Assembly (NCBI RefSeq): GCF_947492535.1 | Contig: NZ_CANLNH010000001.1 | Span: forward strand, 372,001-436,000 | Reading direction: 5' to 3' | Origin: an uncultured Dokdonia sp. | GTDB taxonomy: Bacteria > Bacteroidota > Bacteroidia > Flavobacteriales > Flavobacteriaceae | DNA: 64,000 bases | Shown here: positions 1-64,000 of the stretch, piece after piece | How positions within the stretch are numbered: the stretch's first letter is position 1 | How the letters are laid out: the number at the start of each line of letters is the position of its first letter | The notes under the pieces: generated by a model | Told to the model about the DNA's origin: nothing | The model's input: the letters and a program-made list of their open reading frames with translations, nothing else | Databases searched by the model: none | Made by a program: the position numbers and the translations under genes

Positions 1-2
1 TT

Positions 3-914
3 GTTGAACTTGAGAAAAAAGCGCTGAAACGTGAAGTGAGAGCTATCATGAATCGTCTGGATAAAGGGGAGATAACTGAGGAAAAAGCAGAAGAGCTTAA
101 AAAAGAAGTTGCAGAAAAACGCGCTTTAAATATAGAAAACCGAATGGCAGTTATCGATAATCAAATTGCTTTATTAGAACGCAATGGAGTTTGGAGTAGT
201 AATGTTGTTTGGGATGGTGAAGTTTTAAAAGATATTGTTAATAGAAGAAAAAATAGAAAACCAGAGCATTATAGACGTACACGTTCTGATTTTGTTTTTG
301 CTTTTGGATTAAATAATACACTTGCAGACGGAAGATCTTTAGATGATTCTCCATATAGAATTGGAGGGAGTCGTTTTGCAGAATTAGGATGGGCTTGGAC
401 TACTCGTGTTTTTGAAAATAGTGGTTGGCTACGCGTTAAATATGGATTTTCATTCCAATTTAATGGGCTGAAACCTGAAGATGATCAATTTTTTGTAAGA
501 GACGGAGATATGGTTGCATTGCAAGAATTTGATAGAAGCCTAGATAAGAGTAAATTAAGATTTGATAACCTAGTATTTCCAGTTCATTTTGAATTTGGTC
601 CTTCAAGACGAAAAGAAAAAGGTGATGATGTAAGTTTTTCAACGCATAATAAATTTAAAATTGGAGTTGGAGGGTATGCTGGTTTCAATATTGGAACAGT
701 ACAAAAATTAAAATTTGATAATGATGAAGGTGATAAAGTGAAGCAGAAAAGCCGTGGAGGTTTGAATACAAATAACCTTGTATATGGTTTGAGTGGTTAT
801 TTAGGATATGATAATATAGGAATATATGTAAAATATGATCTTAATCCGGTCTTTAAAGACAATCTAGTAGATGAGCGAAATATATCATTAGGTCTTCGAT
901 TTGATTTGGATTAA
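3..914 (+). CDS. Outer-membrane beta-barrel protein, 5' end cut by window edge
   Basis: The reading frame is open from the first bases, so the true start lies outside the window; GTG 36 and ATG 48 are internal candidates only. The first ~65 visible residues are highly charged and helical (many E, K and R). The rest alternates aromatic and polar residues, with glycine-rich turns such as GVGGYAGFNIG and GLSGYLGYDNIG, and ends in a beta strand (ISLGLRFDLD). This is the pattern of a Bacteroidetes outer-membrane barrel with a periplasmic helical N-terminus. The specific role is not recognisable. A TTTCGCGAAA palindrome followed by T residues lies 50 bp downstream and may end transcription. Confidence 0.6.
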   Translation, partial: VELEKKALKREVRAIMNRLDKGEITEEKAEELKKEVAEKRALNIENRMAVIDNQIALLERNGVWSSNVVWDGEVLKDIVNRRKNRKPEHYRRTRSDFVFAFGLNNTLADGRSLDDSPYRIGGSRFAELGWAWTTRVFENSGWLRVKYGFSFQFNGLKPEDDQFFVRDGDMVALQEFDRSLDKSKLRFDNLVFPVHFEFGPSRRKEKGDDVSFSTHNKFKIGVGGYAGFNIGTVQKLKFDNDEGDKVKQKSRGGLNTNNLVYGLSGYLGYDNIGIYVKYDLNPVFKDNLVDERNISLGLRFDLD

Positions 915-962
915 GCAATAAGAAGCTACTTTGTTTCGATAAATTCCGTTTTTGTGAAGGTG

Positions 963-990
963 TTCCGCTTTCGCGAAAGCGGAATTTTTT
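963..990 (+). terminator. Palindrome-based terminator candidate
   Basis: A perfect inverted repeat (TTCCGCTTT/AAAGCGGAA around CGCG, 963-984) is followed directly by a run of T. It sits between two plus-strand genes and is one copy of the window-wide TTTCGCGAAA family. The terminator role is inferred from the hairpin plus T-tract. Confidence 0.5.
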
Positions 991-1088
991 AATTAATTAA
1001 AAGGAGTTGTTTATTTCTTATTGATAGGGAAAGTTGTATAATGATCAATTATGCGATATGAAGTATCTTTGAGTAGCAACCAAATGTT

Positions 1089-2534
1089 ATGAAGAAATTA
1101 ATTGATAAGATACTAGCGTTAGAGAATATATCAAAAGAATTAGAACCTACTAAAAAAGAGAGAAACCTTCTCAATCAAGAAGTTCAGTCGTATGCAAATA
1201 CGTTTATTGAAACGCTCAAAACAAAACCAGCTTTTAGCGAAGGGCAAGTGGATAGTGCTAAGCTAAAGATGAGTGCTAATAAACAGTCATTGACTACATT
1301 ATTAACATCGTACGCTAGTGAAGTTGCAGATCAGGGCATTAAGCCAGCCTCCGGTGGACATCTTGGGTATATTCCTGGAGGCGGAATTTATACAGCAGCG
1401 CTGGCAGATTTTTTAGCAGCATTTACAAACGAATATGCAGGGATGTATTTTGGTTCGCCAGGTGCGGTCACAATAGAAAATGAATTGCTCGATTGGATGA
1501 AGAGTGTCTTTGGTTTCCCTAAAGAAGCCATCGGTAATTTAACGTCAGGAGGATCTATCGCAAACTTAATTGCATTAACTGCTGCTCGAGATAAACACCA
1601 AGTTAAAAACGAGAGAATACCCAAGAGTGTTATCTATATGAGTCCTCAGGTACATCATTGTATTCATAAAGCAATTCGGATTATAGGGATGGAAGATATT
1701 CAGGTTCGTTTGTTAAAACTTGATACCTCATCAAAAATAGATTCGAAAACATTAAGTGAGGCAATCGAGCAAGATCTTCAAGATGGATTACACCCTTTTA
1801 TGATCATCGCCTCTGCAGGAACAACAGATACAGGAGCTATAGATCCTTTAGAGGAAATAGGAAATATCGCAAAACAGCATAATCTGTGGTATCATATAGA
1901 TGGAGCATATGGAGGGTTTTTTATACTCTGTGATGAGAAAAAAGAACTCTTTAAAGGAATTGAAATGGCCGATTCCCTAGTGATAGACCCTCATAAAAGT
2001 TTGTTTATTCCTTATGGATTAGGTGCTGTTTTAATAAAAGACAAAGAAGCTGTTTTTCACTCCCACCATTATACTGCAAACTACATGCAAGATGCTATTA
2101 TGGATATGCAAATTAATCCAGCCGATGTATCTCCCGAGTTGACAAAACATTTTAGAGGATTAAGATTGTGGTTGCCTCTACAGCTTCATGGATTAGAACC
2201 TTTTGTTGCTTGTTTGGATGAAAAATTATTGTTGACAACCTATTTTAGAAACCAATTAGAAATCATAGGATTCAAGTTAGGACCTGAACCAGATTTATCA
2301 GTAAGTTATTTTTGGTATCCAGTAGAGGGAGTAGATGAAAATACTTTTAATGAAAAACTAATGGAATTTATGCATCAAGATGGAAGTGTATTCTTAAGTT
2401 CCACGAGAATAGAAGATAAGTTTGTGATTAGAATGGCTATACTTTCCTTTAGAACAAAAATAACGACAATAGATAATGCTATCGTTATGATAAAAAAGTG
2501 CTTGACTTTGACAATAGCGCATTTTGGAATGTAA
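1089..2534 (+). CDS. PLP-dependent group II decarboxylase (aromatic amino acid/tyrosine decarboxylase family)
   Basis: A 481-residue fold type I PLP enzyme. Visible landmarks are the HIDGAYGG segment with the PLP-pyridine Asp at residue 271, and DPHKSLF with the Schiff-base Lys at residue 303. A glycine-rich N-terminal active-site region (GGHLGYIPGGG) and the TSGGSIANL phosphate-binding stretch are also present. Family members (PF00282) decarboxylate aromatic amino acids, glutamate or related substrates; the substrate here cannot be read from sequence. Length matches the family (about 470-500). It stands alone, with palindromes on both sides (963 and 2589). Confidence 0.85.
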   Translation: MKKLIDKILALENISKELEPTKKERNLLNQEVQSYANTFIETLKTKPAFSEGQVDSAKLKMSANKQSLTTLLTSYASEVADQGIKPASGGHLGYIPGGGIYTAALADFLAAFTNEYAGMYFGSPGAVTIENELLDWMKSVFGFPKEAIGNLTSGGSIANLIALTAARDKHQVKNERIPKSVIYMSPQVHHCIHKAIRIIGMEDIQVRLLKLDTSSKIDSKTLSEAIEQDLQDGLHPFMIIASAGTTDTGAIDPLEEIGNIAKQHNLWYHIDGAYGGFFILCDEKKELFKGIEMADSLVIDPHKSLFIPYGLGAVLIKDKEAVFHSHHYTANYMQDAIMDMQINPADVSPELTKHFRGLRLWLPLQLHGLEPFVACLDEKLLLTTYFRNQLEIIGFKLGPEPDLSVSYFWYPVEGVDENTFNEKLMEFMHQDGSVFLSSTRIEDKFVIRMAILSFRTKITTIDNAIVMIKKCLTLTIAHFGM

Positions 2535-2588
2535 GCTGTTTCTAAAAAACCAAATTATGTAATAAATACAAGGTGTTTAAAGGTGTTG

Positions 2589-2604
2589 CGCTTTCGCGAA
2601 AGCG
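2589..2604. repeat. TTTCGCGAAA palindrome
   Basis: CGCTTTCGCGAAAGCG, a perfect 16-bp palindrome in the intergenic gap between the decarboxylase and the metallopeptidase gene. It is a member of the dispersed family described under findings. No T-tract follows. Confidence 0.8.
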
Positions 2605-2681
2605 GAATCATTCCTAGGTAAAATAAAATCTAAACTGTAACAATTCATTAATAAAATGGTCACTAAATAAACCATTTTATT

Positions 2682-3923
2682 ATGAAAATCACAAAGCCAT
2701 TCTTGTTGATCTTTATGATCTTCCCATTTTTTGTTTATTCCCAATCTCGTTTTTCAGGAGATCCATTACAAGCGCAATTTGTAACTGAAGATGTAGATAG
2801 CTTTTGGAAAGCTTATGATATCTGGAAAAAAGAAGGAGGTAATCCATTTAAGGAGTATGTAGAAAATGGAACTTTAGGAGTGAAGGGATTTCTTCAAAGT
2901 CGTATTGAAAATGCAGATTCTCTGCTTGCTATGGTCAAGCGTCATGAGCAAAGATATCTTGATCGAAGAAATTCATTGCAAGATTTAACAAAAAAAAGAA
3001 AACAAATTCAAGCTGCTTATGCTTCTATTAAATATTGGTATCCAGAAGTTAAATTTCCACCAGTGTATTTTGTGGTAGGTCGTTTTAATAGTGGAGGTAC
3101 AGTTTCAGATGATGGGATCATAATAGGAGCAGAAAAGTTGTCTAGTCTAGATTGGATAAAAGAATTAGTTACACACGAATTGGTTCATTTTCAACAGAAA
3201 TATGAAGGGCCTGATAATCTACTTAAACAGGCAATAAAGGAAGGTAGTGCAGATTTTATTGCAGAACTGGCTTCTGGTGAGCAAAATAATTTAGAGGCAT
3301 TTATGTATGGTGAAGCACATGAAGATGAGCTCAAAAAAGAATTTGCACTTCTAATGGAAGGAGATGACAATACAGATTGGTTATATTCAACAAGCGGAAA
3401 AGATAATCGCCCCAATGATTTAGGATATTGGATAGGCTACAAGATAACTGAGGCTTATTGGGAAAAACAAACAGATAAGCATAAAGCCATGCAAGATATT
3501 ATGCATGTAAAAGATCCTAAAGGGTTTTTGCTTAAAAGCCAATACTTAGATGATGCTATAGCTATTGTAAACCGCATGTCTGAAGTAGATAAAACGATTC
3601 TTAAGTATAAAGTTAGTAAGGAGACATTTCCTATTAAGGTTATGGTGAAAGTACCTAATATAACTGATGAGGTATATATCTCGGGTTATCAACCTCAGCT
3701 AGGGAATGCGCAACCTAATAAAGTAAAGTTTAATAAAGTAGATGAATATACACGTGTTCTTGAAGTAAAAGTGCATTCACCTGCTCGTTTTGTTTTGACA
3801 AATGGCAGTTGGAGTGGAGTGGGCGTTGTAAAAGGGATCCAGCCTTATGAAACAATTACGGTACTTCCAGAAAAAGAATCCCAAATCACATACCAAGTTA
3901 CACGTTGGGTATCGTGGGAATAA
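2682..3923 (+). CDS. Secreted zinc-metallopeptidase-like protein (DUF2268-like)
   Basis: 413 residues with a clear signal peptide (MKITKPFLLIFMIFPFFVYSQ, cleavage near residue 21). The zinc motif HELVH is at residues 165-169, with a probable third ligand Glu in EGSAD (187). This gluzincin-like arrangement resembles the DUF2268 family of predicted Zn-dependent proteases. The C-terminal ~90 residues look like a beta-rich accessory domain (VYISGYQPQLGN, ending in VTRWVSWE). Predicted location is periplasmic or secreted; the substrate is unknown. It is monocistronic by spacing, and a palindrome (3945-3958) follows the stop. Confidence 0.6.
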   Translation: MKITKPFLLIFMIFPFFVYSQSRFSGDPLQAQFVTEDVDSFWKAYDIWKKEGGNPFKEYVENGTLGVKGFLQSRIENADSLLAMVKRHEQRYLDRRNSLQDLTKKRKQIQAAYASIKYWYPEVKFPPVYFVVGRFNSGGTVSDDGIIIGAEKLSSLDWIKELVTHELVHFQQKYEGPDNLLKQAIKEGSADFIAELASGEQNNLEAFMYGEAHEDELKKEFALLMEGDDNTDWLYSTSGKDNRPNDLGYWIGYKITEAYWEKQTDKHKAMQDIMHVKDPKGFLLKSQYLDDAIAIVNRMSEVDKTILKYKVSKETFPIKVMVKVPNITDEVYISGYQPQLGNAQPNKVKFNKVDEYTRVLEVKVHSPARFVLTNGSWSGVGVVKGIQPYETITVLPEKESQITYQVTRWVSWE

Positions 3924-3944
3924 GGTGAAAATTTATAAAGGTCC

Positions 3945-3958
3945 GCTTTCGCGAAAGC
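3945..3958. repeat. TTTCGCGAAA palindrome
   Basis: GCTTTCGCGAAAGC is followed by ATTTTTCTTT, 20 bp after the metallopeptidase stop. It may act as a terminator hairpin before dnaG. Confidence 0.7.
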
Positions 3959-4035
3959 AGATTTTTCTTTACTTATAGATTTTTTAAAGTATCATCTAGC
4001 TTTTTCCTATTTTTACAGACTAACCCTTTTTTAAA

Positions 4036-6015
4036 TTGATCTCAAAAGAAACGATAGATAAAGTATTTGAAACTGCTCGTGTAGAGGAGGTGATAGGGGA
4101 TTTTGTGGTGCTTAAAAAATCAGGGAGTAATTTTAAAGGATTAAGTCCTTTTTCTGATGAGCGTACTCCTAGTTTTATGGTGTCTCCGGTTAAACAGATA
4201 TGGAAAGATTTTTCCAGCGGAAAAGGAGGAAACTCAGTAGCATTCTTAATGGAGCACGAGCATTTTACCTACCCAGAGGCTATAAAGTATCTTGCCAAAA
4301 AATACAATATAGAAGTAGAAGAGACCGAGCAAAGTGACGACCAAAAAGAGCAAGCAACCCTTAGGGAGAGTTTATATGTTGTAAGTGAATATGCACGTGA
4401 TTACTATCATAATACATTACTTAACTCAGAACAAGGGAAAGCCATTGGAGGAACGTATTTTAAAGAACGTGGATTTACGCCAGAGACGATTAAGAAATTT
4501 CAATTAGGATACAATTTAGATCAATGGGATGCTTTTACAAGTGAAGCATTACGTAAAGGATATAAATTAGAGTTTTTAGAAAAGACAGGACTCACGATTG
4601 TAAAAGAAGAAAAGCAATTTGACCGTTTTAAAGGACGTGTTATGTTTCCTATTCATTCTATGAGTGGTCGTGTGTTAGGATTTGGAGGGCGTATTTTGAC
4701 AACTACTAAAAAAGCAGCAAAATACCTAAATTCTCCAGAGAGTGATATCTATTATAAAAGTAAAGTGTTGTATGGTATTTATTATGCTAAACAATCTATT
4801 GCAAAAGAAGATAATTGTTATTTGGTAGAAGGGTATACAGATGTAATACAGATGCATCAATCTGGTATCGAAAATGTAGTGTCTTCCTCTGGAACCGCAC
4901 TTACCCCGGAGCAAATCCGATTAATTAATAGACTTACAAAAAATATTACAGTACTGTTTGATGGTGATGAAGCAGGACAACGTGCAGCCATACGCGGTAT
5001 CGATTTGATCCTTGAACAAGGAATGAATGTAAAGGTATGCTCTTTTCCAGAGGGAGAAGATCCTGATAGCTTTTCGCGAAAGCATACCAAAGAACAAATT
5101 CTTGCATACTTTAACGAAAATGCAAAAGATTTTATACAGTATAAGGCAAACCTTCTGGTAGAAGAAGCTGCTGGAGATCCTATTAAAAAGGCAAGTACGG
5201 TAAGAGACATGGTAGAAAGTATTTCTAAAATACCAGATACTATAAAACGAGAGATTTATGTGCAAGAATGTTCTCGTATTATGGAGGTTTCTGAGTCTGT
5301 ACTGTATGATACACTTGCGCAGATTTTAAAAAAGAATAAAAATGAAGCTGTAAAAAAGGAGAAAGCAGCGACTACTTCGGAGCCTTTTTCTACAGTGCCA
5401 GATCAGATGCCTAATCAAATAGAAAAAGTAGATGTTCTTTACGAGTTGGAACGTAAACTTATTGAAGCATTGTTAGTGTATGGTCAGGAAGAAGAAGACT
5501 TTGAAGACTTGGTGTTGAAAGAAACGGAAGATGGAGCCTTAGAGCTAGAGCCTGTTATAAGTAAAGCAAAAGTATTTGAAAAGATATATCTTGATCTACA
5601 AGATGATGAGGTGGCGTTTACAAATGATTTATTTAGATCTCTATATGCAAAAATTATAGAAAAGCTGCATCAAGATGATCACTTTAGGATTGAAACTTTT
5701 ATTAATGATTTGCCACCCGAAGAAGCTTCCGAAATTTCTAATATTATTCTCAGTTACGAAAAATATGATCTACACCGTTGGGTAGATAGGGAAGTGTATG
5801 TAAAGACACGAGATAAATCAGTTGCGCAATTTGTGTCAGAAATTGTATTTAGTTTGAGAGGGTATTTGATAGCAAAGAAAATACATGATTTATCTACAGA
5901 AGTATCAAGTACAACTAATAATAGAGAGCTATTAAGTGATATTAGAGATTACATAAGTCTCAAGAAATTAATTCATGAGAAATTAGGTAGAGTGTTTGCT
6001 GCTAAAATGAATTAA
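4036..6015 (+). CDS. dnaG: DNA primase DnaG
   Basis: 659 residues; makes RNA primers at the replication fork. It has an N-terminal CHC2-type region (about 35-65), a catalytic TOPRIM domain with the conserved Glu in EGYTDVI (265-271) and the acidic pair DGDEAG (309-314), and a C-terminal helicase-interaction region. The start is TTG (MISKETIDKV), which gives the conserved flavobacterial N-terminus; no ATG lies near. Oddity: the zinc ligands of the CHC2 finger are absent. The segment reads GLSPFSDERTPSF and WKDFSSGKGGN, where other DnaGs have Cys or His. The 3' end overlaps the convergent regulator gene by 4 bp. A palindrome copy lies in the coding sequence at 5072-5081 (encodes FSRK). Confidence 0.95.
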   Translation: MISKETIDKVFETARVEEVIGDFVVLKKSGSNFKGLSPFSDERTPSFMVSPVKQIWKDFSSGKGGNSVAFLMEHEHFTYPEAIKYLAKKYNIEVEETEQSDDQKEQATLRESLYVVSEYARDYYHNTLLNSEQGKAIGGTYFKERGFTPETIKKFQLGYNLDQWDAFTSEALRKGYKLEFLEKTGLTIVKEEKQFDRFKGRVMFPIHSMSGRVLGFGGRILTTTKKAAKYLNSPESDIYYKSKVLYGIYYAKQSIAKEDNCYLVEGYTDVIQMHQSGIENVVSSSGTALTPEQIRLINRLTKNITVLFDGDEAGQRAAIRGIDLILEQGMNVKVCSFPEGEDPDSFSRKHTKEQILAYFNENAKDFIQYKANLLVEEAAGDPIKKASTVRDMVESISKIPDTIKREIYVQECSRIMEVSESVLYDTLAQILKKNKNEAVKKEKAATTSEPFSTVPDQMPNQIEKVDVLYELERKLIEALLVYGQEEEDFEDLVLKETEDGALELEPVISKAKVFEKIYLDLQDDEVAFTNDLFRSLYAKIIEKLHQDDHFRIETFINDLPPEEASEISNIILSYEKYDLHRWVDREVYVKTRDKSVAQFVSEIVFSLRGYLIAKKIHDLSTEVSSTTNNRELLSDIRDYISLKKLIHEKLGRVFAAKMN

Positions 6016-6653
6016 ATACTTGTGGTATTTTGTAATAAACGAGCGTGCTTGATTAACTCGGCTACGTTCTGAGCTTCTAGTTTTTTAAGCAAACGCATTT
6101 TGTAAGTACTTACTGTCTTCTCATTAATATTTAAATTGGCAGCAATTTCCTTATTGCGTTTCCCATTTGATAAAAGATTAAGTACTTCAATCTCTCTACT
6201 AGATAGCTTCATGTATTTATAAGCAAGACCTTGTGTAGTGTTACCGTCACTTATAAGTCGTTTACTTAGAGCTTCGTTGAGATAAATTCCGCCTCGTTGA
6301 ATTTGATTTACTGCATCTAGTACACGTTGGATAGAAGCTGTTTTTGAAACATACCCAGCAGCCCCATATTTGATAGCACTGAGCGCATACATTTCTTCAG
6401 GGTGGCAACTTAAGACAAGAATTTTTACATGAGGAAACTCTCTCTTTATAGCTTTTATAGCTGTAATGCTATTGAGATTTGGGATATCTATTTCAAGTAT
6501 TAGAATATCCACTTCTGTTTTTGTAAGTACTTTTAATAAATCATTTCCGTCACTTATAGAGTTTATGACTTCGTAATTTTCTTCTGTGTTTAAAATTGAG
6601 GTAATACCTTTCCTAGTAATAGGGTGGTGGTCCGCAATTAGAACTTTGTCCAT
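6012..6653 (-). CDS. LuxR/NarL-type response regulator with degenerate phospho-acceptor site
   Basis: 213 residues. The receiver domain is residues 1-120, with Asp8, switch Ser82 and conserved Lys104. The C-terminal LuxR-type HTH is about 148-210 (LSSREIEVLNLLSNGKRNKE, then INEKTVSTYKMRLLKKL). The phospho-acceptor position holds Glu54 (ILEIDIPN) where the family has Asp, and the second acidic pocket residue is His9. This suggests phosphorylation-independent or constitutively active-like behaviour, which is inference. No histidine kinase is adjacent. It converges with dnaG and lies upstream of minus-strand nadE's promoter-distal side. Target genes are unknown. Confidence 0.85.
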   Translation of the reverse strand: MDKVLIADHHPITRKGITSILNTEENYEVINSISDGNDLLKVLTKTEVDILILEIDIPNLNSITAIKAIKREFPHVKILVLSCHPEEMYALSAIKYGAAGYVSKTASIQRVLDAVNQIQRGGIYLNEALSKRLISDGNTTQGLAYKYMKLSSREIEVLNLLSNGKRNKEIAANLNINEKTVSTYKMRLLKKLEAQNVAELIKHARLLQNTTSI

Positions 6654-6776
6654 GGTAATATGTGTTTCAATATGTTACAGAACAAGTCATTTAAGGGGGG
6701 AACTTGTTTAGGGTTCTCAAACTTACAAAGAAAAGAGTCGGAAGTTGCAATTTTTAATTACAAATCGATAAAATGT

Positions 6777-7568
6777 TTATTTAAATAGATGAACGGGTAT
6801 TTTACATACTGGAATTGGGTTCATTTTGTGTTGGTTTGCATTATTTAACTTTTTATAGAGGGTGAAAACACGCTTTTCTTCCCCTTCAAAATCGGTATTT
6901 TCTTTACCCATTTCGTCTTGTAACATGGCCCATTCTAATTGATCATATGTTGCTCCAATTTGATCTTCGTCTGTACGATCGTCTCCCCATAATCCATCGG
7001 TAGGTTTTGCTTGTTGAATGCTTTTTGGTACTTGTACTTCGGCAGCAAGTTTGTATACTTCAGATTTCATTAAGTCTGCAATTGGACTAAGATCTACACC
7101 GCCATCTCCGTATTTTGTGTAAAAACCTACTCCAAAATCTTCTACTTTATTTCCTGTTCCTGCGACGAGGTATTTATGTAATCCAGCAAAATAATATAGG
7201 GTAGTCATACGCATTCTCGCGCGAGCATTGGCAAGACTTAGAAATAAGTTCTCATTGTCAGAGGCATCGGGAACCGCGGTTTTAAAAGTCTCAAAGAAAG
7301 GGGTGAGATCTACTTCGATACTGGAAACATTAGGGAAGCGCTTTTTTAATTGAGCGATATGTTCTCTTCCTCTCGAAACTTGACTTTGCGCTTGATGAAT
7401 AGGCATTTCTACGCAAAGTGTTGGAAATCCTGTTTTTGCGCAAAGTGTAGAGGTGAGTGCGCTGTCTATTCCACCGCTTATTCCTATTACAAAACCACTC
7501 ATTTTAGCATTAGTGGCGTATTCTTTTAACCAATTTACGATATGATCTACTACTTTATCGGCTTGCAT
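6777..7568 (-). CDS. nadE: NAD+ synthetase, ammonia-dependent type
   Basis: 263 residues; amidates nicotinic acid adenine dinucleotide to NAD+ using ATP. The PP-loop SGGIDS is at residues 31-36. Conserved VAGTGNKVED and YTKYGDGGVDL (substrate and ATP binding) follow, then PTDGLWGDDRTDEDQIG. The length matches the short form without an N-terminal glutaminase domain, so ammonia is the expected nitrogen donor. It is transcribed divergently from gldB across a ~105-bp gap, which should hold both promoters. Confidence 0.95.
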   Translation of the reverse strand: MQADKVVDHIVNWLKEYATNAKMSGFVIGISGGIDSALTSTLCAKTGFPTLCVEMPIHQAQSQVSRGREHIAQLKKRFPNVSSIEVDLTPFFETFKTAVPDASDNENLFLSLANARARMRMTTLYYFAGLHKYLVAGTGNKVEDFGVGFYTKYGDGGVDLSPIADLMKSEVYKLAAEVQVPKSIQQAKPTDGLWGDDRTDEDQIGATYDQLEWAMLQDEMGKENTDFEGEEKRVFTLYKKLNNANQHKMNPIPVCKIPVHLFK

Positions 7569-7673
7569 ATATGTGTCTTTAAGTTTGTAACCCGTATTTT
7601 TGCATTTTAAAATGACAGGTAAAAAATGAATTTTATTTTCTTGCGTTTAAGAAGTCTAAAGATACAAATTCAC

Positions 7674-8621
7674 ATGAAGAAAATACTTGGTGCTGTATTG
7701 ATTTTAATTGCTACTGTCGGATGCAAAAATGATAAGCAGTTACATGCTGATATAGCAAATATAGTGGTAGAAATGCCAGTAGATCGCTTTGATCGCTTAT
7801 TTGCAAATGTTACTCCAGAAGGATTACCTGCTTTGAAAAGTAACTATCCCTATTTGTTTTCAAAGCAATATAGCGATGAATTTTGGGTAGCAAAACTTTC
7901 AGATACGCTTCAAAAAGAACTAGAACGCGAAGTAGATCTTGCGTTTAAGAATACAGAACAGGTAGAGCAGGATTTGGAGCTTCTTTATAAACATATTTTA
8001 TATTACTTTCCTCAAACCCCAGTGCCTAAGGTGATTAGTATTATTACAGAAGTAAGGAATAAAGTAGTGCTTACAGATGATTTATTACTTATAGGATTAG
8101 ATAATTATTTAGGGGAAGATCATTATTTCTACGAAGGTGTTCAGACGTATAAATCAAAAAACTTTAGGAAAGAACAAATAGATGTTGACGTGGCGTACGC
8201 TTTCGCGAAAGCAAAAGTATCCCAACCACAAACAGCTACATTTTTAGATCAAATCGTATATGAAGGGAAATTGTTATACTTAACGGAAATCTTATTGAGT
8301 CAGAAGCCCATTCATGAAGTTTTATCATATACGGCAGATGAATATTCTTTTGCAGAAGAGAATGAAGTAAATATGTGGGAGTATTTTGTCTCTAGTAAAA
8401 GTTTATATAGCACAGATAGGAAATTGCGTTCAAGATTTATAGATCCAGCGCCTTTTTCAAAATTTTATTTAGAATTTGATAATGAAACCCCAGGAAGGTT
8501 GGGTAGGTATATAGGATATAAGATAGTGACATCATATATGAATAAAAATGATGTTGCTCTTAAAGCAATGTTACTGCAGGATGCAGAAACAATTTTTAAT
8601 AATGCAAAATACAAACCTTAA
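7674..8621 (+). CDS. gldB: Gliding motility lipoprotein GldB
   Basis: 315 residues from ATG 7674. An upstream in-frame ATG at 7626 would add 16 residues ahead of the signal peptide, so 7674 is preferred. It puts a lipoprotein signal at the N-terminus (MKKILGAVLILIATVGC, lipobox Cys17). Known flavobacterial GldB proteins are membrane lipoproteins needed for gliding and type IX secretion-related function. The body matches the family in length and in conserved features such as PVDRFDRLF, GLDNYLG and GRYIGYKIV. It sits 2 bp upstream of gldC, the usual order. A TTTCGCGAAA palindrome (8201-8210) is inside the coding sequence and encodes AFAKA. Confidence 0.9.
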   Translation: MKKILGAVLILIATVGCKNDKQLHADIANIVVEMPVDRFDRLFANVTPEGLPALKSNYPYLFSKQYSDEFWVAKLSDTLQKELEREVDLAFKNTEQVEQDLELLYKHILYYFPQTPVPKVISIITEVRNKVVLTDDLLLIGLDNYLGEDHYFYEGVQTYKSKNFRKEQIDVDVAYAFAKAKVSQPQTATFLDQIVYEGKLLYLTEILLSQKPIHEVLSYTADEYSFAEENEVNMWEYFVSSKSLYSTDRKLRSRFIDPAPFSKFYLEFDNETPGRLGRYIGYKIVTSYMNKNDVALKAMLLQDAETIFNNAKYKP

Positions 8622-8623
8622 TT

Positions 8624-8962
8624 ATGGCAATTAAGCATAAGACAGCTATAAAAATCGCAATAGAATTAGATGAAAATAGAGTGCCAGAAAAAATGGCATG
8701 GACCGCTAGAGATGGAGGGGTGGCAGACGAGCCAGCTAAATCTATGTTGCTTTCATTATGGGATCATGAAAACCAAGAAGCCGTAAGTATTGATTTATGG
8801 ACAAAAGATATGCCTGTAGATGAGATGCAAGTCTTTTTTCATCAGACACTTGTTGGGATGACAAATACCTTTAGAAGAGCAACGGGAAATGACAAGATGA
8901 GTGATACGATGAAAGATTTTTGTGATTATTTTGCAGAGCATCTTAATCTTAAAAAAGAGTAG
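8624..8962 (+). CDS. gldC: Gliding motility protein GldC
   Basis: 112 residues, soluble, no signal peptide. Sequence and position directly after gldB (2-bp gap) identify GldC, a small protein that supports gliding in flavobacteria. Recognisable features are WTARDGG, the acidic middle (LWDHENQEA) and the C-terminal DFCDYFAEHLNL. It is translationally coupled to gldB by spacing. Confidence 0.9.
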   Translation: MAIKHKTAIKIAIELDENRVPEKMAWTARDGGVADEPAKSMLLSLWDHENQEAVSIDLWTKDMPVDEMQVFFHQTLVGMTNTFRRATGNDKMSDTMKDFCDYFAEHLNLKKE

Positions 8963-9007
8963 TTATATATGATGAGTGACAAAGATGGTAATGTGTAATT
9001 TTAAACT

Positions 9008-9394
9008 ATGAGAAAGCTGCTCTTTGTCTATAATGCAAATTCAGGAATTGTAAATAACTGGCTAGATATAGCGCATAAAGTAGTGAGTCCTGCAACCTAC
9101 GAGTGTGATTTGTGTAGCTTGACACACGGTAGTTTTTCTGAAAAACGAATCTGGAAAAAATTTCGAGATACCAACCTCATCGATATGGAGTTTTATCACA
9201 AAGATGAGTTTCTAAAGAAGTTTAAATCAAAATGGTTGCCTAAGTATACATTCCCAATTATCTTAATTTCAGATGAGCAAGGATTGCATCCTTTTATGCA
9301 TGCACAAGATTTTAAAGAAATAGAATCAGTAGAAGTGTTAATAGAAAAGATCAGAAGTTTTGTAACCCAATTAGATACTAGTGCTCAAGATTAG
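9008..9394 (+). CDS. Conserved hypothetical protein, possibly thioredoxin-like
   Basis: 128 residues, soluble. It begins KLLFVYNANSG and contains CDLCSLTHG at about residues 37-45, a CxxC pair in a strand-helix context. Similar proteins are common in flavobacteria, but no function is established to my knowledge. It follows gldC by 45 bp on the same strand and could be read through from it. Its 3' end overlaps the convergent engB by 17 bp. A redox role is only a guess from the CxxC. Confidence 0.6.
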   Translation: MRKLLFVYNANSGIVNNWLDIAHKVVSPATYECDLCSLTHGSFSEKRIWKKFRDTNLIDMEFYHKDEFLKKFKSKWLPKYTFPIILISDEQGLHPFMHAQDFKEIESVEVLIEKIRSFVTQLDTSAQD

Positions 9395-9983
9395 CATTTA
9401 TTTCCCCTATATAATTTAGGATTTCCTCTTGACCCATATTTTTTGATGAGCTACTTACAAAGTAATTAGGAAATTCAAACCAAGCACCTTCTAATAAGGT
9501 CTTCTTATAATGCTCGATGTTGCGTTCTAAAGCATTAGGTTTGAGTTTATCTGCTTTTGTGAATATAATTGAAAACGGAATTTCTCGCTCTCCTAAATAT
9601 TCCATAAAATCAACATCAATAGGTTGAGGGTCGTGACGACAATCTACTAGAACAAAGGCAGAAATTAATTGTCTTCGTTGTTCAAAATAATCAGTAATGA
9701 ATTTCTGAAAATACTTTTTGTCTTTTTTAGAAACACGTGCATATCCATAACCAGGTAAGTCAACAAGATGCCAATTTTTATTAATCAAAAAATGATTGAT
9801 AAGCTGTGTCTTTCCTGGTCTTCCTGAAGTTTTTGCAAGGTTTTTTCGACTGGTGAGCATATTGATTAAAGACGACTTCCCAACATTAGATCTTCCTATA
9901 AAAGCATACTCAGGAATCATAGTGTTTGGACACTTTGCTGCATCAGAGTTGCTTATTACAAATTCTGCCGATTTGATTTGCAT
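9378..9983 (-). CDS. engB: Ribosome biogenesis GTPase EngB (YihA/YsxC)
   Basis: 201 residues; TRAFAC-class GTPase acting in assembly of the large ribosomal subunit. G1 is GRSNVGKS (30-37), the switch region GRPGKTQ (54-60) contains the G2 Thr, G3 is DLPGYG (75-80), and G4 is TKADK in IIFTKADKLKP. Length is typical. It lies 12 bp downstream of the alpha/beta hydrolase gene on the same strand, so the two probably share a transcript. Confidence 0.95.
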   Translation of the reverse strand: MQIKSAEFVISNSDAAKCPNTMIPEYAFIGRSNVGKSSLINMLTSRKNLAKTSGRPGKTQLINHFLINKNWHLVDLPGYGYARVSKKDKKYFQKFITDYFEQRRQLISAFVLVDCRHDPQPIDVDFMEYLGEREIPFSIIFTKADKLKPNALERNIEHYKKTLLEGAWFEFPNYFVSSSSKNMGQEEILNYIGEINANLEH

Positions 9984-9995
9984 GATAAAAGTATA

Positions 9996-10760
9996 TTAGA
10001 AACTACGTTTCTTTAACCAACTTAGTAATGTCTCATTAAAAACGTCTGGTTGCTCCATCATGGCTGCATGACCACATTTGTCTATCCAAAATAAATCAGA
10101 ATCAGGGAGTAACTTGTTAAAGTCTTCAGCTACTTCTGGAGGTGTGACACTATCTTGTTTTCCCCAAATGATACAGGTAGGTGTATGCATATCGGGAAGG
10201 TCTTGCGCCATATTATGACGTATCGCACTTTTTGCGATAGCCAATGTTTTTAGTAGTTTATTTCTGTCGTTTACGGTGTCATACACTTCATCTACAATCT
10301 CTTTGGTTGCAATTTCAGGATTGTAGAAAACACCTTGCGCTTTCTTTTTGATGTATTCGTAATCGCCACGTTTAGGGTAGCTTTCTCCCATGGCACTTTC
10401 GTATAAACCAGAACTCCCAGTAATAACGAGACCTTTTACTTTTTCTGGATATACTTTGGTATGATATAATCCAACATGACCTCCCATTGAGTTTCCTAAC
10501 AGGATAACCTCATCATAATTTTTGTGATCAATGAACTCTTTAAGGTATTTAGCAAAGCTTTTTACTCCCGTTTTTATAAGCGGCATAGAATACACAGGTA
10601 ATTCTGGAATGACCACTTTATATTCATTTTTAGAGAAGAAATCGGTAACAGCGTCAAAGTTGCTTAACCCGCCCATTAATCCATGCAGGATAATGATTGG
10701 AGTACCTTCACCTTCTTCTAAATAAGTGAATTTGCCTTCGGTTTTTAGTTCGTGCTTCAT
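9996..10760 (-). CDS. Alpha/beta-fold hydrolase
   Basis: 254 residues from the ATG ending at 10760. A longer frame could begin at TTG 10790 but adds only an unconserved decapeptide. Features are an oxyanion-hole motif HGLMGG, the nucleophile elbow GNSMGGH with Ser91, acid Asp in GKQDSVTPP and catalytic His in KCGHAAMMEQP. The fold and spacing match bacterial carboxylesterase/C-C hydrolase-like enzymes. The substrate is unknown. Probably first gene of a two-gene operon with engB. Confidence 0.85.
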   Translation of the reverse strand: MKHELKTEGKFTYLEEGEGTPIIILHGLMGGLSNFDAVTDFFSKNEYKVVIPELPVYSMPLIKTGVKSFAKYLKEFIDHKNYDEVILLGNSMGGHVGLYHTKVYPEKVKGLVITGSSGLYESAMGESYPKRGDYEYIKKKAQGVFYNPEIATKEIVDEVYDTVNDRNKLLKTLAIAKSAIRHNMAQDLPDMHTPTCIIWGKQDSVTPPEVAEDFNKLLPDSDLFWIDKCGHAAMMEQPDVFNETLLSWLKKRSF

Positions 10761-10903
10761 AGTTGTGGTTAAGCCTAAGCTCAATGGCAAATATAGGTAT
10801 TTCCCTCGTATTGCAATCTTTATTTTGTAAATGCTTTGAAAGTAAAAAGTTGTCGTGATTTTTCAGCAAAACTATCATGCTGTAAACGTTAAATTTTTCT
10901 GTA

Positions 10904-10923
10904 TACGCTTTCGCGAAAGCGTA
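10904..10923. repeat. TTTCGCGAAA palindrome upstream of mraZ
   Basis: TACGCTTTCGCGAAAGCGTA is a perfect 20-bp palindrome in the gap between the divergent hydrolase and mraZ genes, just upstream of the MraZ-type repeats. Confidence 0.8.
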
Positions 10924-10964
10924 CGAAGGAACCTCAAAATAGTTGTAAACAGTTTGTTCGTAAA

Positions 10965-11018
10965 GTGGCTTTAGTGGTAAAACTTATCAACAAAGTGCAA
11001 TAAAGTGGTAAAATGTGC
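10965..11018 (+). promoter_or_regulatory. Candidate MraZ operator: phased GTG(G/C) repeats
   Basis: GTGG or GTGC tetramers start at 10965, 10974, 10995, 11005 and 11015, a spacing close to one helical turn with one register skipped. MraZ is known to bind direct repeats of short G-rich boxes upstream of its own gene. This array ends just before a Bacteroidetes-type -7 element. The identification rests on repeat phasing and position. Confidence 0.6.
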
Positions 11019-11030
11019 AGTTTTTTCTTA

Positions 11031-11038
11031 TATATTTG
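11031..11038 (+). promoter_or_regulatory. Candidate -7 promoter element of the dcw cluster
   Basis: TATATTTG matches the Bacteroidetes -7 consensus TAnnTTTG. It lies 31 bp upstream of the chosen mraZ start (GTG 11069) and directly after the GTG repeat array. A -33 TTTG box is not evident. It argues against the longer mraZ frame from 11015, which would contain this promoter. Confidence 0.5.
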
Positions 11039-11068
11039 ATCAATAAATCTAATTTTCTAGAAAAAGTA

Positions 11069-11542
11069 GTGCTTAATCTAATTGGAACATACGAGTGTAA
11101 AATAGATGCTAAAGGCAGACTCATGTTGCCTCAAGCATTTAAGAAACAGCTAGCGCCTGTGCTTCAGGATGGCTTTGTACTCAAACGTGCTGTGTTTCAA
11201 AAATGCTTGGAATTATATCCTATGGCAGAATGGAATGCATTATCCCAGAAAGTAAATAAGCTGAATCGATTTAATAAAAAGAATGATGAGTTTATTCGTC
11301 GTTTTAATGCAGGTGTAAAACTTGTGGAGATGGATGGGTCAGGTCGTATTCTTATTTCTAAAGATTTACATGCGTTTGCACAAACCAAAAAAGAGATTGT
11401 TGTAAATGCAGCAATCAATGTGTTGGAGATATGGGATAAAGAATTGTATGAAAAAGCTATTGATGAAGCAGCGCTTGACTTTGCAGATTTAGCCGAAGAA
11501 GTAATGGGAGACCAAAACGATGAGCCAGATGGAATATCATAA
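11069..11542 (+). CDS. mraZ: Transcriptional regulator MraZ
   Basis: 157 residues from GTG 11069, giving the family N-terminus (M)LNLIGTYECKIDAKGRLMLP. The frame is open to 11015, but that extension overlaps the promoter and operator. Two SpoVT/AbrB-like halves are visible, each with a D-x-x-G-R core: DAKGRLMLP near residue 14 and DGSGRILI near residue 90. MraZ is a DNA-binding repressor of the dcw cluster and is first in the operon here. It overlaps rsmH by 23 bp. Confidence 0.92.
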   Translation: MLNLIGTYECKIDAKGRLMLPQAFKKQLAPVLQDGFVLKRAVFQKCLELYPMAEWNALSQKVNKLNRFNKKNDEFIRRFNAGVKLVEMDGSGRILISKDLHAFAQTKKEIVVNAAINVLEIWDKELYEKAIDEAALDFADLAEEVMGDQNDEPDGIS

Positions 11543-12425
11543 TCCAGTATTACTTCATGAGACCGTGGGAGGACTCGATATCAAACCTGATGGGGTGTAT
11601 GTCGATGTGACTTTTGGGGGCGGTGGACACTCTAGAGAAATTATGAAAAGACTTGGTGATGGAGGGAAGCTATATGCTTTTGATCAAGACCAAGATGCTC
11701 AGCAAAACAGTATTGATGATGATAGGTTTACACTTATTCCAGAAAACTTTAGATATGTCAAACGATTTTTACGTTTTCATGGTGTAAAAAAAGTAGATGG
11801 TATTTTGGGAGATTTTGGAGTTTCTTCTCACCAATTTGATGTAGCAGAAAGAGGGTTTTCTACACGATTTGAAAGTGATCTCGATATGCGTATGAATCAA
11901 AATGATGCACTTTCTGCATATCATGTAGTAAATGAATATGAAGAAGAATCGTTGCGACAAGTCTTTTGGCAATATGGAGAGTTGCGTAATGCACCTAAGA
12001 TAGCGAGGAAAATTATTGAAGATAGAAAAGAGACTCCTATTAAAACAAGTGAGCAGCTTAAAGAAGTATTGCGTCCGTTTTTACCAAAACATAGAGAACA
12101 TAAAATTCTTGCTCAGATATATCAAGCCATACGAATCGAAGTAAATCAAGAAATCGAAGTGCTAAAAGAATTCTTGATGCAAACAGAGCAATTGCTAGAT
12201 GTGGGAGGTCGTTTGAGTTTGATATCCTATCATTCGCTAGAAGATAGACTTGTAAAACGATATATGAGAAATGGATTATTTGAAGGAGAGCCAGAAAAAG
12301 ACATATATGGCAATTTTGAAGTGCCATTTAAAAAAGTAGGGAAACTGATTGTTCCAGATCATACAGAGATAAAACAAAATAATAGAGCGCGAAGTGCAAA
12401 ACTCAGAATAGCAGAGCGAGTGTAA
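11520..12425 (+). CDS. rsmH: 16S rRNA (cytosine(1402)-N(4))-methyltransferase RsmH
   Basis: 301 residues. The SAM-binding motif DVTFGGGGHS is near residues 28-37, followed by AFDQDQDA and GDFGVSSHQFD, and the C-terminal SYHSLEDRLVKR characteristic of RsmH (MraW). It methylates C1402 in the ribosomal P site. It overlaps mraZ by 23 bp and lies 16 bp ahead of ftsL. Confidence 0.95.
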   Translation: MSQMEYHNPVLLHETVGGLDIKPDGVYVDVTFGGGGHSREIMKRLGDGGKLYAFDQDQDAQQNSIDDDRFTLIPENFRYVKRFLRFHGVKKVDGILGDFGVSSHQFDVAERGFSTRFESDLDMRMNQNDALSAYHVVNEYEEESLRQVFWQYGELRNAPKIARKIIEDRKETPIKTSEQLKEVLRPFLPKHREHKILAQIYQAIRIEVNQEIEVLKEFLMQTEQLLDVGGRLSLISYHSLEDRLVKRYMRNGLFEGEPEKDIYGNFEVPFKKVGKLIVPDHTEIKQNNRARSAKLRIAERV

Positions 12426-12441
12426 GGCGAAATTGAAGTAG

Positions 12442-12762
12442 ATGAAAAAACGAATTAATAACATACTTAAAGGGAAGTTTCTGGTAGATGAAGAGGCTTT
12501 TAAGAATTGGCGTATGATTATTTTTTTGTCAGTACTCGCATTAATTATGATCGCCAGCTCGCATCGTGCAGATGAAAAAGTACATGAGATCGCAAGGCTT
12601 AAAGAAAAAGTTCAAGAGTTGCGAAGCGAGTCTGTAGATGCTCGCCTTAAGCTTTGGAAATTAAAAATAGAAAGTAATGTGGCGCGTAAGATGGAACCAA
12701 GAGGTGTGCAGCCATCTGCCACACCGCCTCAGAAAATAAAAGTTAAAACAAGACAAGAGTAG
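12442..12762 (+). CDS. ftsL: FtsL-like cell division protein
   Basis: 106 residues: a short cytoplasmic N-terminus, one membrane segment (about 27-44, IIFLSVLALIMIASSH), then a coiled-coil periplasmic region (ARLKEKVQELRSE). Topology, size and position between rsmH and ftsI identify the FtsL equivalent, a divisome scaffold that works with FtsQ and FtsB. Sequence conservation in this family is low, so position carries much of the weight. Confidence 0.85.
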   Translation: MKKRINNILKGKFLVDEEAFKNWRMIIFLSVLALIMIASSHRADEKVHEIARLKEKVQELRSESVDARLKLWKLKIESNVARKMEPRGVQPSATPPQKIKVKTRQE

Positions 12763-12770
12763 TTCTTAGT

Positions 12771-14762
12771 ATGGCAACCAGCGAAAAGAACATATTAAAC
12801 CGATTGTATTTTGTGGCAGGATGTATGTTCATCTTCGCCCTTCTTGTGACGTACAAGCTTGTTAGTATTCAGTTTTTTCAAGGTGCCAAATACAGAGAGA
12901 TGGCGATTACCGCTACTGAGAAAATGGTCACCATTCCTGCTACTCGTGGTAATCTGTATGCGAGTGATGGAAGTTTGTTGGCAACCTCTGTCATTAAATA
13001 TGATGTGCGTTGGGATGCGGTTTCTCCTTCTGAAGAACATTTTAATGAACATATAGTCTCTCTTAGTAAAGGATTGTCTGATCTCTTAGGGAGACCATCA
13101 TCTTATTATCAAAACCGCTTTCGCAAAGCACGCGCTACTAAAAACAGATACTTATTTGTAGCACGTGACCTTAGTTATAGTGAGTATATAAAAATAAAGT
13201 CATTGCCACTCTTTAATAAAGGACAGTTTAAGGGAGGAATTATTATAGAGGAACATGCAGAAAGAGAGCATCCATTAGGTAAAATGGCAGAACGTACGGT
13301 CGGATATGAGCGTAAAGATGATAGTGGGTATTATACACGTGTGGGTCTTGAAGGCGCCTATGGTCATTATCTAAGAGGGAAAGAAGGACGCCGTCTCAAA
13401 CAGAAAATTGCAAAAGGAGAATGGAAACCTATAGGGGTAGGGAATATTGTAGAACCTCGTGATGGCTATGATGTGATTTCTACAGTAGATGTAAACATTC
13501 AAGATATCGCGCATAATGCATTATTAGCAAGTTTAGAAAAATTTAAAGCAGAGCATGGTTGTGTTGTTGTCATGGAAACAGCTACAGGAGAGATTAAAGC
13601 CATTTCTAATTTAGGGCGTACATCAGAAGGCAAGTATTATGAAGATCGCAATTATGCAGTGTATGAATCTCATGAGCCTGGAAGTACCTTCAAACTTATG
13701 GCAATGGTCGCAGCACTTGAAGATAAAGTGATTGATACAAGCCAAGTGATAGATACAGAAAATGGTCGTGTTAAGTTTTATGACCGTACCGCTATAGATT
13801 CTAAAAGAGGTGGCTATGGTAAAATAAGTGTGGCTAGAGCTTTTGAGTTGAGTAGTAATACCGCTTTCGCGAAAATGATTAATGAACCGTATGCAAAAAA
13901 ACCGAAACGTTTTGTAGATAGGTTATTCAATATGGGACTTAATGAAAAATTAGGTCTTGAAATAAAAGGAGAGGGATCTCCAGAGTTTCCATATCCAGGT
14001 GATAAAAACTGGTACGGAACCACCTTACCATGGATGGCTTTTGGATATGGTGTCCAACTGACTCCCTTACAAACACTCACATTTTACAATGCTATTGCAA
14101 ATGATGGCGAAATGGTGAAACCACGATTTATAAAACAAGTAAAGGAATGGGATGTAGTTGTTGAAACTTTTGAAAAAGAAGTGATAAATCCTAAAATAGC
14201 ATCAGCATCTACTATAGGAGCCGTAAGAGAAATGATGGAGAATACGGTGCGTCGCGGTACAGCAAAAAATATATACAGTCCAGACTTTTCGATGGCTGGA
14301 AAAACAGGGACCTGTCAGACCGAATATTGGATAGAACCTAATAGATATATATCCTCATTTGCAGGGTATTTCCCAGCAGACAATCCGAAGTATTCTTGTA
14401 TTGTAGTGATTCATAAGCCAGAGAAATCAATAGGGTATTATGGAAATATAGTAGCGGGTCCTGTGTTTAAAAAGATCGCGCAAAAAATATACACAGATAC
14501 GCCTGTAATAGATGAGGTAGATCTTTCCATAGAAAATGAGGGAACGATAGAAAAAGAATATCAAGGCTATTATAATAAGGTGAATAAGTCCTATAAAACG
14601 ATTCCAAATGTAAAGGGGATGAGTGGTATGGATGCCATTGCTTTATTAGAAAATTTAGGAATGAAAGTGCGCTTTCGCGGAAGCGGAAACGTACATGCTC
14701 AATCTATGAAAGCAGGAGAAAAATTAGTTAAAAACCAAACGATTACGCTAGAATTATTGTGA
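12771..14762 (+). CDS. ftsI: Septal peptidoglycan transpeptidase FtsI (PBP3) with PASTA domain
   Basis: 663 residues. One N-terminal membrane segment (about 12-30), a PBP dimerisation domain, and a transpeptidase domain with STFK (Ser305 nucleophile, Lys308), SSN (361-363) and KTG (511-513). The C-terminal ~50 residues form a single PASTA domain (IPNVKGMSGMDAIALLENLG). It cross-links septal peptidoglycan with FtsW. Three palindrome-family sequences lie in the gene: a perfect core at 13865-13874 and degenerate ones near 13115 and 14672. Its stop overlaps the GTG start of murE. Confidence 0.95.
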   Translation: MATSEKNILNRLYFVAGCMFIFALLVTYKLVSIQFFQGAKYREMAITATEKMVTIPATRGNLYASDGSLLATSVIKYDVRWDAVSPSEEHFNEHIVSLSKGLSDLLGRPSSYYQNRFRKARATKNRYLFVARDLSYSEYIKIKSLPLFNKGQFKGGIIIEEHAEREHPLGKMAERTVGYERKDDSGYYTRVGLEGAYGHYLRGKEGRRLKQKIAKGEWKPIGVGNIVEPRDGYDVISTVDVNIQDIAHNALLASLEKFKAEHGCVVVMETATGEIKAISNLGRTSEGKYYEDRNYAVYESHEPGSTFKLMAMVAALEDKVIDTSQVIDTENGRVKFYDRTAIDSKRGGYGKISVARAFELSSNTAFAKMINEPYAKKPKRFVDRLFNMGLNEKLGLEIKGEGSPEFPYPGDKNWYGTTLPWMAFGYGVQLTPLQTLTFYNAIANDGEMVKPRFIKQVKEWDVVVETFEKEVINPKIASASTIGAVREMMENTVRRGTAKNIYSPDFSMAGKTGTCQTEYWIEPNRYISSFAGYFPADNPKYSCIVVIHKPEKSIGYYGNIVAGPVFKKIAQKIYTDTPVIDEVDLSIENEGTIEKEYQGYYNKVNKSYKTIPNVKGMSGMDAIALLENLGMKVRFRGSGNVHAQSMKAGEKLVKNQTITLELL

Positions 14763-16222
14763 TTTTACTCAAAGACATATTATATAAAGTACCGCTAGAT
14801 AGCGTAGTCGGAAATACAAGTGTGGCCATAACAAACTTGCATTTTGATTCGCGTCTTGTAGCGCTAAATGATGTTTTTGTGGCCATAAGAGGAACACAAA
14901 GCGACGGACATGAGTATATCATAAAGGCAGTAGAAAAAGGAGCTATTGCTGTAGTGTGTGAAGAATTACCTGAACAAATCATACATGGAGTTACTTATGT
15001 TAAGGTAGTAGATAGTGCTTCTGCCTTAGCAGTAATGTCTGCAAATTATTACGAAAACCCATCTCATAATTTAAAATTAATAGGTGTCACAGGAACCAAT
15101 GGTAAAACAACCATTGCGTCTTTACTATACCAACTCTTTGAAAAAGCAGGCTATACTGTTGGTTTGCTTTCTACCGTAAAAATTGTCGTAGCCGACCAAG
15201 AATTTAAAGCAACACATACCACACCAGATTCATTGACGATAAACAAATATCTCGCTCAAATGAATATAGCAGGTGTGGAGTATTGTTTTATGGAAGTGAG
15301 TTCGCATGGAATTCATCAAAAACGTACCGAAGGATTAAAATTTGCTGGAGGCATATTTACTAACCTTAGTCATGATCATTTAGATTATCACAACACATTT
15401 GCTGAGTATAGAGATGTGAAAAAGAAGTTCTTTGATGAGCTGCCTAAGGATGCTTTTGCATTGGTGAATGTAGATGATAAAAATGGACCTATTATGGTTC
15501 AAAATACAAAAGCAAAGAAAGTAAGCTATGCTTTAAAAACGGTAGCCGACTTTAAAGCGCAGATTCTTGAAAATCAACTGTCAGGTTTATTGCTTAAAAT
15601 AAATGATCAAGAAGTTTGGGCACGATTAATTGGTTCTTTTAATGCGTATAATTTATTAGCCATATATGCCACTGCTGAGTTGCTTGGTTTAGAGCAAATA
15701 GAAATTTTACAATTGCTAAGTCAATTGGAAAGTGTAAGCGGACGCTTTCAATACTTAATTTCAGAGGGTAATATTACGGCCATTGTAGATTATGCTCATA
15801 CACCCGATGCCTTAAAAAATGTGTTGGAAACCATTAATGACATAAGGACTAAAAACGAACAATTGATCACTGTCGTGGGCGCTGGGGGAGATCGCGATAC
15901 CACAAAACGTCCTAAAATGGGACATATAGCATCAGCGCTTAGTTCTAAAACTATTTTCACAAGTGACAACCCTCGTAGTGAAGACCCAAATACAATTATA
16001 GAAGAAATAGAAGCTGGGGTAGAACCTCAAAACTTTAAAAAAATAATATCCATTGCAGATCGTAAACAAGCTATTAAAACGGCCTGTCAACTAGCAAATC
16101 CACATGACATTATCCTAATCGCTGGAAAAGGTCATGAAACGTATCAAGAAATTAAAGGAGAACGCTTTGATTTTGATGATTATAAAATTGTAGAAGAAAC
16201 CCTAAAACAACTAGAAAAATAA
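14759..16222 (+). CDS. murE: UDP-MurNAc-tripeptide ligase MurE (meso-DAP type)
   Basis: 487 residues, GTG start overlapping the ftsI stop by 4 bp. The ATP-binding P-loop GTNGKT is at 112-117; the middle domain has [10 protein letters not shown] and [12 protein letters not shown]. The C-terminal domain carries DNPRSEDP, the motif associated with meso-diaminopimelate recognition, so m-DAP is the expected amino acid. It adds the third stem-peptide residue in peptidoglycan precursor synthesis. Confidence 0.95.
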
Positions 16223-17460
16223 TGTTGTACTATCTATTTAAATACTTGGATGAAGCATATAACCTGCCAGGTGCAGGATTGTTTCAGTTCAGTACGTTTA
16301 GAGCAGCCATGGCGATTTTACTGTCATTAGCTATTTCTACAATTTATGGAAAACGTATCATTCGTTTTCTGCAACGTAAACAAATGGGAGAGACCATACG
16401 AGATTTAGGTCTTGCTGGTCAGTCTGAAAAAGCAGGAACCCCAACCATGGGAGGACTGATTATTATTCTGGCAACACTCGTGCCTGTACTCTTATTTGCA
16501 AAGCTAGATAATATATACATCATCTTATTAATTGTAACCACCTTATGGATGGGTGTGATAGGCTTTCTAGATGATTATAAGAAGAAGATGGAGAAGAATA
16601 AAGACGGTCTTGCGGGTAGATATAAGGTGATTGGTCAGGTGGGTCTTGGAATTATAGTAGGTACTACGATGTTCTTTCATTCAGATGTAACAATTAAAGA
16701 AGAACGTGTAGATGTACCAGTTACAGCTCAAACAACGGTAGCGGCAAATCAAGATAACCCAAGGTTTACAGAAGAAGAAAAGAGTTTAAAAACAACGATT
16801 CCTTTTGTGAAGAATAATGAATTGGATTATGCAAAACTCATTACGTGGATTAATCCAGATTGGGCAAAATATGCGTGGATCATTTTTATTCCTATTGTGA
16901 TCCTTATTGTTACAGCAGTGTCTAATGCGGCTAATTTAACTGATGGTATTGACGGACTCGCAGCAGGTACATCTGCTATAGCTGTTCTTACGTTAGGGCT
17001 GTTTGCTTTTGTTTCTGGTAATATCATTTTTAGTGATTATTTAAATATAATGTACATCCCTCGTGTTGGAGAAATGCTCGTTTTTATAACTGCTTTTGTG
17101 GGAGCCCTCATCGGATTTTTATGGTATAATGCCTATCCAGCACAAGTATTTATGGGCGATACAGGAAGTCTTACCATAGGCGGAATTATTGCAGTAATAG
17201 CTATTGCAACACGTAAAGAATGGTTAATCCCTATACTAGGAGGAATTTTCGTAATGGAAAACCTTTCAGTGATGTTGCAAGTAGGGTATTTCAAATACAC
17301 AAAAAAGAAATATGGAGAAGGACGACGCATCTTTTTAATGTCACCATTACATCATCATTATCAGAAAAAAGGAATTCACGAAAGTAAGATCGTTACTCGA
17401 TTTTGGATCGTTGGGATTTTACTAGCTATTCTAACCATTGTAACATTAAAAATTAGATAA
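16222..17460 (+). CDS. mraY: Phospho-MurNAc-pentapeptide transferase MraY
   Basis: 412 residues, about ten membrane segments. Transfers phospho-MurNAc-pentapeptide to undecaprenyl phosphate to make lipid I. Catalytic motifs are visible: FLDDYKKK (Asp-Asp), [12 protein letters not shown], and MGDTGSL, with the conserved histidine motif [10 protein letters not shown]. It is ~50 residues longer than the E. coli enzyme because of a hydrophilic insert after the DDYKK loop (about residues 155-205). Longer MraY proteins of this type are usual in Bacteroidetes. The start overlaps the murE stop by 1 bp. Confidence 0.95.
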
Positions 17461-17473
17461 CTGTGATATACGC

Positions 17474-17483
17474 TTTCGCGAAA
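17474..17483. repeat. TTTCGCGAAA palindrome core, partly decayed
   Basis: CGCTTTCGCGAAATCG: the core is intact but the right arm has changed (AAATCG instead of AAAGCG). It lies 13 bp after mraY, inside the unusually long 160-bp mraY-murD gap. Confidence 0.7.
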
Positions 17484-17497
17484 TCGAATTTGTGAGA

Positions 17498-17517
17498 CCT
17501 GCCTGCCGGCAGGCAGG
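17498..17517. repeat. 20-bp CCTGCCTGCCGGCAGGCAGG palindrome
   Basis: A perfect copy of the 20-bp GC-rich palindrome in the mraY-murD gap, flanked by GTGAGA and TTCACG, a weak outer inverted repeat. Other copies lie at 22240, 34268 and 36865, with a relative at 18975. Confidence 0.85.
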
Positions 17518-17626
17518 TTCACGACCGTAAGGGAGAGCAAAGCGTTAAAGCGTATAAAGCAAGAATATAAAAGAGTAGAGTTTAAACAGAGTAAAGAAAG
17601 AGCGTGAGATTTCCGCCTTTGTGAAA

Positions 17627-18964
17627 ATGAAAAAGAAATTAGTCATACTAGGAGGAGGAGAAAGTGGTGTTGGTACGGCGATACTCGCAAAACAAAAAGG
17701 ATACGAAGTCTTGGTTTCTGACTTCGGAAAAATAAAAGAAACCTATAAAAAAGTTCTGACAGATTTTGACATCGTTTGGGAAGAAGGCGGTCATACGGAA
17801 GCAGCAATAGTAGAAGCAGCAATCGTAATGAAAAGCCCTGGAATACCAGATAAAGCACCTATTGTAAAGACAATTTTAGATCATGGGATTCCTGTGATTT
17901 CTGAAATAGAGTTTGCAGCAAAATATACAGATGCAATGCTTATCGGGATAACGGGGAGTAATGGAAAGACCACGACTACATCGTTGCTAGGATACCTCTT
18001 AGAGCAAGCAAAACTCAATGTGGGGATTGCAGGTAATATAGGAGATAGTTTTGCAAAGATGGTCGCGCAACAATCTATTGATACGTATGTATTGGAGATA
18101 AGTAGTTTTCAATTAGATGGGGTGGTAGATTTTGCACCTCATATTGCCATTATTACCAATATCACACCAGATCACTTAGATCGATATGAATATGAATTTG
18201 ATAATTATATCGCAGCTAAGTTTAGAATCGCAATGAACCAAACACCTGAGGATTACCTCATCTATGATGCAGATGATCCTGTGATCACAGACTGGTTAAA
18301 AAAACATCCAGTTAGATCAAAACTAGTTCCGTTTTCAATGAAGCAAACGCTTGATTATGGTGCCTATATAGAAGATAATAAGATACATATAAATACAGAT
18401 AACAACCATTTTAGTATGACAACCCGAGATTTAGCATTAAAAGGACAACACAACACAAAGAATGCTATGGCAGCAGCGACTGTCGCAAACCTTTTAAGTA
18501 TAAGAAAAGCAACAATACGAGAAAGCTTAGAAGGCTTTCAAGGTGTGGAGCATCGTTTAGAACAAGTCCTTAAAATAGGGAATGTGCAGTATATCAATGA
18601 TAGCAAAGCAACCAATGTAAATGCTACGTTTTATGCATTAGATAGTATGTCTGCCCCTACCGTTTGGATTGTAGGAGGTGTCGATAAAGGAAATGACTAT
18701 CGTGATCTGTATCCACTTATTAATGAAAAAGTGAAGGCCATTATTTGCTTGGGTGTTGACAATGCAAAATTAATGAGTCACTTTGGGAATATGGTTGATA
18801 TTATTATCGAAACACAATCAATGACAGAAGCTGTTAAGATTGCGTATAAAGTCACAGAAAAAGGAGATAATGTGTTGCTGTCACCTGCATGTGCAAGTTT
18901 TGATCTGTTTGAAAATTATGAAGATAGAGGCCGTCAATTTAAAAATGCAGTACGTAATCTGTAA
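17627..18964 (+). CDS. murD: UDP-MurNAc-L-alanine--D-glutamate ligase MurD
   Basis: 445 residues from ATG 17627; GTG 17621 would add two residues. The N-terminal Rossmann motif is VILGGGESGVG. The P-loop GSNGKTTTT is near residue 110, then NITPDHLDRYE, and the C-terminal SKATN and SPACASFDLFENYEDRG motifs are those of MurD. It adds D-Glu to the stem peptide. The 160-bp gap upstream, filled with two repeat types, is the first break in an otherwise overlapping operon. Confidence 0.95.
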   Translation: MKKKLVILGGGESGVGTAILAKQKGYEVLVSDFGKIKETYKKVLTDFDIVWEEGGHTEAAIVEAAIVMKSPGIPDKAPIVKTILDHGIPVISEIEFAAKYTDAMLIGITGSNGKTTTTSLLGYLLEQAKLNVGIAGNIGDSFAKMVAQQSIDTYVLEISSFQLDGVVDFAPHIAIITNITPDHLDRYEYEFDNYIAAKFRIAMNQTPEDYLIYDADDPVITDWLKKHPVRSKLVPFSMKQTLDYGAYIEDNKIHINTDNNHFSMTTRDLALKGQHNTKNAMAAATVANLLSIRKATIRESLEGFQGVEHRLEQVLKIGNVQYINDSKATNVNATFYALDSMSAPTVWIVGGVDKGNDYRDLYPLINEKVKAIICLGVDNAKLMSHFGNMVDIIIETQSMTEAVKIAYKVTEKGDNVLLSPACASFDLFENYEDRGRQFKNAVRNL

Positions 18965-18974
18965 ATGAAGTGTT

Positions 18975-19002
18975 CGCTCCTGCCTTCCGGCAGTCAGGAG
19001 CG
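18975..19002. repeat. Imperfect GC-rich palindrome related to the 20-bp element
   Basis: CGCTCCTGCC-TTCC-GGCAGTCAGGAGCG forms a 28-bp imperfect hairpin between murD and ftsW, with a core resembling CCTGCCT-CCGGCAG-CAGG. It is followed by CGGAAATGA, the same outer arm seen near 22263. Likely a diverged family member. Confidence 0.65.
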
Positions 19003-19074
19003 CGGAAATGAATAAAATCTCCGCTAGAGTTTATACTGAGTGTAATCGAAGTGTGGAAATGTATAAAGAAGAAA

Positions 19075-20295
19075 ATGTCTAACGTAAAAAACATATTCCA
19101 AGGATTAAAAGGCGATAAAGCGATATGGGCTATTGTGGCGCTATTGGCTTTGTTTTCTTTTTTGCCTGTATATAGTGCAGCAAGTAATCTTGCGTATATA
19201 CGTGGTGATGGAAATACGTTACGCTTTTTGATTAAACACGGGATGCACCTTGTTTTAGGTTTTGCAATGCTTTATGGTGTACATAAAATACCATATCATT
19301 ATTTTAAAGGATTGTCGGTTATCTTTTTACCATTGGTTGTTGTATTACTAATTGTTACAATAGCACAAGGTACTACAGTGTCTGGAGCCTATGCAGCACG
19401 TTGGATTAAGATTCCATTTATGGGAGTTGGTTTTCAAACCTCAACGCTTGCAGCTGTTGTACTTATGGTGTATGTCGCAAGATACCTTTCAAGAATAAAA
19501 GATAAACAAGTAACTTTTAAAGAGACCTTAGTGCCATTATGGTTACCTGTAGGTGTTGTATTGGCATTGATCTTGCCTGCTAACTTTTCGACAACAGCGA
19601 TTATATTTTGTATGGTTCTGATGCTTATGTTTTTGGGTGGTTATCCTTTAAAGTATTTAGGAATCATTATAGGCATTGGAATTGCAGCACTACTTTTATT
19701 TGTTCTTGTCGTAAAAGCATTTCCAGGAACTTCATTGTCAAGTAAAGTGACAACTTGGGAAAATCGAATTGCAAACTTCACAAGTGAAGAAGTAGATGCC
19801 GATGCCGATTATCAAATCGAAAAAGCCAAAATTGCGATTGCTTCTGGAGGTCCTTTTGGACTCGGACCCGGAAAGAGTGTGCAGAAAAACTTCTTGCCAC
19901 AATCATCATCAGATTTTATTTATGCCATTATCGTTGAAGAGTTTGGATTATTAGGTGCATTATTTTTAATGCTGTTATACCTCTTACTCCTCTTCCGAAT
20001 AACAGTCATTGCGCATAAAGCTGAAACGATATTTGCAAAATTATTAGTCATAGGTGTGGGAATGCCCATCGTATTTCAAGCACTCATTAATATGGCAGTA
20101 GCCGTAGAATTATTCCCTGTGACTGGACAAACACTTCCACTGGTAAGTAGCGGAGGTACTTCTATATGGATGACGTGTCTAGCCATAGGAATTGTATTAA
20201 GTGTCAGTGCAAAGCGCGATCCAAAAGAAATAAAAGAAGACGCTACAAAAGAAAAGGAATTAAATCCATTAGATATATTAAGTGAAACCATATAA
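19075..20295 (+). CDS. ftsW: Lipid II polymerase FtsW (SEDS family)
   Basis: 406 residues from ATG 19075 ([18 protein letters not shown]). A GTG at 19051 would add eight residues that look like upstream non-coding sequence. About ten membrane segments. The SEDS periplasmic loop is present ([20 protein letters not shown]), as are the conserved EEFG and LVSSGGTS. FtsW polymerises lipid II at the septum with FtsI. It overlaps murG by 14 bp. Confidence 0.93.
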
Positions 20296-21379
20296 AGTCA
20301 TACTATCTGGAGGCGGTACAGGAGGACATATCTATCCTGCTATTGCTATTGCACGCGAAATCGAAAAGCGATATCCAAACACGGAGTTTCTTTTTGTGGG
20401 CGCCAAAGATCGTATGGAAATGGAAAAAGTGCCACAAGCAGGTTATAAGATCGAAGGACTTTGGATCTCAGGGATTCAGCGTAAGTTGTCTTTAGAGAAT
20501 TTAAAATTTCCTTTCAAGCTAATAAGCAGTCTTTGGAAATCCAATACAATTCTTAAGCGTTTCCAGCCAGATGTCGTGATAGGAACGGGAGGGTTTGCAA
20601 GTGGTCCTTTGCTTAAACGAGCCACCAGTAAAAAAATACCTGCACTTATTCAAGAACAGAACTCGTATGCGGGAATTACCAATAAATTACTATCAAAAAG
20701 TGTTCAGAAAATATGTGTTGCCTATGATGAGATGCATCGCTTTTTTCCGAAAGATAAAATCGTAAAAACTGGGAATCCTGTTCGTAATGATTTATTAACC
20801 ATTACAAATAAGCGAGCAGATGCTTTGTCAACATATGGGCTTGCTTCAGATAAGAAAACCGTATTGGTTATAGGGGGAAGTTTAGGTGCTAGAGCCGTTA
20901 ATAAATTGATTCATGAGCAGTTAGATTATTTTGCAAATCATGGTGTGCAATTGCTTTGGCAAACAGGTAAATTATATTATGAGGAGTATAAACACTTAGC
21001 TTCTCAAAACGTCAAAGTGATGGCTTATATAGATCAGATGGATATGGCATATGCTGCGGCCGATATTATTATATCTAGAGCAGGCGCGAGTTCTGTATCT
21101 GAGTTATGTATTGTAGGAAAAGCAACTGTGTTTATTCCATCACCCAATGTAGCGGAAGATCATCAGACTAAAAATGCGTTGGCTATTACAGGGAAAAATG
21201 CTGGGATATTGATTCGTCAAAATGAGTTAGAAACAAAATTTCAACACGAATTGGATAGCCTGCTTACAGATGATACTAAAAGAGAAAGGTTAGGAAATGC
21301 CATAAAAGAATTGGCGTTACCAGATGCAACCAAGCATATTGTAGATGAAGTAGAAAAGTTATTACCTAATAGAGAATAA
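20282..21379 (+). CDS. murG: UDP-GlcNAc transferase MurG
   Basis: 365 residues, GTG start overlapping ftsW. The GT-B fold has [12 protein letters not shown] near residues 9-20 and a second-domain G loop [24 protein letters not shown] and [14 protein letters not shown] line the UDP-GlcNAc site. Converts lipid I to lipid II on the cytoplasmic membrane face. Length is typical. Confidence 0.95.
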
Positions 21380-21380
21380 G

Positions 21381-22214
21381 ATGAGATGGTTATATAACAT
21401 ATTCGTAGGTATTGGTTTTGGAGTCATGGTAAGTTGTACTCCTAGTCTAGCAGATACCTATGGGAAAGAAATCTCAAGCTTATATACGCAAGAAGAAGTA
21501 GATGCGTATTGGAAAGAATTAGAACGTATAGATCAGGAAGTTTTAGTAGGAAAAAAACACACGACTGCAGTATATGACTCTATTTCTATAAGTAATATGA
21601 TACGTGTTGCATTACTTTTTGAAATACCAGGTAAGGAGTCTCAGTATCAAAAAGGAGCTATGCCAGTGGTAACGCTAAGTCATAATTATAATAAAGATGC
21701 GAATCTAGCGTATTGGCCAGTGATTGTAAAGTGTGCAGAAATGGGAGGTGCTATTGAGCAAATAGGCTATCCTTCCTATCCTTTGGAAAGTGTTGTGAGT
21801 GCCTTCTATGATTATTCGATTTTTGGACAAGAAGATAAGTATCCAGAATTGGTAGCTAAACTTAATAAGTTAACGGGAGGCTTTGTGCTTTCTCAAATAG
21901 AATTGGCGTTTAAAAAAGAAAAAAGATTACAAAAACTTACGGAGCAAAATAAAGTAGGTGCTTGGTTTATCGAAGAAATAAAAGGTGAAAAGAGCGATAC
22001 TGTTTTTGAGTTTGTCAGCATGTCTGACGATATACTGTATAAAAAATCAAAAGGAAGAATTCAGAAGTTAATCGAAGTTATGATTACTGATTCGGGAACT
22101 AAATACAAGATAGAAAACGAACCCTTTGGTTGGTATTATATACTGACAGTAGATGGAGAATTGACGCTTTATGATCAGCATGATGAAGCACTGGTAAAGT
22201 ATACGGAAAGTTAA
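21381..22214 (+). CDS. Hypothetical lipoprotein inserted between murG and murC
   Basis: 277 residues; I recognise no family. The N-terminus is a lipoprotein-like signal (MRWLYNIFVGIGFGVMVSC, Cys19). The mature part starts PSLADTYG and is soluble, with charged helices (YTQEEVDAYWKELERID) followed by mixed strands. It starts 1 bp after the murG stop, so it is translated from the dcw transcript. Its neighbours suggest a cell-envelope role, but nothing in the sequence shows activity. Most dcw clusters go directly from murG to murC. Confidence 0.6.
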   Translation: MRWLYNIFVGIGFGVMVSCTPSLADTYGKEISSLYTQEEVDAYWKELERIDQEVLVGKKHTTAVYDSISISNMIRVALLFEIPGKESQYQKGAMPVVTLSHNYNKDANLAYWPVIVKCAEMGGAIEQIGYPSYPLESVVSAFYDYSIFGQEDKYPELVAKLNKLTGGFVLSQIELAFKKEKRLQKLTEQNKVGAWFIEEIKGEKSDTVFEFVSMSDDILYKKSKGRIQKLIEVMITDSGTKYKIENEPFGWYYILTVDGELTLYDQHDEALVKYTES

Positions 22215-22230
22215 CATAAAATAACATGAG

Positions 22231-22270
22231 ATTTCCGCCCCTGCCTACCGGCAGGCAGGTTCGCGGAAAT
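22231..22270. repeat. Nested palindrome: 20-bp element inside an ATTTCCGC/GCGGAAAT inverted repeat
   Basis: The inner CCTGCCTACCGGCAGGCAGG (22240-22259, one mismatch from perfect symmetry) is flanked by ATTTCCGC (22231-22238) and GCGGAAAT (22263-22270). The outer arms look like an older hairpin into which the 20-bp element was inserted. It lies just ahead of murC and, if translated, would add a spurious leader. Confidence 0.8.
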
Positions 22271-22276
22271 GAAAAT

Positions 22277-23626
22277 ATGAACGGATTAAAAGACATACAG
22301 CATTTTTATTTCATCGGTATCGGTGGAATAGGTATGAGTGCTTTAGCGATTTATTTCCATCAAACAGGAAAGCATGTCGCGGGCTATGATAAAACGCCTA
22401 GTGATGTAACGCGTTCGTTGGAAGCGAAAGGAATTGCTGTTCATTTTGATGATAAAGGAGTTGAAGTAGATGCGTCGTATCAGACAGAGAATACGTTGGT
22501 TATCTATACACCTGCGGTGCCTAAAGAGTTTGGGGAATTAGTCCGCTTTCGCGAAAGCGGATACACCATTAAAAAAAGAGCAGAAGTACTAGGGATGATT
22601 GCAAATGCAAACTATAGTCTTGCGGTAGCGGGTACGCACGGAAAGACAACAACTTCTAGTATATTAGGACATTTACTGGCCGAAACAGGAGCGCCAGTCA
22701 CGGCTTTTATAGGCGGAATTACTAATAATTATAATGGAAATTTAATTCAGAAAGGAAGTGATGTGATTGTTGTAGAAGCAGATGAGTTTGATCGTTCTTT
22801 CTTGCAATTAACTCCAGATATCGCTTGCATAACGTCTATGGATGCAGATCACCTTGATATTTATGGTGATGCGACGACACTAGAAAATACATTTAAAGAA
22901 TTTGGGAGCTTGGTTTCAAAAGAAAAACTGTTTGTGCAAAACGGACTCCCTATAGACGGACTTACCGTAGGAATAGAAGATGATGCTCTGTATAGTGCTC
23001 AGAATGTAATTGTGAAAAACGGATGTTATCACTTTGATTTTAAACACCCAAATGGGGTGATATCTCAAATGCAATTTAACCTACCAGGCAGACATAATCT
23101 GTCTAATGCAATAACAGCTTTGGGTATGGCAATGCTTTATGGTTCCCCGACCGAATTGCTACCCAAAGCTTTATGTAGTTTTTCTGGTGTAAACAGAAGA
23201 TTTACGTATAGAATACAAACAGAACATCAAGTGCTTATTGATGATTATGCACATCATCCTACAGAGATAGCAGCCGTACATCAAAGCGTGCAGGAAATGT
23301 ATCCAGATACACCGGTGCTTGCTGTTTTTCAACCACATTTGTTTAGTAGAACACAAGATTTTATGGAAGATTTTGCGATGCAACTTTCGCAATTTGATGA
23401 AGTCTTTTTGTTAGATATATATCCTGCAAGAGAATTGCCTATTGAAGGCGTTACGAGTGAGGTGTTATTAGAAAAAATAAAACTTGAAAAAAAACGATTA
23501 GTAACTAAAGAGAATTTACTAGAAGGAATTCAGCAAGCTTCTCAAAAAATCATTGTGATGATGGGAGCTGGAGATATAGGAGTAGAGATATTAAAAGTAA
23601 CTCAATTATTAAAAGATGCGTCTTAA
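22277..23626 (+). CDS. murC: UDP-MurNAc--L-alanine ligase MurC
   Basis: 449 residues from ATG 22277 (MNGLKDIQHFYFIGIGGIGMSA). The frame is open back to ATG 22226, but the extra 17 residues come from the nested palindrome, so they are rejected. Motifs: GIGGIGMSALA dinucleotide-like fold, P-loop GTHGKTTTS, EADEFDRSFL, and DDYAHHPTEI. It adds L-Ala to UDP-MurNAc. A TTTCGCGAAA palindrome (22547-22556) lies inside the gene and encodes RFRES. The 3' end overlaps ftsQ by 11 bp. Confidence 0.95.
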   Translation: MNGLKDIQHFYFIGIGGIGMSALAIYFHQTGKHVAGYDKTPSDVTRSLEAKGIAVHFDDKGVEVDASYQTENTLVIYTPAVPKEFGELVRFRESGYTIKKRAEVLGMIANANYSLAVAGTHGKTTTSSILGHLLAETGAPVTAFIGGITNNYNGNLIQKGSDVIVVEADEFDRSFLQLTPDIACITSMDADHLDIYGDATTLENTFKEFGSLVSKEKLFVQNGLPIDGLTVGIEDDALYSAQNVIVKNGCYHFDFKHPNGVISQMQFNLPGRHNLSNAITALGMAMLYGSPTELLPKALCSFSGVNRRFTYRIQTEHQVLIDDYAHHPTEIAAVHQSVQEMYPDTPVLAVFQPHLFSRTQDFMEDFAMQLSQFDEVFLLDIYPARELPIEGVTSEVLLEKIKLEKKRLVTKENLLEGIQQASQKIIVMMGAGDIGVEILKVTQLLKDAS

Positions 23627-24332
23627 TTGGAATTACATACGGGTTTTCGGATTACTGTTATTGACAGTGTTTCTGTATGTGTTTGCATCACAGCGTAATA
23701 ATGCTCGTTTGGTGGAAAATATAGCTATTCAATTTGAAGATGAGAGCGCTCCTTTTGTTACTAGAAATACCGTTGATAAATTGTTAATACAAAGTGAGGC
23801 GACAGTTACGGGTATGCCTAAAGAAAAATTAGCTTTGAATGACATGGAGTTGCGAGTTAAGTCGCATCCAATTGTCAAAAATGCAGATGTTTATGTTACC
23901 GTAGCAGGAACAGTGGGAGTCGCTATTGAGCAACGAAAGCCCATTGCTCGCGTATATGGTAATACGTCATTTTATATAGATCAAGAGGGAGAAGAAATGC
24001 CACTCTCTGAGAATTTTTCGGCAAGAGTGCCTATTGTAAATGGAATCACAAAAAAAGATATTCCAACAATAACAGCACTGATTTTATATATAAAAAATGA
24101 TGATTTTCTAAATAAGCACATTATTGGTGTCAATAAACAAAAAGGCAATCAGTATATGCTTATTCCTAGAAAATTGAGCTATAAAATCATGTTAGGAGAA
24201 GTAGCAAGCTTAGAGCATAAGCTTAATAATTATAAAGCTTTTTATCAAAAAGCACAAAAAGACAAGACACTAGATGCGTATACACTTATTAATCTTAAGT
24301 ATGCTAATCAAGTGGTTTGTAAAAAAGTATAG
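23616..24332 (+). CDS. ftsQ: Cell division protein FtsQ
   Basis: 238 residues: short cytoplasmic tail, one membrane segment (about 9-24, VFGLLLLTVFLYVFAS), then a periplasmic POTRA-like region (LVENIAIQFEDE, HPIVKNADVYVTVAG) and a beta domain (IEQRKPIARVYG, FYIDQEGEEMPLS). The order murC-ftsQ-ftsA and the topology identify FtsQ, which recruits late divisome proteins. Overlaps murC by 11 bp. Confidence 0.92.
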   Translation: MRLNWNYIRVFGLLLLTVFLYVFASQRNNARLVENIAIQFEDESAPFVTRNTVDKLLIQSEATVTGMPKEKLALNDMELRVKSHPIVKNADVYVTVAGTVGVAIEQRKPIARVYGNTSFYIDQEGEEMPLSENFSARVPIVNGITKKDIPTITALILYIKNDDFLNKHIIGVNKQKGNQYMLIPRKLSYKIMLGEVASLEHKLNNYKAFYQKAQKDKTLDAYTLINLKYANQVVCKKV

Positions 24333-24389
24333 GGGTCATGGATGCTCATGAAAAATAAGTAGGTAATGAGTATTCTAAACGATAGTAAT

Positions 24390-25724
24390 ATGGAACAACA
24401 AAATATCGCAGTAGGACTAGATATAGGTACAACTAAGATTGTAGCTATGATAGGTCGTTACAATGAATATAATAAAGTTGAGATTCTAGGGATTGGAAAA
24501 TCTAAAAGTCTAGGAGTACATCGCGGTGTTGTAAATAATATTACGCAGACGATACAATCTGTACAGCAAGCTGTTCAAGAAGCAGAAAATGTATCTGGAA
24601 TTAAAATTAAAGATGTTGTTGTTGGAATTGCGGGACAGCATATACGAAGCCTTCAACATAGTGATTACATCACTAGATCTAATGCAGATGCAGTGATTGA
24701 TAGTACAGATATTGATGCATTATGTAATCAGGTTCATAAGCTTGTTATGCTACCAGGAGAAGAAATTATTCATGTGTTACCACAGGAATACAAGGTAGAT
24801 GGTCAAAGTGAAATTAAAGAACCTATTGGAATGTATGGAGGTCGTGTAGAGGCTAATTTCCATGTGGTTGTTGGTCAAGTGGCGTCTATTAGAAATATAG
24901 GTCGTTGTGTGAAAAGTGCAGGTTTAAGTCTTGATAGGATAACATTAGAACCATTAGCATCTGCCGATGCTGTATTAAGTCAAGAAGAAAAAGAAGCGGG
25001 TGTAGCACTTATTGACATAGGTGGTGGTACCACAGATCTTGCCATTTTTAAAGATGGAATTATACGTCATACCGCTGTGATTCCTTTTGGTGGAAATGTA
25101 ATTACTGAAGATATCAAAGAAGGGTGCTCTATTATAGAAAAACAAGCTGAACTTCTTAAAATAAAGTTTGGATCAGCTTGGCCAGGAGAAAATAAAGACA
25201 ATGAGATTGTTTCTATTCCAGGGCTTAGAGGTCGCGATCCGAAGGAGATTACACTAAAGAATTTGTCTAAGATTATTCATGCAAGAGTAGTAGAGATTAT
25301 TGAGCAAGTATATCTAGAGATAAAAAATTATGGTCACGAAGAGCAGAAGAAAAAATTAATTGCAGGTATTGTCTTAACAGGAGGAGGTTCTCAGTTAAAG
25401 CATCTTAAGCAATTAGTCGAGTACATCACGGGTATGGATACACGTATAGGATATCCTAATGAGCATCTAGCGGGCGATAGTGATTCTGAAACCACAAGCC
25501 CATTATTTGCGACAGCAGTAGGACTTGTTATGAATAGTCTTGAGCAAGGATTGTATAACAGTACAGAAGAAGTGGTAGAAGAAGTTCAAGAAGATACGTC
25601 TAGAGAAGAAGTTGATACAGATACATCTTCTAAAGAAACGTTTCAGACGCCCACAGCACCCAAAAAGAGCATTTTTGATCGTTGGGCAGAAAAGTTTAAA
25701 GACTTTTTGGATAATGCAGAGTAG
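24390..25724 (+). CDS. ftsA: Cell division protein FtsA
   Basis: 444 residues from ATG 24390 (MEQQNIAVGLDIGTTKIVAM); ATG 24366 would add eight residues. Actin-like ATPase: phosphate 1 loop GLDIGTTK, phosphate 2 loop IDIGGGTTDLAIF, adenosine loop TGGGSQLKHL. The C-terminus (IFDRWAEKFKDFLDNAE) is the amphipathic membrane-targeting helix that tethers FtsZ. A variable Glu/Thr/Ser-rich linker precedes it. Confidence 0.95.
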   Translation: MEQQNIAVGLDIGTTKIVAMIGRYNEYNKVEILGIGKSKSLGVHRGVVNNITQTIQSVQQAVQEAENVSGIKIKDVVVGIAGQHIRSLQHSDYITRSNADAVIDSTDIDALCNQVHKLVMLPGEEIIHVLPQEYKVDGQSEIKEPIGMYGGRVEANFHVVVGQVASIRNIGRCVKSAGLSLDRITLEPLASADAVLSQEEKEAGVALIDIGGGTTDLAIFKDGIIRHTAVIPFGGNVITEDIKEGCSIIEKQAELLKIKFGSAWPGENKDNEIVSIPGLRGRDPKEITLKNLSKIIHARVVEIIEQVYLEIKNYGHEEQKKKLIAGIVLTGGGSQLKHLKQLVEYITGMDTRIGYPNEHLAGDSDSETTSPLFATAVGLVMNSLEQGLYNSTEEVVEEVQEDTSREEVDTDTSSKETFQTPTAPKKSIFDRWAEKFKDFLDNAE

Positions 25725-25779
25725 TTAGGAACTACAAAAGAATACAGGTTAATTAAAATAAATTAAAGACAATATACGC

Positions 25780-25789
25780 TTTCGCGAAA
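25780..25789. repeat. TTTCGCGAAA palindrome upstream of ftsZ
   Basis: ATACGCTTTCGCGAAAGCGGAA in the 105-bp ftsA-ftsZ gap, 41 bp before the ftsZ start. It could form a hairpin in the leader. Confidence 0.75.
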
Positions 25790-25829
25790 GCGGAAACAGA
25801 AAAGTAATAAAGGGGCTAAAATCAAAAAT

Positions 25830-27806
25830 ATGAGTACGACAGAATTTGATGGAATTACATTTGATCTACCTAAGAACCAGAGTAACGTTATAAAGGTTAT
25901 TGGCGTAGGAGGAGGAGGAAGTAATGCAATAAATCACATGTTTCACCAAGGTATAAAAGGGGTGGATTTTGTGATATGTAATACAGATGCACAAGCATTA
26001 GAAAACAGTACAGTGCCTATCAAGATACAATTGGGAGTAGGTCTTACAGAAGGTCTTGGTGCTGGAGCAAACCCTGAAGTAGGAGAGCAAGCTGCTATAG
26101 AGAGTGAACTAGACATCAAAGAGATGTTAGGTACTAATACAAAGATGATTTTTATCACTGCCGGAATGGGAGGTGGTACGGGTACGGGAGCTGCGCCAAT
26201 TATTGCAAAAATGGCTAGAGAAATGGAAATCCTTGTCGTAGGGATTGTAACCATTCCTTTCCAGTTTGAAGGTAAGATGCGTAATGAACAAGCGCAACGA
26301 GGGGTAGATCGTTTACGATCTCAAGTAGATTCTCTTATTGTTATCAATAATAATAAACTGAGAGAAGTCTATGGAAATCTTGGGTTTAAAGCTGGTTTTA
26401 GCAAAGCAGATGAAGTACTTGCCACAGCTTCTAGAGGTATTGCAGAAGTAATTACACATCACTATACACAGAATATTGACCTTCGTGATGCCAAAACAGT
26501 ATTGAGTAATAGTGGAACTGCTATTATGGGAAGTTCTACAGCGAGTGGATCTAATCGTGCTTTTGAAGCGATTACAAAAGCATTGGATTCTCCATTACTT
26601 AATGATAATAAGATTACGGGTGCTAAGAATGTATTATTACTTATAGTATCTGGAAGTGATGAGATTACAATAGATGAGATTGGAGAGATTAATGATCACA
26701 TTCAGGCAGAAGCAGGGAATAGTGCAAATATCATTATGGGTGTAGGTGAAGATGAAGCGCTTGGAGAAGCTATTTCTGTTACGATTATTGCTACTGGATT
26801 TAATGTAGAGCAACAAGATGATATTGTAAATGTAGAATCTAAAAAGATTATACATACCCTAGAAGAGGAACAAAAAGCACAGCATGATCTGATGCCAAAT
26901 GCTACTGTTCAAGAAGCTCCTTCTGTAATTGAAGAAGCAACTACTCCAGAAGTAGAAGAAGTTGTCGTTCCAGAAAAGATAGTACATACGTTAGATTTAG
27001 ATGATTTTGAAGAAAAACCATCTACATCGGTAAAGAAAGAGGAAACAGATTTAAAAATGATTCCTACGACAGATATTATAAGAGATATTGATGTTGTGTA
27101 TGAAGAAGTGCTCGCTGTTTCTGAAGATGATTTTGAGATTATTGATACGACTATACGTCAAGAAGAAACGATCATAGAAGAGAAAGTACCTGCGCAAGAA
27201 GAAGTGACTGGAATGTTGTCTTTTGATCTTCCAATGCATGAGGAAGAAGCACCTGTAAAAACAGAAGCAGTAGAAGAAGCGCCTGTTCTTTTTGAGCTTA
27301 CTGAAGATATTGCAGATATGGAAGTGAAAGACGCGATAGAAATCATTCCTGTGACAGAAGTTTCTCCAGAAGGAGAAAAGCGTTATAGCTTAGAAGACTA
27401 TATGGAAGTAGAAGAAAATCTTGCTTCTGCAAAAGCGACTGATGCTACACAAGTAGAGGAAGAGACGATTGTTTTTGAGAAAAAAACAGTAGCGCCTGAA
27501 ACAGCACCAGAAGAAGAAAAAGAGGAAGAAGTGGACCCTATGAATAGTCCAATTTCAAAACTTTTGATTGATCGTGCTGCAGAACGTAAACGTAAGATGA
27601 AAGAGTTTAATTATAAATTCCATCACAATCAGTCACGTATTGAAGAAATAGAGAAGCAACCAGCGTATAAACGTATGGGAATTGATCTTGATGAGAAAAC
27701 ACCAGATAAAGAAGGGAGTTTATCTCGTACGACCTTATCTACAGATGATAATGAAGATATACAGTTACGTAGTAATAACTCTTTTCTACACGATAATGTA
27801 GATTAG
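25830..27806 (+). CDS. ftsZ: Cell division GTPase FtsZ with long C-terminal extension
   Basis: 658 residues. The tubulin-like core (about 1-330) has the signature GMGGGTGTGAAP, plus GVGGGGSNAINHM near residue 26 and NTDAQAL. It polymerises into the Z ring. Residues ~335-600 form a Glu/Val/Thr-rich acidic linker much longer than in E. coli FtsZ (383 residues in total). The tail is conserved and charged (DDNEDIQLRSNN, FLHDNVD) and is probably the partner-binding peptide. Long FtsZ linkers are usual in Bacteroidetes. It ends the dcw run and is followed by a hairpin terminator. Confidence 0.95.
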   Translation: MSTTEFDGITFDLPKNQSNVIKVIGVGGGGSNAINHMFHQGIKGVDFVICNTDAQALENSTVPIKIQLGVGLTEGLGAGANPEVGEQAAIESELDIKEMLGTNTKMIFITAGMGGGTGTGAAPIIAKMAREMEILVVGIVTIPFQFEGKMRNEQAQRGVDRLRSQVDSLIVINNNKLREVYGNLGFKAGFSKADEVLATASRGIAEVITHHYTQNIDLRDAKTVLSNSGTAIMGSSTASGSNRAFEAITKALDSPLLNDNKITGAKNVLLLIVSGSDEITIDEIGEINDHIQAEAGNSANIIMGVGEDEALGEAISVTIIATGFNVEQQDDIVNVESKKIIHTLEEEQKAQHDLMPNATVQEAPSVIEEATTPEVEEVVVPEKIVHTLDLDDFEEKPSTSVKKEETDLKMIPTTDIIRDIDVVYEEVLAVSEDDFEIIDTTIRQEETIIEEKVPAQEEVTGMLSFDLPMHEEEAPVKTEAVEEAPVLFELTEDIADMEVKDAIEIIPVTEVSPEGEKRYSLEDYMEVEENLASAKATDATQVEEETIVFEKKTVAPETAPEEEKEEEVDPMNSPISKLLIDRAAERKRKMKEFNYKFHHNQSRIEEIEKQPAYKRMGIDLDEKTPDKEGSLSRTTLSTDDNEDIQLRSNNSFLHDNVD

Positions 27807-27831
27807 AGAAAGAGCCAACTTAATAGAGATC

Positions 27832-27873
27832 AGAAACCTGAGAGTGATACTGTAGCTTTCAGGTTTCTTTTAT
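27832..27873 (+). terminator. Rho-independent terminator of the dcw cluster
   Basis: AGAAACCTGA...TTCAGGTTTCT with a T-rich tail, 25 bp after the ftsZ stop. Its right arm TTTCAGGTTTCTTTT (27857-27871) recurs at 34210-34224, on the other side of the RiPP island. Confidence 0.8.
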
Positions 27874-27899
27874 TAGAGACGTACTGTATAATATAATGC

Positions 27900-29195
27900 T
27901 TATTGTCGTTTTGTTATTTCTTTAAAATTGTAAAAGAAACGATCTAAAAGTTTTAGGTCTTCTGTTATAATACTAGCCTCTCCAGACATTTCTTGCGTGA
28001 AAGGAAGTTTTTTGTCATAAGATGTGATTAAATCTTTATGAACACTAGCATCTATAAGGTAGTTTCCTTGTTCATCAGGTACTTGCGATATTTTGATGAC
28101 ATTACCTTGTAGTACTCCATATTCGGCATCTGGATAATTAAATAACTTAATATTTACTTTCTGGCCTACACTAATTTTACCTGTATTTTGAGGCGGACAA
28201 CTTAATTTAGCGATGTATGGAATATCTTCTTTAGGAAGAATGGTAAATACTAAATCATTCTGTCTAATATTCTGATTAGTTTTCCAGTATTTCATGAGAA
28301 TCACTTTTCCATCAATATCTGAAGTTAATGCATATTGTAACTCCCATGCTCGAATGCTTTTTTGTAAGTTATTGTAGGCTTGAACTACGTTTTTATACAT
28401 GATAGCTTCTTCTTTTTCTCTACTTATTTTTGTGCCTATAGCCGTTTTTTTGTTGTTGCTAATGGATATTTTTGTTTGAGAAATGGTATTGATAAACGTT
28501 TGCATTTCTCTTTCTGTTCTATAGTATTCAAGCTGGTCATTATCATATTCTTGAGAAGAAATAACTCCTTTTTCGTAAAGTGTTTTCTTTCGCGAAAGCT
28601 CATTTTTTTTTAAATTAAGTTCTTGTTGTTTTAGCTTTTGTTGCTCTTCTAGATTTAGTAATTGTGCTCTTGATTCAGAAAGAGAAGTCTCATTAGCAAT
28701 GACTTCATATGAATAAGGTAAAAGTTTTTTATTTAAGTGGTATAGTATATACTGATTCTCAAAAGTGGTGTATGCATCTTCTACATCTCCTAAAAAGAGA
28801 ATGGGGATTTCGTCTACAGGAAAATGTACATTATGATTATCAAAAGTGATCGTGTCTAGTATAGCTTTGAGCGTATATATATCTTGATAGTTAGCGGTGT
28901 TTTCTATGATCCCTAATAGTTGACCTTCTTTAATAGGCTGATTATCTTTTACTAGTAAAGCTTCCAATTTGCCGCTTCGCTGCGCATAGATTTTTTGAGG
29001 AGGAATTTCAGTGGTTAATATAGCTTTAGCATTAACAATATCTGGATATGAAATAAACCAACTCAATATTAATAATAAAACGATAAGAAATAGAAATATA
29101 CCACTTCCCCAGCGTATCATCCAATTTGGGACCTTCGTAAGAATAGCTTGCACCTCCTCATTTCTAAGCTTGATGTTATCTATCGTATTCTTCAT
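27900..29195 (-). CDS. HlyD-family secretion adaptor of the RiPP exporter
   Basis: 431 residues. One membrane anchor at about 31-50, then a lipoyl-like half motif (QRSGKLEALLVKDNQPIKEGQLLG). A long coiled coil follows (about 165-260, LEEQQKLKQQELNLKKNEL), then a second beta-barrel half with DGKVILMKYW and VGQKVNIKLFNYPD. Membrane fusion proteins of this type link an inner-membrane ABC exporter to the outer membrane. The start overlaps the exporter stop by 1 bp. A palindrome at 28588-28597 lies inside the gene. Confidence 0.9.
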   Translation of the reverse strand: MKNTIDNIKLRNEEVQAILTKVPNWMIRWGSGIFLFLIVLLLILSWFISYPDIVNAKAILTTEIPPQKIYAQRSGKLEALLVKDNQPIKEGQLLGIIENTANYQDIYTLKAILDTITFDNHNVHFPVDEIPILFLGDVEDAYTTFENQYILYHLNKKLLPYSYEVIANETSLSESRAQLLNLEEQQKLKQQELNLKKNELSRKKTLYEKGVISSQEYDNDQLEYYRTEREMQTFINTISQTKISISNNKKTAIGTKISREKEEAIMYKNVVQAYNNLQKSIRAWELQYALTSDIDGKVILMKYWKTNQNIRQNDLVFTILPKEDIPYIAKLSCPPQNTGKISVGQKVNIKLFNYPDAEYGVLQGNVIKISQVPDEQGNYLIDASVHKDLITSYDKKLPFTQEMSGEASIITEDLKLLDRFFYNFKEITKRQ

Positions 29196-31384
29196 TATTT
29201 TCCTAGTTCTAATTGATTTTTTACGAGATGATAATAATCTCCCTTTTTTTCTATTAGAGATTCATGGTTCCCAATTTCTGTGATATGACCTTTGTCTAAA
29301 ACAATAATTTGATCTGCTCTTTTTACAGTGCTTAATCTGTGTGCTACGATGAGTACTGTTCTGTCTTTAAAAAATGCTTCAAGGTTAGTGATGATCACTT
29401 TTTCATTATTTGCATCAAGGGCACTTGTTGCTTCATCAAAGAAAATAAATTCAGGGTCCTTATATACAGCTCTAGCAATAAGTAATCGTTGTTTTTGTCC
29501 AGTGCTTATTCCTACACCCTCATTTCCTATTTTGGTATTATAGGATAGCGGTAAATTTTCTATAAAATCTCTTATGTTAGCAACCTCAACAGCTTTAAAG
29601 AGTTTGTCTTTATCTACATGGTCTTCTCCTACAGCAATATTGTTTGCAATAGTATCATTAAATATATAGCCTTCTTGCATCACAACGCCACAGCGACTTC
29701 TCCATGTACCAGGAGGTATGTTTTTTAGGTCAACATTACCCGTTTTTACGACGCCTTCTTGTTGCTCATAAAATTTAAGTAGTAGCTTAATTAGGGTTGT
29801 TTTTCCACTACCACTTGTACCTACAATTGCAGTTACTTTTTTTTCTGGAATGTGTATGTTTAAATTCTCCAATACATTATCAGAAGTGCCTATATACCTA
29901 AAAGAGACATCTTTTAAATCAAAATTAGCAGGATAGGTTATTGTATTAACTTGCTCTTTTGTAGTTACATTTTCTTCTTCTTTATTGTGAATTTCTGAGA
30001 GACGATCTAAAGCAATTTTTGCATCTTGAATTTCTCTTACAAATGAGATAAGCTGACTAATGGGAGAATTGAGTTGTCCTACGATATAGGAAATAGCAAG
30101 CATAACTCCAATTGTAATTTCACCATCTATTACTAGTGTAGCTGATAGTACAGTAATTAAAATATTTTTGAGTTCGTTTATAAAACTAGAACCAACACTT
30201 TGATATTGCTCTAGGATTAAGCCTTCTATAGACAGTTTAAATAAACGTGCTTGCATATATTCCCATCCCCAACGTTTTTGCTTTTCAGCATTATGTAATT
30301 TTATTTCTTGCATCCCATTAATGAGCTCAATAACCTTGCTTTGCTCTTGACTTACTTGAGAAAATTGTTTGTAATCTAGATCGGCTCGTTTCTTTAAGAA
30401 TAATGTAATCCATATAAAGTAAAGCACACTCCCGATTAAAAAGACTGTAAATATTTTTAGATTATAGTAGGCAAGTACGATACTAAATACAAAAAGGTTT
30501 AGGAGCGAGAATAATACGTTTAACGATGAGGTAGTAAGAATCCGTTCTATACGACTATGATCACTAATACGTTGTAAAATATCTCCAGTCATCCGTACAT
30601 CAAAAAAGGCAATAGGGAGGTTCATTAACTTGATGAAAAAATCCGATATTAATGAAATGTTTATTCGTGTGCTTAGATGTAATAATATCCAGCTTCGTAC
30701 GATTTCAATAGCAGTTCTACCTAAGAAAAGTGCTAATTGTGCAAAAAGGATTAAATAGATAAAGTGGATGTCTAAGTTTTTGATCCCTATATCAACAATA
30801 CTTTGTGTAAGAAAAGGAAAAATAAACTGTAATGTACTAGCTCCGATTAACCCTAGGATAAGTTGCCAAATAAAAGACTTATAACGTACTAAGTATCTTG
30901 AAAGGAATGAGATTCCTATTTTGTTTTGTTGTTCTTCATATTCATTTTCATGAAGTCTAGGTGTAAATTCTATAAGTAAAGCAATTCCTTCTTCTGCATC
31001 TTCAGACACATTAGGTCCTAGCCAAGATTTCATAAAATCTTGTTTGTTATATTTTAATAAACCGTGTGCAGGGTCGGATATATAAAATGTATTCTTTTTG
31101 ATTTTGTATAATACCACATAGTGATTTTTATTCCAGTGAAGGATACAAGGTAGCGGAGCATCCCTTAGATCTTCTAGCGTTATTTGTACACCAAGCGTTC
31201 TGAACCCTATACTCTCAGCTGCCTCACTCATTCCTATTAAATGACTGCCAGCTCTGGTAGTTTCACTAAGCGTTCTTAATTTTTGGATAGGAATTACCTT
31301 ATCATAGTATTTTGCTATGATTTTTAAACAGGTAGGACCACAATCCTTAAAATCTGCTTGTTTATAAAATGGAAATTGCTTCAC
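29195..31384 (-). CDS. Peptidase-containing ABC exporter (C39 peptidase-TMD-NBD, PCAT)
   Basis: 729 residues. The N-terminal C39 peptidase has Cys15 (KDCGPTCL), His88 (NHYVVLY) and Asp104 (SDPA), which removes leader peptides at Gly-Gly-type sites. An ABC transmembrane domain (about 165-450) follows, then a nucleotide-binding domain with Walker A GTSGSGKTT, signature-region STGQKQR, Walker B FIFFDEATSALD and H-loop VAHRLST. It cleaves and exports the peptide modified by the neighbouring enzymes. Lies 5 bp after the SPASM gene in the same transcript. Confidence 0.93.
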   Translation of the reverse strand: MKQFPFYKQADFKDCGPTCLKIIAKYYDKVIPIQKLRTLSETTRAGSHLIGMSEAAESIGFRTLGVQITLEDLRDAPLPCILHWNKNHYVVLYKIKKNTFYISDPAHGLLKYNKQDFMKSWLGPNVSEDAEEGIALLIEFTPRLHENEYEEQQNKIGISFLSRYLVRYKSFIWQLILGLIGASTLQFIFPFLTQSIVDIGIKNLDIHFIYLILFAQLALFLGRTAIEIVRSWILLHLSTRINISLISDFFIKLMNLPIAFFDVRMTGDILQRISDHSRIERILTTSSLNVLFSLLNLFVFSIVLAYYNLKIFTVFLIGSVLYFIWITLFLKKRADLDYKQFSQVSQEQSKVIELINGMQEIKLHNAEKQKRWGWEYMQARLFKLSIEGLILEQYQSVGSSFINELKNILITVLSATLVIDGEITIGVMLAISYIVGQLNSPISQLISFVREIQDAKIALDRLSEIHNKEEENVTTKEQVNTITYPANFDLKDVSFRYIGTSDNVLENLNIHIPEKKVTAIVGTSGSGKTTLIKLLLKFYEQQEGVVKTGNVDLKNIPPGTWRSRCGVVMQEGYIFNDTIANNIAVGEDHVDKDKLFKAVEVANIRDFIENLPLSYNTKIGNEGVGISTGQKQRLLIARAVYKDPEFIFFDEATSALDANNEKVIITNLEAFFKDRTVLIVAHRLSTVKRADQIIVLDKGHITEIGNHESLIEKKGDYYHLVKNQLELGK

Positions 31385-31389
31385 GTATG

Positions 31390-32502
31390 TTATGCTTTTA
31401 TGAGTTGGTTTAAATCATAATGCGCGATTGCTTTTTGTTTAAGTGGGTTTTCACTCCATTCTTCCCAGGTATTTGTTGCGGGGTTGTATCCACACTTTAA
31501 AGGCTTTGAATAGATGTCTGAAGGGTCTTCTACATACGCTCTACAATCTGTACATACATGCCTAAATTCACACGTATTACAAACACTTATCTGGTCTTTT
31601 GTGATATTTCCTAATACTTTAAATTTTTCTTGTTGTACGACTTCTTCTAGTGTGTGTTTAGAACAATGACCGTAATGATTTCTCATGGAAGGGCAATTTT
31701 TAATAAACCCATTTTTATCTACAGCTATTTTGCGATTTAAGCAAGTATTGTGAAATTGAGATTCCATAAAAACATCTTTGTTTGGATTGAAATATTTTTT
31801 GGAAATAATACCGCAGCATTGCTCACTTGCAAGTGTCTCTTCAGTATAATGTATGGTAGATAATCCTTTCACAACTTCTAGGTCATTTGTCTGAGGAGCG
31901 CCATGAAGAATGACTGTTGCCACTTTTGTATGCTCATACAATAAAGTGTTTAGTATCTGAGGAGTCAAATGCTCAGAATAACTCGTATATAATTCTATAG
32001 ATTCAATACAAGTGTTGGTAATAGTGCTAACAAGATGTGTTATTTCATCTATAGTAAGTACGGTATATGATCTGATTTGAAGTGCTTGGCAACGTAATGT
32101 GTCTAATTGTCTAATGACATCACTATAGTAGTTTGAGGTTTCATGATAGCTTGCAATATCAATAATCGCATTAGAAATAATATGTGGTGATTTCCATTGC
32201 TTTTTTAAAGGAGGAAATTGCTCTTTAGTTACTTCATCAGTTAAAAAAATATATTCGTCTCGTAATAAGAAGTCTAAATATGACTCAAGTATTTCTTTAT
32301 TAGATGCTCCATACATTGTGAAAATACTTCCTAAAGGGAGATGTTTTGTATTTTCAAGAAATGTAACCATATCATTAGGAATGAGCTCAAATGTGCCTCT
32401 TTGCGTATCAGATAGTAATGCCCTATTTTTTCCTTTTGTAATTAAGCAGGAAGCAAAAAGACATACATATTTTGAATTGTTATTTTCGTTTATTTGAAAC
32501 AT
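31390..32502 (-). CDS. gwsS: Grasp-with-spasm system SPASM-domain maturase
   Basis: 370 residues. The C-terminal SPASM-type cysteine cluster is clear (CLNRKIAVDKNGFIKNCPSM, GHCSK, CNTCEFRHVCTDC, KCGYNP) and ends TWEEW, as in proteins paired with an ATP-grasp maturase in Bacteroidetes RiPP loci. No CxxxCxxC radical-SAM cluster motif is visible in the N-terminal half, so radical chemistry is not supported. It may instead be a partner or recognition protein. It overlaps the small upstream gene by 13 bp. Confidence 0.8.
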   Translation of the reverse strand: MFQINENNNSKYVCLFASCLITKGKNRALLSDTQRGTFELIPNDMVTFLENTKHLPLGSIFTMYGASNKEILESYLDFLLRDEYIFLTDEVTKEQFPPLKKQWKSPHIISNAIIDIASYHETSNYYSDVIRQLDTLRCQALQIRSYTVLTIDEITHLVSTITNTCIESIELYTSYSEHLTPQILNTLLYEHTKVATVILHGAPQTNDLEVVKGLSTIHYTEETLASEQCCGIISKKYFNPNKDVFMESQFHNTCLNRKIAVDKNGFIKNCPSMRNHYGHCSKHTLEEVVQQEKFKVLGNITKDQISVCNTCEFRHVCTDCRAYVEDPSDIYSKPLKCGYNPATNTWEEWSENPLKQKAIAHYDLNQLIKA

Positions 32503-32705
32503 CTCGAAATTGATTTTGAATATTTAGAATCTACAGGGAAGCTTTCAGTATCATATTTTTTTAATGGGATCATTTTTAGGTGCCCCATTTCTTCTAATAG
32601 CGCCTTTTTAACACTAAATTCTGACAAGAAGAATATGGCTTCAAAAAGCCCTGGTTGTTCTTTCATTTTTGTTTTAAACGTATCTATAATTTCTTCTTCT
32701 TCCAT
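32490..32705 (-). CDS. Small acidic-N-terminus protein in the RiPP operon
   Basis: 71 residues (MEEEEIIDTFKTKMKEQPGL...), no signal peptide, no recognisable family. It begins 2 bp after the ATP-grasp gene and overlaps the SPASM gene, so it is tightly embedded in the operon, which supports it as real. It could be a chaperone or leader-binding helper, but that is only inference from position. Confidence 0.55.
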   Translation of the reverse strand: MEEEEIIDTFKTKMKEQPGLFEAIFFLSEFSVKKALLEEMGHLKMIPLKKYDTESFPVDSKYSKSISRCFK

Positions 32706-32707
32706 GG

Positions 32708-33661
32708 TTATAAATGTTTTGCTATTTCAAGGTCTAAATAATAATTACAAGGAACAGAGACCATATCATACTGGCCTATAGGATTAATTTCTAAGAAAAT
32801 ATATTCCCCTTCTTCAGAATATATAAGATCGAGGGATGCACTTTTTAATGTGTATTCTGCTAAGAGTTTTCTTAATTTATTTTCAATCTTCATAGGAAGA
32901 TGATAAGGGACTACACGATTAGGCTTTTTAAAGTTATAATTCCTAAAATCTACTTTTGTTTGATCGTCACTTTGGGAAAAAATAGCCATAGAATAAAATC
33001 TATCTATTAGGAAGAAAGTACGTATTTCAAATTGCTTTTTAATGAGTTTTTGAAAAACGCTGATATGAAATTTTTCAGGCAATTGTTCAATATTTTTGGG
33101 TGTGACTAGTTTTGTAGTAACATCAACAAAGCATTCCCCTTTTATATTCGGATCAATATTATTTACAGCTTTAGTGATCACATCTCCATGCGTCTCTATA
33201 AAGTTAGAAACAGCTTCTCTAGTATTTGTGACCAGTGTTTCAGGAACAGTAATATCTAATGCCCTGCAACTCTTAAGTACTTTTGTCTTATTGATATTTG
33301 AAGAATTTAGAAATGTGTTTAATGCATTTGGTGCTAATTGACTTTCTATAAGTTCTACAATATCTTTTTCTGCTTCCTTCGTAAAATATTTAAGATACCG
33401 ATGTAACCACTGTTGTTTTACATTCCCTAAACTTCCTCGTTGTGTAGAAGCCCATGAGCCACGTCTATACCAGTATGTCTTTATGTCTTTTGTATTAAAT
33501 GAAATAGCGTCTGCCGTTATAGAAATAGCATCCCCATCGGTAGTAATATTATTTATGGGCGTTGTATCATTAATACGTACGTATGGTTTTTCTAAATGAA
33601 GTAACCATTTTATAACTTGTGTAGTAGAGTAGTCTTGTGCGGTTGATTTAATTAAGATCAT
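32708..33661 (-). CDS. gwsG: Grasp-with-spasm system ATP-grasp peptide maturase
   Basis: 317 residues. The N-terminal pre-grasp domain (ILIKSTAQDYSTTQVIKWL) is followed by an ATP-grasp fold ending in the metal-binding LEINPIGQYDMVS, then PCNYYLDLEIAKHL. This is the pattern of the RiPP ATP-grasp ligases related to microviridin/graspetide enzymes, which form ester or amide cross-links between side chains of Ser, Thr or Lys and Asp or Glu. The likely substrate is the 78-residue peptide encoded 58 bp upstream. Confidence 0.85.
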   Translation of the reverse strand: MILIKSTAQDYSTTQVIKWLLHLEKPYVRINDTTPINNITTDGDAISITADAISFNTKDIKTYWYRRGSWASTQRGSLGNVKQQWLHRYLKYFTKEAEKDIVELIESQLAPNALNTFLNSSNINKTKVLKSCRALDITVPETLVTNTREAVSNFIETHGDVITKAVNNIDPNIKGECFVDVTTKLVTPKNIEQLPEKFHISVFQKLIKKQFEIRTFFLIDRFYSMAIFSQSDDQTKVDFRNYNFKKPNRVVPYHLPMKIENKLRKLLAEYTLKSASLDLIYSEEGEYIFLEINPIGQYDMVSVPCNYYLDLEIAKHL

Positions 33662-33718
33662 AGTTAACTGTTTTAAAAAGAAGGAGTAATATCATATTAC
33701 TCCTTCCAGAAATGTGTA

Positions 33719-33955
33719 TTACATTCCTACTTCTTCATATCTCTCCTCATGAGGTAGTTGATCGTAATCATACCTTGTATCCGTCCATGAATCTGTCATA
33801 GGTGGATGAGGAGGACAGTTAGTTTGAGCAGATCTATACGTCGTAAATGACGATGTAGCCCCATCTGCTTGACTAGTAGCCCCTACAAAATGTCCAGGAT
33901 TTTTAAGCTCCTTAGACTTGAATTTGCTGTTTTCTAAACTTTCAAGTTTTTTCAT
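33719..33955 (-). CDS. Grasp-with-spasm RiPP precursor peptide
   Basis: 78 residues, first gene of the minus-strand island. The leader MKKLESLENSKFKSKELKN resembles Bacteroidetes double-glycine-type RiPP leaders. A likely C39 cleavage site is VGA (residues 24-26). The core has the residues an ATP-grasp ligase needs: a Thr/Ser-rich part (GATSSFTTYRSAQT) and an acidic part (TDSWTDTRYDYDQLPHEERY, ending EEVGM), around a NCPPHPP turn with the only Cys (47). Cross-link positions cannot be read from sequence. Confidence 0.8.
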   Translation of the reverse strand: MKKLESLENSKFKSKELKNPGHFVGATSQADGATSSFTTYRSAQTNCPPHPPMTDSWTDTRYDYDQLPHEERYEEVGM

Positions 33956-34130
33956 AATTCTTGATTTTTAAAGTGATTGCATACTCTCTTAAAGGCTTTT
34001 CTGCATACGCCTATCTGAAATTTATATGCTAGTATGACGTCTAGTACCAACATATCGGTTTGATGCATCTAACCAACCTATAGTATCTATTTTAAAATTT
34101 CATTACCCACATTATTGTGTATTATATAAT

Positions 34131-34150
34131 TACGCTTTCGCGAAAGCGTA
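34131..34150. repeat. TTTCGCGAAA palindrome
   Basis: TACGCTTTCGCGAAAGCGTA, a perfect 20-bp palindrome near the right edge of the RiPP island. Confidence 0.8.
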
Positions 34151-34184
34151 TACGGTCGTGATATAAATGATATAATTTAATAGT

Positions 34185-34226
34185 TGAAAACATAGAGTTA
34201 TGTGCCTGTTTTCAGGTTTCTTTTTT
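34185..34226 (+). terminator. Hairpin plus T-tract, possible displaced dcw terminator
   Basis: TGAAAACA (34185-34192) pairs with TGTTTTCA (34207-34214), and TTTCAGGTTTCTTTTTT follows. Fifteen bases, TTTCAGGTTTCTTTT, match the right arm of the ftsZ terminator at 27857. No plus-strand gene lies just upstream, so it may be a remnant of an interrupted terminator. Confidence 0.5.
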
Positions 34227-34262
34227 ATCTTCGCCTCCTAATGAGATCATAAAAGATTAACT

Positions 34263-34296
34263 GCTTTCCTGCCTACCGGCAGGCAGGCGTGAAAGC
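34263..34296. repeat. Nested palindrome: 20-bp element inside GCTTTC/GAAAGC
   Basis: The inner CCTGCCTACCGGCAGGCAGG (34268-34287) is bounded by GCTTTC (34263-34268) and GAAAGC (34291-34296), the arms of the other palindrome family. It lies 8 bp before the yqeY start. Confidence 0.75.
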
Positions 34297-34304
34297 AAAA
34301 AAAG

Positions 34305-34754
34305 ATGAGTTTACAAACAGCTATAATGACAGCAATGAAAGAAGCAATGAAAGCAAAAGATCAAAATGCTTTAACCTCTTTGCGTGCTGTAAAATCTGCT
34401 ATACTATTGGCACAAACAGAAAGTGGAGCTAAGGAAGAATTAACAGAAGAGCAAGAACTTAAATTATTACAGAAACTTGTAAAACAACGTAAAGACAGCG
34501 CAAAAATATTTGCAGAACAAGGGCGTAATGATTTGGCAGAGCCAGAATTAGCACAAGCAGCAGTGATCGCAAAGTTTTTACCAGAGCAAATGAGTGAAGA
34601 TGCTATAGCTGCTATTGTAGATGATGTCATTACTGCAACAGGCGCTTCCAGTATGAAAGATATGGGTAAAGTGATGGGGCAAGTAAATGCAAAAGTAGCT
34701 GGAAAAGCAGATGGTAGTACAGTTGCAAAAATTGTAAAAAATAAACTTACCTAG
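34305..34754 (+). CDS. GatB/YqeY domain-containing protein
   Basis: 149 residues, all-helical: SLQTAIMTAMKEAMKAKD, TEEQELKLLQKLVKQRKDSA, then a C-terminal MKDMGKVMGQVNAKVAGKADG motif shared with the tail domain of GatB. YqeY proteins are widespread, and their role is thought to involve tRNA-dependent amidation or RNA binding. In related flavobacteria I would expect this gene directly after ftsZ; here the RiPP island separates them. Confidence 0.9.
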   Translation: MSLQTAIMTAMKEAMKAKDQNALTSLRAVKSAILLAQTESGAKEELTEEQELKLLQKLVKQRKDSAKIFAEQGRNDLAEPELAQAAVIAKFLPEQMSEDAIAAIVDDVITATGASSMKDMGKVMGQVNAKVAGKADGSTVAKIVKNKLT

Positions 34755-34849
34755 TAGTAAAGAATATCCTCAACTAATTTTTTATCTTTACACTGTAAAT
34801 AATACACCATTCCCCCGTCTTTATTGTTATAAATTATTAATCATTACCA

Positions 34850-36814
34850 ATGAGTAAGAGAATGTGTTTACATCTAACATTACTATTGATGTTAGTTTGT
34901 ATAGGATCAAGTTTTGGACAACAATCAAAACTTGCTCGGGCAGACAAGAAATTTGCGCAATATGCTTATATAGATGCTATAGAAATTTACAAAGACTTAG
35001 CAGCAGAAGGGTATGAGTCGTTTAAGATGTATACCCGTATTGCAGATGCATATTACTACAATGCTAGATATACAGAAGCTCAAGAGTGGTACACAAAAAT
35101 ATCTCAAAAGTATAAAGATTCAGTATCTAAAGAATTCTACTTTAGATACTCTCAATCTTTGAGAGCTGTAAAGGAATATGCAAAAGCAGATGAGGCTATG
35201 CATTTATTTGCATCTTTAGGTGGTGAAGACTATAGAGCTAAGCTATTCATAGAACAACCTGATTATGTTTCTGTAAGTGGGTATAAGAAGAGTGATTATA
35301 AAGTGGATATGATACGAGAGATTAATTCTCGATATTCTGATTTTGGACCCTCTTATTATAAAAACCAGTTAGTTTTTGCTTCTGCTAGAGATACAGGTGT
35401 TTTTTCAAGAAGAATTCATAAATGGAATAATCAGCCGTTTTTAGATTTATATTGGTCTACGATTAAAAAAGATGGAAGTTTAACGCCACCTACGGTATTT
35501 GTAAAAAAGCTAAACACAAAATTTCACGAAAGTACAAGTTGTTTTTCTGAAGATGGAAATACCATGTACTTCACTAGAAATAACTATACAGAAAATAAAT
35601 ACGGTAAATCAACAGCGGGCGTTAATAAGCTTAAGATCTATATAACAACAAAAACGGATAAAGGATGGAGTAGAGCAGAAGAGCTACCCTTTAATAATAA
35701 AGAATATTCCTGTGCACATCCTGCGTTAAGTAAAGATGGAAAGTTCTTATACTTTGCATCCGATATGCCAGGGACTATTGGTAATTCAGATATTTGGAGA
35801 GTAGCACTTATTGATGATGAGGATTCGGGAGAAAAAACATATGGAACACCTGAAAATATAGGGAGGCCAGTTAATACAGAAGGAAGGGAATCTTTTCCGT
35901 ATATAAGTGATTCAGGGCACCTTTATTTTGCTTCAGATGGGCATCCAGGCTTAGGAGGATTAGATATTTATGTGACACATCCAAACGAAGAAGAAATGGT
36001 TATACTAAGTCTCGGTAATCCTATAAATAGTTCTAATGATGATTTTGCTTTTATTGTGAATGATAGTACAAAAACAGGCTTTTTCTCATCTAGCAGGAAG
36101 AGTGGTATGGGGAGTGATGATATCTATAAGTTTGTACAAAAAGAATTGCCAGATCCTACTTGTGATATCACGATAACTGGAGTTATTACAGATCAAAAAA
36201 CAAAAGAGATTATACCAGATGCAAAAGTCCAACTATTGAATCAAGATAATGAGTTGGTAGAAGAAGTATCGGTCAATAAAGAAGGGCGATATTCTTTTAT
36301 GACTGATTGTAATGAACGTTATATAGTAAGAGCTAGCGCCGACCTCTATTATTCTAAAGAGGTATTGGTTACAAATCCTTCTGCAACAGAAACGCTTACT
36401 AGAAATATTGAATTAGAAAATAGAGTTACAGAAGTAAATTTAGGAGATGACTTAGCAAAACTCCTGGATCTTAAACCTATTTATTTTGATTTTAATAAGT
36501 CAGATATTCGTCCTGATGCAGCTATTGAACTTTTAAAAATAGTTTCAGCAATGCGTCAAATACCTACAATGAAAATTAGTGCAAGATCGCATACTGATAG
36601 TAGAGGGCGTGATGCTTATAATTTAGTATTATCAGATAGAAGAGCGAAATCAACAGTAGCATATATCATTAGTAAAGGCATAGATGCCGATAGAATTACG
36701 GGGAAAGGCTATGGAGAAAAAGAACTGGTAAATGAATGTTCTAACGGAGTAGAATGTTCAGAAGAAGAACATCAATTAAATCGTAGGTCAGAATTTATTG
36801 TGGTTAGCCAATAA
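34850..36814 (+). CDS. OmpA-family protein with TPR-like, PD40 and carboxypeptidase-regulatory-like domains
   Basis: 654 residues, signal peptide cleaved near residue 23 (SSFGQQ). TPR-like helices are at about 25-130. WD40-like/PD40 beta-propeller blades follow (FGPSYYKNQLVFASARDTG, SEDGNTMYFTRNN, SKDGKFLYFASDMPG, DSGHLYFASDGHPGLGGLDI). A carboxypeptidase-regulatory-like Ig fold (about 445-520) precedes a C-terminal OmpA peptidoglycan-binding domain (YFDFNKSDIRPDAAIEL, SHTDSRGRDAYNL, SDRRAKS). Predicted outer-membrane or periplasmic anchor to peptidoglycan. This architecture is common in Bacteroidetes, including type IX secretion-associated PorE-like proteins, but I cannot assign that role here. 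Confidence 0.88.
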   Translation: MSKRMCLHLTLLLMLVCIGSSFGQQSKLARADKKFAQYAYIDAIEIYKDLAAEGYESFKMYTRIADAYYYNARYTEAQEWYTKISQKYKDSVSKEFYFRYSQSLRAVKEYAKADEAMHLFASLGGEDYRAKLFIEQPDYVSVSGYKKSDYKVDMIREINSRYSDFGPSYYKNQLVFASARDTGVFSRRIHKWNNQPFLDLYWSTIKKDGSLTPPTVFVKKLNTKFHESTSCFSEDGNTMYFTRNNYTENKYGKSTAGVNKLKIYITTKTDKGWSRAEELPFNNKEYSCAHPALSKDGKFLYFASDMPGTIGNSDIWRVALIDDEDSGEKTYGTPENIGRPVNTEGRESFPYISDSGHLYFASDGHPGLGGLDIYVTHPNEEEMVILSLGNPINSSNDDFAFIVNDSTKTGFFSSSRKSGMGSDDIYKFVQKELPDPTCDITITGVITDQKTKEIIPDAKVQLLNQDNELVEEVSVNKEGRYSFMTDCNERYIVRASADLYYSKEVLVTNPSATETLTRNIELENRVTEVNLGDDLAKLLDLKPIYFDFNKSDIRPDAAIELLKIVSAMRQIPTMKISARSHTDSRGRDAYNLVLSDRRAKSTVAYIISKGIDADRITGKGYGEKELVNECSNGVECSEEEHQLNRRSEFIVVSQ

Positions 36815-36842
36815 ACGATACATTTGCACAAGAATTTAAAAT

Positions 36843-36894
36843 GGCCTCGTAGTTCAACTGGATACCTGCCTGCCGGCAGGCAGGGAATATCAGA
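36843..36894 (+). pseudogene. Truncated tRNA-Arg 5' fragment interrupted by the 20-bp palindrome
   Basis: Bases 36843-36864 are identical to the first 22 nt of the intact tRNA-Arg at 37147. They are followed by the 20-bp palindrome (36865-36884), then by the next 10 tRNA bases GAATATCAGA (36885-36894). Identity then stops exactly at the 3' edge of the 5' anticodon stem strand. It cannot form a tRNA. Confidence 0.85.
36865..36884. repeat. 20-bp palindrome inserted in the tRNA fragment
   Basis: CCTGCCTGCCGGCAGGCAGG, perfect palindrome. Comparison with the intact tRNA (GGATA|GAATA) shows exactly 20 bp gained, with no target duplication. Confidence 0.9.
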
Positions 36895-36902
36895 AATAAT
36901 AT

Positions 36903-37145
36903 ATGTATTTTGTTTATGTCTTAAGAAGTGAAGTTGATGGTAGGTTGTATAAAGGACTAACACAAGATATAGAGAATAGACTTAGAGAACATAATAGTGG
37001 TAAGATGAAATCAACGAAAGGATATATTCCTTGGGTTTTGGTGTATCAAGAAAAAATAGAAACAAGGGTAGAAGCCAGAAAAAGAGAGAAATATTTAAAA
37101 AGCGGAGTAGGAAGAGAGTTTCTCAAGAAATACTTAAATACATAA
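36903..37145 (+). CDS. GIY-YIG nuclease domain protein
   Basis: 80 residues, the minimal UvrC/Slx1-like GIY-YIG fold: MYFVYVLRS (GIY strand), RLYKGLTQDI (YIG strand), NRLREHNSGK with the catalytic Arg, and the metal-binding Glu in ETRVEARKREKYLKSG. Stand-alone proteins of this size are common in Bacteroidetes and often adjoin RNA genes (general recollection). Its stop is 1 bp before the intact tRNA-Arg, and its start is 8 bp after the broken tRNA copy, so it sits wholly between the two copies. Confidence 0.88.
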   Translation: MYFVYVLRSEVDGRLYKGLTQDIENRLREHNSGKMKSTKGYIPWVLVYQEKIETRVEARKREKYLKSGVGREFLKKYLNT

Positions 37146-37146
37146 T

Positions 37147-37220
37147 GGCCTCGTAGTTCAACTGGATAGAATATCAGATTTCGGCTCTGACGGTTGGGGG
37201 TTCGAATCCCTTCGAGGTCA
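37147..37220 (+). tRNA. tRNA-Arg (anticodon UCG)
   Basis: 74 nt, full cloverleaf: acceptor GGCCTCG/CGAGGTC with one G-T pair, D arm GTTC...GAAT, anticodon stem TCAGA/TCTGA with loop TTTCGGC (anticodon TCG at 37181-37183). The T arm is GGGGG-TTCGAAT-CCCTT and the discriminator is A. The 3' CCA is not encoded. It reads CGA/CGN Arg codons. Immediately followed by a hairpin terminator. Confidence 0.95.
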
Positions 37221-37239
37221 CGAATAAATAGTTTCAAAA

Positions 37240-37272
37240 GAAAAAACGCCAAGCTTGCTTGAGCGTTTTTTT
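37240..37272 (+). terminator. Terminator after tRNA-Arg
   Basis: AAAAAACGCCAAGC-TTG-CTTGAGCGTTTTTTT: a strong inverted repeat ending in seven T, 20 bp after the tRNA. Confidence 0.8.
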
Positions 37273-37429
37273 GTTGAAACTATTTTCAAAGCGGAGCTTT
37301 GCGGGATCACCGAGCGTAGCGAGGTAATCCTACTATAAAAGAGCATCAAACTCGCTTGAGCGTTTTTTTGTTGAAACTATTTTCAAAGCGGAGCTTTGCG
37401 GGATCACCGAGTGTAGCGAGGTAATCCTA
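37257..37429. repeat. Two 76-bp direct repeats downstream of tRNA-Arg
   Basis: Copies at 37257-37332 and 37354-37429 differ at one base (GAGCGTAGCG against GAGTGTAGCG). Each carries the right arm and T-tract of the tRNA terminator, then GCGGAGCTTTGCGGGATCAC and CGAGGTAATCC. The 21-bp spacer differs. Looks like a local tandem duplication of the terminator tail. Confidence 0.85.
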
Positions 37430-37495
37430 GTTTAAATTAATTAAGCTTCCCTGAAAACAACTACTGCTTTCTGTATTTTAAAAAACTATTTACGC

Positions 37496-38224
37496 TTATA
37501 AAGCACGTTTTTTAATCTTAATGATATGTAGATAATCTAGACATTTAAGAAAGAAAAAAATAGGATCAAATTCATACCATTTTTTTGCCAAATTTAACTT
37601 GTGCGGAAACTTATGGTGATTGTTATGGTAGGCTTCTCCTAAAAATAAGAGGTCCAATCTTAAAATATTACGCGAGTTATCTGCAGTATTATAATTTCTA
37701 TATCCAACTTTATGAGCCAAATGATTCACAAGTCCACCCTGTAAAGCTCCCATGGCAACTGTAATAGGAAGTAAAAGATAGTGCCACCATTGCTCAGCTA
37801 TTACAGAATACAGAAATATATATACGATCACCCAAGTAACTCTACTTAACCAATGATGACCTAATCTATCTAAAAATTTCCATTCGGGATATGTTCTTGC
37901 AGGTTGACTGTTTTTACGACCGTGATATACGTCCTGATAACTATTTCTAGCCCTAACAATAGTACCCAAAAACCCCCATGTATTAGATGGAGTATGCGGA
38001 TCTTCTTCCCCGTCTGCATGATGATGATGCAGTTCGTGCATTCTTGCAAAAGCAGCAGGACTCATATATGAAGAGCCAAATATGATATAATTGAGAATGA
38101 AAAAGAACTTTTCTAAGTATGTATTCATTTCAAAATTCTGGTGTGCAACATAACGGTGTAGAAATAAGGATTGTATAAAAATTCCTATGTACCAATGTGC
38201 TATAATCAAGATGACTACGTTCAT
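37496..38224 (-). CDS. Acyl-CoA/fatty acid desaturase
   Basis: 242 residues, membrane protein. All three histidine boxes of the delta-9 type are present: HRYVAH (23-28), HELHHHH near residue 64, and HNNHH near residue 199. They bind a diiron centre that inserts a cis double bond in acyl chains. Length is at the short end for the family. It lies 9 bp after the HTH-regulator gene on the same strand, which suggests co-transcription and perhaps control of membrane lipid composition. Confidence 0.88.
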   Translation of the reverse strand: MNVVILIIAHWYIGIFIQSLFLHRYVAHQNFEMNTYLEKFFFILNYIIFGSSYMSPAAFARMHELHHHHADGEEDPHTPSNTWGFLGTIVRARNSYQDVYHGRKNSQPARTYPEWKFLDRLGHHWLSRVTWVIVYIFLYSVIAEQWWHYLLLPITVAMGALQGGLVNHLAHKVGYRNYNTADNSRNILRLDLLFLGEAYHNNHHKFPHKLNLAKKWYEFDPIFFFLKCLDYLHIIKIKKRAL

Positions 38225-38233
38225 ATACTTGTT

Positions 38234-39256
38234 TTATAATTGTTTCTTTGCTTCTATTACTTTATTTCTAAGGTTGTTGAAAAACTTGAGACGATCTTTT
38301 TGGTTTTCAACGCTTATAGGAGTAGACTTACTCGCAATGGTATCGATATTATTTTTGGTGTAATTACTAAAATCTTCATCAAAGGTGGTGAGAAAGTTTA
38401 TAGTACTATGATTAACATAGGCAATTTGTGCATTTGCAATTTGAATTAATTGCATATTGTCACCCATGGTAAGTTCATTCTTATACATCTTATAAGATAC
38501 CTCACTTGTAGTAGGCTCTTGTCCAAGTGTGAGTTTTTTACCAGATTCAGCTTGTTGTTCAATATGATCTATCAGTTCAATAAGCTTATCATAGAGAATC
38601 TCTACATCATCTAGAGAGGCAAAAGACCCAATTTCTTTATAGTATTCTATTTGATGTAATGTACTTCTAATATTTTCTACATGCCAAATTTCAGTACTTG
38701 GAATAGATGAAAAAAGATCACTAATTTTTTTACACCACTTATAATAATGACCAAAGTCATCTGCTAATGAAAACTTTGCATTTTTGAGATCTTCGTAATC
38801 CAATACAGATCTCATAATAAAGTAAGATTTAAAAGCTGCAATTTCTGGAATAAGAAAATAATAGAAAAAAGGAATCTCCTTTGCCAAATAATACATTTGA
38901 TTAGGTGGGTTATCTGCAATTTGTTGTAAATGTTGTACACATAATTTTAACCACTCCTCATAATTAAAATCCGAATTATTTATAATTCTTCCATTAAAAA
39001 GAAATGTATTATTGTTAATCTGAAATAACTTGTCAAGAGAGATATTAAAATGAGATGATAATTTATAAATCTCATCCAGTATTAATAACTTTTCCCCTCT
39101 AACGCGTCTATACACACTATCATGACTCACATCAAGGAGTTCTGAAACTGCAGCAACTAATGACAAATGAGGAGGAAGCTTTAACTTTATTTCCTGAAAT
39201 AGTTTTTCTTGTAATTGTATTGGTGACATTTCTTTCTTTTTATATGCAGTATTCAT
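38234..39256 (-). CDS. Helix-turn-helix regulator upstream of the desaturase
   Basis: 340 residues. The N-terminal ~75 residues hold an HTH (LSLVAAVSELLDVSHDSVYRRVRGEKLL) similar to the BetR/XRE-like regulators of Bacteroidetes. The rest is a helical, aromatic-rich domain without a known signature. It is the first gene of a probable two-gene operon with the desaturase, so a lipid or temperature-responsive role is plausible but not shown. Confidence 0.65.
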   Translation of the reverse strand: MNTAYKKKEMSPIQLQEKLFQEIKLKLPPHLSLVAAVSELLDVSHDSVYRRVRGEKLLILDEIYKLSSHFNISLDKLFQINNNTFLFNGRIINNSDFNYEEWLKLCVQHLQQIADNPPNQMYYLAKEIPFFYYFLIPEIAAFKSYFIMRSVLDYEDLKNAKFSLADDFGHYYKWCKKISDLFSSIPSTEIWHVENIRSTLHQIEYYKEIGSFASLDDVEILYDKLIELIDHIEQQAESGKKLTLGQEPTTSEVSYKMYKNELTMGDNMQLIQIANAQIAYVNHSTINFLTTFDEDFSNYTKNNIDTIASKSTPISVENQKDRLKFFNNLRNKVIEAKKQL

Positions 39257-39419
39257 AGAATACGATGGTATGTTAACAAATGTATCTAAAATAGTATCTT
39301 AATGAGCATGAACCATTCGCGTTATTTAGCAATAGTTGAGGATGATAAAAAAAGTTTTTGCATAAATTACTAAAACCGATGTTATTAAACTAAAGTTTCT
39401 ATTAGATGTAGTTCTTCTT

Positions 39420-39443
39420 TATACGCTTTCGCGAAAGCGTATA
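39420..39443. repeat. TTTCGCGAAA palindrome, longest copy
   Basis: TATACGCTTTCGCGAAAGCG plus TATA: 24-bp perfect palindrome, the longest symmetric member in the window. Confidence 0.85.
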
Positions 39444-39723
39444 CAAATTTTTAGCAAATGTATAGATGGAGATGCAATGTTAGAAGTTCGTTTTGTAACT
39501 CAAAAGAATTAAAAAGCCTATATGGTATCTCCAAAAAACACCTATTTATATATAGACAGCGGAGTATTGATAAGGACCTAAAAGACTATTTCCAGTGTTT
39601 TGATAATGCGTCAAAATTTTTTTTTTCGGAAACAATAATCTGATAATGAGTAAGCTAAGACATGGTGCTGTTTTATTTTTTTTATCTAATGTAAGTTGCT
39701 TTAAAATCACCGTCAATAAGCGA

Positions 39724-39754
39724 TAAGGGTCTATTGAAATAGAGGTCCTTTTTT
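39724..39754 (+). terminator. Hairpin with T-tract upstream of the LytTR gene
   Basis: AAGGGTCTATT-GAA-ATAGAGGTCCTT with a bulge, followed by TTTT, 31 bp before ATG 39785. It could end an upstream transcript or act as an attenuator. Confidence 0.5.
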
Positions 39755-39784
39755 AGGTAAGTTAGAAACAATATATCGCTTATT

Positions 39785-40159
39785 ATGGATCACGAAGAAT
39801 CAGATAATTCAAAGAAGTCTATTGAATGTTTGTTTGGAAAGATTGCTTTTCCAATGCAAAAAGGATTTAGGTTTGAGGACATTAACGATATACTCTATAT
39901 TATTGCAAACGGAAGCTACTCTGAGGTTTACTTTAAAGATCAAAAACAGCTCTTAGTATCTAAAAACTTGAAATTTTATGAACTAAAATTATGCAATAAA
40001 GAGTTTATGCGTATCCATCCTTCGGCATTAATCAATTTTCAATATATAAAAGAATTAGACCGTTCTGAGGGTGGTAGTGTGATCATGCAAGATGGAAAAC
40101 AACTTCCTATTTCTAGACAGAAGCGATTAGAATTAGAAGCACTCATTCGTGAAAACTAA
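39785..40159 (+). CDS. Stand-alone LytTR DNA-binding protein
   Basis: 124 residues. LytTR domain from about residue 25: IEDINDILYI-type first strands, FMRIHPSALINFQYIKEL and LPISRQKRLELEALI are the family landmarks. There is no receiver domain, unlike AgrA/LytR regulators. The N-terminal 24 residues are acidic. Probably binds paired direct repeats in promoters; targets unknown. A hairpin precedes it. Confidence 0.8.
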   Translation: MDHEESDNSKKSIECLFGKIAFPMQKGFRFEDINDILYIIANGSYSEVYFKDQKQLLVSKNLKFYELKLCNKEFMRIHPSALINFQYIKELDRSEGGSVIMQDGKQLPISRQKRLELEALIREN

Positions 40160-40421
40160 ACCATCAATATATGATATGATTGCAAATGAATCTAGGAATA
40201 TATTCTTCCTACTTTAAAAATCATATTTTTTCTATAAACACACTTTCTTACATTGGTAAATACTATTTTTTGAATAGTAAGTAAATTAATACTATTAATG
40301 TATAAATCAATACTGTATTCAAATGAAATAGCATTTATTTAGGTACTTTATTACAGATATATTGCATTTTAATAATAAGAAATACTCATTCTTTTTATCA
40401 TGGTTCCCTAAATCATCCACT

Positions 40422-41060
40422 ATGAAGTATATTACGTTTCTAGTACTCTTAATTTCACAAATATGTTTTTCTCAAATAGGTATTAATACTGCAGACCCAA
40501 GTGCTTTATTAGATATTAATAGTGAGACTCAAGGTGTGTTAATGCCTCGAGTAAAACTAGTAGAAACTATGCAAGCATTACCTGTAGTAAATCCTAAAGG
40601 AGACCCCCTTGAAGATGGTACCCTTGTCTATAATACAGAAACTATAAATGATGTACGACCTGGTTTTTATTATTGGCTTATTAATAGATGGGTGCGATTA
40701 AGCTCCGAGCCACAATTTTTACAGTTTACATCGATAACCCTCCCTTTTCCATCTAGTGCAAATGAAAATGTAGATTTTCTTCTAGATGGTATAAACTATA
40801 CGTATAATGTCTTTAGAATAGAACATGCTGGTGCAGATTTAGGCGGTATAATAGGCGGTGAGCATGGAAGAATTCTCTATATATACAATGGAGATCCTAT
40901 TAATGATTTAAAGCTATTAGCTGGTGGGAATTCAGGTTCAGATCCTGAAAATCAATTCTCTCTTCAAGGAGATGTTATATTAAAGCCAGGAAATGCCATT
41001 ATTGTTTTTTATGATGGTATTTATTTAGATCGCTGGACTGTAGCTAGATCAGATAATTAA
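40422..41060 (+). CDS. Secreted protein with Bacteroidetes tail-fibre-like N-terminal repeat
   Basis: 212 residues from ATG 40422, which gives a clean signal peptide (MKYITFLVLLISQICFSQ). A TTG at 40362 would put 20 residues ahead of it. The mature start (IGINTADPSALLDI, GVLMPRV, DGTLVYNT, PGFYYWLINRWVRL) is a segment seen at the head of many secreted flavobacterial surface proteins. The C-terminal ~110 residues are beta-rich and unassigned. Followed by a terminator. Confidence 0.65.
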   Translation: MKYITFLVLLISQICFSQIGINTADPSALLDINSETQGVLMPRVKLVETMQALPVVNPKGDPLEDGTLVYNTETINDVRPGFYYWLINRWVRLSSEPQFLQFTSITLPFPSSANENVDFLLDGINYTYNVFRIEHAGADLGGIIGGEHGRILYIYNGDPINDLKLLAGGNSGSDPENQFSLQGDVILKPGNAIIVFYDGIYLDRWTVARSDN

Positions 41061-41444
41061 CCCCCTTACCTGATACGTTTTCTAGTGATTATTTTACTAA
41101 AATAATCTTTCATCCCTATATAAAAACCTCACTATAAATCAGTGAGGTTTTTATATGTACTTTCTAGAAACATTGTGACGTAGGAGTTTATCCTAGGTAT
41201 CGTCGATGTGCAAGCGCGTATATTCCATACGTCTAATAATTCATTTTATTTCAGAAAATAACAGCGTAGAATATATGATGAAACTACGGTTCTTTTAACC
41301 CTAGTTTATGATTGTTTTTCAATAGCTATTTGATTTAAAAAGATTAAATGGAATTTACTGAAAAGACTGATTTACAACCCTTAATTATTTCAGGAAATCA
41401 ATATATACAGAGTAATTTGTAGTGTATAAAAAACACTGTATGAT
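41061..41444. other. Gap before the injection-system locus
   Basis: 384 bp with a terminator at 41122-41151 and no gene. The remaining ~290 bp probably carries the promoter for the downstream operon; no clear consensus element stands out. Confidence 0.5.
41122..41151 (+). terminator. Terminator hairpin
   Basis: AAAAACCTCACT-ATAAATC-AGTGAGGTTTTT: strong stem flanked by A and T tracts, ~62 bp after the secreted-protein gene; works in both directions. Confidence 0.8.
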
Positions 41445-41765
41445 ATGGATTTAAAAGAGATGTATAGAAAAAGAAAAGAAATTATTAATGGACATATGAA
41501 TGAATTATACACCCTTGCAGGAATGACAAGCAAGAGTGATGCCGCTGTATTTAGCATTCGCGAGAAAATATGTAATGATTGTCCACTTAAAATAAATAAT
41601 ACATGTAATACCAACTTGTGGATTCATCCAACAACTATGGAGACTTCAAATTCAGGTAAAGAAGGATTTGTAAGAGGATGCGGCTGTAGATTAAGCGCAA
41701 AACAAAAATCAAAATATAGCAAATGCCCAGCAGGTTTTTGGGGAGATGAGTTTAGTTCAAAATAG
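41445..41765 (+). CDS. Cysteine-rich small protein, first gene of the eCIS locus
   Basis: 106 residues. A basic helical N-terminus is followed by a Cys-rich part: CNDCPL, NTCNTNLW, GCGCRLSAKQKSKYSKCPAGFWG. The arrangement suggests one or two metal sites. It resembles small Cys-rich proteins of flavobacterial phages, which is recollection and not checked. It ends 9 bp before the tape-measure gene and is probably co-transcribed. Function unknown. Confidence 0.65.
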   Translation: MDLKEMYRKRKEIINGHMNELYTLAGMTSKSDAAVFSIREKICNDCPLKINNTCNTNLWIHPTTMETSNSGKEGFVRGCGCRLSAKQKSKYSKCPAGFWGDEFSSK

Positions 41766-41774
41766 AAATACACT

Positions 41775-43238
41775 ATGGAGAAGCATATTATACATAAAGT
41801 ATATCTAGAACTTAACACTTCAAATGTGGCCGAAGCTCAAAAATTAAAGGAGAATATAGGAAGCTTTCTTCGTTCAGATGTATTTCCATTATTAGAAAAG
41901 CAAATTGATATTATAAACGACGAAGTGCCGCAATATGCAATCCAATTAGATAAAATTAATGTTGAAATTACTGAAAAAGCAATTCGTTTAGACAATGAGC
42001 TGAAACATACTATTGTAGAAGCTATTGAAACCGAAACACAGAAAGTGATCAAGACTATTGATGATGATGAAAAAACAGAAGAAGGAGTCGTTAAAAAAAG
42101 AAAACTATCTTATAAAAACGAACATCAATTAGAAACGTTTATTCACTTTCTAAAAACGGGCACCAACCCTTGGTGGAGTAACGAATCTATTACACAACTG
42201 TTAATACCTAAAAACTTTAAAAAAATACTAGCGACACGAGATTTTGTACCAAAAGTAGTGCGCGTTCTTAGAGATCAAAAGGTGAGAGCTCGTATGCTGA
42301 ATCAACTTACGAGAGCCTCTGTAAAAGAAATATGCATGGCTATTGCTAAAGAAAGTGATATACTAGATATAGCAGAAGTTGAGGTGCAAAAAATAAGGAA
42401 GCGCCCTGTCGTACAGCAACAACAAATTTGGAGAGTGCTACTAGCAGCAATAGTCTACCAAGAACCTATTGATATAACAACGATAATTCGTACAGTCAAG
42501 GAGGCAGAAACGCTTAAAAAGCAAGCAACGAAGCAATCTCCAAAAGAGAAGGAGAAAGATACCAAGAAAGCAATACAGTCTAAGAATCAAGAAAAAGAAG
42601 CAAAATCTAGCCAAGTTTCAGAAGAAAACCTACAACAAACAACAATAGACAAAGCATTTATTGAAGCCCTAGTAAACCCAAAACAAGATGTAAAAGCGCC
42701 AAAAACAACACCAACAGCAATAACAACAAATGCTGATGCTGTAATAGAAGGCGAATATGTTCAAAATGCAGGCTTAGTACTTGTACACCCATTTTTAAGG
42801 CACTTTTTTAGCCATTGCGGTTTACTAGATGAAGAAAATCAATTAAAAGATCCAGAACGCTGTGTCCATTTGTTACACTATATCGCAACAGGAAAAACAA
42901 AGCAAGTAGAAAGCGATATGGTATTTGAAAAGTTCTTGTGTAATATTCCGATTCATGAGTCTATCAATAGAGATATAACAATCTCTAAAAAACAAAAAGA
43001 ACAAGTCACCAACCTTTTAAATGCGGTCAATGAAAATTGGGGCGCTTTACAAAAATCGTCACACGCATTATTACAGAACGAATTCTTACAACGTGTGGGG
43101 AAAATAGAAAAAAACAGTAACGGGACAACCATTCAAATGGAACGTAAAGCACAAGATATTTTACTAAAAAAACTGTCTTGGGGATTAGGATTGATACGGC
43201 TCCCATGGAAAAAGGAATTTATCTATGTAAACTGGTAA
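41775..43238 (+). CDS. eCIS tape-measure-type protein (CIS_TMP; Afp14/Pvc14-like)
   Basis: 487 residues. The N-terminus (HIIHKVYLELNTSNVAEAQK, then IQLDKINVEI) and C-terminus (VHPFLRHFFSHCGLLDEENQ, then ERCVHLLHYIATG, and WGLGLIRLPWKKEFIYVNW) match the contractile injection system tape-measure family. A Lys/Gln/Glu-rich middle (about 245-320) is likely a flexible spacer. In Afp/PVC particles this family sets tail length. It is followed by the ATPase 280 bp downstream. Confidence 0.85.
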   Translation: MEKHIIHKVYLELNTSNVAEAQKLKENIGSFLRSDVFPLLEKQIDIINDEVPQYAIQLDKINVEITEKAIRLDNELKHTIVEAIETETQKVIKTIDDDEKTEEGVVKKRKLSYKNEHQLETFIHFLKTGTNPWWSNESITQLLIPKNFKKILATRDFVPKVVRVLRDQKVRARMLNQLTRASVKEICMAIAKESDILDIAEVEVQKIRKRPVVQQQQIWRVLLAAIVYQEPIDITTIIRTVKEAETLKKQATKQSPKEKEKDTKKAIQSKNQEKEAKSSQVSEENLQQTTIDKAFIEALVNPKQDVKAPKTTPTAITTNADAVIEGEYVQNAGLVLVHPFLRHFFSHCGLLDEENQLKDPERCVHLLHYIATGKTKQVESDMVFEKFLCNIPIHESINRDITISKKQKEQVTNLLNAVNENWGALQKSSHALLQNEFLQRVGKIEKNSNGTTIQMERKAQDILLKKLSWGLGLIRLPWKKEFIYVNW

Positions 43239-43518
43239 TACCCAGTTGCCTTAATCAAGACTGTAACCTACTGAAACTACAGATTCCAAAAGAGGTTTTA
43301 CTTGTTTTTAAGAGCACTTGACAGCATCTTTGTTATCTGATTATAGAAAGTGTAGTCGCAACATAAAATGCACTATACTTTATGGTTTTTAAAGTTAAGT
43401 AAACGACCTCTGGGTAAGCTCTTGAGGCATTTATACGAAACTGAATTTTAATTTTAATTTCGAGGTAAACCTAGGAGTAGAAAACCTTTTGGCAATGCCA
43501 ATATAATACAAATAACAA

Positions 43519-44841
43519 TTGACTATGCGTTTAGAACAGAAGGGCACACAACAAATTTTTGACTACCTAAAAGAAGTAATTCTTTGGCGATTAGAAAATA
43601 CGGAAACACCACTTAAAGTGTGCCCTTTAAAGTATACACCTTCAACCTATGAAGAAAGTTCTCTAGGGAACTATATTGCAAAACATGCCTTAGATCAAGA
43701 AGAGATTATTTCGCTTTTACTCTCATTAGTACCACATGTATATCCTACATTTTTAAGAGATGTAAGTATCGAAAGCGAAAACGGAGTATTGTATTTCTTT
43801 TCACAAACACGCGCAGATCAAAAAAATGCAGACCCAACAGCAGAGACCATTTTGTATGCACTCGCAGGAGATGATGTAGCAGGAAGAATCGCTGCGATTC
43901 ACTTCTTACATAACAATAGACTATTTAATGAATTACAAGTCTTACATACGGCTCCTACAGAAAAAGGAGAACCCGCAGTACGAGGAAAACTACTCATATA
44001 TCAAGACGCTTTTCAGGAAATTGTACTAGGCAGTACTATTATACCTAAACTCAGTGAAGAGTTCCCTGCACAAGAAATCAAAACTCAAATGACATGGGAT
44101 GATCTCATCTTATCAGAAAACACCTTGCAAAAACTACAAAACAGTAAGACATGGCTCAAGCATAACGATACCTTATTAGAAGAGCTGGGAATGAAAAAAA
44201 GGCTCAAACCAGGATATCGTGTGCTCTTTTATGGAGCGCCAGGAACAGGAAAAACACTTGCAGCGAGTCTATTAGGGAAGTATACTGGAAAATCGGTATT
44301 TAGAGTAGATCTCTCTGTATTGGTCTCTAAATACATAGGAGAAACAGAAAAACATTTAGCAAACCTATTTAACAAAGCAGAAAAGAAAGATTGGATTCTC
44401 TTTTTTGATGAAGCAGATTCTGTATTTGGAAAAAGAACCAATGTGCGAGATGCCCATGATAAATATGCAAACCAAGGCGTTTCCTATTTATTGCAAAAAA
44501 TTGAAGCCTATCCAGGTATGGTGATTCTAGCATCAAATTATAAAGACAATATTGACACCGCATTTATGCGTCGTTTCCAGTCTATTATTCATTTTGAATT
44601 ACCAAAAGCAAAAGAACGTTTACGTATCTGGAAGCATAATATTCCAGAAAAACTAGAACAAGATGCTTCATTAAAACTAGACGAAATAGCCTCAAAATAT
44701 GTCCTGAATGGTTCTAATATTATGAACTGTATTCAAGATGCAAGTTTAAAGGCACTGGCAAACAAAGATAGAATCCTAACACAGGCAATGGTGTTAGAAA
44801 GTATAAAGAAAGAATATCATAAAGAAGATAAGGTGTTTTAA
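43519..44841 (+). CDS. eCIS AAA+ ATPase (Afp15/Pvc15-like)
   Basis: 440 residues. The N-terminal ~190 residues are system-specific. The C-terminal AAA+ domain has Walker A GAPGTGKT (239-246) and Walker B FFDEAD (295-300). Sensor-like ASNYKDN and arginine-finger region FMRRFQ follow. Such ATPases are a constant part of eCIS loci and are thought to help particle assembly or cargo loading. A 15-bp-stem hairpin follows the stop. Confidence 0.9.
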   Translation: MTMRLEQKGTQQIFDYLKEVILWRLENTETPLKVCPLKYTPSTYEESSLGNYIAKHALDQEEIISLLLSLVPHVYPTFLRDVSIESENGVLYFFSQTRADQKNADPTAETILYALAGDDVAGRIAAIHFLHNNRLFNELQVLHTAPTEKGEPAVRGKLLIYQDAFQEIVLGSTIIPKLSEEFPAQEIKTQMTWDDLILSENTLQKLQNSKTWLKHNDTLLEELGMKKRLKPGYRVLFYGAPGTGKTLAASLLGKYTGKSVFRVDLSVLVSKYIGETEKHLANLFNKAEKKDWILFFDEADSVFGKRTNVRDAHDKYANQGVSYLLQKIEAYPGMVILASNYKDNIDTAFMRRFQSIIHFELPKAKERLRIWKHNIPEKLEQDASLKLDEIASKYVLNGSNIMNCIQDASLKALANKDRILTQAMVLESIKKEYHKEDKVF

Positions 44842-44870
44842 TTATAGACATCTCTTTTTTATTTGGGCGT

Positions 44871-44905
44871 GACCATATTCCTGAAATCTTTTCAGGAATA
44901 TGGTC
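44871..44905 (+). terminator. Long perfect hairpin between ATPase and cargo gene
   Basis: GACCATATTCCTGAA (44871-44885) pairs perfectly with TTCAGGAATATGGTC (44891-44905) around a 5-nt loop, then GGGCTTT. A second, weaker hairpin (GTGGGATT/AATCCCTCAC) lies at 44948-44973. Together they probably separate cargo transcription from the ATPase. Confidence 0.7.
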
Positions 44906-45011
44906 GGGCTTTACACTACAATTCCTCGCACTTCCTTACAGTCAGGCTGTGGGATTTTCATTGCAATCCCTCACGCAAAAAATGACTAGTAATAACCGTG
45001 AGAAAGGATAC

Positions 45012-45027
45012 ATATGTCATGACATAT
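45012..45027. promoter_or_regulatory. Candidate operator palindrome upstream of the cargo gene
   Basis: ATATGTCATGACATAT is a perfect 16-bp palindrome, 25 bp before the cargo start codon. It does not belong to either dispersed palindrome family, and its position fits a dimeric regulator site. Inference. Confidence 0.45.
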
Positions 45028-45052
45028 TGTAAAAGACCATAATAACAATACT

Positions 45053-48000
45053 ATGAGAACAGGTACGCAACCCGAAATAAGAGCATCTCAATTAGGTGCT
45101 GCTCAACAAAACAAAAAAGCAAAAAATGCTGTTGCTCTCCAAGGAAAGAAACAGCAAAAAGCAAATAAAGGAGTTCCTCCGTCGTTAGACGAAGCCCTCT
45201 TTGGAGCACCTCAAAAAATAAACACAACAGGTCTTAAGGATACAGACTTTAATGCAAAACAAGTAGGGCAGTTGGCAGCAGATCCTACAGTGGGAATACC
45301 CGATATTCTAGATGCGCAATTTTTAGATATCGCAAGTATTCCTACAGCAAAAGTATCAGTGCCAGAAGTTCCAAAAGAACCTGTTGCTAAAGAGACACCT
45401 GCTGTAAAAAATGAAGGTGAAACAATAACAATTGTCCAAAATACAGAAGCAAAAGCAGCAGCGCCAGCAACTACAAAAGATCCAGTAATAAAAGCAGCGC
45501 CAGCTATAAAAAATGCAGGAGAAGTGCCAGTAATTACAGAAAAAACAGAAGGAAAACCAATCCCAGAAGCTGGCACAAAAGCAGGTGTTCCTGTAACGAT
45601 AGCAAAAACTCCAGAAGAAAACGAAAACTTCCAGGCTTTAAAAATGGAAGTAAGTGAGACTGCCAAAGGACAACAACAACATGAGTCGTCTGGCAAAGCA
45701 AGTGCAAAAGCACAAGCTGCAGCACCTTCACCAAGTAATGAGCGTGAGAGTATAGCACAAGCCAGACAAGTAGATGTCATGGCAGCGCAAGATGCAGAAG
45801 AATTTAGCGCAGCTGCTTTTAAAGTGCAATTACAAAGTCGTATTGCAGAAATGCAATTACCCGAAGATGAAGAGGCGGCAGATAAGTTTGATGAAAATAA
45901 TAATATTGCAGAAGTAAATAAAAATGCGATGGGAGATGTGAGTGGTGCCTCACAAAAATCTTCAAGCGCGATTGCAAGCGCCACTTCTGCAAAACCAAAT
46001 ACGGCTGCTACACCTAAGCGAAATGTGGCCAAAATGCCAACCCCTAGATTTGGTAAAAAACCAAATGTAGCAGGTGCTGGAAAAGCCATGCCACCTACAC
46101 GTACTGCTGCTGAGGTAGAGCAACCATTACAAGAGCAAAATAGTACCGTAGATAACGAGATGGCAACACATGGTGTAACCGATACTATGCTCGCCAACTC
46201 AAACGAAGCTTCTTTTACAGGAGCATTGGCAGAGAAGAATGCAGCCAAAGCGCAAAGTGACGCAGCTACACAACAATTCAGAACTCAAGAAGAGCAAGAG
46301 CAACAAAACGTGCAGCAAAACGCACAACAGCAAACCAATGCACAAATTGGAGGCATGAATGCAGCACGTGTTGCTGGGTTGAATAAAGTAGCAGGAAATC
46401 AAAAACAAACCGCATCCAAAGATTCAGCAGAACGTAAACGTATCGCCGATGCAATTAATGGAAAATATGAAGCAGCAAAATCTAAAGTAGATACTATTTT
46501 AGACCAACTGGATACAGATGTTGCCAAAGAGTTTGTAAAAGGATCAAATGCTGCCAAAAAAGCCTTTGAAGATCATATAGACAAAGAAATGACGGCCTAT
46601 AAAGAAGAACGTTATGGAGGTGCTTGGTATAGCTGGAAAAACATTCGTCGTGTAGGCGATTACTTAGGAGGACTTCCAGAAGAAGTCAATGAATTCTTTG
46701 TGACAGGACGTGAAGTATATATCAACACCATGGATGGGTATATCGAAACCATTGCCAATATGGTAGCAAATAGACTCAATAAAGCAAAACAAGAAATAGC
46801 CAATGGTAAAAAAGATGTACAAGCGTATGTAAGTTCTTTAGATCCTAATCTACGTAAACTTGGTAAAGAAGCCGCTTCTGCTATAGAAGATAAGTTTGAT
46901 AGCCTAGAACAAACCGTAAATGATAAGAAAGATACGCTTATAGAAGCATTAGCAGAACAATATGCAGCCAATATCGAAGCGGTAGATGCTCGTATTGAAG
47001 AACTCAAAGCTGCCAATGAAGGATTGGTAAGTAAAGCCCTAGGAGCTTTAAAAGGAGTCTTCGATTTTATTATCAAAGTAAAAAACACCTTAACCAATTT
47101 ACTAGCAAAAATAGTAGAAGTAGTCGTGGCCATTATCGCAGATCCAATAGGATTCTTATCCAATATGATGGCAGGCGTAGGGCAAGGAATTTCCAACTTC
47201 TCTTCTAATATTGTAAAGCATTTACAAAGCGGTTTGATAAGTTGGCTTACAGGAGCCATGAGTGGTTTGAGTATTACCATGCCAGAAGATGTATTCTCTT
47301 TGAAAGGAATCTTCTCGCTGTCTTCACAGATCATGGGCTTTACCTGGCAAGCCGTGCGTAGAGTAGGAACCAGAGTGATTGGAGAACCGGTGATGAAAGC
47401 CTTAGAAACAGGCTTCGAACTCGTTAATATCCTACGTACAGAAGGACTCGCAGGATTGTGGGAATACATAAAAGAACAATTCCAAGATCTAAAAGCAACC
47501 GTCATAGATGCGGTGATGGACCTGATCCAGACACAAGTGGTACAAGCAGGTATCAAGTGGTTATTAGGATTACTTTCTCCAGTTGGGGCTTTTGTAAAAG
47601 CCGTGATGGCCATTATAGATGTGGTGAAATTCTTTATAGAACGTGCTGCACAAATCGCTGAGTTAGTGAGTGCCTTTATGGATTCTGTCTCAGCTATTGC
47701 TTCTGGAAAAGTAGGCGCGGTTGCAGCCTCTATAGAAAAAGCGCTAGGAAAAGCAGTACCCGTAGTAATAGGACTCCTAGCCTCTATTTTAGGTATAGGT
47801 GGCTTAGCGCGAAAAGTGATCAAGCTCTTTAAGAAAATCCAAAAACGTGTAGAAAAAGCATTGGTAAAACTTTGGAAGAAGATTAAGAAGATGGCGAAAA
47901 AGTTCTTGAAGAAGTTTAAAACTAAAAAAGGTGATGCAAAAAAGATCAAAAAAGAAAATGAAAAAGGTGAGATAGAGCAAATAACCTCAGAAGATAGAGC

Positions 48001-48898
48001 AGAGCATAAAAAAATTGCAAAAGCAATAAAAGTAAAACTAGAAACAACTCCTAAGAAGAAAGATCTTTCTTTTGAAGAACTATATGCAATTAAAAAGAAA
48101 GAAGCTACTACTTTAGAAGATGAGTATCAACCTAAACTTAAAAAAGGAATTAATTTAGATGTTAAGTTTAATCCAGTCATTTCTGATCAAAAAGATACTG
48201 ATGTTGATATGCAAATTAAAATTGCACCTAATGACACGGTTGTTAATGCTACTTCTGAACTGAATTCTGAAAGCGAAAATAGTTTAGAGAGAATAAAATT
48301 AAAGGTAATTAAATTCAATTTGCCAGTTAAGAGGGAAACGCACCCTGAATTCAAAAGACAAATAAAGATTCAAGAAGAAGAGCTTAATAAAACTCTTGTG
48401 AGTAGATGGTTGAAAAATAGAGATTTGTTTATAAAAAGAGCTATTGAAACTGGTGAAGGAAGGGATCCTGAAGGAGATAAAGAAATAACAGAACTAAGAA
48501 AAATAATTAAAAGAGATTTAGCAGATTACTTTATTAGAGAAAATGGATCTAAACTAAGAAGTCAAGGAAAAACAAGAGATGAGATTGATATTTTAGCGAA
48601 AGAACATGCTGGAAATCTTTTAAATAAAAATAAAGTAATATTACATAACCCTGATCAGATAGCAGGAGGTGATCCTTTAGTAATTGAAAAGTTTAAGAAA
48701 TTAAATAAAATTCATAATAAAGAGACGTTAGAAAACCACAAGATGGTTGGTGATAGATCTGCTAATAGCTCAATAGGTTCTCAATGGGGTAAGAAAAACA
48801 GAATAGAAGATTTACATTCACATGTTAAAAAAGAATATGACAAATTAAATGAAGATCAAAAAAAACATATTAAATTGAACGTTCAACTCAAATATTAA
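45053..48898 (+). CDS. eCIS cargo protein with C-terminal Ntox15-type nuclease domain
   Basis: 1281 residues. Residues 1-460 are Ala/Lys/Gln/Glu-rich, low-complexity and probably disordered. 460-700 are helical. About 700-930 hold repeated hydrophobic/amphipathic helices (VVIGLLASILGIGGLARKVI), ending in a very basic stretch (KLWKKIKKMAKKFLKKFKTK). From ~970 the composition changes. The tip carries HNPDQIAGGDP (His1198, Asp1201), then GDRSANSSIGSQWGKK (from 1233): the HxxD plus NSSIGSQW pattern of Ntox15, the DNase domain of Tde effectors. No DUF4157 HExxH is seen. A Tdi-like immunity gene follows 12 bp later. Likely loaded into the particle and injected. Confidence 0.8.
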   Translation: MRTGTQPEIRASQLGAAQQNKKAKNAVALQGKKQQKANKGVPPSLDEALFGAPQKINTTGLKDTDFNAKQVGQLAADPTVGIPDILDAQFLDIASIPTAKVSVPEVPKEPVAKETPAVKNEGETITIVQNTEAKAAAPATTKDPVIKAAPAIKNAGEVPVITEKTEGKPIPEAGTKAGVPVTIAKTPEENENFQALKMEVSETAKGQQQHESSGKASAKAQAAAPSPSNERESIAQARQVDVMAAQDAEEFSAAAFKVQLQSRIAEMQLPEDEEAADKFDENNNIAEVNKNAMGDVSGASQKSSSAIASATSAKPNTAATPKRNVAKMPTPRFGKKPNVAGAGKAMPPTRTAAEVEQPLQEQNSTVDNEMATHGVTDTMLANSNEASFTGALAEKNAAKAQSDAATQQFRTQEEQEQQNVQQNAQQQTNAQIGGMNAARVAGLNKVAGNQKQTASKDSAERKRIADAINGKYEAAKSKVDTILDQLDTDVAKEFVKGSNAAKKAFEDHIDKEMTAYKEERYGGAWYSWKNIRRVGDYLGGLPEEVNEFFVTGREVYINTMDGYIETIANMVANRLNKAKQEIANGKKDVQAYVSSLDPNLRKLGKEAASAIEDKFDSLEQTVNDKKDTLIEALAEQYAANIEAVDARIEELKAANEGLVSKALGALKGVFDFIIKVKNTLTNLLAKIVEVVVAIIADPIGFLSNMMAGVGQGISNFSSNIVKHLQSGLISWLTGAMSGLSITMPEDVFSLKGIFSLSSQIMGFTWQAVRRVGTRVIGEPVMKALETGFELVNILRTEGLAGLWEYIKEQFQDLKATVIDAVMDLIQTQVVQAGIKWLLGLLSPVGAFVKAVMAIIDVVKFFIERAAQIAELVSAFMDSVSAIASGKVGAVAASIEKALGKAVPVVIGLLASILGIGGLARKVIKLFKKIQKRVEKALVKLWKKIKKMAKKFLKKFKTKKGDAKKIKKENEKGEIEQITSEDRAEHKKIAKAIKVKLETTPKKKDLSFEELYAIKKKEATTLEDEYQPKLKKGINLDVKFNPVISDQKDTDVDMQIKIAPNDTVVNATSELNSESENSLERIKLKVIKFNLPVKRETHPEFKRQIKIQEEELNKTLVSRWLKNRDLFIKRAIETGEGRDPEGDKEITELRKIIKRDLADYFIRENGSKLRSQGKTRDEIDILAKEHAGNLLNKNKVILHNPDQIAGGDPLVIEKFKKLNKIHNKETLENHKMVGDRSANSSIGSQWGKKNRIEDLHSHVKKEYDKLNEDQKKHIKLNVQLKY

Positions 48899-48910
48899 AA
48901 AGAAATTATA

Positions 48911-49504
48911 ATGAAAGATATATATAAAGAGTTCATTTCTTTTATGGGTGACTCAATCAAATTCTCTAATGTCTCAGAAAAAGAAATAAAAAAATATCAA
49001 AAAGTTTTTATGGGGCCTAAAGATGAGGTTAATATTATAACTGAAATATGGAAAAATTATGGTTATTGTTCTTATAGAAATGGTTTATTTTCAATAATCA
49101 ACCCAGAGGAATATAATGATTACGTAAAAAAGTTTCCTAGTATATCAAATGATGCAATTGCATTTGCAAAATCTGCTTCAGGATGTTTTTTTTTGTGGGA
49201 TAAATTTAATTTCGGTTGGGCAATATCCCATTTAAATATACACACTGGTAAAACTAATATTTTAGGTTCTAATTTTGATATGCTTTTTGAGTGGAACCTT
49301 ACAAGTGAAAATTTTTGGAGAGAAGATTGTTATGGGAATATAGAATTAGAAATAGTTAAAAAGAAAATTTCTTTAGAATTTGATGAATGTCTAACTTTTA
49401 TGCCAGCATTAGCATTGGGAGGAGAAGAAAAAGTTTCTAATATGCAAAAAGTAAAAGTGAAAGAAAATTTAGAACTTTTAGCTCAATTTTATCAAAAAAA
49501 ATAA
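48911..49504 (+). CDS. Tdi-like immunity protein (GAD-like/DUF1851)
   Basis: 197 residues. The first half resembles the GAD-like domain (EIWKNYGYCSYRNGLFSIIN, PEEYNDYV). The second resembles DUF1851 (AFAKSASGCFFLWDKFNFGW, CLTFMPALALGGEE). This pair is the make-up of Tdi immunity proteins, which neutralise Tde Ntox15 DNases. Its position 12 bp after the Ntox15-bearing cargo gene fits. Cytoplasmic, no signal peptide. Strongly AT-rich. Confidence 0.8.
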   Translation: MKDIYKEFISFMGDSIKFSNVSEKEIKKYQKVFMGPKDEVNIITEIWKNYGYCSYRNGLFSIINPEEYNDYVKKFPSISNDAIAFAKSASGCFFLWDKFNFGWAISHLNIHTGKTNILGSNFDMLFEWNLTSENFWREDCYGNIELEIVKKKISLEFDECLTFMPALALGGEEKVSNMQKVKVKENLELLAQFYQKK

Positions 49505-49521
49505 TTTGACACTAAATCATA

Positions 49522-50166
49522 ATGAAGCATAGGTTTAATAAATATTTAGAATATTATTTAATCGAAGTTGAGAATGAAGAAAAAATTGAAAGCCTTAATT
49601 TTGAAATCCCCAATAATTTAGAATCAAAATTACCTCAATTAACTGCTTTGGATAAAGTACATTTCGGGATTGAAGATTTTTATGAAAATGCTTGCAATGG
49701 TTATGATATAGAATGGAGGAGGGATAGTGAATCGGAAGTTGGAGGTAGAATGAGACTTAATGACACGGAGTTTATGTTTAATGCACCTTACGAGCCAGAT
49801 GAGTATATAGTGTCATTAAATCCTGAACTAGCTGATTTTAGAGATTTTGACCTATGTACAGATGAATCTCAAGTTGGTTTTCTTATTAATAAAGAAGACA
49901 ATACAATTTCTAAATACTTATATTATCATATATCCGGTGATCCTGATTTGCATTTGTTAGATTTAAATTTTAGTGGATATACTCAAATGGCGGTTGAAGC
50001 TAGAGTTTTTTATGGTTGGCAACGGATATTACTTCACTATGATGGTTGGGAATATGGAAAAGAAGAAACAAAATTATTTAAAGAAGAAATGCCTAAATTA
50101 TTCTCAGATTGGACATGGGAAGGTTTTATTGAGAAGTATGAGAGTTTAAGACTTTCAAAGAAATAA
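49522..50166 (+). CDS. Probable additional immunity-type protein
   Basis: 214 residues, acidic, soluble. I do not recognise a family with confidence. Parts such as WRRDSESEVGGRMRLNDTEF and the GWQRILLHYDGWEYG segment recall immunity-type folds. It is 17 bp after the Tdi-like gene on the same strand and ends at the first 123-bp repeat, so it belongs to the first cassette. It could protect against a second toxin once carried here. Confidence 0.6.
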   Translation: MKHRFNKYLEYYLIEVENEEKIESLNFEIPNNLESKLPQLTALDKVHFGIEDFYENACNGYDIEWRRDSESEVGGRMRLNDTEFMFNAPYEPDEYIVSLNPELADFRDFDLCTDESQVGFLINKEDNTISKYLYYHISGDPDLHLLDLNFSGYTQMAVEARVFYGWQRILLHYDGWEYGKEETKLFKEEMPKLFSDWTWEGFIEKYESLRLSKK

Positions 50167-50189
50167 ATTTACATAAATAGAGATATATG

Positions 50190-50312
50190 CCCCACAGTAA
50201 CTTGTGGGGTTTTTCTTTTCGCGAAAGCGTGAGATAAAATATTATAGCTGAGATATACTTTGTAAATTGAAGAGACACTATTTCCTGCTAAATCACCACC
50301 AGTTACAAACTG
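50190..50312 (+). repeat. Cassette repeat copy 1 (terminator + palindrome + conserved tail)
   Basis: It begins with the hairpin CCCCACA-GTAACT-TGTGGGG and TTTTT, then the TTTCGCGAAA palindrome, then ~85 bp ending ATCACCACCAGTTACAAACTG. It is near-identical to 51081-51204. Confidence 0.9.
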
Positions 50313-50328
50313 GCAAATTCATAGTGAT

Positions 50329-50511
50329 ATGACTGATGATGAAAGGAAAGAGGCGCTAAAAAGATTGCAAAAACTAAAACAACATCCTAGAAGAGTTGAG
50401 GAGGTTTTCTACTTTGCTGTTGTAAAAGATGAATTAAAAAGAACTTTAGGAAAAGTGAGAGCTAAAACTGCTCATGGAGATATTTGGCTAGATAAATTAT
50501 TTAAAAAATAA
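50329..50511 (+). CDS. Orphan toxin-tip-like short ORF
   Basis: 60 residues from ATG 50329, but the frame is open back to 50266 through the repeat (FPAKSPPVTNWQIHSD then MTDDERKEA). It is basic and helical, with HPRRVEEVFYFAVVKDELK and AHGDIWLDKLFKK. No full domain is present and no family is recognised. It ends 5 bp before the next gene. Best read as the 3' remnant of a displaced toxin C-terminus preceding its immunity gene, but the evidence is positional. Confidence 0.5.
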   Translation: MTDDERKEALKRLQKLKQHPRRVEEVFYFAVVKDELKRTLGKVRAKTAHGDIWLDKLFKK

Positions 50512-50516
50512 ACTTA

Positions 50517-51056
50517 ATGAAGAATATCAAGGATTTTTTAGATTTTTTGTTTGAAAGAGAACAAGAAGCACTTAATGCAGATAATTATAAAGAAGATTTT
50601 CAAAAATATAATAGTATAGTTGAAGAGATACAAACCCACCTTTATAATATTTCTGCAGGATTCAATTTACCAATATTAAAAAAACCAAAACCAGATTTCT
50701 TTTACTTAAAAACAAAGAATAAAGTTTTTCCAGCAAGACGTTACTTGTTTAAAATAAGTCAGTATGATAATAAAAAGTATAATACTATTTGGGCTTGCTA
50801 TACCTCTGAATCAGATCCTACATCTGATAAAGTAAAAATGCTTACTACATGTTTTCTAATTGCAGAAATAAATAATGAATTAAAAATAATAGTAAAAAAC
50901 AGACGTAATTTAGATAATGACAAGTGGGAATTTTTTGGAGGAGATGATGATAAAACATTACGATTACATGCTCTAGGACAACCTAAGGAAATTATACGTT
51001 ATATGGAACCATTAGAAGATGAAGGAGGGTTAAAGTTATATAAAAAAGATATGTAA
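50517..51056 (+). CDS. Probable immunity protein of the second cassette
   Basis: 179 residues, soluble, AT-rich; no family recognised. Helical N-terminus (IKDFLDFLFEREQEALNADN) then a beta-rich region (YLKTKNKVFPARRYLFKISQ, WEFFGGDDDKTLRL). The size and helix-then-sheet layout are compatible with an NTF2-like immunity protein, unproven. It is followed 24 bp later by repeat copy 2. Confidence 0.6.
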   Translation: MKNIKDFLDFLFEREQEALNADNYKEDFQKYNSIVEEIQTHLYNISAGFNLPILKKPKPDFFYLKTKNKVFPARRYLFKISQYDNKKYNTIWACYTSESDPTSDKVKMLTTCFLIAEINNELKIIVKNRRNLDNDKWEFFGGDDDKTLRLHALGQPKEIIRYMEPLEDEGGLKLYKKDM

Positions 51057-51080
51057 TTTATTAGACTATTAAATTCAAAA

Positions 51081-51204
51081 CCTCACAGTAACTTGTGGGG
51101 TTTTTCTTTTCGCGAAAGCGTGAGAGAAAATGTTATAGCTGAGATATACTTTGTAAATTGAAGAGGTACTATTTCTTACTCAAATCACCACCAGTTACAA
51201 ACTG
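51081..51204 (+). repeat. Cassette repeat copy 2
   Basis: CCTCACAGTAACTTGTGGGG-TTTTT, palindrome at 51108-51117, then the conserved tail to ATCACCACCAGTTACAAACTG. Aligned with copy 1 it shows only scattered substitutions and one 1-bp indel. Confidence 0.9.
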
Positions 51205-51263
51205 ACGGTCAATGTCATTAAGTTAATGATGTATCTATTTGATTTTTAGTTATTTACATTTAT

Positions 51264-51749
51264 TTGTTTGATGTTTATTTTGTGTATTATATTGATAATC
51301 AAATATTTATTGTCTTGAAAAAAACTGCTGTTTTTATTTTTGAAAAACTGAAAATAGAATTATTTAGTGAAAGTTTAAAAAATGAATTTCGTGCATCTGA
51401 AAATAATTTTATAAGAATTAGGAAACAACAATTTTCCCATACCTTGTTATTTATGTTAAACATGCTACGTAAAAGCCTATCTCTAGAGATTGAAAACTTT
51501 GTAAGTTTTCTGAAACTCAAAACACATCAGAGATTTACAAAAAGTGCTTTTGTTCAAGCTAGGATGAAAATTAAATCAGACGTTTTTAAATATCTTTCTC
51601 AAACTTTAATAAAAGAGTTTGGGGGTTATGATGATTTAGATGATCTAGAATTCCTCTTAGAAGAGAATGTTAAAATGAATACAACTAATCTGGAGAATTT
51701 GAATGTCTTGCTATCTTCTAAACAGAAAAAATTAATTACATTCAATTAA
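51264..51749 (+). pseudogene. IS4-family transposase N-terminal fragment
   Basis: 161 codons. Residues ~20-122 (RIRKQQFSHTLLFMLNMLRK, SLSLEIENFVSFLKL, FTKSAFVQARMKIKSDVF, YLSQTLIKEF) are the N-terminal region of Bacteroidetes IS4-type transposases. The catalytic DDE domain is missing: after GGYDD the sequence becomes unrelated and stops. Full-length transposases are ~400 residues. This is a remnant inserted or captured in the third cassette. Confidence 0.75.
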
Positions 51750-51759
51750 AATAATAATA

Positions 51760-52455
51760 ATGCAGTATCCATTAACTAATAGTTTTAAGAGAATTAAAGA
51801 GGAAATTGATTCCCCTAATATAACCAACAAGATAATAAATTGTCATTTCCTAAACTATGAAGAGGAAAAGCGCGTTAAATCTAGAATTAAAAGATATGAA
51901 AGAGTAGGTTATTTAAATGTAATAGAAAGGTATATTGATGTCATAAATATTGATAACTTTTACTTTTATGCAGAATTAAAACTAAATGAATATTTTTCTA
52001 AATTAGAGTTCAGTATTGAAAACTTGTACTCAGGATTAAGATTACTGGAGAATGATTATGATTCTAAGTTATGGTATGATGGGCAATCAGAAGAAGAGAT
52101 TGCTTTATGGAAAACATTTAGGGTTTTTGATACTCGCCCAGAGATAGGTGATGGTAAGATGGCTGTTTTTAGTATAAAGGAAGGGGAAGCACCTCCTAAT
52201 GAACCTGAAATTTACTTTATAGACAGAGAAACTGCTTATAAAACTAACTTGACATTTGTTCAATATTACGAGGCAATATTGGATATGTTAGGTATGGCAA
52301 ATTGGCAATATTTATACACAAATGTTTCTTTTAATGATCCTGTTAAGGAATATTTGTATGATAATATTAAAGAATCTCTAAATGCATTACAAAAAGCATT
52401 GCCTGATAAGAATTATCAAAAATATTTTGATTTATTGGAGGCTCGTAATAGCTAA
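51760..52455 (+). CDS. Probable immunity protein of the third cassette
   Basis: 231 residues, soluble, mostly helical at the N-terminus (KRIKEEIDSPNITNKIINCH). A strand-rich middle contains GQSEEEIALWKTFRVFDTRP and MAVFSIKEGEAPPNEPEIYF. No family is recognised. It is followed 22 bp later by the third copy of the terminator-palindrome, as are the other cassettes. The toxin it would counter is not present, except possibly the unrelated tail of the transposase fragment. Confidence 0.6.
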   Translation: MQYPLTNSFKRIKEEIDSPNITNKIINCHFLNYEEEKRVKSRIKRYERVGYLNVIERYIDVINIDNFYFYAELKLNEYFSKLEFSIENLYSGLRLLENDYDSKLWYDGQSEEEIALWKTFRVFDTRPEIGDGKMAVFSIKEGEAPPNEPEIYFIDRETAYKTNLTFVQYYEAILDMLGMANWQYLYTNVSFNDPVKEYLYDNIKESLNALQKALPDKNYQKYFDLLEARNS

Positions 52456-52477
52456 GATTAACTTAAATTTAAATAAA

Positions 52478-52520
52478 CCTCACAATGATTTGTGGGGTTT
52501 TTCTTTTCGCGAAAGCGTGA
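52478..52520 (+). repeat. Cassette repeat copy 3 (terminator and palindrome only)
   Basis: CCTCACAATGATTTGTGGGG-TTTTT then the palindrome core at 52505-52514 and GCGTGA. It lacks the conserved tail of copies 1 and 2, so it marks the array end. Confidence 0.85.
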
Positions 52521-53031
52521 AAAAAGAAACTGTATATTAAACCAATCATATTGAGATAAATCCTCTCTTTTCTCATGATGTATTATACAATATATATTTA
52601 GCTCTGCTCGGGATAAACTTCTGTGTCACGATGTCCTTTAAAGTGTACAAAAATCTTAAGAAATCTTCTTTAAGGTACATGCTATAATCCTTACAATTCT
52701 TAAGTTTCTAAAGTGTAATAAAGATATATTTATTTGTAAAATGTGTTATTCTGATAAAAATATTACAAAATATAAGTGATTGGTTATTAGTTGTTTAATG
52801 TGTTTTTGTTGCTTACTTACTGAAGCTACGGATTAGACACTATCAAATGTTTTGAGAAACTATGTTCTCTGTGTATGTTTGTACTGTGATTAACAAATAA
52901 CACAAGAAGTACTTCACTTATTAGCAATCACATTTGTCTTACCATTCTAGAAAATCAAGACAAGAAAAGCTAGTTGCACTGGCTACATAATAAATGCTTT
53001 TAGACAAAAATAAATCAATAAAAAGGAGACC
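52521..53031. other. Leader region of the structural operon
   Basis: About 510 bp without a gene. It contains a weak inverted repeat TCTTAAGAAA...TTCTTTAAGG near 52651-52675 and the 17-mer TACTGAAGCTACGGATT (52818-52834), which nearly recurs at 43269. It should hold the promoter of the structural operon. A strong Shine-Dalgarno GGAG at 53025-53028 precedes ATG 53032, unusual in Bacteroidetes. Confidence 0.5.
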
Positions 53032-53649
53032 ATGATCTACGATGTATTAAGGATAATTAAAAATGAAATAGGAAATTATCTGGATGATGAAAACCTAGTA
53101 GTATTAGAGAATATAGCCAAAGCAGAAGATGCGAGTAATACGTCATTAAATGATAAAGTAATTGTTACTTTATTAAGTACAGAAGAAGAGTCTACACTCA
53201 AAAATACACCAAGACACGAAATAAAAAACGGCACTAAAGTTTATAAAAGTGGCGCAGCATATCTCAATGTGTATATGATGGTAGCAGCCAATAGAAGTAC
53301 GTATGAAAAATCATTGCAATCTATTTCTAAAGTAGTAGAATTTTTTCAAGACAAATCCATTTTTACAAATAACAATACAGATACGTCCATTTTCACAGGA
53401 GATGAAGCAGACCCTCAAATTGAGGAATTCAAGTTTATGGTAGATCTCAAGTCACTTCGTATTGAAGAGTTGAGTTATGCTTGGACCGTATTAGGAGGAA
53501 GAACTATGCCTTCTGCTTTATATAAAGTGAGTATTGTAAAAGTACAGAGACAGAAAGTAAAAGGAAAAGGACCTGCTATTACTACAATACAAAAAACCGC
53601 ACTCAATCTAACAGAAAATTTAACGGAAAACTTTACAGAAAATGAGTAG
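53032..53649 (+). CDS. DUF4255 tail-terminator protein (Afp16/Pvc16-like)
   Basis: 205 residues. The start MIYDVLRIIKNEIGNYL, then KVIVTLLSTEEESTLKN and YLNVYMMVAANRSTYEKSL, is typical of DUF4255, the family that caps the tube/sheath end in Afp and PVC particles. The C-terminus has a short repeat (LTENLTENFTENE). It opens the structural operon, whereas in the Afp operon the equivalent is last. Overlaps the next gene by 8 bp. Confidence 0.9.
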   Translation: MIYDVLRIIKNEIGNYLDDENLVVLENIAKAEDASNTSLNDKVIVTLLSTEEESTLKNTPRHEIKNGTKVYKSGAAYLNVYMMVAANRSTYEKSLQSISKVVEFFQDKSIFTNNNTDTSIFTGDEADPQIEEFKFMVDLKSLRIEELSYAWTVLGGRTMPSALYKVSIVKVQRQKVKGKGPAITTIQKTALNLTENLTENFTENE

Positions 53650-54472
53650 TACAATCAAATATGTGCAAATATTTAATTTAAATATTTTTCACAATTACTT
53701 TCTGGATAAGAAAGATACAACTGATAATGATATAATAGTAGTTTTTGACGATACTCAAAAAACAGAAGATTTATCAAGTTATAATGTGTCTGATTTTCTT
53801 CGAATAACACCTAGTCAAGACACAAAAAGAATACTGGCAAATCATAAAGTAGTTTTTAAAACAACAACAGATGGTGCTACTTGCTTTATTTCGGTAGATC
53901 AAGATTCAAAACCAATCATTGATAGTACGGGTGCAACGGTAGATTTACTAATCTATAGTCGAGATACTTTTCTGGAAAAGTATACAGATATGGATACAAA
54001 TTCAGAGGGTATTTACTTCTTTACAAATGATATTGCAGAACCTGCAAATTCGATCAATACTTTAGATGCTGTTCCAGCTACAGATTTAGAACTATATAAA
54101 GTAGGCGTGAGTGCTGATCCAATGAGTAAATATCAAACACTTGTAGGCTCATTAACAGGAAGAGAACAACGCTCTTTATTGGGAATTGTATCTATACAAC
54201 TAGATACATTATTAGATGGAGCAGGAGCTGTTGTAAATCCTACAGAGTTCAAAGTAGTTCTAAAGAATAGAAAAACAGTATGGGTATATCTAAATGATGA
54301 TGGCACTGTAGCAGCAGAAACAGCTACGCCACAACCTTTTATGAATAAAGGAAATATTATCCCTAGAGATGCATCTAATGTTGTGATTCCGTATAGAATG
54401 GCAACTCCTTTTGATGCTTTTGCATTTCAAACAGATCCAAATCAGCCCATAAAAACACAAGTATATATTTAA
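53642..54472 (+). CDS. eCIS-associated protein of unknown function
   Basis: 276 residues, no signal peptide, beta-rich, overlapping the DUF4255 gene by 8 bp. Landmarks are FNLNIFHNYFLD and VSDFLRITPSQDTKRILANH, with the C-terminal VVIPYRMATPFDAFAFQTDP. I recognise no named family. The tight coupling to the terminator gene and upstream of the sheath suggest a structural or cap-adaptor role at the distal tail end. Confidence 0.65.
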   Translation: MSSTIKYVQIFNLNIFHNYFLDKKDTTDNDIIVVFDDTQKTEDLSSYNVSDFLRITPSQDTKRILANHKVVFKTTTDGATCFISVDQDSKPIIDSTGATVDLLIYSRDTFLEKYTDMDTNSEGIYFFTNDIAEPANSINTLDAVPATDLELYKVGVSADPMSKYQTLVGSLTGREQRSLLGIVSIQLDTLLDGAGAVVNPTEFKVVLKNRKTVWVYLNDDGTVAAETATPQPFMNKGNIIPRDASNVVIPYRMATPFDAFAFQTDPNQPIKTQVYI

Positions 54473-54499
54473 CCAAGAACTTTTTTAAAATAGATAAAT

Positions 54500-56131
54500 A
54501 TGTTAACACAATTGAAAACACCAGGAGCATTTATTGAGGAGGTATCAAAATTTCCTCCATCAGTAGCACAGGTGGAAACAGCAATTCCTGTATTTATAGG
54601 GATTACTGAGAAAGCAACAAGAAAGGTAGAGGGGGATTTGTCAGAGTCGCTTGTAAGAATTACGTCTTTACTAGAGTATGAAACGCTTTTTGGAGGCGCA
54701 AAGAAAGAAACAGTAGAGTTGATAGATGATGCCGAAAATGGACTTACACTGGTTGCACCAGAGGTGAAATTCTTGATGCCATATGCAATGCAATTATTTT
54801 TCGCAAATGGAGGAGGGCCTTGTTACATCATTTCGATAGGAGGGTTTGTTGATGAATCTTCATCAGAACTAAAATCAAGAATAGAAACATGCTTAGCTGA
54901 GGCAGCAAAAGAAGATGAAATTACATTATTAGTTTTTCCTGATGCAACGCAAACCCTTAATGAAGAGGATTTTTATGGAATGTATCAAATTGCATTAGAT
55001 CAAGCAAATGAGTTGAAAGATCGTTTTGTACTTATAGATACGTATAAAGGAACTACTACAGATCTGACAACCATTGATACAAATGTAGATAAGGATACAA
55101 TTTTCCATTTAAGGAATAATGTGCCTGGAGATAAATATGGAGCAGCCTATTTTCCATACTTAAAGACAATATTAAATCCTGTTTTTAATGAAAAAGCAGC
55201 TATTGTTCATACAGGAACTGGATATGATTACAGTGCTGAAGAAATACTATTAAATAATTTAATAGTTGAAATTAATGCTGATACAGCTGGAGATGATCTT
55301 GAAGAGAATAGAACAGCGCTTTTAGCCATTTTTGAAACAATCAATGAAACATATGATTTTCCATTTGATTTAACCCCATATATAGATGCTACAACTTCAG
55401 CAGAATTGGCAGCGGCATACTTTAATAATGTTGTAGATGCAGGAGGATTTAGTAGTGATAACTTAGGAGCTCTTAGCGGTCAAAAATTAGAGGATTTAAA
55501 GGGAACTACTCTTTACAATGAAATTCAAGCGTTAATTAATGCAGTTCCAGTTGTACTACCTCCATCTGCAGCTATGGCAGGAGTGTATGCTAAGACTGAT
55601 AGCACTAGAGGAGTTTGGAAAGCGCCAGCAAATGTAGGATTAAACTTTGTGGTTGGACCTACAGAAAAAGTAGATAATACACAACAAGATGGACTAAATG
55701 TAGATGCTACTGCTGGAAAATCAATCAATGTGATTCGCACATTTACAGGAAAGGGTACCTTAGTATGGGGCGCAAGAACATTAGATGGCAATAGTAATGG
55801 GTGGCGTTACATATCTGTTCGTCGTTTCTTCAATATGGTGGAAGAGTCTGTAAAGAAAGCTTCAGAACGCTTTGTTTTTGACTCAAATGATGCCAATACG
55901 TGGATCAGAGTAAAAGGAATGATCGAAAATTTCTTAAATACCCAATGGAGAGCAGGAGCACTTGCAGGAGCGACACCAGAAGATGCCTATTTCGTAAGTG
56001 TTGGATTAGATGAAACGATGTCTGCACAAGATATTTTAGAAGGAAGAATGATAGTGGAAATTGGAATGGCAGCAGTACGTCCAGCAGAATTCATCATACT
56101 TCGATTCTCTCACAAATTACAAGAATCATAA
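54500..56131 (+). CDS. Contractile sheath protein 1 (longer paralogue)
   Basis: 543 residues. The N-terminus LKTPGAFIEEVSKFPPSVAQ and the C-terminal ~170 residues (IRTFTGKGTLVWGARTLDGN, WRYISVRRFFNMVEESVKKA, AVRPAEFIILRFSHKLQES) are those of phage-tail sheath proteins (Afp2-4/Pvc2-4). It is ~97 residues longer than the second sheath because of extra sequence in the variable middle (about 225-335), likely surface-exposed. Contraction of the sheath drives the tube. Confidence 0.95.
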   Translation: MLTQLKTPGAFIEEVSKFPPSVAQVETAIPVFIGITEKATRKVEGDLSESLVRITSLLEYETLFGGAKKETVELIDDAENGLTLVAPEVKFLMPYAMQLFFANGGGPCYIISIGGFVDESSSELKSRIETCLAEAAKEDEITLLVFPDATQTLNEEDFYGMYQIALDQANELKDRFVLIDTYKGTTTDLTTIDTNVDKDTIFHLRNNVPGDKYGAAYFPYLKTILNPVFNEKAAIVHTGTGYDYSAEEILLNNLIVEINADTAGDDLEENRTALLAIFETINETYDFPFDLTPYIDATTSAELAAAYFNNVVDAGGFSSDNLGALSGQKLEDLKGTTLYNEIQALINAVPVVLPPSAAMAGVYAKTDSTRGVWKAPANVGLNFVVGPTEKVDNTQQDGLNVDATAGKSINVIRTFTGKGTLVWGARTLDGNSNGWRYISVRRFFNMVEESVKKASERFVFDSNDANTWIRVKGMIENFLNTQWRAGALAGATPEDAYFVSVGLDETMSAQDILEGRMIVEIGMAAVRPAEFIILRFSHKLQES

Positions 56132-56163
56132 AAATTAAACAGTAAAAATTAAAACAGAAAGTT

Positions 56164-56595
56164 ATGAATGAATACCCATTAGTAAAGTTTTCCTTTCAAG
56201 TAGATTGGGGAGGAACTCAAATAGGTTTCCAAGAAGTGTCAGGATTAGACATCGAAGTAGAGCCTATTGAGTACCGTCAAGGAGCAAGTCCAGATTTTAC
56301 AAAAATTAAGATGCCTGGAATGACCAAGTTTAGTAATATCACATTAAAACGTGGATCGTTTAAAGGAGATAATGAATACTTCGATTGGTTTAACAGTATC
56401 CAATTAAATACAGTAGAACGTAGAACGCTTACTATCTCATTATTAGCAGAAGATGGTGCTCCAGCAATTACTTGGAAAGTAAATAAAGCATTTCCAATTA
56501 AGGTACAATCTACAGACTTAAAAGCAGAAGGAAACGAAGTAGCAGTAGAATCTATCGAGATTGCTCATGAAGGATTAGTAATCGAAAACAGTTAA
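56164..56595 (+). CDS. Tail tube protein 1
   Basis: 143 residues of the gp19-like tube family (Afp1/5): YPLVKFSFQVDWGGTQIGFQ, EYRQGASPDF, GDNEYFDWFNSI, FPIKVQSTDLKAEGNEVAVE. It stacks in hexameric rings inside the sheath. It differs from the copy at 58110 at only a handful of residues, and ~30 bp of upstream leader are also identical, so the pair arose by recent duplication. Confidence 0.95.
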   Translation: MNEYPLVKFSFQVDWGGTQIGFQEVSGLDIEVEPIEYRQGASPDFTKIKMPGMTKFSNITLKRGSFKGDNEYFDWFNSIQLNTVERRTLTISLLAEDGAPAITWKVNKAFPIKVQSTDLKAEGNEVAVESIEIAHEGLVIENS

Positions 56596-56631
56596 TAACA
56601 CATTAAAAATAAACATTAAACATTTTATATT

Positions 56632-57972
56632 ATGAATTATAAAACACCAGGTGCATTCATAGAAGAGGTATCAATATTTCCACCTTCAGTAGCACAAGTT
56701 GAAACAGCGATCCCAGCTTTTGTGGGACGTACAGAAAAAGGTCCACAAAACGAACCTACTCGAATCACGTCTTTACTAGAGTACGAAACATTATTTGGAG
56801 GCGCAGAACCTCAAACAGGAATTACAGTGACTATTACTGATGGAGTAGCAGTAGCAACTCTTGCAGCAGCAAGCGCATTCAAAATGTACTATGCAATGCA
56901 AATGTATTTTGCTAATGGAGGTGGTCCTTGTTATATCGTATCTGAAGGAGTTTATGGGCCAATAGCATCAACAGTTACGAGTATTGGAGAAGGGTTAGCT
57001 GCAGTAGCTAAAGAAGATGAGCCAACATTATTAGTATTCCCAGATGCAGTATCATTATCAGAAAGTGATGCGCATTCAGTCTATAACAGTGCATTAGATC
57101 AATGTACATTATTACAAGATCGTTTTGTAATTATGGATACGGTTGCAGATAATCAAGCATCTGTAGATAGTTTTAGAACAGGAGTTACAAGTGATTTAAA
57201 ATACGGAGCAGTATATTATCCACACTTACAAACGATCTTAAACTATGAATATAATGATGTAGATGTAGTTGTTGCCGCTAGTACAAATAGTGATGGAGTT
57301 GCAATTGCAGCAGAAAATTTAGCAGAATTAAAAGCAGAAAATTCAGGAGCTTATAATGCAGCTAAAAACGAGATCGCTTCATCATTACGTGTAGTGTTAG
57401 CGCCATCATCTGCAATTGCAGGAATCTATGCAAAAGTAGATAGTACAAGCGGAGTATGGAAAGCGCCAGCAAATGTAGGATTAAACTATGTAGTGGCACC
57501 TACAGTTAAAATTTCAAGCCAAGATCAAGAAGATCTAAATGTAGATCCTGTAGCAGGGAAATCAGTAAATGCGATCCGTACATTCACAGGAAAAGGAACT
57601 TTAGTTTGGGGAGCGAGAACACTAGATGGTAACAGTAACGAATGGCGTTATGTATCTGTTCGTCGTTTCTTTAACATGGTGGAAGAGTCTGTAAAGAAAG
57701 CGTCAGAACGTTTTGTTTTTGAATCTAATGATGCTAATACATGGGTACGTGTACGTGCTATGATCGAGAATTTCTTAAATACACAATGGAGAGCAGGTGC
57801 ACTTGCAGGAGCGAGTCCAGAAGATGCGTATTTCGTAAGAGTAGGATTAGGAGAAACCATGTCTGCACAAGATGTATTAGAAGGTAGAATGATTGTAGAG
57901 ATTGGAATGGCAGCAGTACGTCCAGCAGAATTCATTATTCTTCGTTTTTCTCACAAACTACAGGAATCATAA
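56632..57972 (+). CDS. Contractile sheath protein 2
   Basis: 446 residues, paralogue of the preceding sheath, with the same N-terminus (YKTPGAFIEEVSIFPPSVAQ) and a nearly identical C-terminal domain ending HKLQES. The compact middle makes this the likely main sheath subunit, by size comparison with Afp/PVC sheaths. Followed by a palindrome (58007-58026) in the 137-bp gap before the second tube gene. Confidence 0.95.
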   Translation: MNYKTPGAFIEEVSIFPPSVAQVETAIPAFVGRTEKGPQNEPTRITSLLEYETLFGGAEPQTGITVTITDGVAVATLAAASAFKMYYAMQMYFANGGGPCYIVSEGVYGPIASTVTSIGEGLAAVAKEDEPTLLVFPDAVSLSESDAHSVYNSALDQCTLLQDRFVIMDTVADNQASVDSFRTGVTSDLKYGAVYYPHLQTILNYEYNDVDVVVAASTNSDGVAIAAENLAELKAENSGAYNAAKNEIASSLRVVLAPSSAIAGIYAKVDSTSGVWKAPANVGLNYVVAPTVKISSQDQEDLNVDPVAGKSVNAIRTFTGKGTLVWGARTLDGNSNEWRYVSVRRFFNMVEESVKKASERFVFESNDANTWVRVRAMIENFLNTQWRAGALAGASPEDAYFVRVGLGETMSAQDVLEGRMIVEIGMAAVRPAEFIILRFSHKLQES

Positions 57973-58006
57973 AAATAATTTAAGGGATAAAAATATAAAT
58001 ACGGCG

Positions 58007-58026
58007 TACGCTTTCGCGAAAGCGTA
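58007..58026. repeat. TTTCGCGAAA palindrome within the structural operon
   Basis: TACGCTTTCGCGAAAGCGTA between sheath 2 and tube 2. It is absent from the equivalent sheath 1-tube 1 gap, so it was gained after the duplication. Confidence 0.85.
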
Positions 58027-58109
58027 AGAAGGCTCACCACACGTAATTTATATTCTTTATTACAAATTAAATTAGAATAATTAAACAGTAAAAATTAAAA
58101 CAGAAAGTT

Positions 58110-58541
58110 ATGAATGAATACCCATTAGTAAAGTTTTCCTTTCAAGTAGATTGGGGAGGAACTCAAATAGGATTTCAAGAGGTTTCAGGTCTAGATATAG
58201 AAACAGAAGTAATTGAATATCGTCAAGGGGCGAGTCCTGATTTTACAAAAATCAAGATGCCAGGAATGATCAAGTATAGTAACATTACTTTAAAACGTGG
58301 ATCGTTTAAAGGAGATAATGAATACTTTGATTGGTTTAACAGTATCCAATTAAATACCGTAGAGCGTAGAACAATTACGATCTCATTATTAGATGAAGCA
58401 GGAGTGCCAGCAATCACTTGGAAAGTGAATAAAGCATTCCCTATGAAGGTTCAGTCTACAGACCTAAAAGCAGAAGGAAACGAAGTAGCAGTGGAGTCTA
58501 TTGAGATTTGTCACGAAGGATTAGTCATCGAAAACAACTAA
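58110..58541 (+). CDS. Tail tube protein 2
   Basis: 143 residues, near-duplicate of the tube protein at 56164. Differences cluster at DIETEVIEY, MIKYSNIT and LLDEAGVP. The leader before the start (AAACAGTAAAAATTAAAACA) is the same as for tube 1. Possibly a distal or initiating tube variant, or gene dosage. Confidence 0.95.
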   Translation: MNEYPLVKFSFQVDWGGTQIGFQEVSGLDIETEVIEYRQGASPDFTKIKMPGMIKYSNITLKRGSFKGDNEYFDWFNSIQLNTVERRTITISLLDEAGVPAITWKVNKAFPMKVQSTDLKAEGNEVAVESIEICHEGLVIENN

Positions 58542-58545
58542 AATC

Positions 58546-59007
58546 ATGGCAGCAATATATCCACCAACTAGTTTCTCTTTTATTGTCAACGGGGTTTCTA
58601 CTTTAGAAGGTATTGATTCTCAATTTCAATCGGTAACAGGTCTTAGTACTGAGATTGGAGTTGAAGAATATGCCGAAGGTGGAGAAAACAGATTCTTACA
58701 TCAACTACCTACGCGTCCTAAGTATCCAAGCTTAGTTCTGAAAAGAGGGTTGATTACAAACTCTGGCTTGATTAAATGGAGTAGAGATGCTATGGAGAAA
58801 TTTCAGTTTGAACCTCGAGATCTTATTATAACACTTAATGGAGGCTTAGAATCTACAGCACCTTTAATGGTGTGGAATGTAGTAGGAGCGTATCCTGTTA
58901 AATGGGATGTATCAGAATTCAATGCTGAAGAGAACAAATTGGCAATAGAAACTGTAGAGTTAAAATATAGATATTTTACAATACCTAGCGCTAGCTTTAG
59001 CTTATAA
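58546..59007 (+). CDS. Third, divergent tube protein (Afp5/Pvc5-like)
   Basis: 153 residues of the same tube fold but divergent: YPPTSFSFIVNGVSTLEGID, FQSVTGLSTEIGVEEYAEGG, LVLKRGLITNSGLIKW, AYPVKWDVSEFNAEENKLAI. In Afp/PVC the equivalent joins the tube to the spike hub. It is 4 bp after tube 2. Confidence 0.92.
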   Translation: MAAIYPPTSFSFIVNGVSTLEGIDSQFQSVTGLSTEIGVEEYAEGGENRFLHQLPTRPKYPSLVLKRGLITNSGLIKWSRDAMEKFQFEPRDLIITLNGGLESTAPLMVWNVVGAYPVKWDVSEFNAEENKLAIETVELKYRYFTIPSASFSL

Positions 59008-59182
59008 GTAATCAAAAAAATAACACATAGCGCACTGACTCACAGGAAGTAAATCAAAAACATTTTTTGAATAATACATACAGATTCATGGATATTCCGT
59101 GATGCTGATAGGACGTGCTATGTGTTTGATTTTTGAAGATGTTGTTTTAAAAAAAGAGTAAAACATAAGTAAATAAAACAAT

Positions 59183-59344
59183 ATGCCAATAGAAATTAAA
59201 GAGTTACACATAAAAATTAATGTGGACGAGGATACTACAGGAAGTACAGGAGTAACTACTGTTGATCAGAAAAGAGTGACGCATTTGATACAAGAAAATG
59301 TCGCACAAATAATGAAAATACATCACCGTAAAAAAGAAAGATAA
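59183..59344 (+). CDS. DUF5908 small protein (Afp6/Pvc6 position)
   Basis: 53 residues: MPIEIKELHIKINVDED, then a Gly/Thr linker, then RVTHLIQENVAQIMKIHHRK. The MPIEIKEL-type start is typical of the short DUF5908 proteins coded between tube and LysM genes of Bacteroidetes injection systems. Its stop overlaps the next ATG by 1 bp (TAATG), which supports translation. Confidence 0.85.
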   Translation: MPIEIKELHIKINVDEDTTGSTGVTTVDQKRVTHLIQENVAQIMKIHHRKKER

Positions 59345-60066
59345 TGGAAGGCGAATTAGCAAAACTAGAAATAGCTACTTATACAAAGTCTGACTATAAA
59401 ACTAAAGTAAGGAGCGGGGCATTTAATGCTTTTATAAATCCAGAAAGTTATTCTATAACGTATAAGAACAATTTTAATACTGATCGTAGTCCAGGTCAAC
59501 AAAGAGATAATTATAAGTATGACTCATCAGTTTCGCCAGATTTAGATCTAGAGTTCCTTTTTGATGGTACAGGAGTAGTACAGCAGAATAGTGGAAACAG
59601 ACTTTTGAATTTACTTTCAGGGGGTGCTGATTTTGTTAAGGATACTGTGAAAGGGCAGATTGATAAATTTTTAGAAGCTACCGGAGAATATGATGGTACT
59701 ATTCATAAACCTTATAATGTCATTATAAGTTGGGGTGATTTTGAATTTAAAGGAGTGTTATTAGAATTAACTCTTGATTATAAGTTGTTTACTCCGGATG
59801 GAAAACCTCTTAGAGCAATAGGTAAGGCAAAATTTCATGAATCCATTAGTCCAGAATTAGCCGAAGCAGAAGTGAAAACTAATTCTCCAGATCTAACCCA
59901 TATCAGAATGGTGAAAGCTGGTGATACATTACCATTGATGACTGAACGTATTTATGGAGATGATAAATACTACTTAGAAGTAGCTAAAATCAATAACATT
60001 ACAAGTTTTAGACAATTACAACCAGGGACAGAAATTTTCTTTCCACCGATTGAAAAAGTATCATAG
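59344..60066 (+). CDS. LysM-containing baseplate hub protein (Afp7/Pvc7-like)
   Basis: 240 residues. The N-terminal part (FNAFINPESYSITYKNNFNT) is the conserved region of eCIS gp53-like proteins. The C-terminal LysM domain (about 184-238) reads HIRMVKAGDTLPLMTERIYG, then YYLEVAKINNITSFRQLQPG. It links tube hub and baseplate. Directly followed (2 bp) by the spike gene. Confidence 0.93.
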   Translation: MEGELAKLEIATYTKSDYKTKVRSGAFNAFINPESYSITYKNNFNTDRSPGQQRDNYKYDSSVSPDLDLEFLFDGTGVVQQNSGNRLLNLLSGGADFVKDTVKGQIDKFLEATGEYDGTIHKPYNVIISWGDFEFKGVLLELTLDYKLFTPDGKPLRAIGKAKFHESISPELAEAEVKTNSPDLTHIRMVKAGDTLPLMTERIYGDDKYYLEVAKINNITSFRQLQPGTEIFFPPIEKVS

Positions 60067-60068
60067 AT

Positions 60069-61814
60069 ATGAATAATAGTGGATACATACAAACATCAAA
60101 AAACCCTGACTTAGTTACTTATAAGGTACTATCAGGAGGCAATGAATTACCTGGGAAATATCGTGTGAAAAGCATTGTGGTAGAAAAGGAAGTCAATAGA
60201 GTTCCTTATGCTCAGCTTGTTATTTTAGACGGAAGTTCTCCAGATCAAGAGTTCGAATTGAGTAATGAAGAATTACTCATTCCTGGTAAAGAAATTGAAA
60301 TTACTGCAGGATATCACTTAGATGAAGAAACTATTTTTAAAGGAATAGTTATCAAGCATAATATCAAGGTTAGAAGCGGAATTTCCTATCTCATTATTGA
60401 ATGCAAGGATGAAGCAGTAAAAATGACCATTGGTAGAAAAAGCAACTATTTCTATGAAAGTACAGATAGTGATATCATTGAAGAGCTTATAGGTAATCAA
60501 GGATTAACAGCAGATGTAGAAGCTACAACAAATACACACCAGGAATTAGTACAATACCACGCTTCCGATTGGGATTTTATGGTCACAAGAGCACAAGCAA
60601 ATGGAAAATTATGTTTTGTTGATGATGGTATTATAAAAGTTGCTACTCCAGAGTTAAGTGGAGATACGATAGAAACCGTAGTTTATGGATCATCCATTCA
60701 TGAATTTGATGGAGAAATAGATGCTAGAGATCAATTTGATCGAATTACATCATATAGTTGGAATTATACAGATCAAGAACTTTTAGAAACAGAAGCACAA
60801 GATCCAGGAGTAAATCTTAATGGAGACATAGCTTCAAGTGATTTAGCTAGTGTTATACAATTAGAAAATCTAGAATTAAGACATGGCGGTAGTCTTTCTC
60901 AAGAAGAATTACAAGATTGGAGTGACGCAAAGGCATTGTATCAGCAATTAGCAAAAACCAGAGGTCGTGTAAAATTTCAAGGTATTCCAGCTGTAAAGCC
61001 AGGAGTTCTATTACAACTAGAAGGAATAGGTAATCGCTATAATGGAACTATTTATGTAACAGGAGTACGTCATGAAATTACTGATGGAAATTGGTTAGTA
61101 GATGCTCAATTTGGATTATGTCCTACTTGGTTTTCAGAAACCTATGATATTAGTGAAATGCCTGGTTCAGGAATCATACCTGCCATTAGTGGATTGCATA
61201 TAGGAGTGACTACACAATTAGAATCAGATCCCGATGGAGAAGATAGAATCTTAGTGCAAATACCTATCATTAATAATGAAGAACAAGGTATTTGGGCACG
61301 TATAGCCACGCTAGACGCTGGAGAAAATAGAGGGTCTTTCTTTAGACCAGAAATAGGGGATGAGGTGATTGTAGGATTTATTAATGATGATCCTAATGAT
61401 GCCGTCGTTTTAGGAATGCTAAATAGTAGTACAAAACCAGCTCCGCTAACAGCCTCTGATGATAATCATGAAAAAGGAATTGTCACTCGTAGTGAGATGA
61501 AAATGATTTTTAATGATGATAAGGTTTCATATGTGCTAGAAACCCCAGCTGGTAAAAAAGTAACCTTAGATGAAGATGCAGATCTCGTTCAAATAGAAGA
61601 TGAACATGCAAATATTCTCACGTTTAATAGTGATGGGATTACTATGGAAAGTGCAGGAGATATAAATATTAAAGCTACCGGTGATGTCAATATAGAAGGA
61701 ATGAATGTGAATGGAAAAGCAAATGCACAATTGACTGTTGAAGGTAGTGCAGGAGCAGAGATATCATCTGGAGCAGTAACAATTGTTAAAGGGTCACAAG
61801 TACAAATTAATTAA
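60069..61814 (+). CDS. VgrG-like spike protein (Afp8/Pvc8-like)
   Basis: 581 residues. The N-terminal gp27-like hub (about 1-370, with IECKDEAVKMTIGRKSNYFY and YHASDWDFMVTRAQANGKLC) is followed by a gp5-like OB fold (about 375-465: RPEIGDEVIVGFINDDPNDA, VVLGMLNSS). A C-terminal beta-prism with repeats follows (ITMESAGDINIKATGDVNIE). It forms the trimeric needle base that the PAAR protein caps. No toxin extension is fused. Confidence 0.95.
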   Translation: MNNSGYIQTSKNPDLVTYKVLSGGNELPGKYRVKSIVVEKEVNRVPYAQLVILDGSSPDQEFELSNEELLIPGKEIEITAGYHLDEETIFKGIVIKHNIKVRSGISYLIIECKDEAVKMTIGRKSNYFYESTDSDIIEELIGNQGLTADVEATTNTHQELVQYHASDWDFMVTRAQANGKLCFVDDGIIKVATPELSGDTIETVVYGSSIHEFDGEIDARDQFDRITSYSWNYTDQELLETEAQDPGVNLNGDIASSDLASVIQLENLELRHGGSLSQEELQDWSDAKALYQQLAKTRGRVKFQGIPAVKPGVLLQLEGIGNRYNGTIYVTGVRHEITDGNWLVDAQFGLCPTWFSETYDISEMPGSGIIPAISGLHIGVTTQLESDPDGEDRILVQIPIINNEEQGIWARIATLDAGENRGSFFRPEIGDEVIVGFINDDPNDAVVLGMLNSSTKPAPLTASDDNHEKGIVTRSEMKMIFNDDKVSYVLETPAGKKVTLDEDADLVQIEDEHANILTFNSDGITMESAGDINIKATGDVNIEGMNVNGKANAQLTVEGSAGAEISSGAVTIVKGSQVQIN

Positions 61815-61826
61815 TAAAAATAATAA

Positions 61827-62117
61827 ATGAAACCAGCAGCTAGAATTACAGACATGCACACCTGTCCTCTGGTAACAGGAACTACTCCTCATGTAGGAGG
61901 ACCTATACTACCAGCAGGAGAACCTACCGTATTGATAGGGAAAATGCCTGCCGCTAGAGTGGGAGATAAGGCACTATGTACAGGGCCTCCAGATACGATA
62001 GCAACAGGATCAGCGACAGTCTTAATTGGAGGGAAACCTGCAGCAAGATTAGGCGATACCACAGTTCATGGAGGCATGATAGTAGCAGGAGAAGCAACGG
62101 TTTTAATAGGAGGATAA
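61827..62117 (+). CDS. PAAR-domain spike tip protein (Afp10/Pvc10-like)
   Basis: 96 residues, a bare PAAR domain: KPAARITDMHTCPLVTGTTP, HVGGPILPAGEPTVLIG, then repeats of PAARVGDKALC, GSATVLIGGKPAARLGD and EATVLIGG. It forms the sharp cone at the needle tip and has no effector extension. 12 bp after the spike gene; the gp25 gene starts 2 bp after its stop. Confidence 0.95.
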   Translation: MKPAARITDMHTCPLVTGTTPHVGGPILPAGEPTVLIGKMPAARVGDKALCTGPPDTIATGSATVLIGGKPAARLGDTTVHGGMIVAGEATVLIGG

Positions 62118-62119
62118 TT

Positions 62120-62530
62120 ATGAAAATAGATAGAGATTTTTTAGGAAGAGGGTGGAGTTTTCCTCCTGAATTTAATAAGGCTCAAAAAGAGGTGACAATG
62201 ACAACAGATGTAGAAGACATCAATAATAGTTTGATCATTTTGCTTTCTACTCGATTAGGAGAGCGTGTAATGCTTTCTGATTATGGGTGTGATCTGGAAG
62301 AACTATTGTTCAAACCACTTACGCTTACACTAATAACACAAATAAAAGGAATTGTAGAAAGAGCGATACTTTACCATGAACCAAGAGTTGATATTTTAAA
62401 TATTGATATAGAAGGGTCTAATGAACTAGAAGGAGAAGTGTTAATAGCTGTTGAGTACTTAGTCAGAAATACAAATACAAGAAGTAATATCGTCTTCCCT
62501 TTCTATAAAGGAGAGGCAACAGAAATCTAA
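62120..62530 (+). CDS. gp25-like baseplate wedge protein (Afp9/Pvc9-like)
   Basis: 136 residues from ATG 62120 (MKIDRDFLGRGWSFPPEFNK). The frame is open back to 61976, but that part overlaps the PAAR gene out of frame and is rejected. Landmarks are LLSTRLGERVMLSDYGCDLE, LFKPLTLTLITQIK and ILYHEPRVDILNI, the gp25/IraD pattern including the family's RxGxR-like turn. A baseplate wedge component. Confidence 0.93.
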   Translation: MKIDRDFLGRGWSFPPEFNKAQKEVTMTTDVEDINNSLIILLSTRLGERVMLSDYGCDLEELLFKPLTLTLITQIKGIVERAILYHEPRVDILNIDIEGSNELEGEVLIAVEYLVRNTNTRSNIVFPFYKGEATEI

Positions 62531-62534
62531 AAAC

Positions 62535-64000
62535 ATGAAGAAACAAATAGATACATTTTCACACTATAGCGACGGTAAATCACAATCGCAACGCTTTTTA
62601 GAGACATTAGATCCTAAGAGTTTCAAACTTCATGATTTAAACATGGCAGATTGGTTGCTTTTTGCATACAATTTTGCAAAGCATGTGAACTACTTTGATA
62701 AAGAAAATGACACAACTCCTGAAGGAAACTGGCAAGACTTTTTTAATTATTTTGATATTGATCAAGACAGTATTCCTAGAAGGGAGACTATTGCGTATAA
62801 AAAATTAGAAAAGAATGTTTTAAAAACGCTTTCTGAATTTGAAAATGAAAGAACGCTTACACCACATTTAAGTCTTTTTGTATGTTTTATTAGATTATTA
62901 GAGTTTTCTCAAGAAAAATTTAATAATCTCACAAAGAGACATCTTGACTTCTACTATGGAGAAATATTAAAAATAGAAAAGAAAGAGGCGGTTGCAGATA
63001 AAGCGTATATCATTTTTGAACTTGCTAAAAAAGCAATACAAGAAAAAATACCAGCAGGTACCGCATTAGATGGAGATAAAGACACTCAAGGTAAAAAAAG
63101 AGTATACAAAACAGATGAAGAGTTTGTTGCAAATCAAGCGAAGGTTGTTGCTTTAAAAAGTTTTTTGAATGATGAAAATAAGCAAGAACTTAAACTTGCT
63201 AGAAGAGCAGATTCCTTAGATGGTTTAGAAAAAGAGTTGCCAGAAGAAAGTAATTTTTGGTGGCCATTTGGATACAACTCTGACGAGGCTAATTATGAAG
63301 AATTACCAGATGCCAACTTAGGGTTTTCTATAGCTTCATCATTATTAAATCTAAAAGAAGGAAAAAGAAAAGTTACTGTAAAAATAGATTATGAAACTTC
63401 TTCAAGAGGTGTATTAGATTTTACAGCAAATGACTTTAGAAATACTATTGAAATTCAGTGTAGTGGGGAAGAAGAATGGTTGTCTGATATTACATTAAAG
63501 AATGTTACTAATGCCAATAAATCATTAACGCTTTCATTTGAATTAGCAAAAGATTTTCCTGCAGTTGTAAACTACAACCCAGAAGTGTTATTAGAAAGCT
63601 TTGATACAGAATTTCCAATTGCTCGATTTTTAATTAAAGGAAATAAAGGGTATGAATTATACCAAGCATTATCAGCAAAGGCAGTTAAAAATATAACCGT
63701 TTCTGTAGATGTAGAGGGAATAACAACCGCTATGATCGAGAATGATAACGGAACATTAAATGCAGAAAAGCCCTATTTTCCATTTACAGGACAACCTACT
63801 AGAGGTTCTAATTTTTACATTAAACATCCAGAAATTTTTTCTAAAAATTGGAATAATGTAAATGTTAAAATAAACTGGAAGAATACTCCAAATTCTATAA
63901 CAGATCATTATAAAGCTTATGTGTTTAATTCTGGAGATAACCTCTCACAACAGACTTTTAAAACAATAGCTCCAACAGCAAGATTAGAATCTAGTTCAGA
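62535..64000 (+). CDS. Large baseplate protein (Afp11/Pvc11-like), 3' end cut by window
   Basis: The frame from ATG 62535 (MKKQIDTFSHYSDGKSQSQR) is open for 488 codons to the window end. The N-terminal helical region (DLNMADWLLFAYNFAKHVNY, WQDFFNYFDID) and the following LDFYYGEILKIEKKEAVADK match the large gp6/baseplate J-like subunit that follows gp25 in eCIS operons. It begins 4 bp after gp25. The remaining baseplate and fibre genes should lie just beyond the window. Confidence 0.85.
   Translation, partial: MKKQIDTFSHYSDGKSQSQRFLETLDPKSFKLHDLNMADWLLFAYNFAKHVNYFDKENDTTPEGNWQDFFNYFDIDQDSIPRRETIAYKKLEKNVLKTLSEFENERTLTPHLSLFVCFIRLLEFSQEKFNNLTKRHLDFYYGEILKIEKKEAVADKAYIIFELAKKAIQEKIPAGTALDGDKDTQGKKRVYKTDEEFVANQAKVVALKSFLNDENKQELKLARRADSLDGLEKELPEESNFWWPFGYNSDEANYEELPDANLGFSIASSLLNLKEGKRKVTVKIDYETSSRGVLDFTANDFRNTIEIQCSGEEEWLSDITLKNVTNANKSLTLSFELAKDFPAVVNYNPEVLLESFDTEFPIARFLIKGNKGYELYQALSAKAVKNITVSVDVEGITTAMIENDNGTLNAEKPYFPFTGQPTRGSNFYIKHPEIFSKNWNNVNVKINWKNTPNSITDHYKAYVFNSGDNLSQQTFKTIAPTARLESSS

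Follow-up and report, generated by a model that had tools for sequence, protein, structure and literature searches.

The window, by which is meant the whole 64,000-nt stretch of DNA that was analysed, probably encodes a polymorphic toxin that a CIS delivers against bacteria and in which tips have been replaced and the immunity genes of earlier tips retained. The toxin ORF (45053-48898, 1281 aa, + strand) lies inside a CIS locus and is followed after 12 nt by a Tdi-like ORF; the coordinates, protein length and gap recorded for these two ORFs in the initial annotation were all correct. Three further genes, designated I214, I179 and I231, stand after the Tdi gene. The positions of all features are collected in Table 1.

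Table 1. Positions in the window of the toxin parts, the genes that follow the toxin, and the CIS genes.
Feature	Position	Strand	Evidence
CIS tape measure protein, 487 aa	41775..43238	+	Pfam PF19268 7.4e-104
CIS AAA+ ATPase, start TTG 43519 or ATG 43525	43519..44841	+	Pfam AAA 3.2e-28
Constant chassis, residues 1-955	45053..47917	+	Chassis scan, alignment break, hydropathy
Pre-tip module, residues 956-1078	47918..48286	+	phmmer vs L029, L035, L028
Predicted Ntox15 tip, residues 1098-1281	48344..48898	+	Pfam, PDB 8fzz_A, motif position, GC
Tdi-like immunity protein (predicted), 197 aa, GAD-like + T6SS_Tdi1_C	48911..49504	+	Pfam; PDB 8fzz_B
Immunity-like gene I214, 214 aa	49522..50166	+	Identical D. 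pacifica copy; phmmer
Terminator-like cassette-end repeat, copy 1	50185..50312	+	Repeat families, genome search, alignment + hairpin
Remnant of displaced tip, last ~60 codons of L021-like toxin	50329..50511	+	Search with L021 tip; phmmer
Immunity-like gene I179, 179 aa, next after tip remnant	50517..51056	+	phmmer
Cassette-end repeat (terminator-like), second copy; matches copy 1 at 94% over 124 nt	51076..51204	+	
IS4-family transposase fragment	51264..51749	+	NCBIfam NF033592
Immunity-like gene I231, 231 aa	51760..52455	+	phmmer
Cassette-end repeat (terminator-like), third copy; matches copy 1 at 81%	52473..52534	+	
CIS structural genes, Pvc16 to baseplate-position gene	53032..63998	+	Pfam, ORFs, downstream stretch L018

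In a Pfam search, the 1281-aa protein matched Ntox15 (PF15604) over residues 1098-1279 at 2.3e-19 (70.4 bits vs a cut-off of 22.5), and the Ntox15 chain A of PDB 8fzz matched the tip at 1.4e-11. The HxxD motif, H1198/D1201, is encoded at nt 48644-48655, with HNPDQ beginning at residue 1198 and NSSIGSQWG at residue 1238, and both LHNPDQIAGG and NSSIGSQWG fall inside stretches aligned with 8fzz chain A. A chance motif match was ruled out by the E-values and the solved homologues. An NCBIfam search of the toxin gave no Ntox15-type match. The GC content of the tip was 0.278 vs 0.410 for the chassis. On the profile score and the HxxD motif, the tip is a predicted Ntox15 DNase, as had been proposed from its motifs, and the residue numbers proposed for His1198 and Asp1201 hold. 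Ntox15 is rare in this order: of 395 genomes sampled, the window's own was the only one with a match.

The neighbouring 197-aa protein showed GAD-like (3e-10, residues 4-97) and T6SS_Tdi1_C (PF08906; 2e-13, residues 121-193) domains, both above the Pfam cut-offs, and matched chain B of PDB 8fzz, an Ntox15 immunity protein, at 2.2e-16; NCBIfam returned immunity_TaeI only, far below its cut-off (68 bits vs 450). T6SS_Tdi1_C is presumably the DUF1851 of the initial annotation, an equation backed by the name 'DUF1851 domain-containing protein' that is carried by the matching PDB partners. The GAD-like/Tdi-type composition expected of this neighbour was confirmed, and the protein, which adjoins an Ntox15 gene, is predicted to be the Tdi-type immunity protein of the tip. 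The nearest known counterpart is Tde/Tdi of the Bacteroidales T6SS (PDB 8fzz/8g0k/8fzy, PMC10470768), which likewise combines an Ntox15 HxxD motif with an adjoining Tdi and whose solved complexes are matched by both partners here. According to the part of that report drawn on here, the Mg-dependent DNase activity of Tde1 is lost on HxxD mutation, orphan Tdi proteins protect, and one Tde is fused to Hcp, whereas the Ntox15 domain of the window tips a CIS chassis (PMC10470768). VipB (PF05943, the T6SS sheath) was absent from the window's genome by a search in which an E. coli control was positive, and a classical T6SS effector was ruled out on that basis.

The CIS gene set identified by Pfam comprises two sheaths, three gp19-type tubes, Pvc16, CIS_tube, spike, gp25, tape measure and AAA ATPase, and includes the sheath, tube, Pvc16, tape measure and AAA ATPase of the extracellular type. 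The structural genes run in the order Pvc16, an unknown 276-aa gene, sheath 1, tube, sheath 2, tube, tube, a small ORF, CIS_tube, spike, PAAR-like (labelled by eye), gp25 and a baseplate gene, which was labelled by position and extends beyond the window. The closest solved sheath was that of AlgoCIS (PDB 7adz, 9.5e-146), and the next closest was All3325 (PDB 7b5h), the thylakoid-anchored CIS. The entry 7adz is named for AlgoCIS in the relevant part of PMC8894135, and prediction of the CIS mode of action from sequence can be unreliable, as stated in part of PMC12998442. Of the earlier term 'eCIS locus', the CIS context was upheld by the gene set, and 'eCIS' is to be read as a label for gene content. 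The 1281-aa protein would be a cargo of the surrounding CIS, presumably loaded into its tube, with putative extracellular delivery.

Relatives of the toxin were sought with a chassis scan based on a pair of short peptide patterns, with each species represented by a single genome, and 17 were found; L-numbers denote loci, L020 being D. pacifica and L021 Chryseobacterium ureilyticum. Residues 1-955 matched all 17, and the alignment stopped near residue 955. This segment, which appears to be a shared chassis with changing tips, contains hydrophobic segments centred at ~687-700, 845-854 and 905-914 by hydropathy, and a predicted model of residues 440-955 was all-helical (mean pLDDT 53.7). Two same-genus relatives have a chassis 85-87% identical to that of the window and tips without a significant match to the window's tip. 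A CIS gene (AAA or tape measure) was located near the toxin in 14 of the 17, 13 within the initial stretch and L024 in the extended flank. A same-strand gene starts -28 to +31 nt from the toxin stop in 16 relatives, and the contig of the 17th ends 156 nt past the toxin. Related immunity genes go with related tips in 15 of 16 locus pairs, L019/L034 being the exception (Fisher 2.7e-10, for pairs that are not independent); the adjoining gene family, predicted to confer immunity, thus tracks the tip.

Between chassis and tip lies a pre-tip module that is common to the window, L028, L029 and L035 (phmmer 1.2e-28, 1.6e-35 and 1.9e-28, respectively) and extends to about residue 1128 in the comparison with L035; a second pre-tip type is common to L019, L021, L030 and L031. 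An eCIS_core domain precedes the same chassis in 5/17 relatives (L026, L027, L028, L029 and L032; about 1e-29 to 2e-30), a count based on an HExxH scan of all 17 and Pfam on these five, and the view of this chassis as distinct in kind from DUF4157 toxins was dropped for that reason. The window protein itself has neither eCIS_core (PF13699), the PVC-metallopeptidase, by Pfam nor an HExxH motif, and a search of the window's whole genome, run without a positive control that registered, gave no eCIS_core match. Pfam on 10 tips gave Endonuclea_NS_2 in four (L020, L021, L027 and L034), all under the cut-off, and on six immunity-position genes of relatives it gave nothing above the cut-off.

The homologues of I214, I179 and I231 among 289 ORFs from 20 loci all occupy the immunity position, nine of ten directly after a toxin and one after an orphan tip; the figure of 2e-11 attached to this distribution is naive, the matches being related. 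By phmmer, the matches of I214 were confined to the genes that follow the toxins of L020, L025, L016, L017 and, weakly, L024. It encodes the same protein as the predicted antidote gene of D. pacifica, from which it differs at 2/645 nt and which stands after a different tip from the window's. Fourfold-site divergence from D. pacifica was 2/54 = 0.04 for I214, compared with 0.19-0.48 for ten neighbouring genes, and on these sequences I214 appears to have been exchanged recently. The view of I214 as part of the Tdi pair was rejected, as I214 corresponds to the gene in the immunity position of another tip. The D. pacifica tip that is paired with I214 was not found in the window's genome (control G011 positive), nor was an L019-type tip (control G007 positive), in a draft of 73 contigs with gaps in which a missing tip could sit.

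Among the 289 ORFs, I179 had just two matches, the genes immediately following the toxins of L021 (1.9e-45) and L035 (1.4e-19). A search of the window's genome with the L021 tip gave a sole match at G000:C1:422326-422508 (window 50326-50508; E 2.2e-8, 47%), and the tip remnant matched the L021 toxin by phmmer at 3.7e-11. I231 gave weak matches (6e-8, 6.9e-6 and 8.8e-6; 23-27% identity) to genes after the L019 and L034 toxins and one after an L024 orphan tip, and no further match among the 289 ORFs. Both I179 and I231 are full-length, and their tips are a stub or were not found. The IS4 fragment that lies between them matched NF033592 at 1.4e-5 and 24.3 bits vs a cut-off of 115, over positions 5-93 of the 332 of the profile. 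Pfam assigned no family to I214, I179 or I231, and Foldseek with an AlphaFold model of I214 (mean pLDDT 58.8) gave no match at E <= 0.001. The immunity-position homologies suggest that all three are immunity genes of other tips.

A terminator-like repeat is located 3' of each of the three genes and nowhere else in the window's genome, and the same repeat is also found 3' of an immunity gene in genomes G011 and G007. Displaced tips with copies of the chassis junction were present in 3/17 relatives (L023 x2, L024 x3, L033 x2), and for the remaining 14 the sequence examined showed no junction copies. Orphan tip/immunity cassettes downstream of the toxin are thus seen in these three relatives and, as the stub with I179, in the window. 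Among displaced tip remains, the window included, 5/7 are truncated or frame-changed and 2/7 keep one frame (L023 and one in L024), so decay is not the rule.

The proposed explanation is that the constant chassis of ~955 residues serves loading and delivery, while the pre-tip module and the toxin tip are both exchangeable, the present tip being a predicted Ntox15 DNase that would be toxic. The Tdi-type protein would neutralise the nuclease by inserting into it and splitting its fold, as in the known complexes. New tip-plus-immunity cassettes would insert at the chassis junction and push aside the previous tip; the toxin portion of the latter would decay, leaving the immunity gene and the cassette-end terminator. 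I214, I179 and I231 would be leftovers, either of tips once borne at this site or of cassettes that were displaced. Their most likely role is protection from kin or relatives in which those tips are still fired, so that the machine would serve, at least in part, in contests among bacteria. There is perhaps an even chance that a Bacteroidota CIS lineage runs a CDI-like arms race on one chassis, in which cassettes inserted at a fixed junction replace the tips, and the stacked immunity genes and terminators form an inherited record of resistance against kin that continue to fire the older tips. The orphan genes could also be passive relics.

A bacterial target had been proposed initially on the grounds that the toxin-immunity pair lies in a CIS locus. 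The pair and its setting were right, and the reading, partly supported overall, is now strengthened by the immunity-like genes, stacked here, that match other tips. Self-protection alone, offered at the same time, is an unlikely explanation, according to which the CIS acts on eukaryotes, Tdi guards the producer cytoplasm from the loaded DNase, and the remaining genes are relics without effect, left by past tip changes. Characterised eCIS such as Afp, AfpX, PVC and MACs indeed target invertebrates (PMC8213781, in part), mere relics would look no different soon after a replacement, and I214 is too recent for its intactness to show selection. This explanation accounts for Tdi but not for three extra genes whose toxins are stubs or were not found, among which I179 and I231 remain full-length; in L024, moreover, several displaced tips change frame while the ORFs that follow stay open. 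In the part of Zhang 2012 drawn on, missing PVC immunity genes are read as a sign of distant targets (PMC3482391), whereas 16/17 toxins here have an immunity-position gene. It is more improbable still that the three genes are unrelated cargo or an acquired-defence island placed beside the toxin by chance. The lack of Pfam families and the IS4 fragment would fit such an origin, but across the 20 loci every homologue sits in the immunity position, I179 stands after the end of a matching tip, and the shared repeat follows each of the three as it follows the immunity gene in the two other genomes.

Delivery could also differ from the extracellular mode: a CIS anchored in the producer membrane and firing on contact, as in T6SS subtype 4, is a real possibility, if the less probable one, and would leave the tip, the stack and the cassettes unchanged. 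It is compatible with the main reading and differs on delivery only. Clade membership and the unreliability of sequence-based prediction (PMC12998442, in part) speak for anchoring, as does the CIS of Halogeometricum borinquense, described in part of PMC11566945 as membrane-bound, contact-dependent and linked to toxin-immunity pairs; toxins of this species are listed as PVC in the Zhang 2012 table (PMC3482391). Against it, AlgoCIS, the closest solved relative, was purified from culture supernatant with cargo in the tube, according to part of PMC8894135.

The antibacterial CIS toxin proposed here resembles PVC/eCIS toxins in its constant N-terminus, variable tip and CIS locus (PMC3482391; PMC8213781; both in part). 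Such toxins carry eCIS_core (DUF4157), which the window protein is without and five of its relatives have; L016 and L017, with eCIS_core, share tip/immunity families with D. pacifica. The toxin table of Zhang 2012 gives PVC among the carriers of Ntox15, with Bacteroidetes not among the taxa, and the same part of the source reports a notable proportion of PVC systems without immunity genes and rare stand-alone cassettes for effectors that lack them (PMC3482391). PVC toxins are thus often without an immunity gene, whereas the present family adds stacks and displaced cassettes to its immunity-position genes. The initial reading needs correcting on two points of precedent: Ntox15 in PVC/eCIS toxins was already on record, and an eCIS toxin-immunity pair had been described in Geller 2021 (PMC8213781, in part).

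CdiA-CT/CdiI orphan arrays and Rhs are alike in having displaced 3' ends downstream of the intact toxin in the same orientation, junction homology, transposase fragments and fragmented toxins (PMC4927057, in part), but here delivery would be by a CIS, the chassis is another, and no chassis fragment precedes the orphan genes in the window. The Sle1-type effectors of actinobacterial CIS share a conserved N-terminus and a diversified C-terminus, with one effector-immunity pair shown; they belong to another phylum and are described as tape-measure-like, and the part of the report drawn on mentions neither an immunity stack nor orphan cassettes (PMC13277306). AlgoCIS of Algoriphagus machipongonensis carries in its tube lumen two cargo proteins whose C-termini differ; its cargo has DUF4157, and the word 'immunity' is absent from the portion of text available from PMC8894135. 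TANFOR polymorphic toxins have a different N-terminus and are tied to T9SS (PMC7073777, in part).

That most antibacterial eCIS toxins have no immunity gene beside them was called a mystery in Geller 2021, where one pair was shown (PMC8213781, in part), and a 2023 review states, in the part concerned, that no eCIS immunity gene had been identified (PMC10598620). Our literature search, supplements aside, found no published report of a CIS or eCIS with orphan immunity genes; none with Ntox15 was found in those words, Zhang 2012 having the PVC wording and Figure 5a of Geller 2021, a source used in part, being one that could list Ntox15. If the arms race is real, the genes reported missing would be abundant and stacked here. 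The locus family offers 16 relatives and the window, in all of which the shared chassis bears a toxin followed by a gene in the immunity position, and includes a natural tip swap between close relatives, the window strain and D. pacifica, as well as orphan genes with a predicted matching toxin. Together these make the question whether CIS kill bacteria, and kin above all, directly testable.

We interpret this region as a polymorphic toxin system with a contractile injection system (CIS) as its vehicle. The initial annotation had proposed an Ntox15 DNase followed by a Tdi-like immunity gene; both open reading frames (ORFs) and the 12 nt between them were confirmed from their coordinates, Pfam placed Ntox15 at residues 1098-1279 of the toxin (2.3e-19) and GAD-like (3e-10) and T6SS_Tdi1_C (2e-13) in the neighbour, all over the cut-off, and the HxxD motif is indeed H1198/D1201. 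At E <= 1, the C-terminal toxin domain (tip) matched three PDB entries, all Ntox15 (8fzz_A, 1.4e-11; 8g0k_A and 8fzy_A, ~4e-6), and the neighbour matched two immunity partners of Ntox15 (8fzz_B, 2.2e-16; 8g0k_B, 5.7e-13). Tde1 is described in PMC10470768 as a Mg-dependent DNase whose activity is abolished by H279A in HxxD, the nuclease being split by Tdi, which inserts into its core.

Coordinates of the features discussed (window positions unless a locus or contig is named)
Feature	Position	Strand	Remark
LytTR DNA-binding protein	39785-40159		just upstream of CIS locus
Toxin ORF, 1281 aa	45053-48898	+	ORF coordinates
Tdi-like neighbour ORF, 197 aa	48911-49504	+	ORF coordinates
I214	49522-50166		after Tdi
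60-codon ORF	50329-50511		between I214 and I179
I179	50517-51056		directly after 60-codon ORF
IS4 transposase fragment	51264-51749		between I179 and I231
I231	51760-52455		last of stack
Cassette-end repeats	50185, 51076, 52473		hairpin and T run, then conserved stretch
Tandem sheath and tube units	54500-58541
eCIS_core protein, L016	8039-12316	-
eCIS_core protein, L017	7082-11401	-
Four similar genes, then toxin-like gene, L028	13067-17257		in a row after toxin
Second CIS gene set, L039	G000:C16:36857-45101		seemingly partial

The pair is surrounded by CIS genes identified with Pfam, namely a tape measure (7e-104), an AAA ATPase, Pvc16, two sheaths, three gp19-type tubes, CIS_tube, a spike and gp25, and further large genes follow past the window end. 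The nearest solved relative of the sheath was 7adz (9.5e-146) and the next was All3325 (7b5h), the thylakoid CIS; VipB had no match in the window's genome (G000). The 7adz structure is AlgoCIS (PMC8894135). One sheath-tube unit is duplicated in tandem; by eye, the two tubes are nearly identical, and the sheaths differ in length and in their middle part. The LytTR protein (3.7e-18) is a candidate regulator.

Residues 1-982 of the toxin were searched against 59 genomes and matched in five, the window's own included. The constant part (chassis, residues ~1-955) was found in two genomes of the same genus, a Dokdonia MAG (G007) and Dokdonia pacifica (G011), and in Chryseobacterium cheonjiense (G039); a more distant part (27-29%) lies within other large proteins of G011, as a second match, and G015. 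A contig scan that used the chassis alignment as query yielded 17 loci, and all counts rest on this single scan, which relied on two short peptide patterns and took one genome from each species; L025 and L035 both come from one genome. All 17 relatives aligned with the window toxin by blastp up to residue 919-1123. The chassis of the two same-genus proteins is 84.9% (window residues 1-955) and 87.3% (1-936) identical to that of the window, and neither gave a tip match; at E <= 10, residues 1098-1281 matched none of the 19 toxins compared with it. At least two types of pre-tip module lie in between, and with L035 the similarity continues to about residue 1128. Endonuclea_NS_2 was found, below cut-off, in four of the ten tips scanned with Pfam. 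Structure models of I214 and of chassis residues 440-955 added nothing. CIS genes lie near the toxin in 14 of the 17 loci (exceptions L023, L031 and L035).

All toxins were scanned for HExxH and seven N-termini with Pfam. Because eCIS_core precedes the same chassis in 5/17 relatives (L026, L027, L028, L029 and L032), the window chassis groups with the known eCIS toxins, but without their marker domain: the scans found none in the window toxin, L021 or L025, and a whole-genome search of G000, which had no control giving a signal, found no match. The domain also occurs in the distant loci L016 and L017, whose eCIS_core proteins carry the tip and immunity families of the D. pacifica chassis toxin, which suggests transfer of a tip/immunity pair between two chassis that are only distantly related to each other.

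A same-strand gene starts -28 to +31 nt from the toxin stop in 16 of the 17 loci; in the remaining one, L031, the contig ends 156 nt after the toxin. Tips and downstream genes were compared across 19 loci (171 pairs; window, L016 and L017 included, L031 excluded). Tips were related in 39 pairs and downstream genes in 16, with tips related too in 15 of these 16 (Fisher 2.7e-10, locus pairs not being independent); the lone exception was L019/L034.

Three extra immunity-like genes, named by length, follow Tdi. A phmmer search with the stack covered 289 ORFs from 20 loci and gave 11 matches in all. I214 matched the genes that follow the toxins of L020 (D. pacifica), L025, L017 and L016, and weakly L024 (C. 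cheonjiense); I179 those after the toxins of L021 (Chryseobacterium ureilyticum) and L035; I231, distantly, those after the L019 (Dokdonia MAG) and L034 toxins and one after an orphan tip in L024; and the 60-codon ORF the end of the actual L021 toxin. In this set neither Tdi nor the IS fragment had a match. Since G000 has only the 60-codon stub as a match to the L021 tip (2.2e-8, 47%) and none to the D. pacifica-type and L019-type tips, each recovered in its own genome by identical searches, the window strain retains three immunity-like genes for which no complete toxin is present, within the limit set by a 73-contig draft.

Second copies of the chassis junction occur downstream of the toxin, on the same strand, in 3/17 loci (two in L023, three in L024, two in L033). 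Seven displaced tip remains were matched, counting the window stub, which is truncated; the frame is changed in four (three in L024, one in L033), and one frame is kept in two (L023 and one in L024). Several ORFs after displaced tips are open, one of which, in L024, resembles by eye the gene after the L030 toxin. Displaced modules are likewise described for cdiA-CT/cdiI, in tandem with transposase genes and presumably retained for immunity (PMC4927057).

The cassette-end repeat is present in three copies in G000, all at this locus, once in G011, after I214, and once in G007 after the immunity gene, with one 29-nt partial match elsewhere. GC is 0.25-0.30 in the tip, Tdi and extra genes, 0.41 in the chassis and about 0.36 in AAA and sheath. 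Tip, immunity gene and terminator would enter together as one cassette by recombination at the chassis junction; the previous tip would be displaced and would tend to decay, its immunity gene being left in place. Such genes may simply persist neutrally, which applies above all to the very recent I214: its protein is identical to the D. pacifica copy, 2/645 nt differ, and fourfold-site divergence is 2/54 = 0.04 vs 0.19 to 0.48 in ten other genes, the chassis among them. Exposure to relatives still firing the old tip would be the most economical reason for retention, and the targets would therefore be bacteria.

Variable toxins on PVC proteins are already described, with Ntox15 listed for PVC and immunity genes absent from a notable proportion of these systems (Zhang 2012, PMC3482391). 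A study that terms the missing eCIS immunity genes a mystery demonstrated eCIS toxins active against bacteria, as well as a first pair of toxin and immunity protein (Geller 2021, PMC8213781), and immunity partners are also described for haloarchaeal CIS (PMC11566945) and a Sle1-type effector (PMC13277306). In the literature searched, the immunity stack, displaced tip cassettes and terminator-marked cassette ends are new for a CIS locus.

The second CIS gene set of G000 resembles that of the window in sheath (33%), tube (43%), a Pvc16-like gene (23%) and a short tape-measure-like gene (29%). The four genes of L028 (strain titled Glaciecola amylolytica) are leucine-rich-repeat-like by eye and are followed by another large toxin-like gene. 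In the Chryseobacterium loci L021-L023, L030, L033 and L034, small proteins with GYIKxDGTIE-type repeats lie 3' of the immunity genes. Next come variable paralogues in tandem that share a start like TREELKTYFETGKYPT and are perhaps fibre or adaptor proteins.
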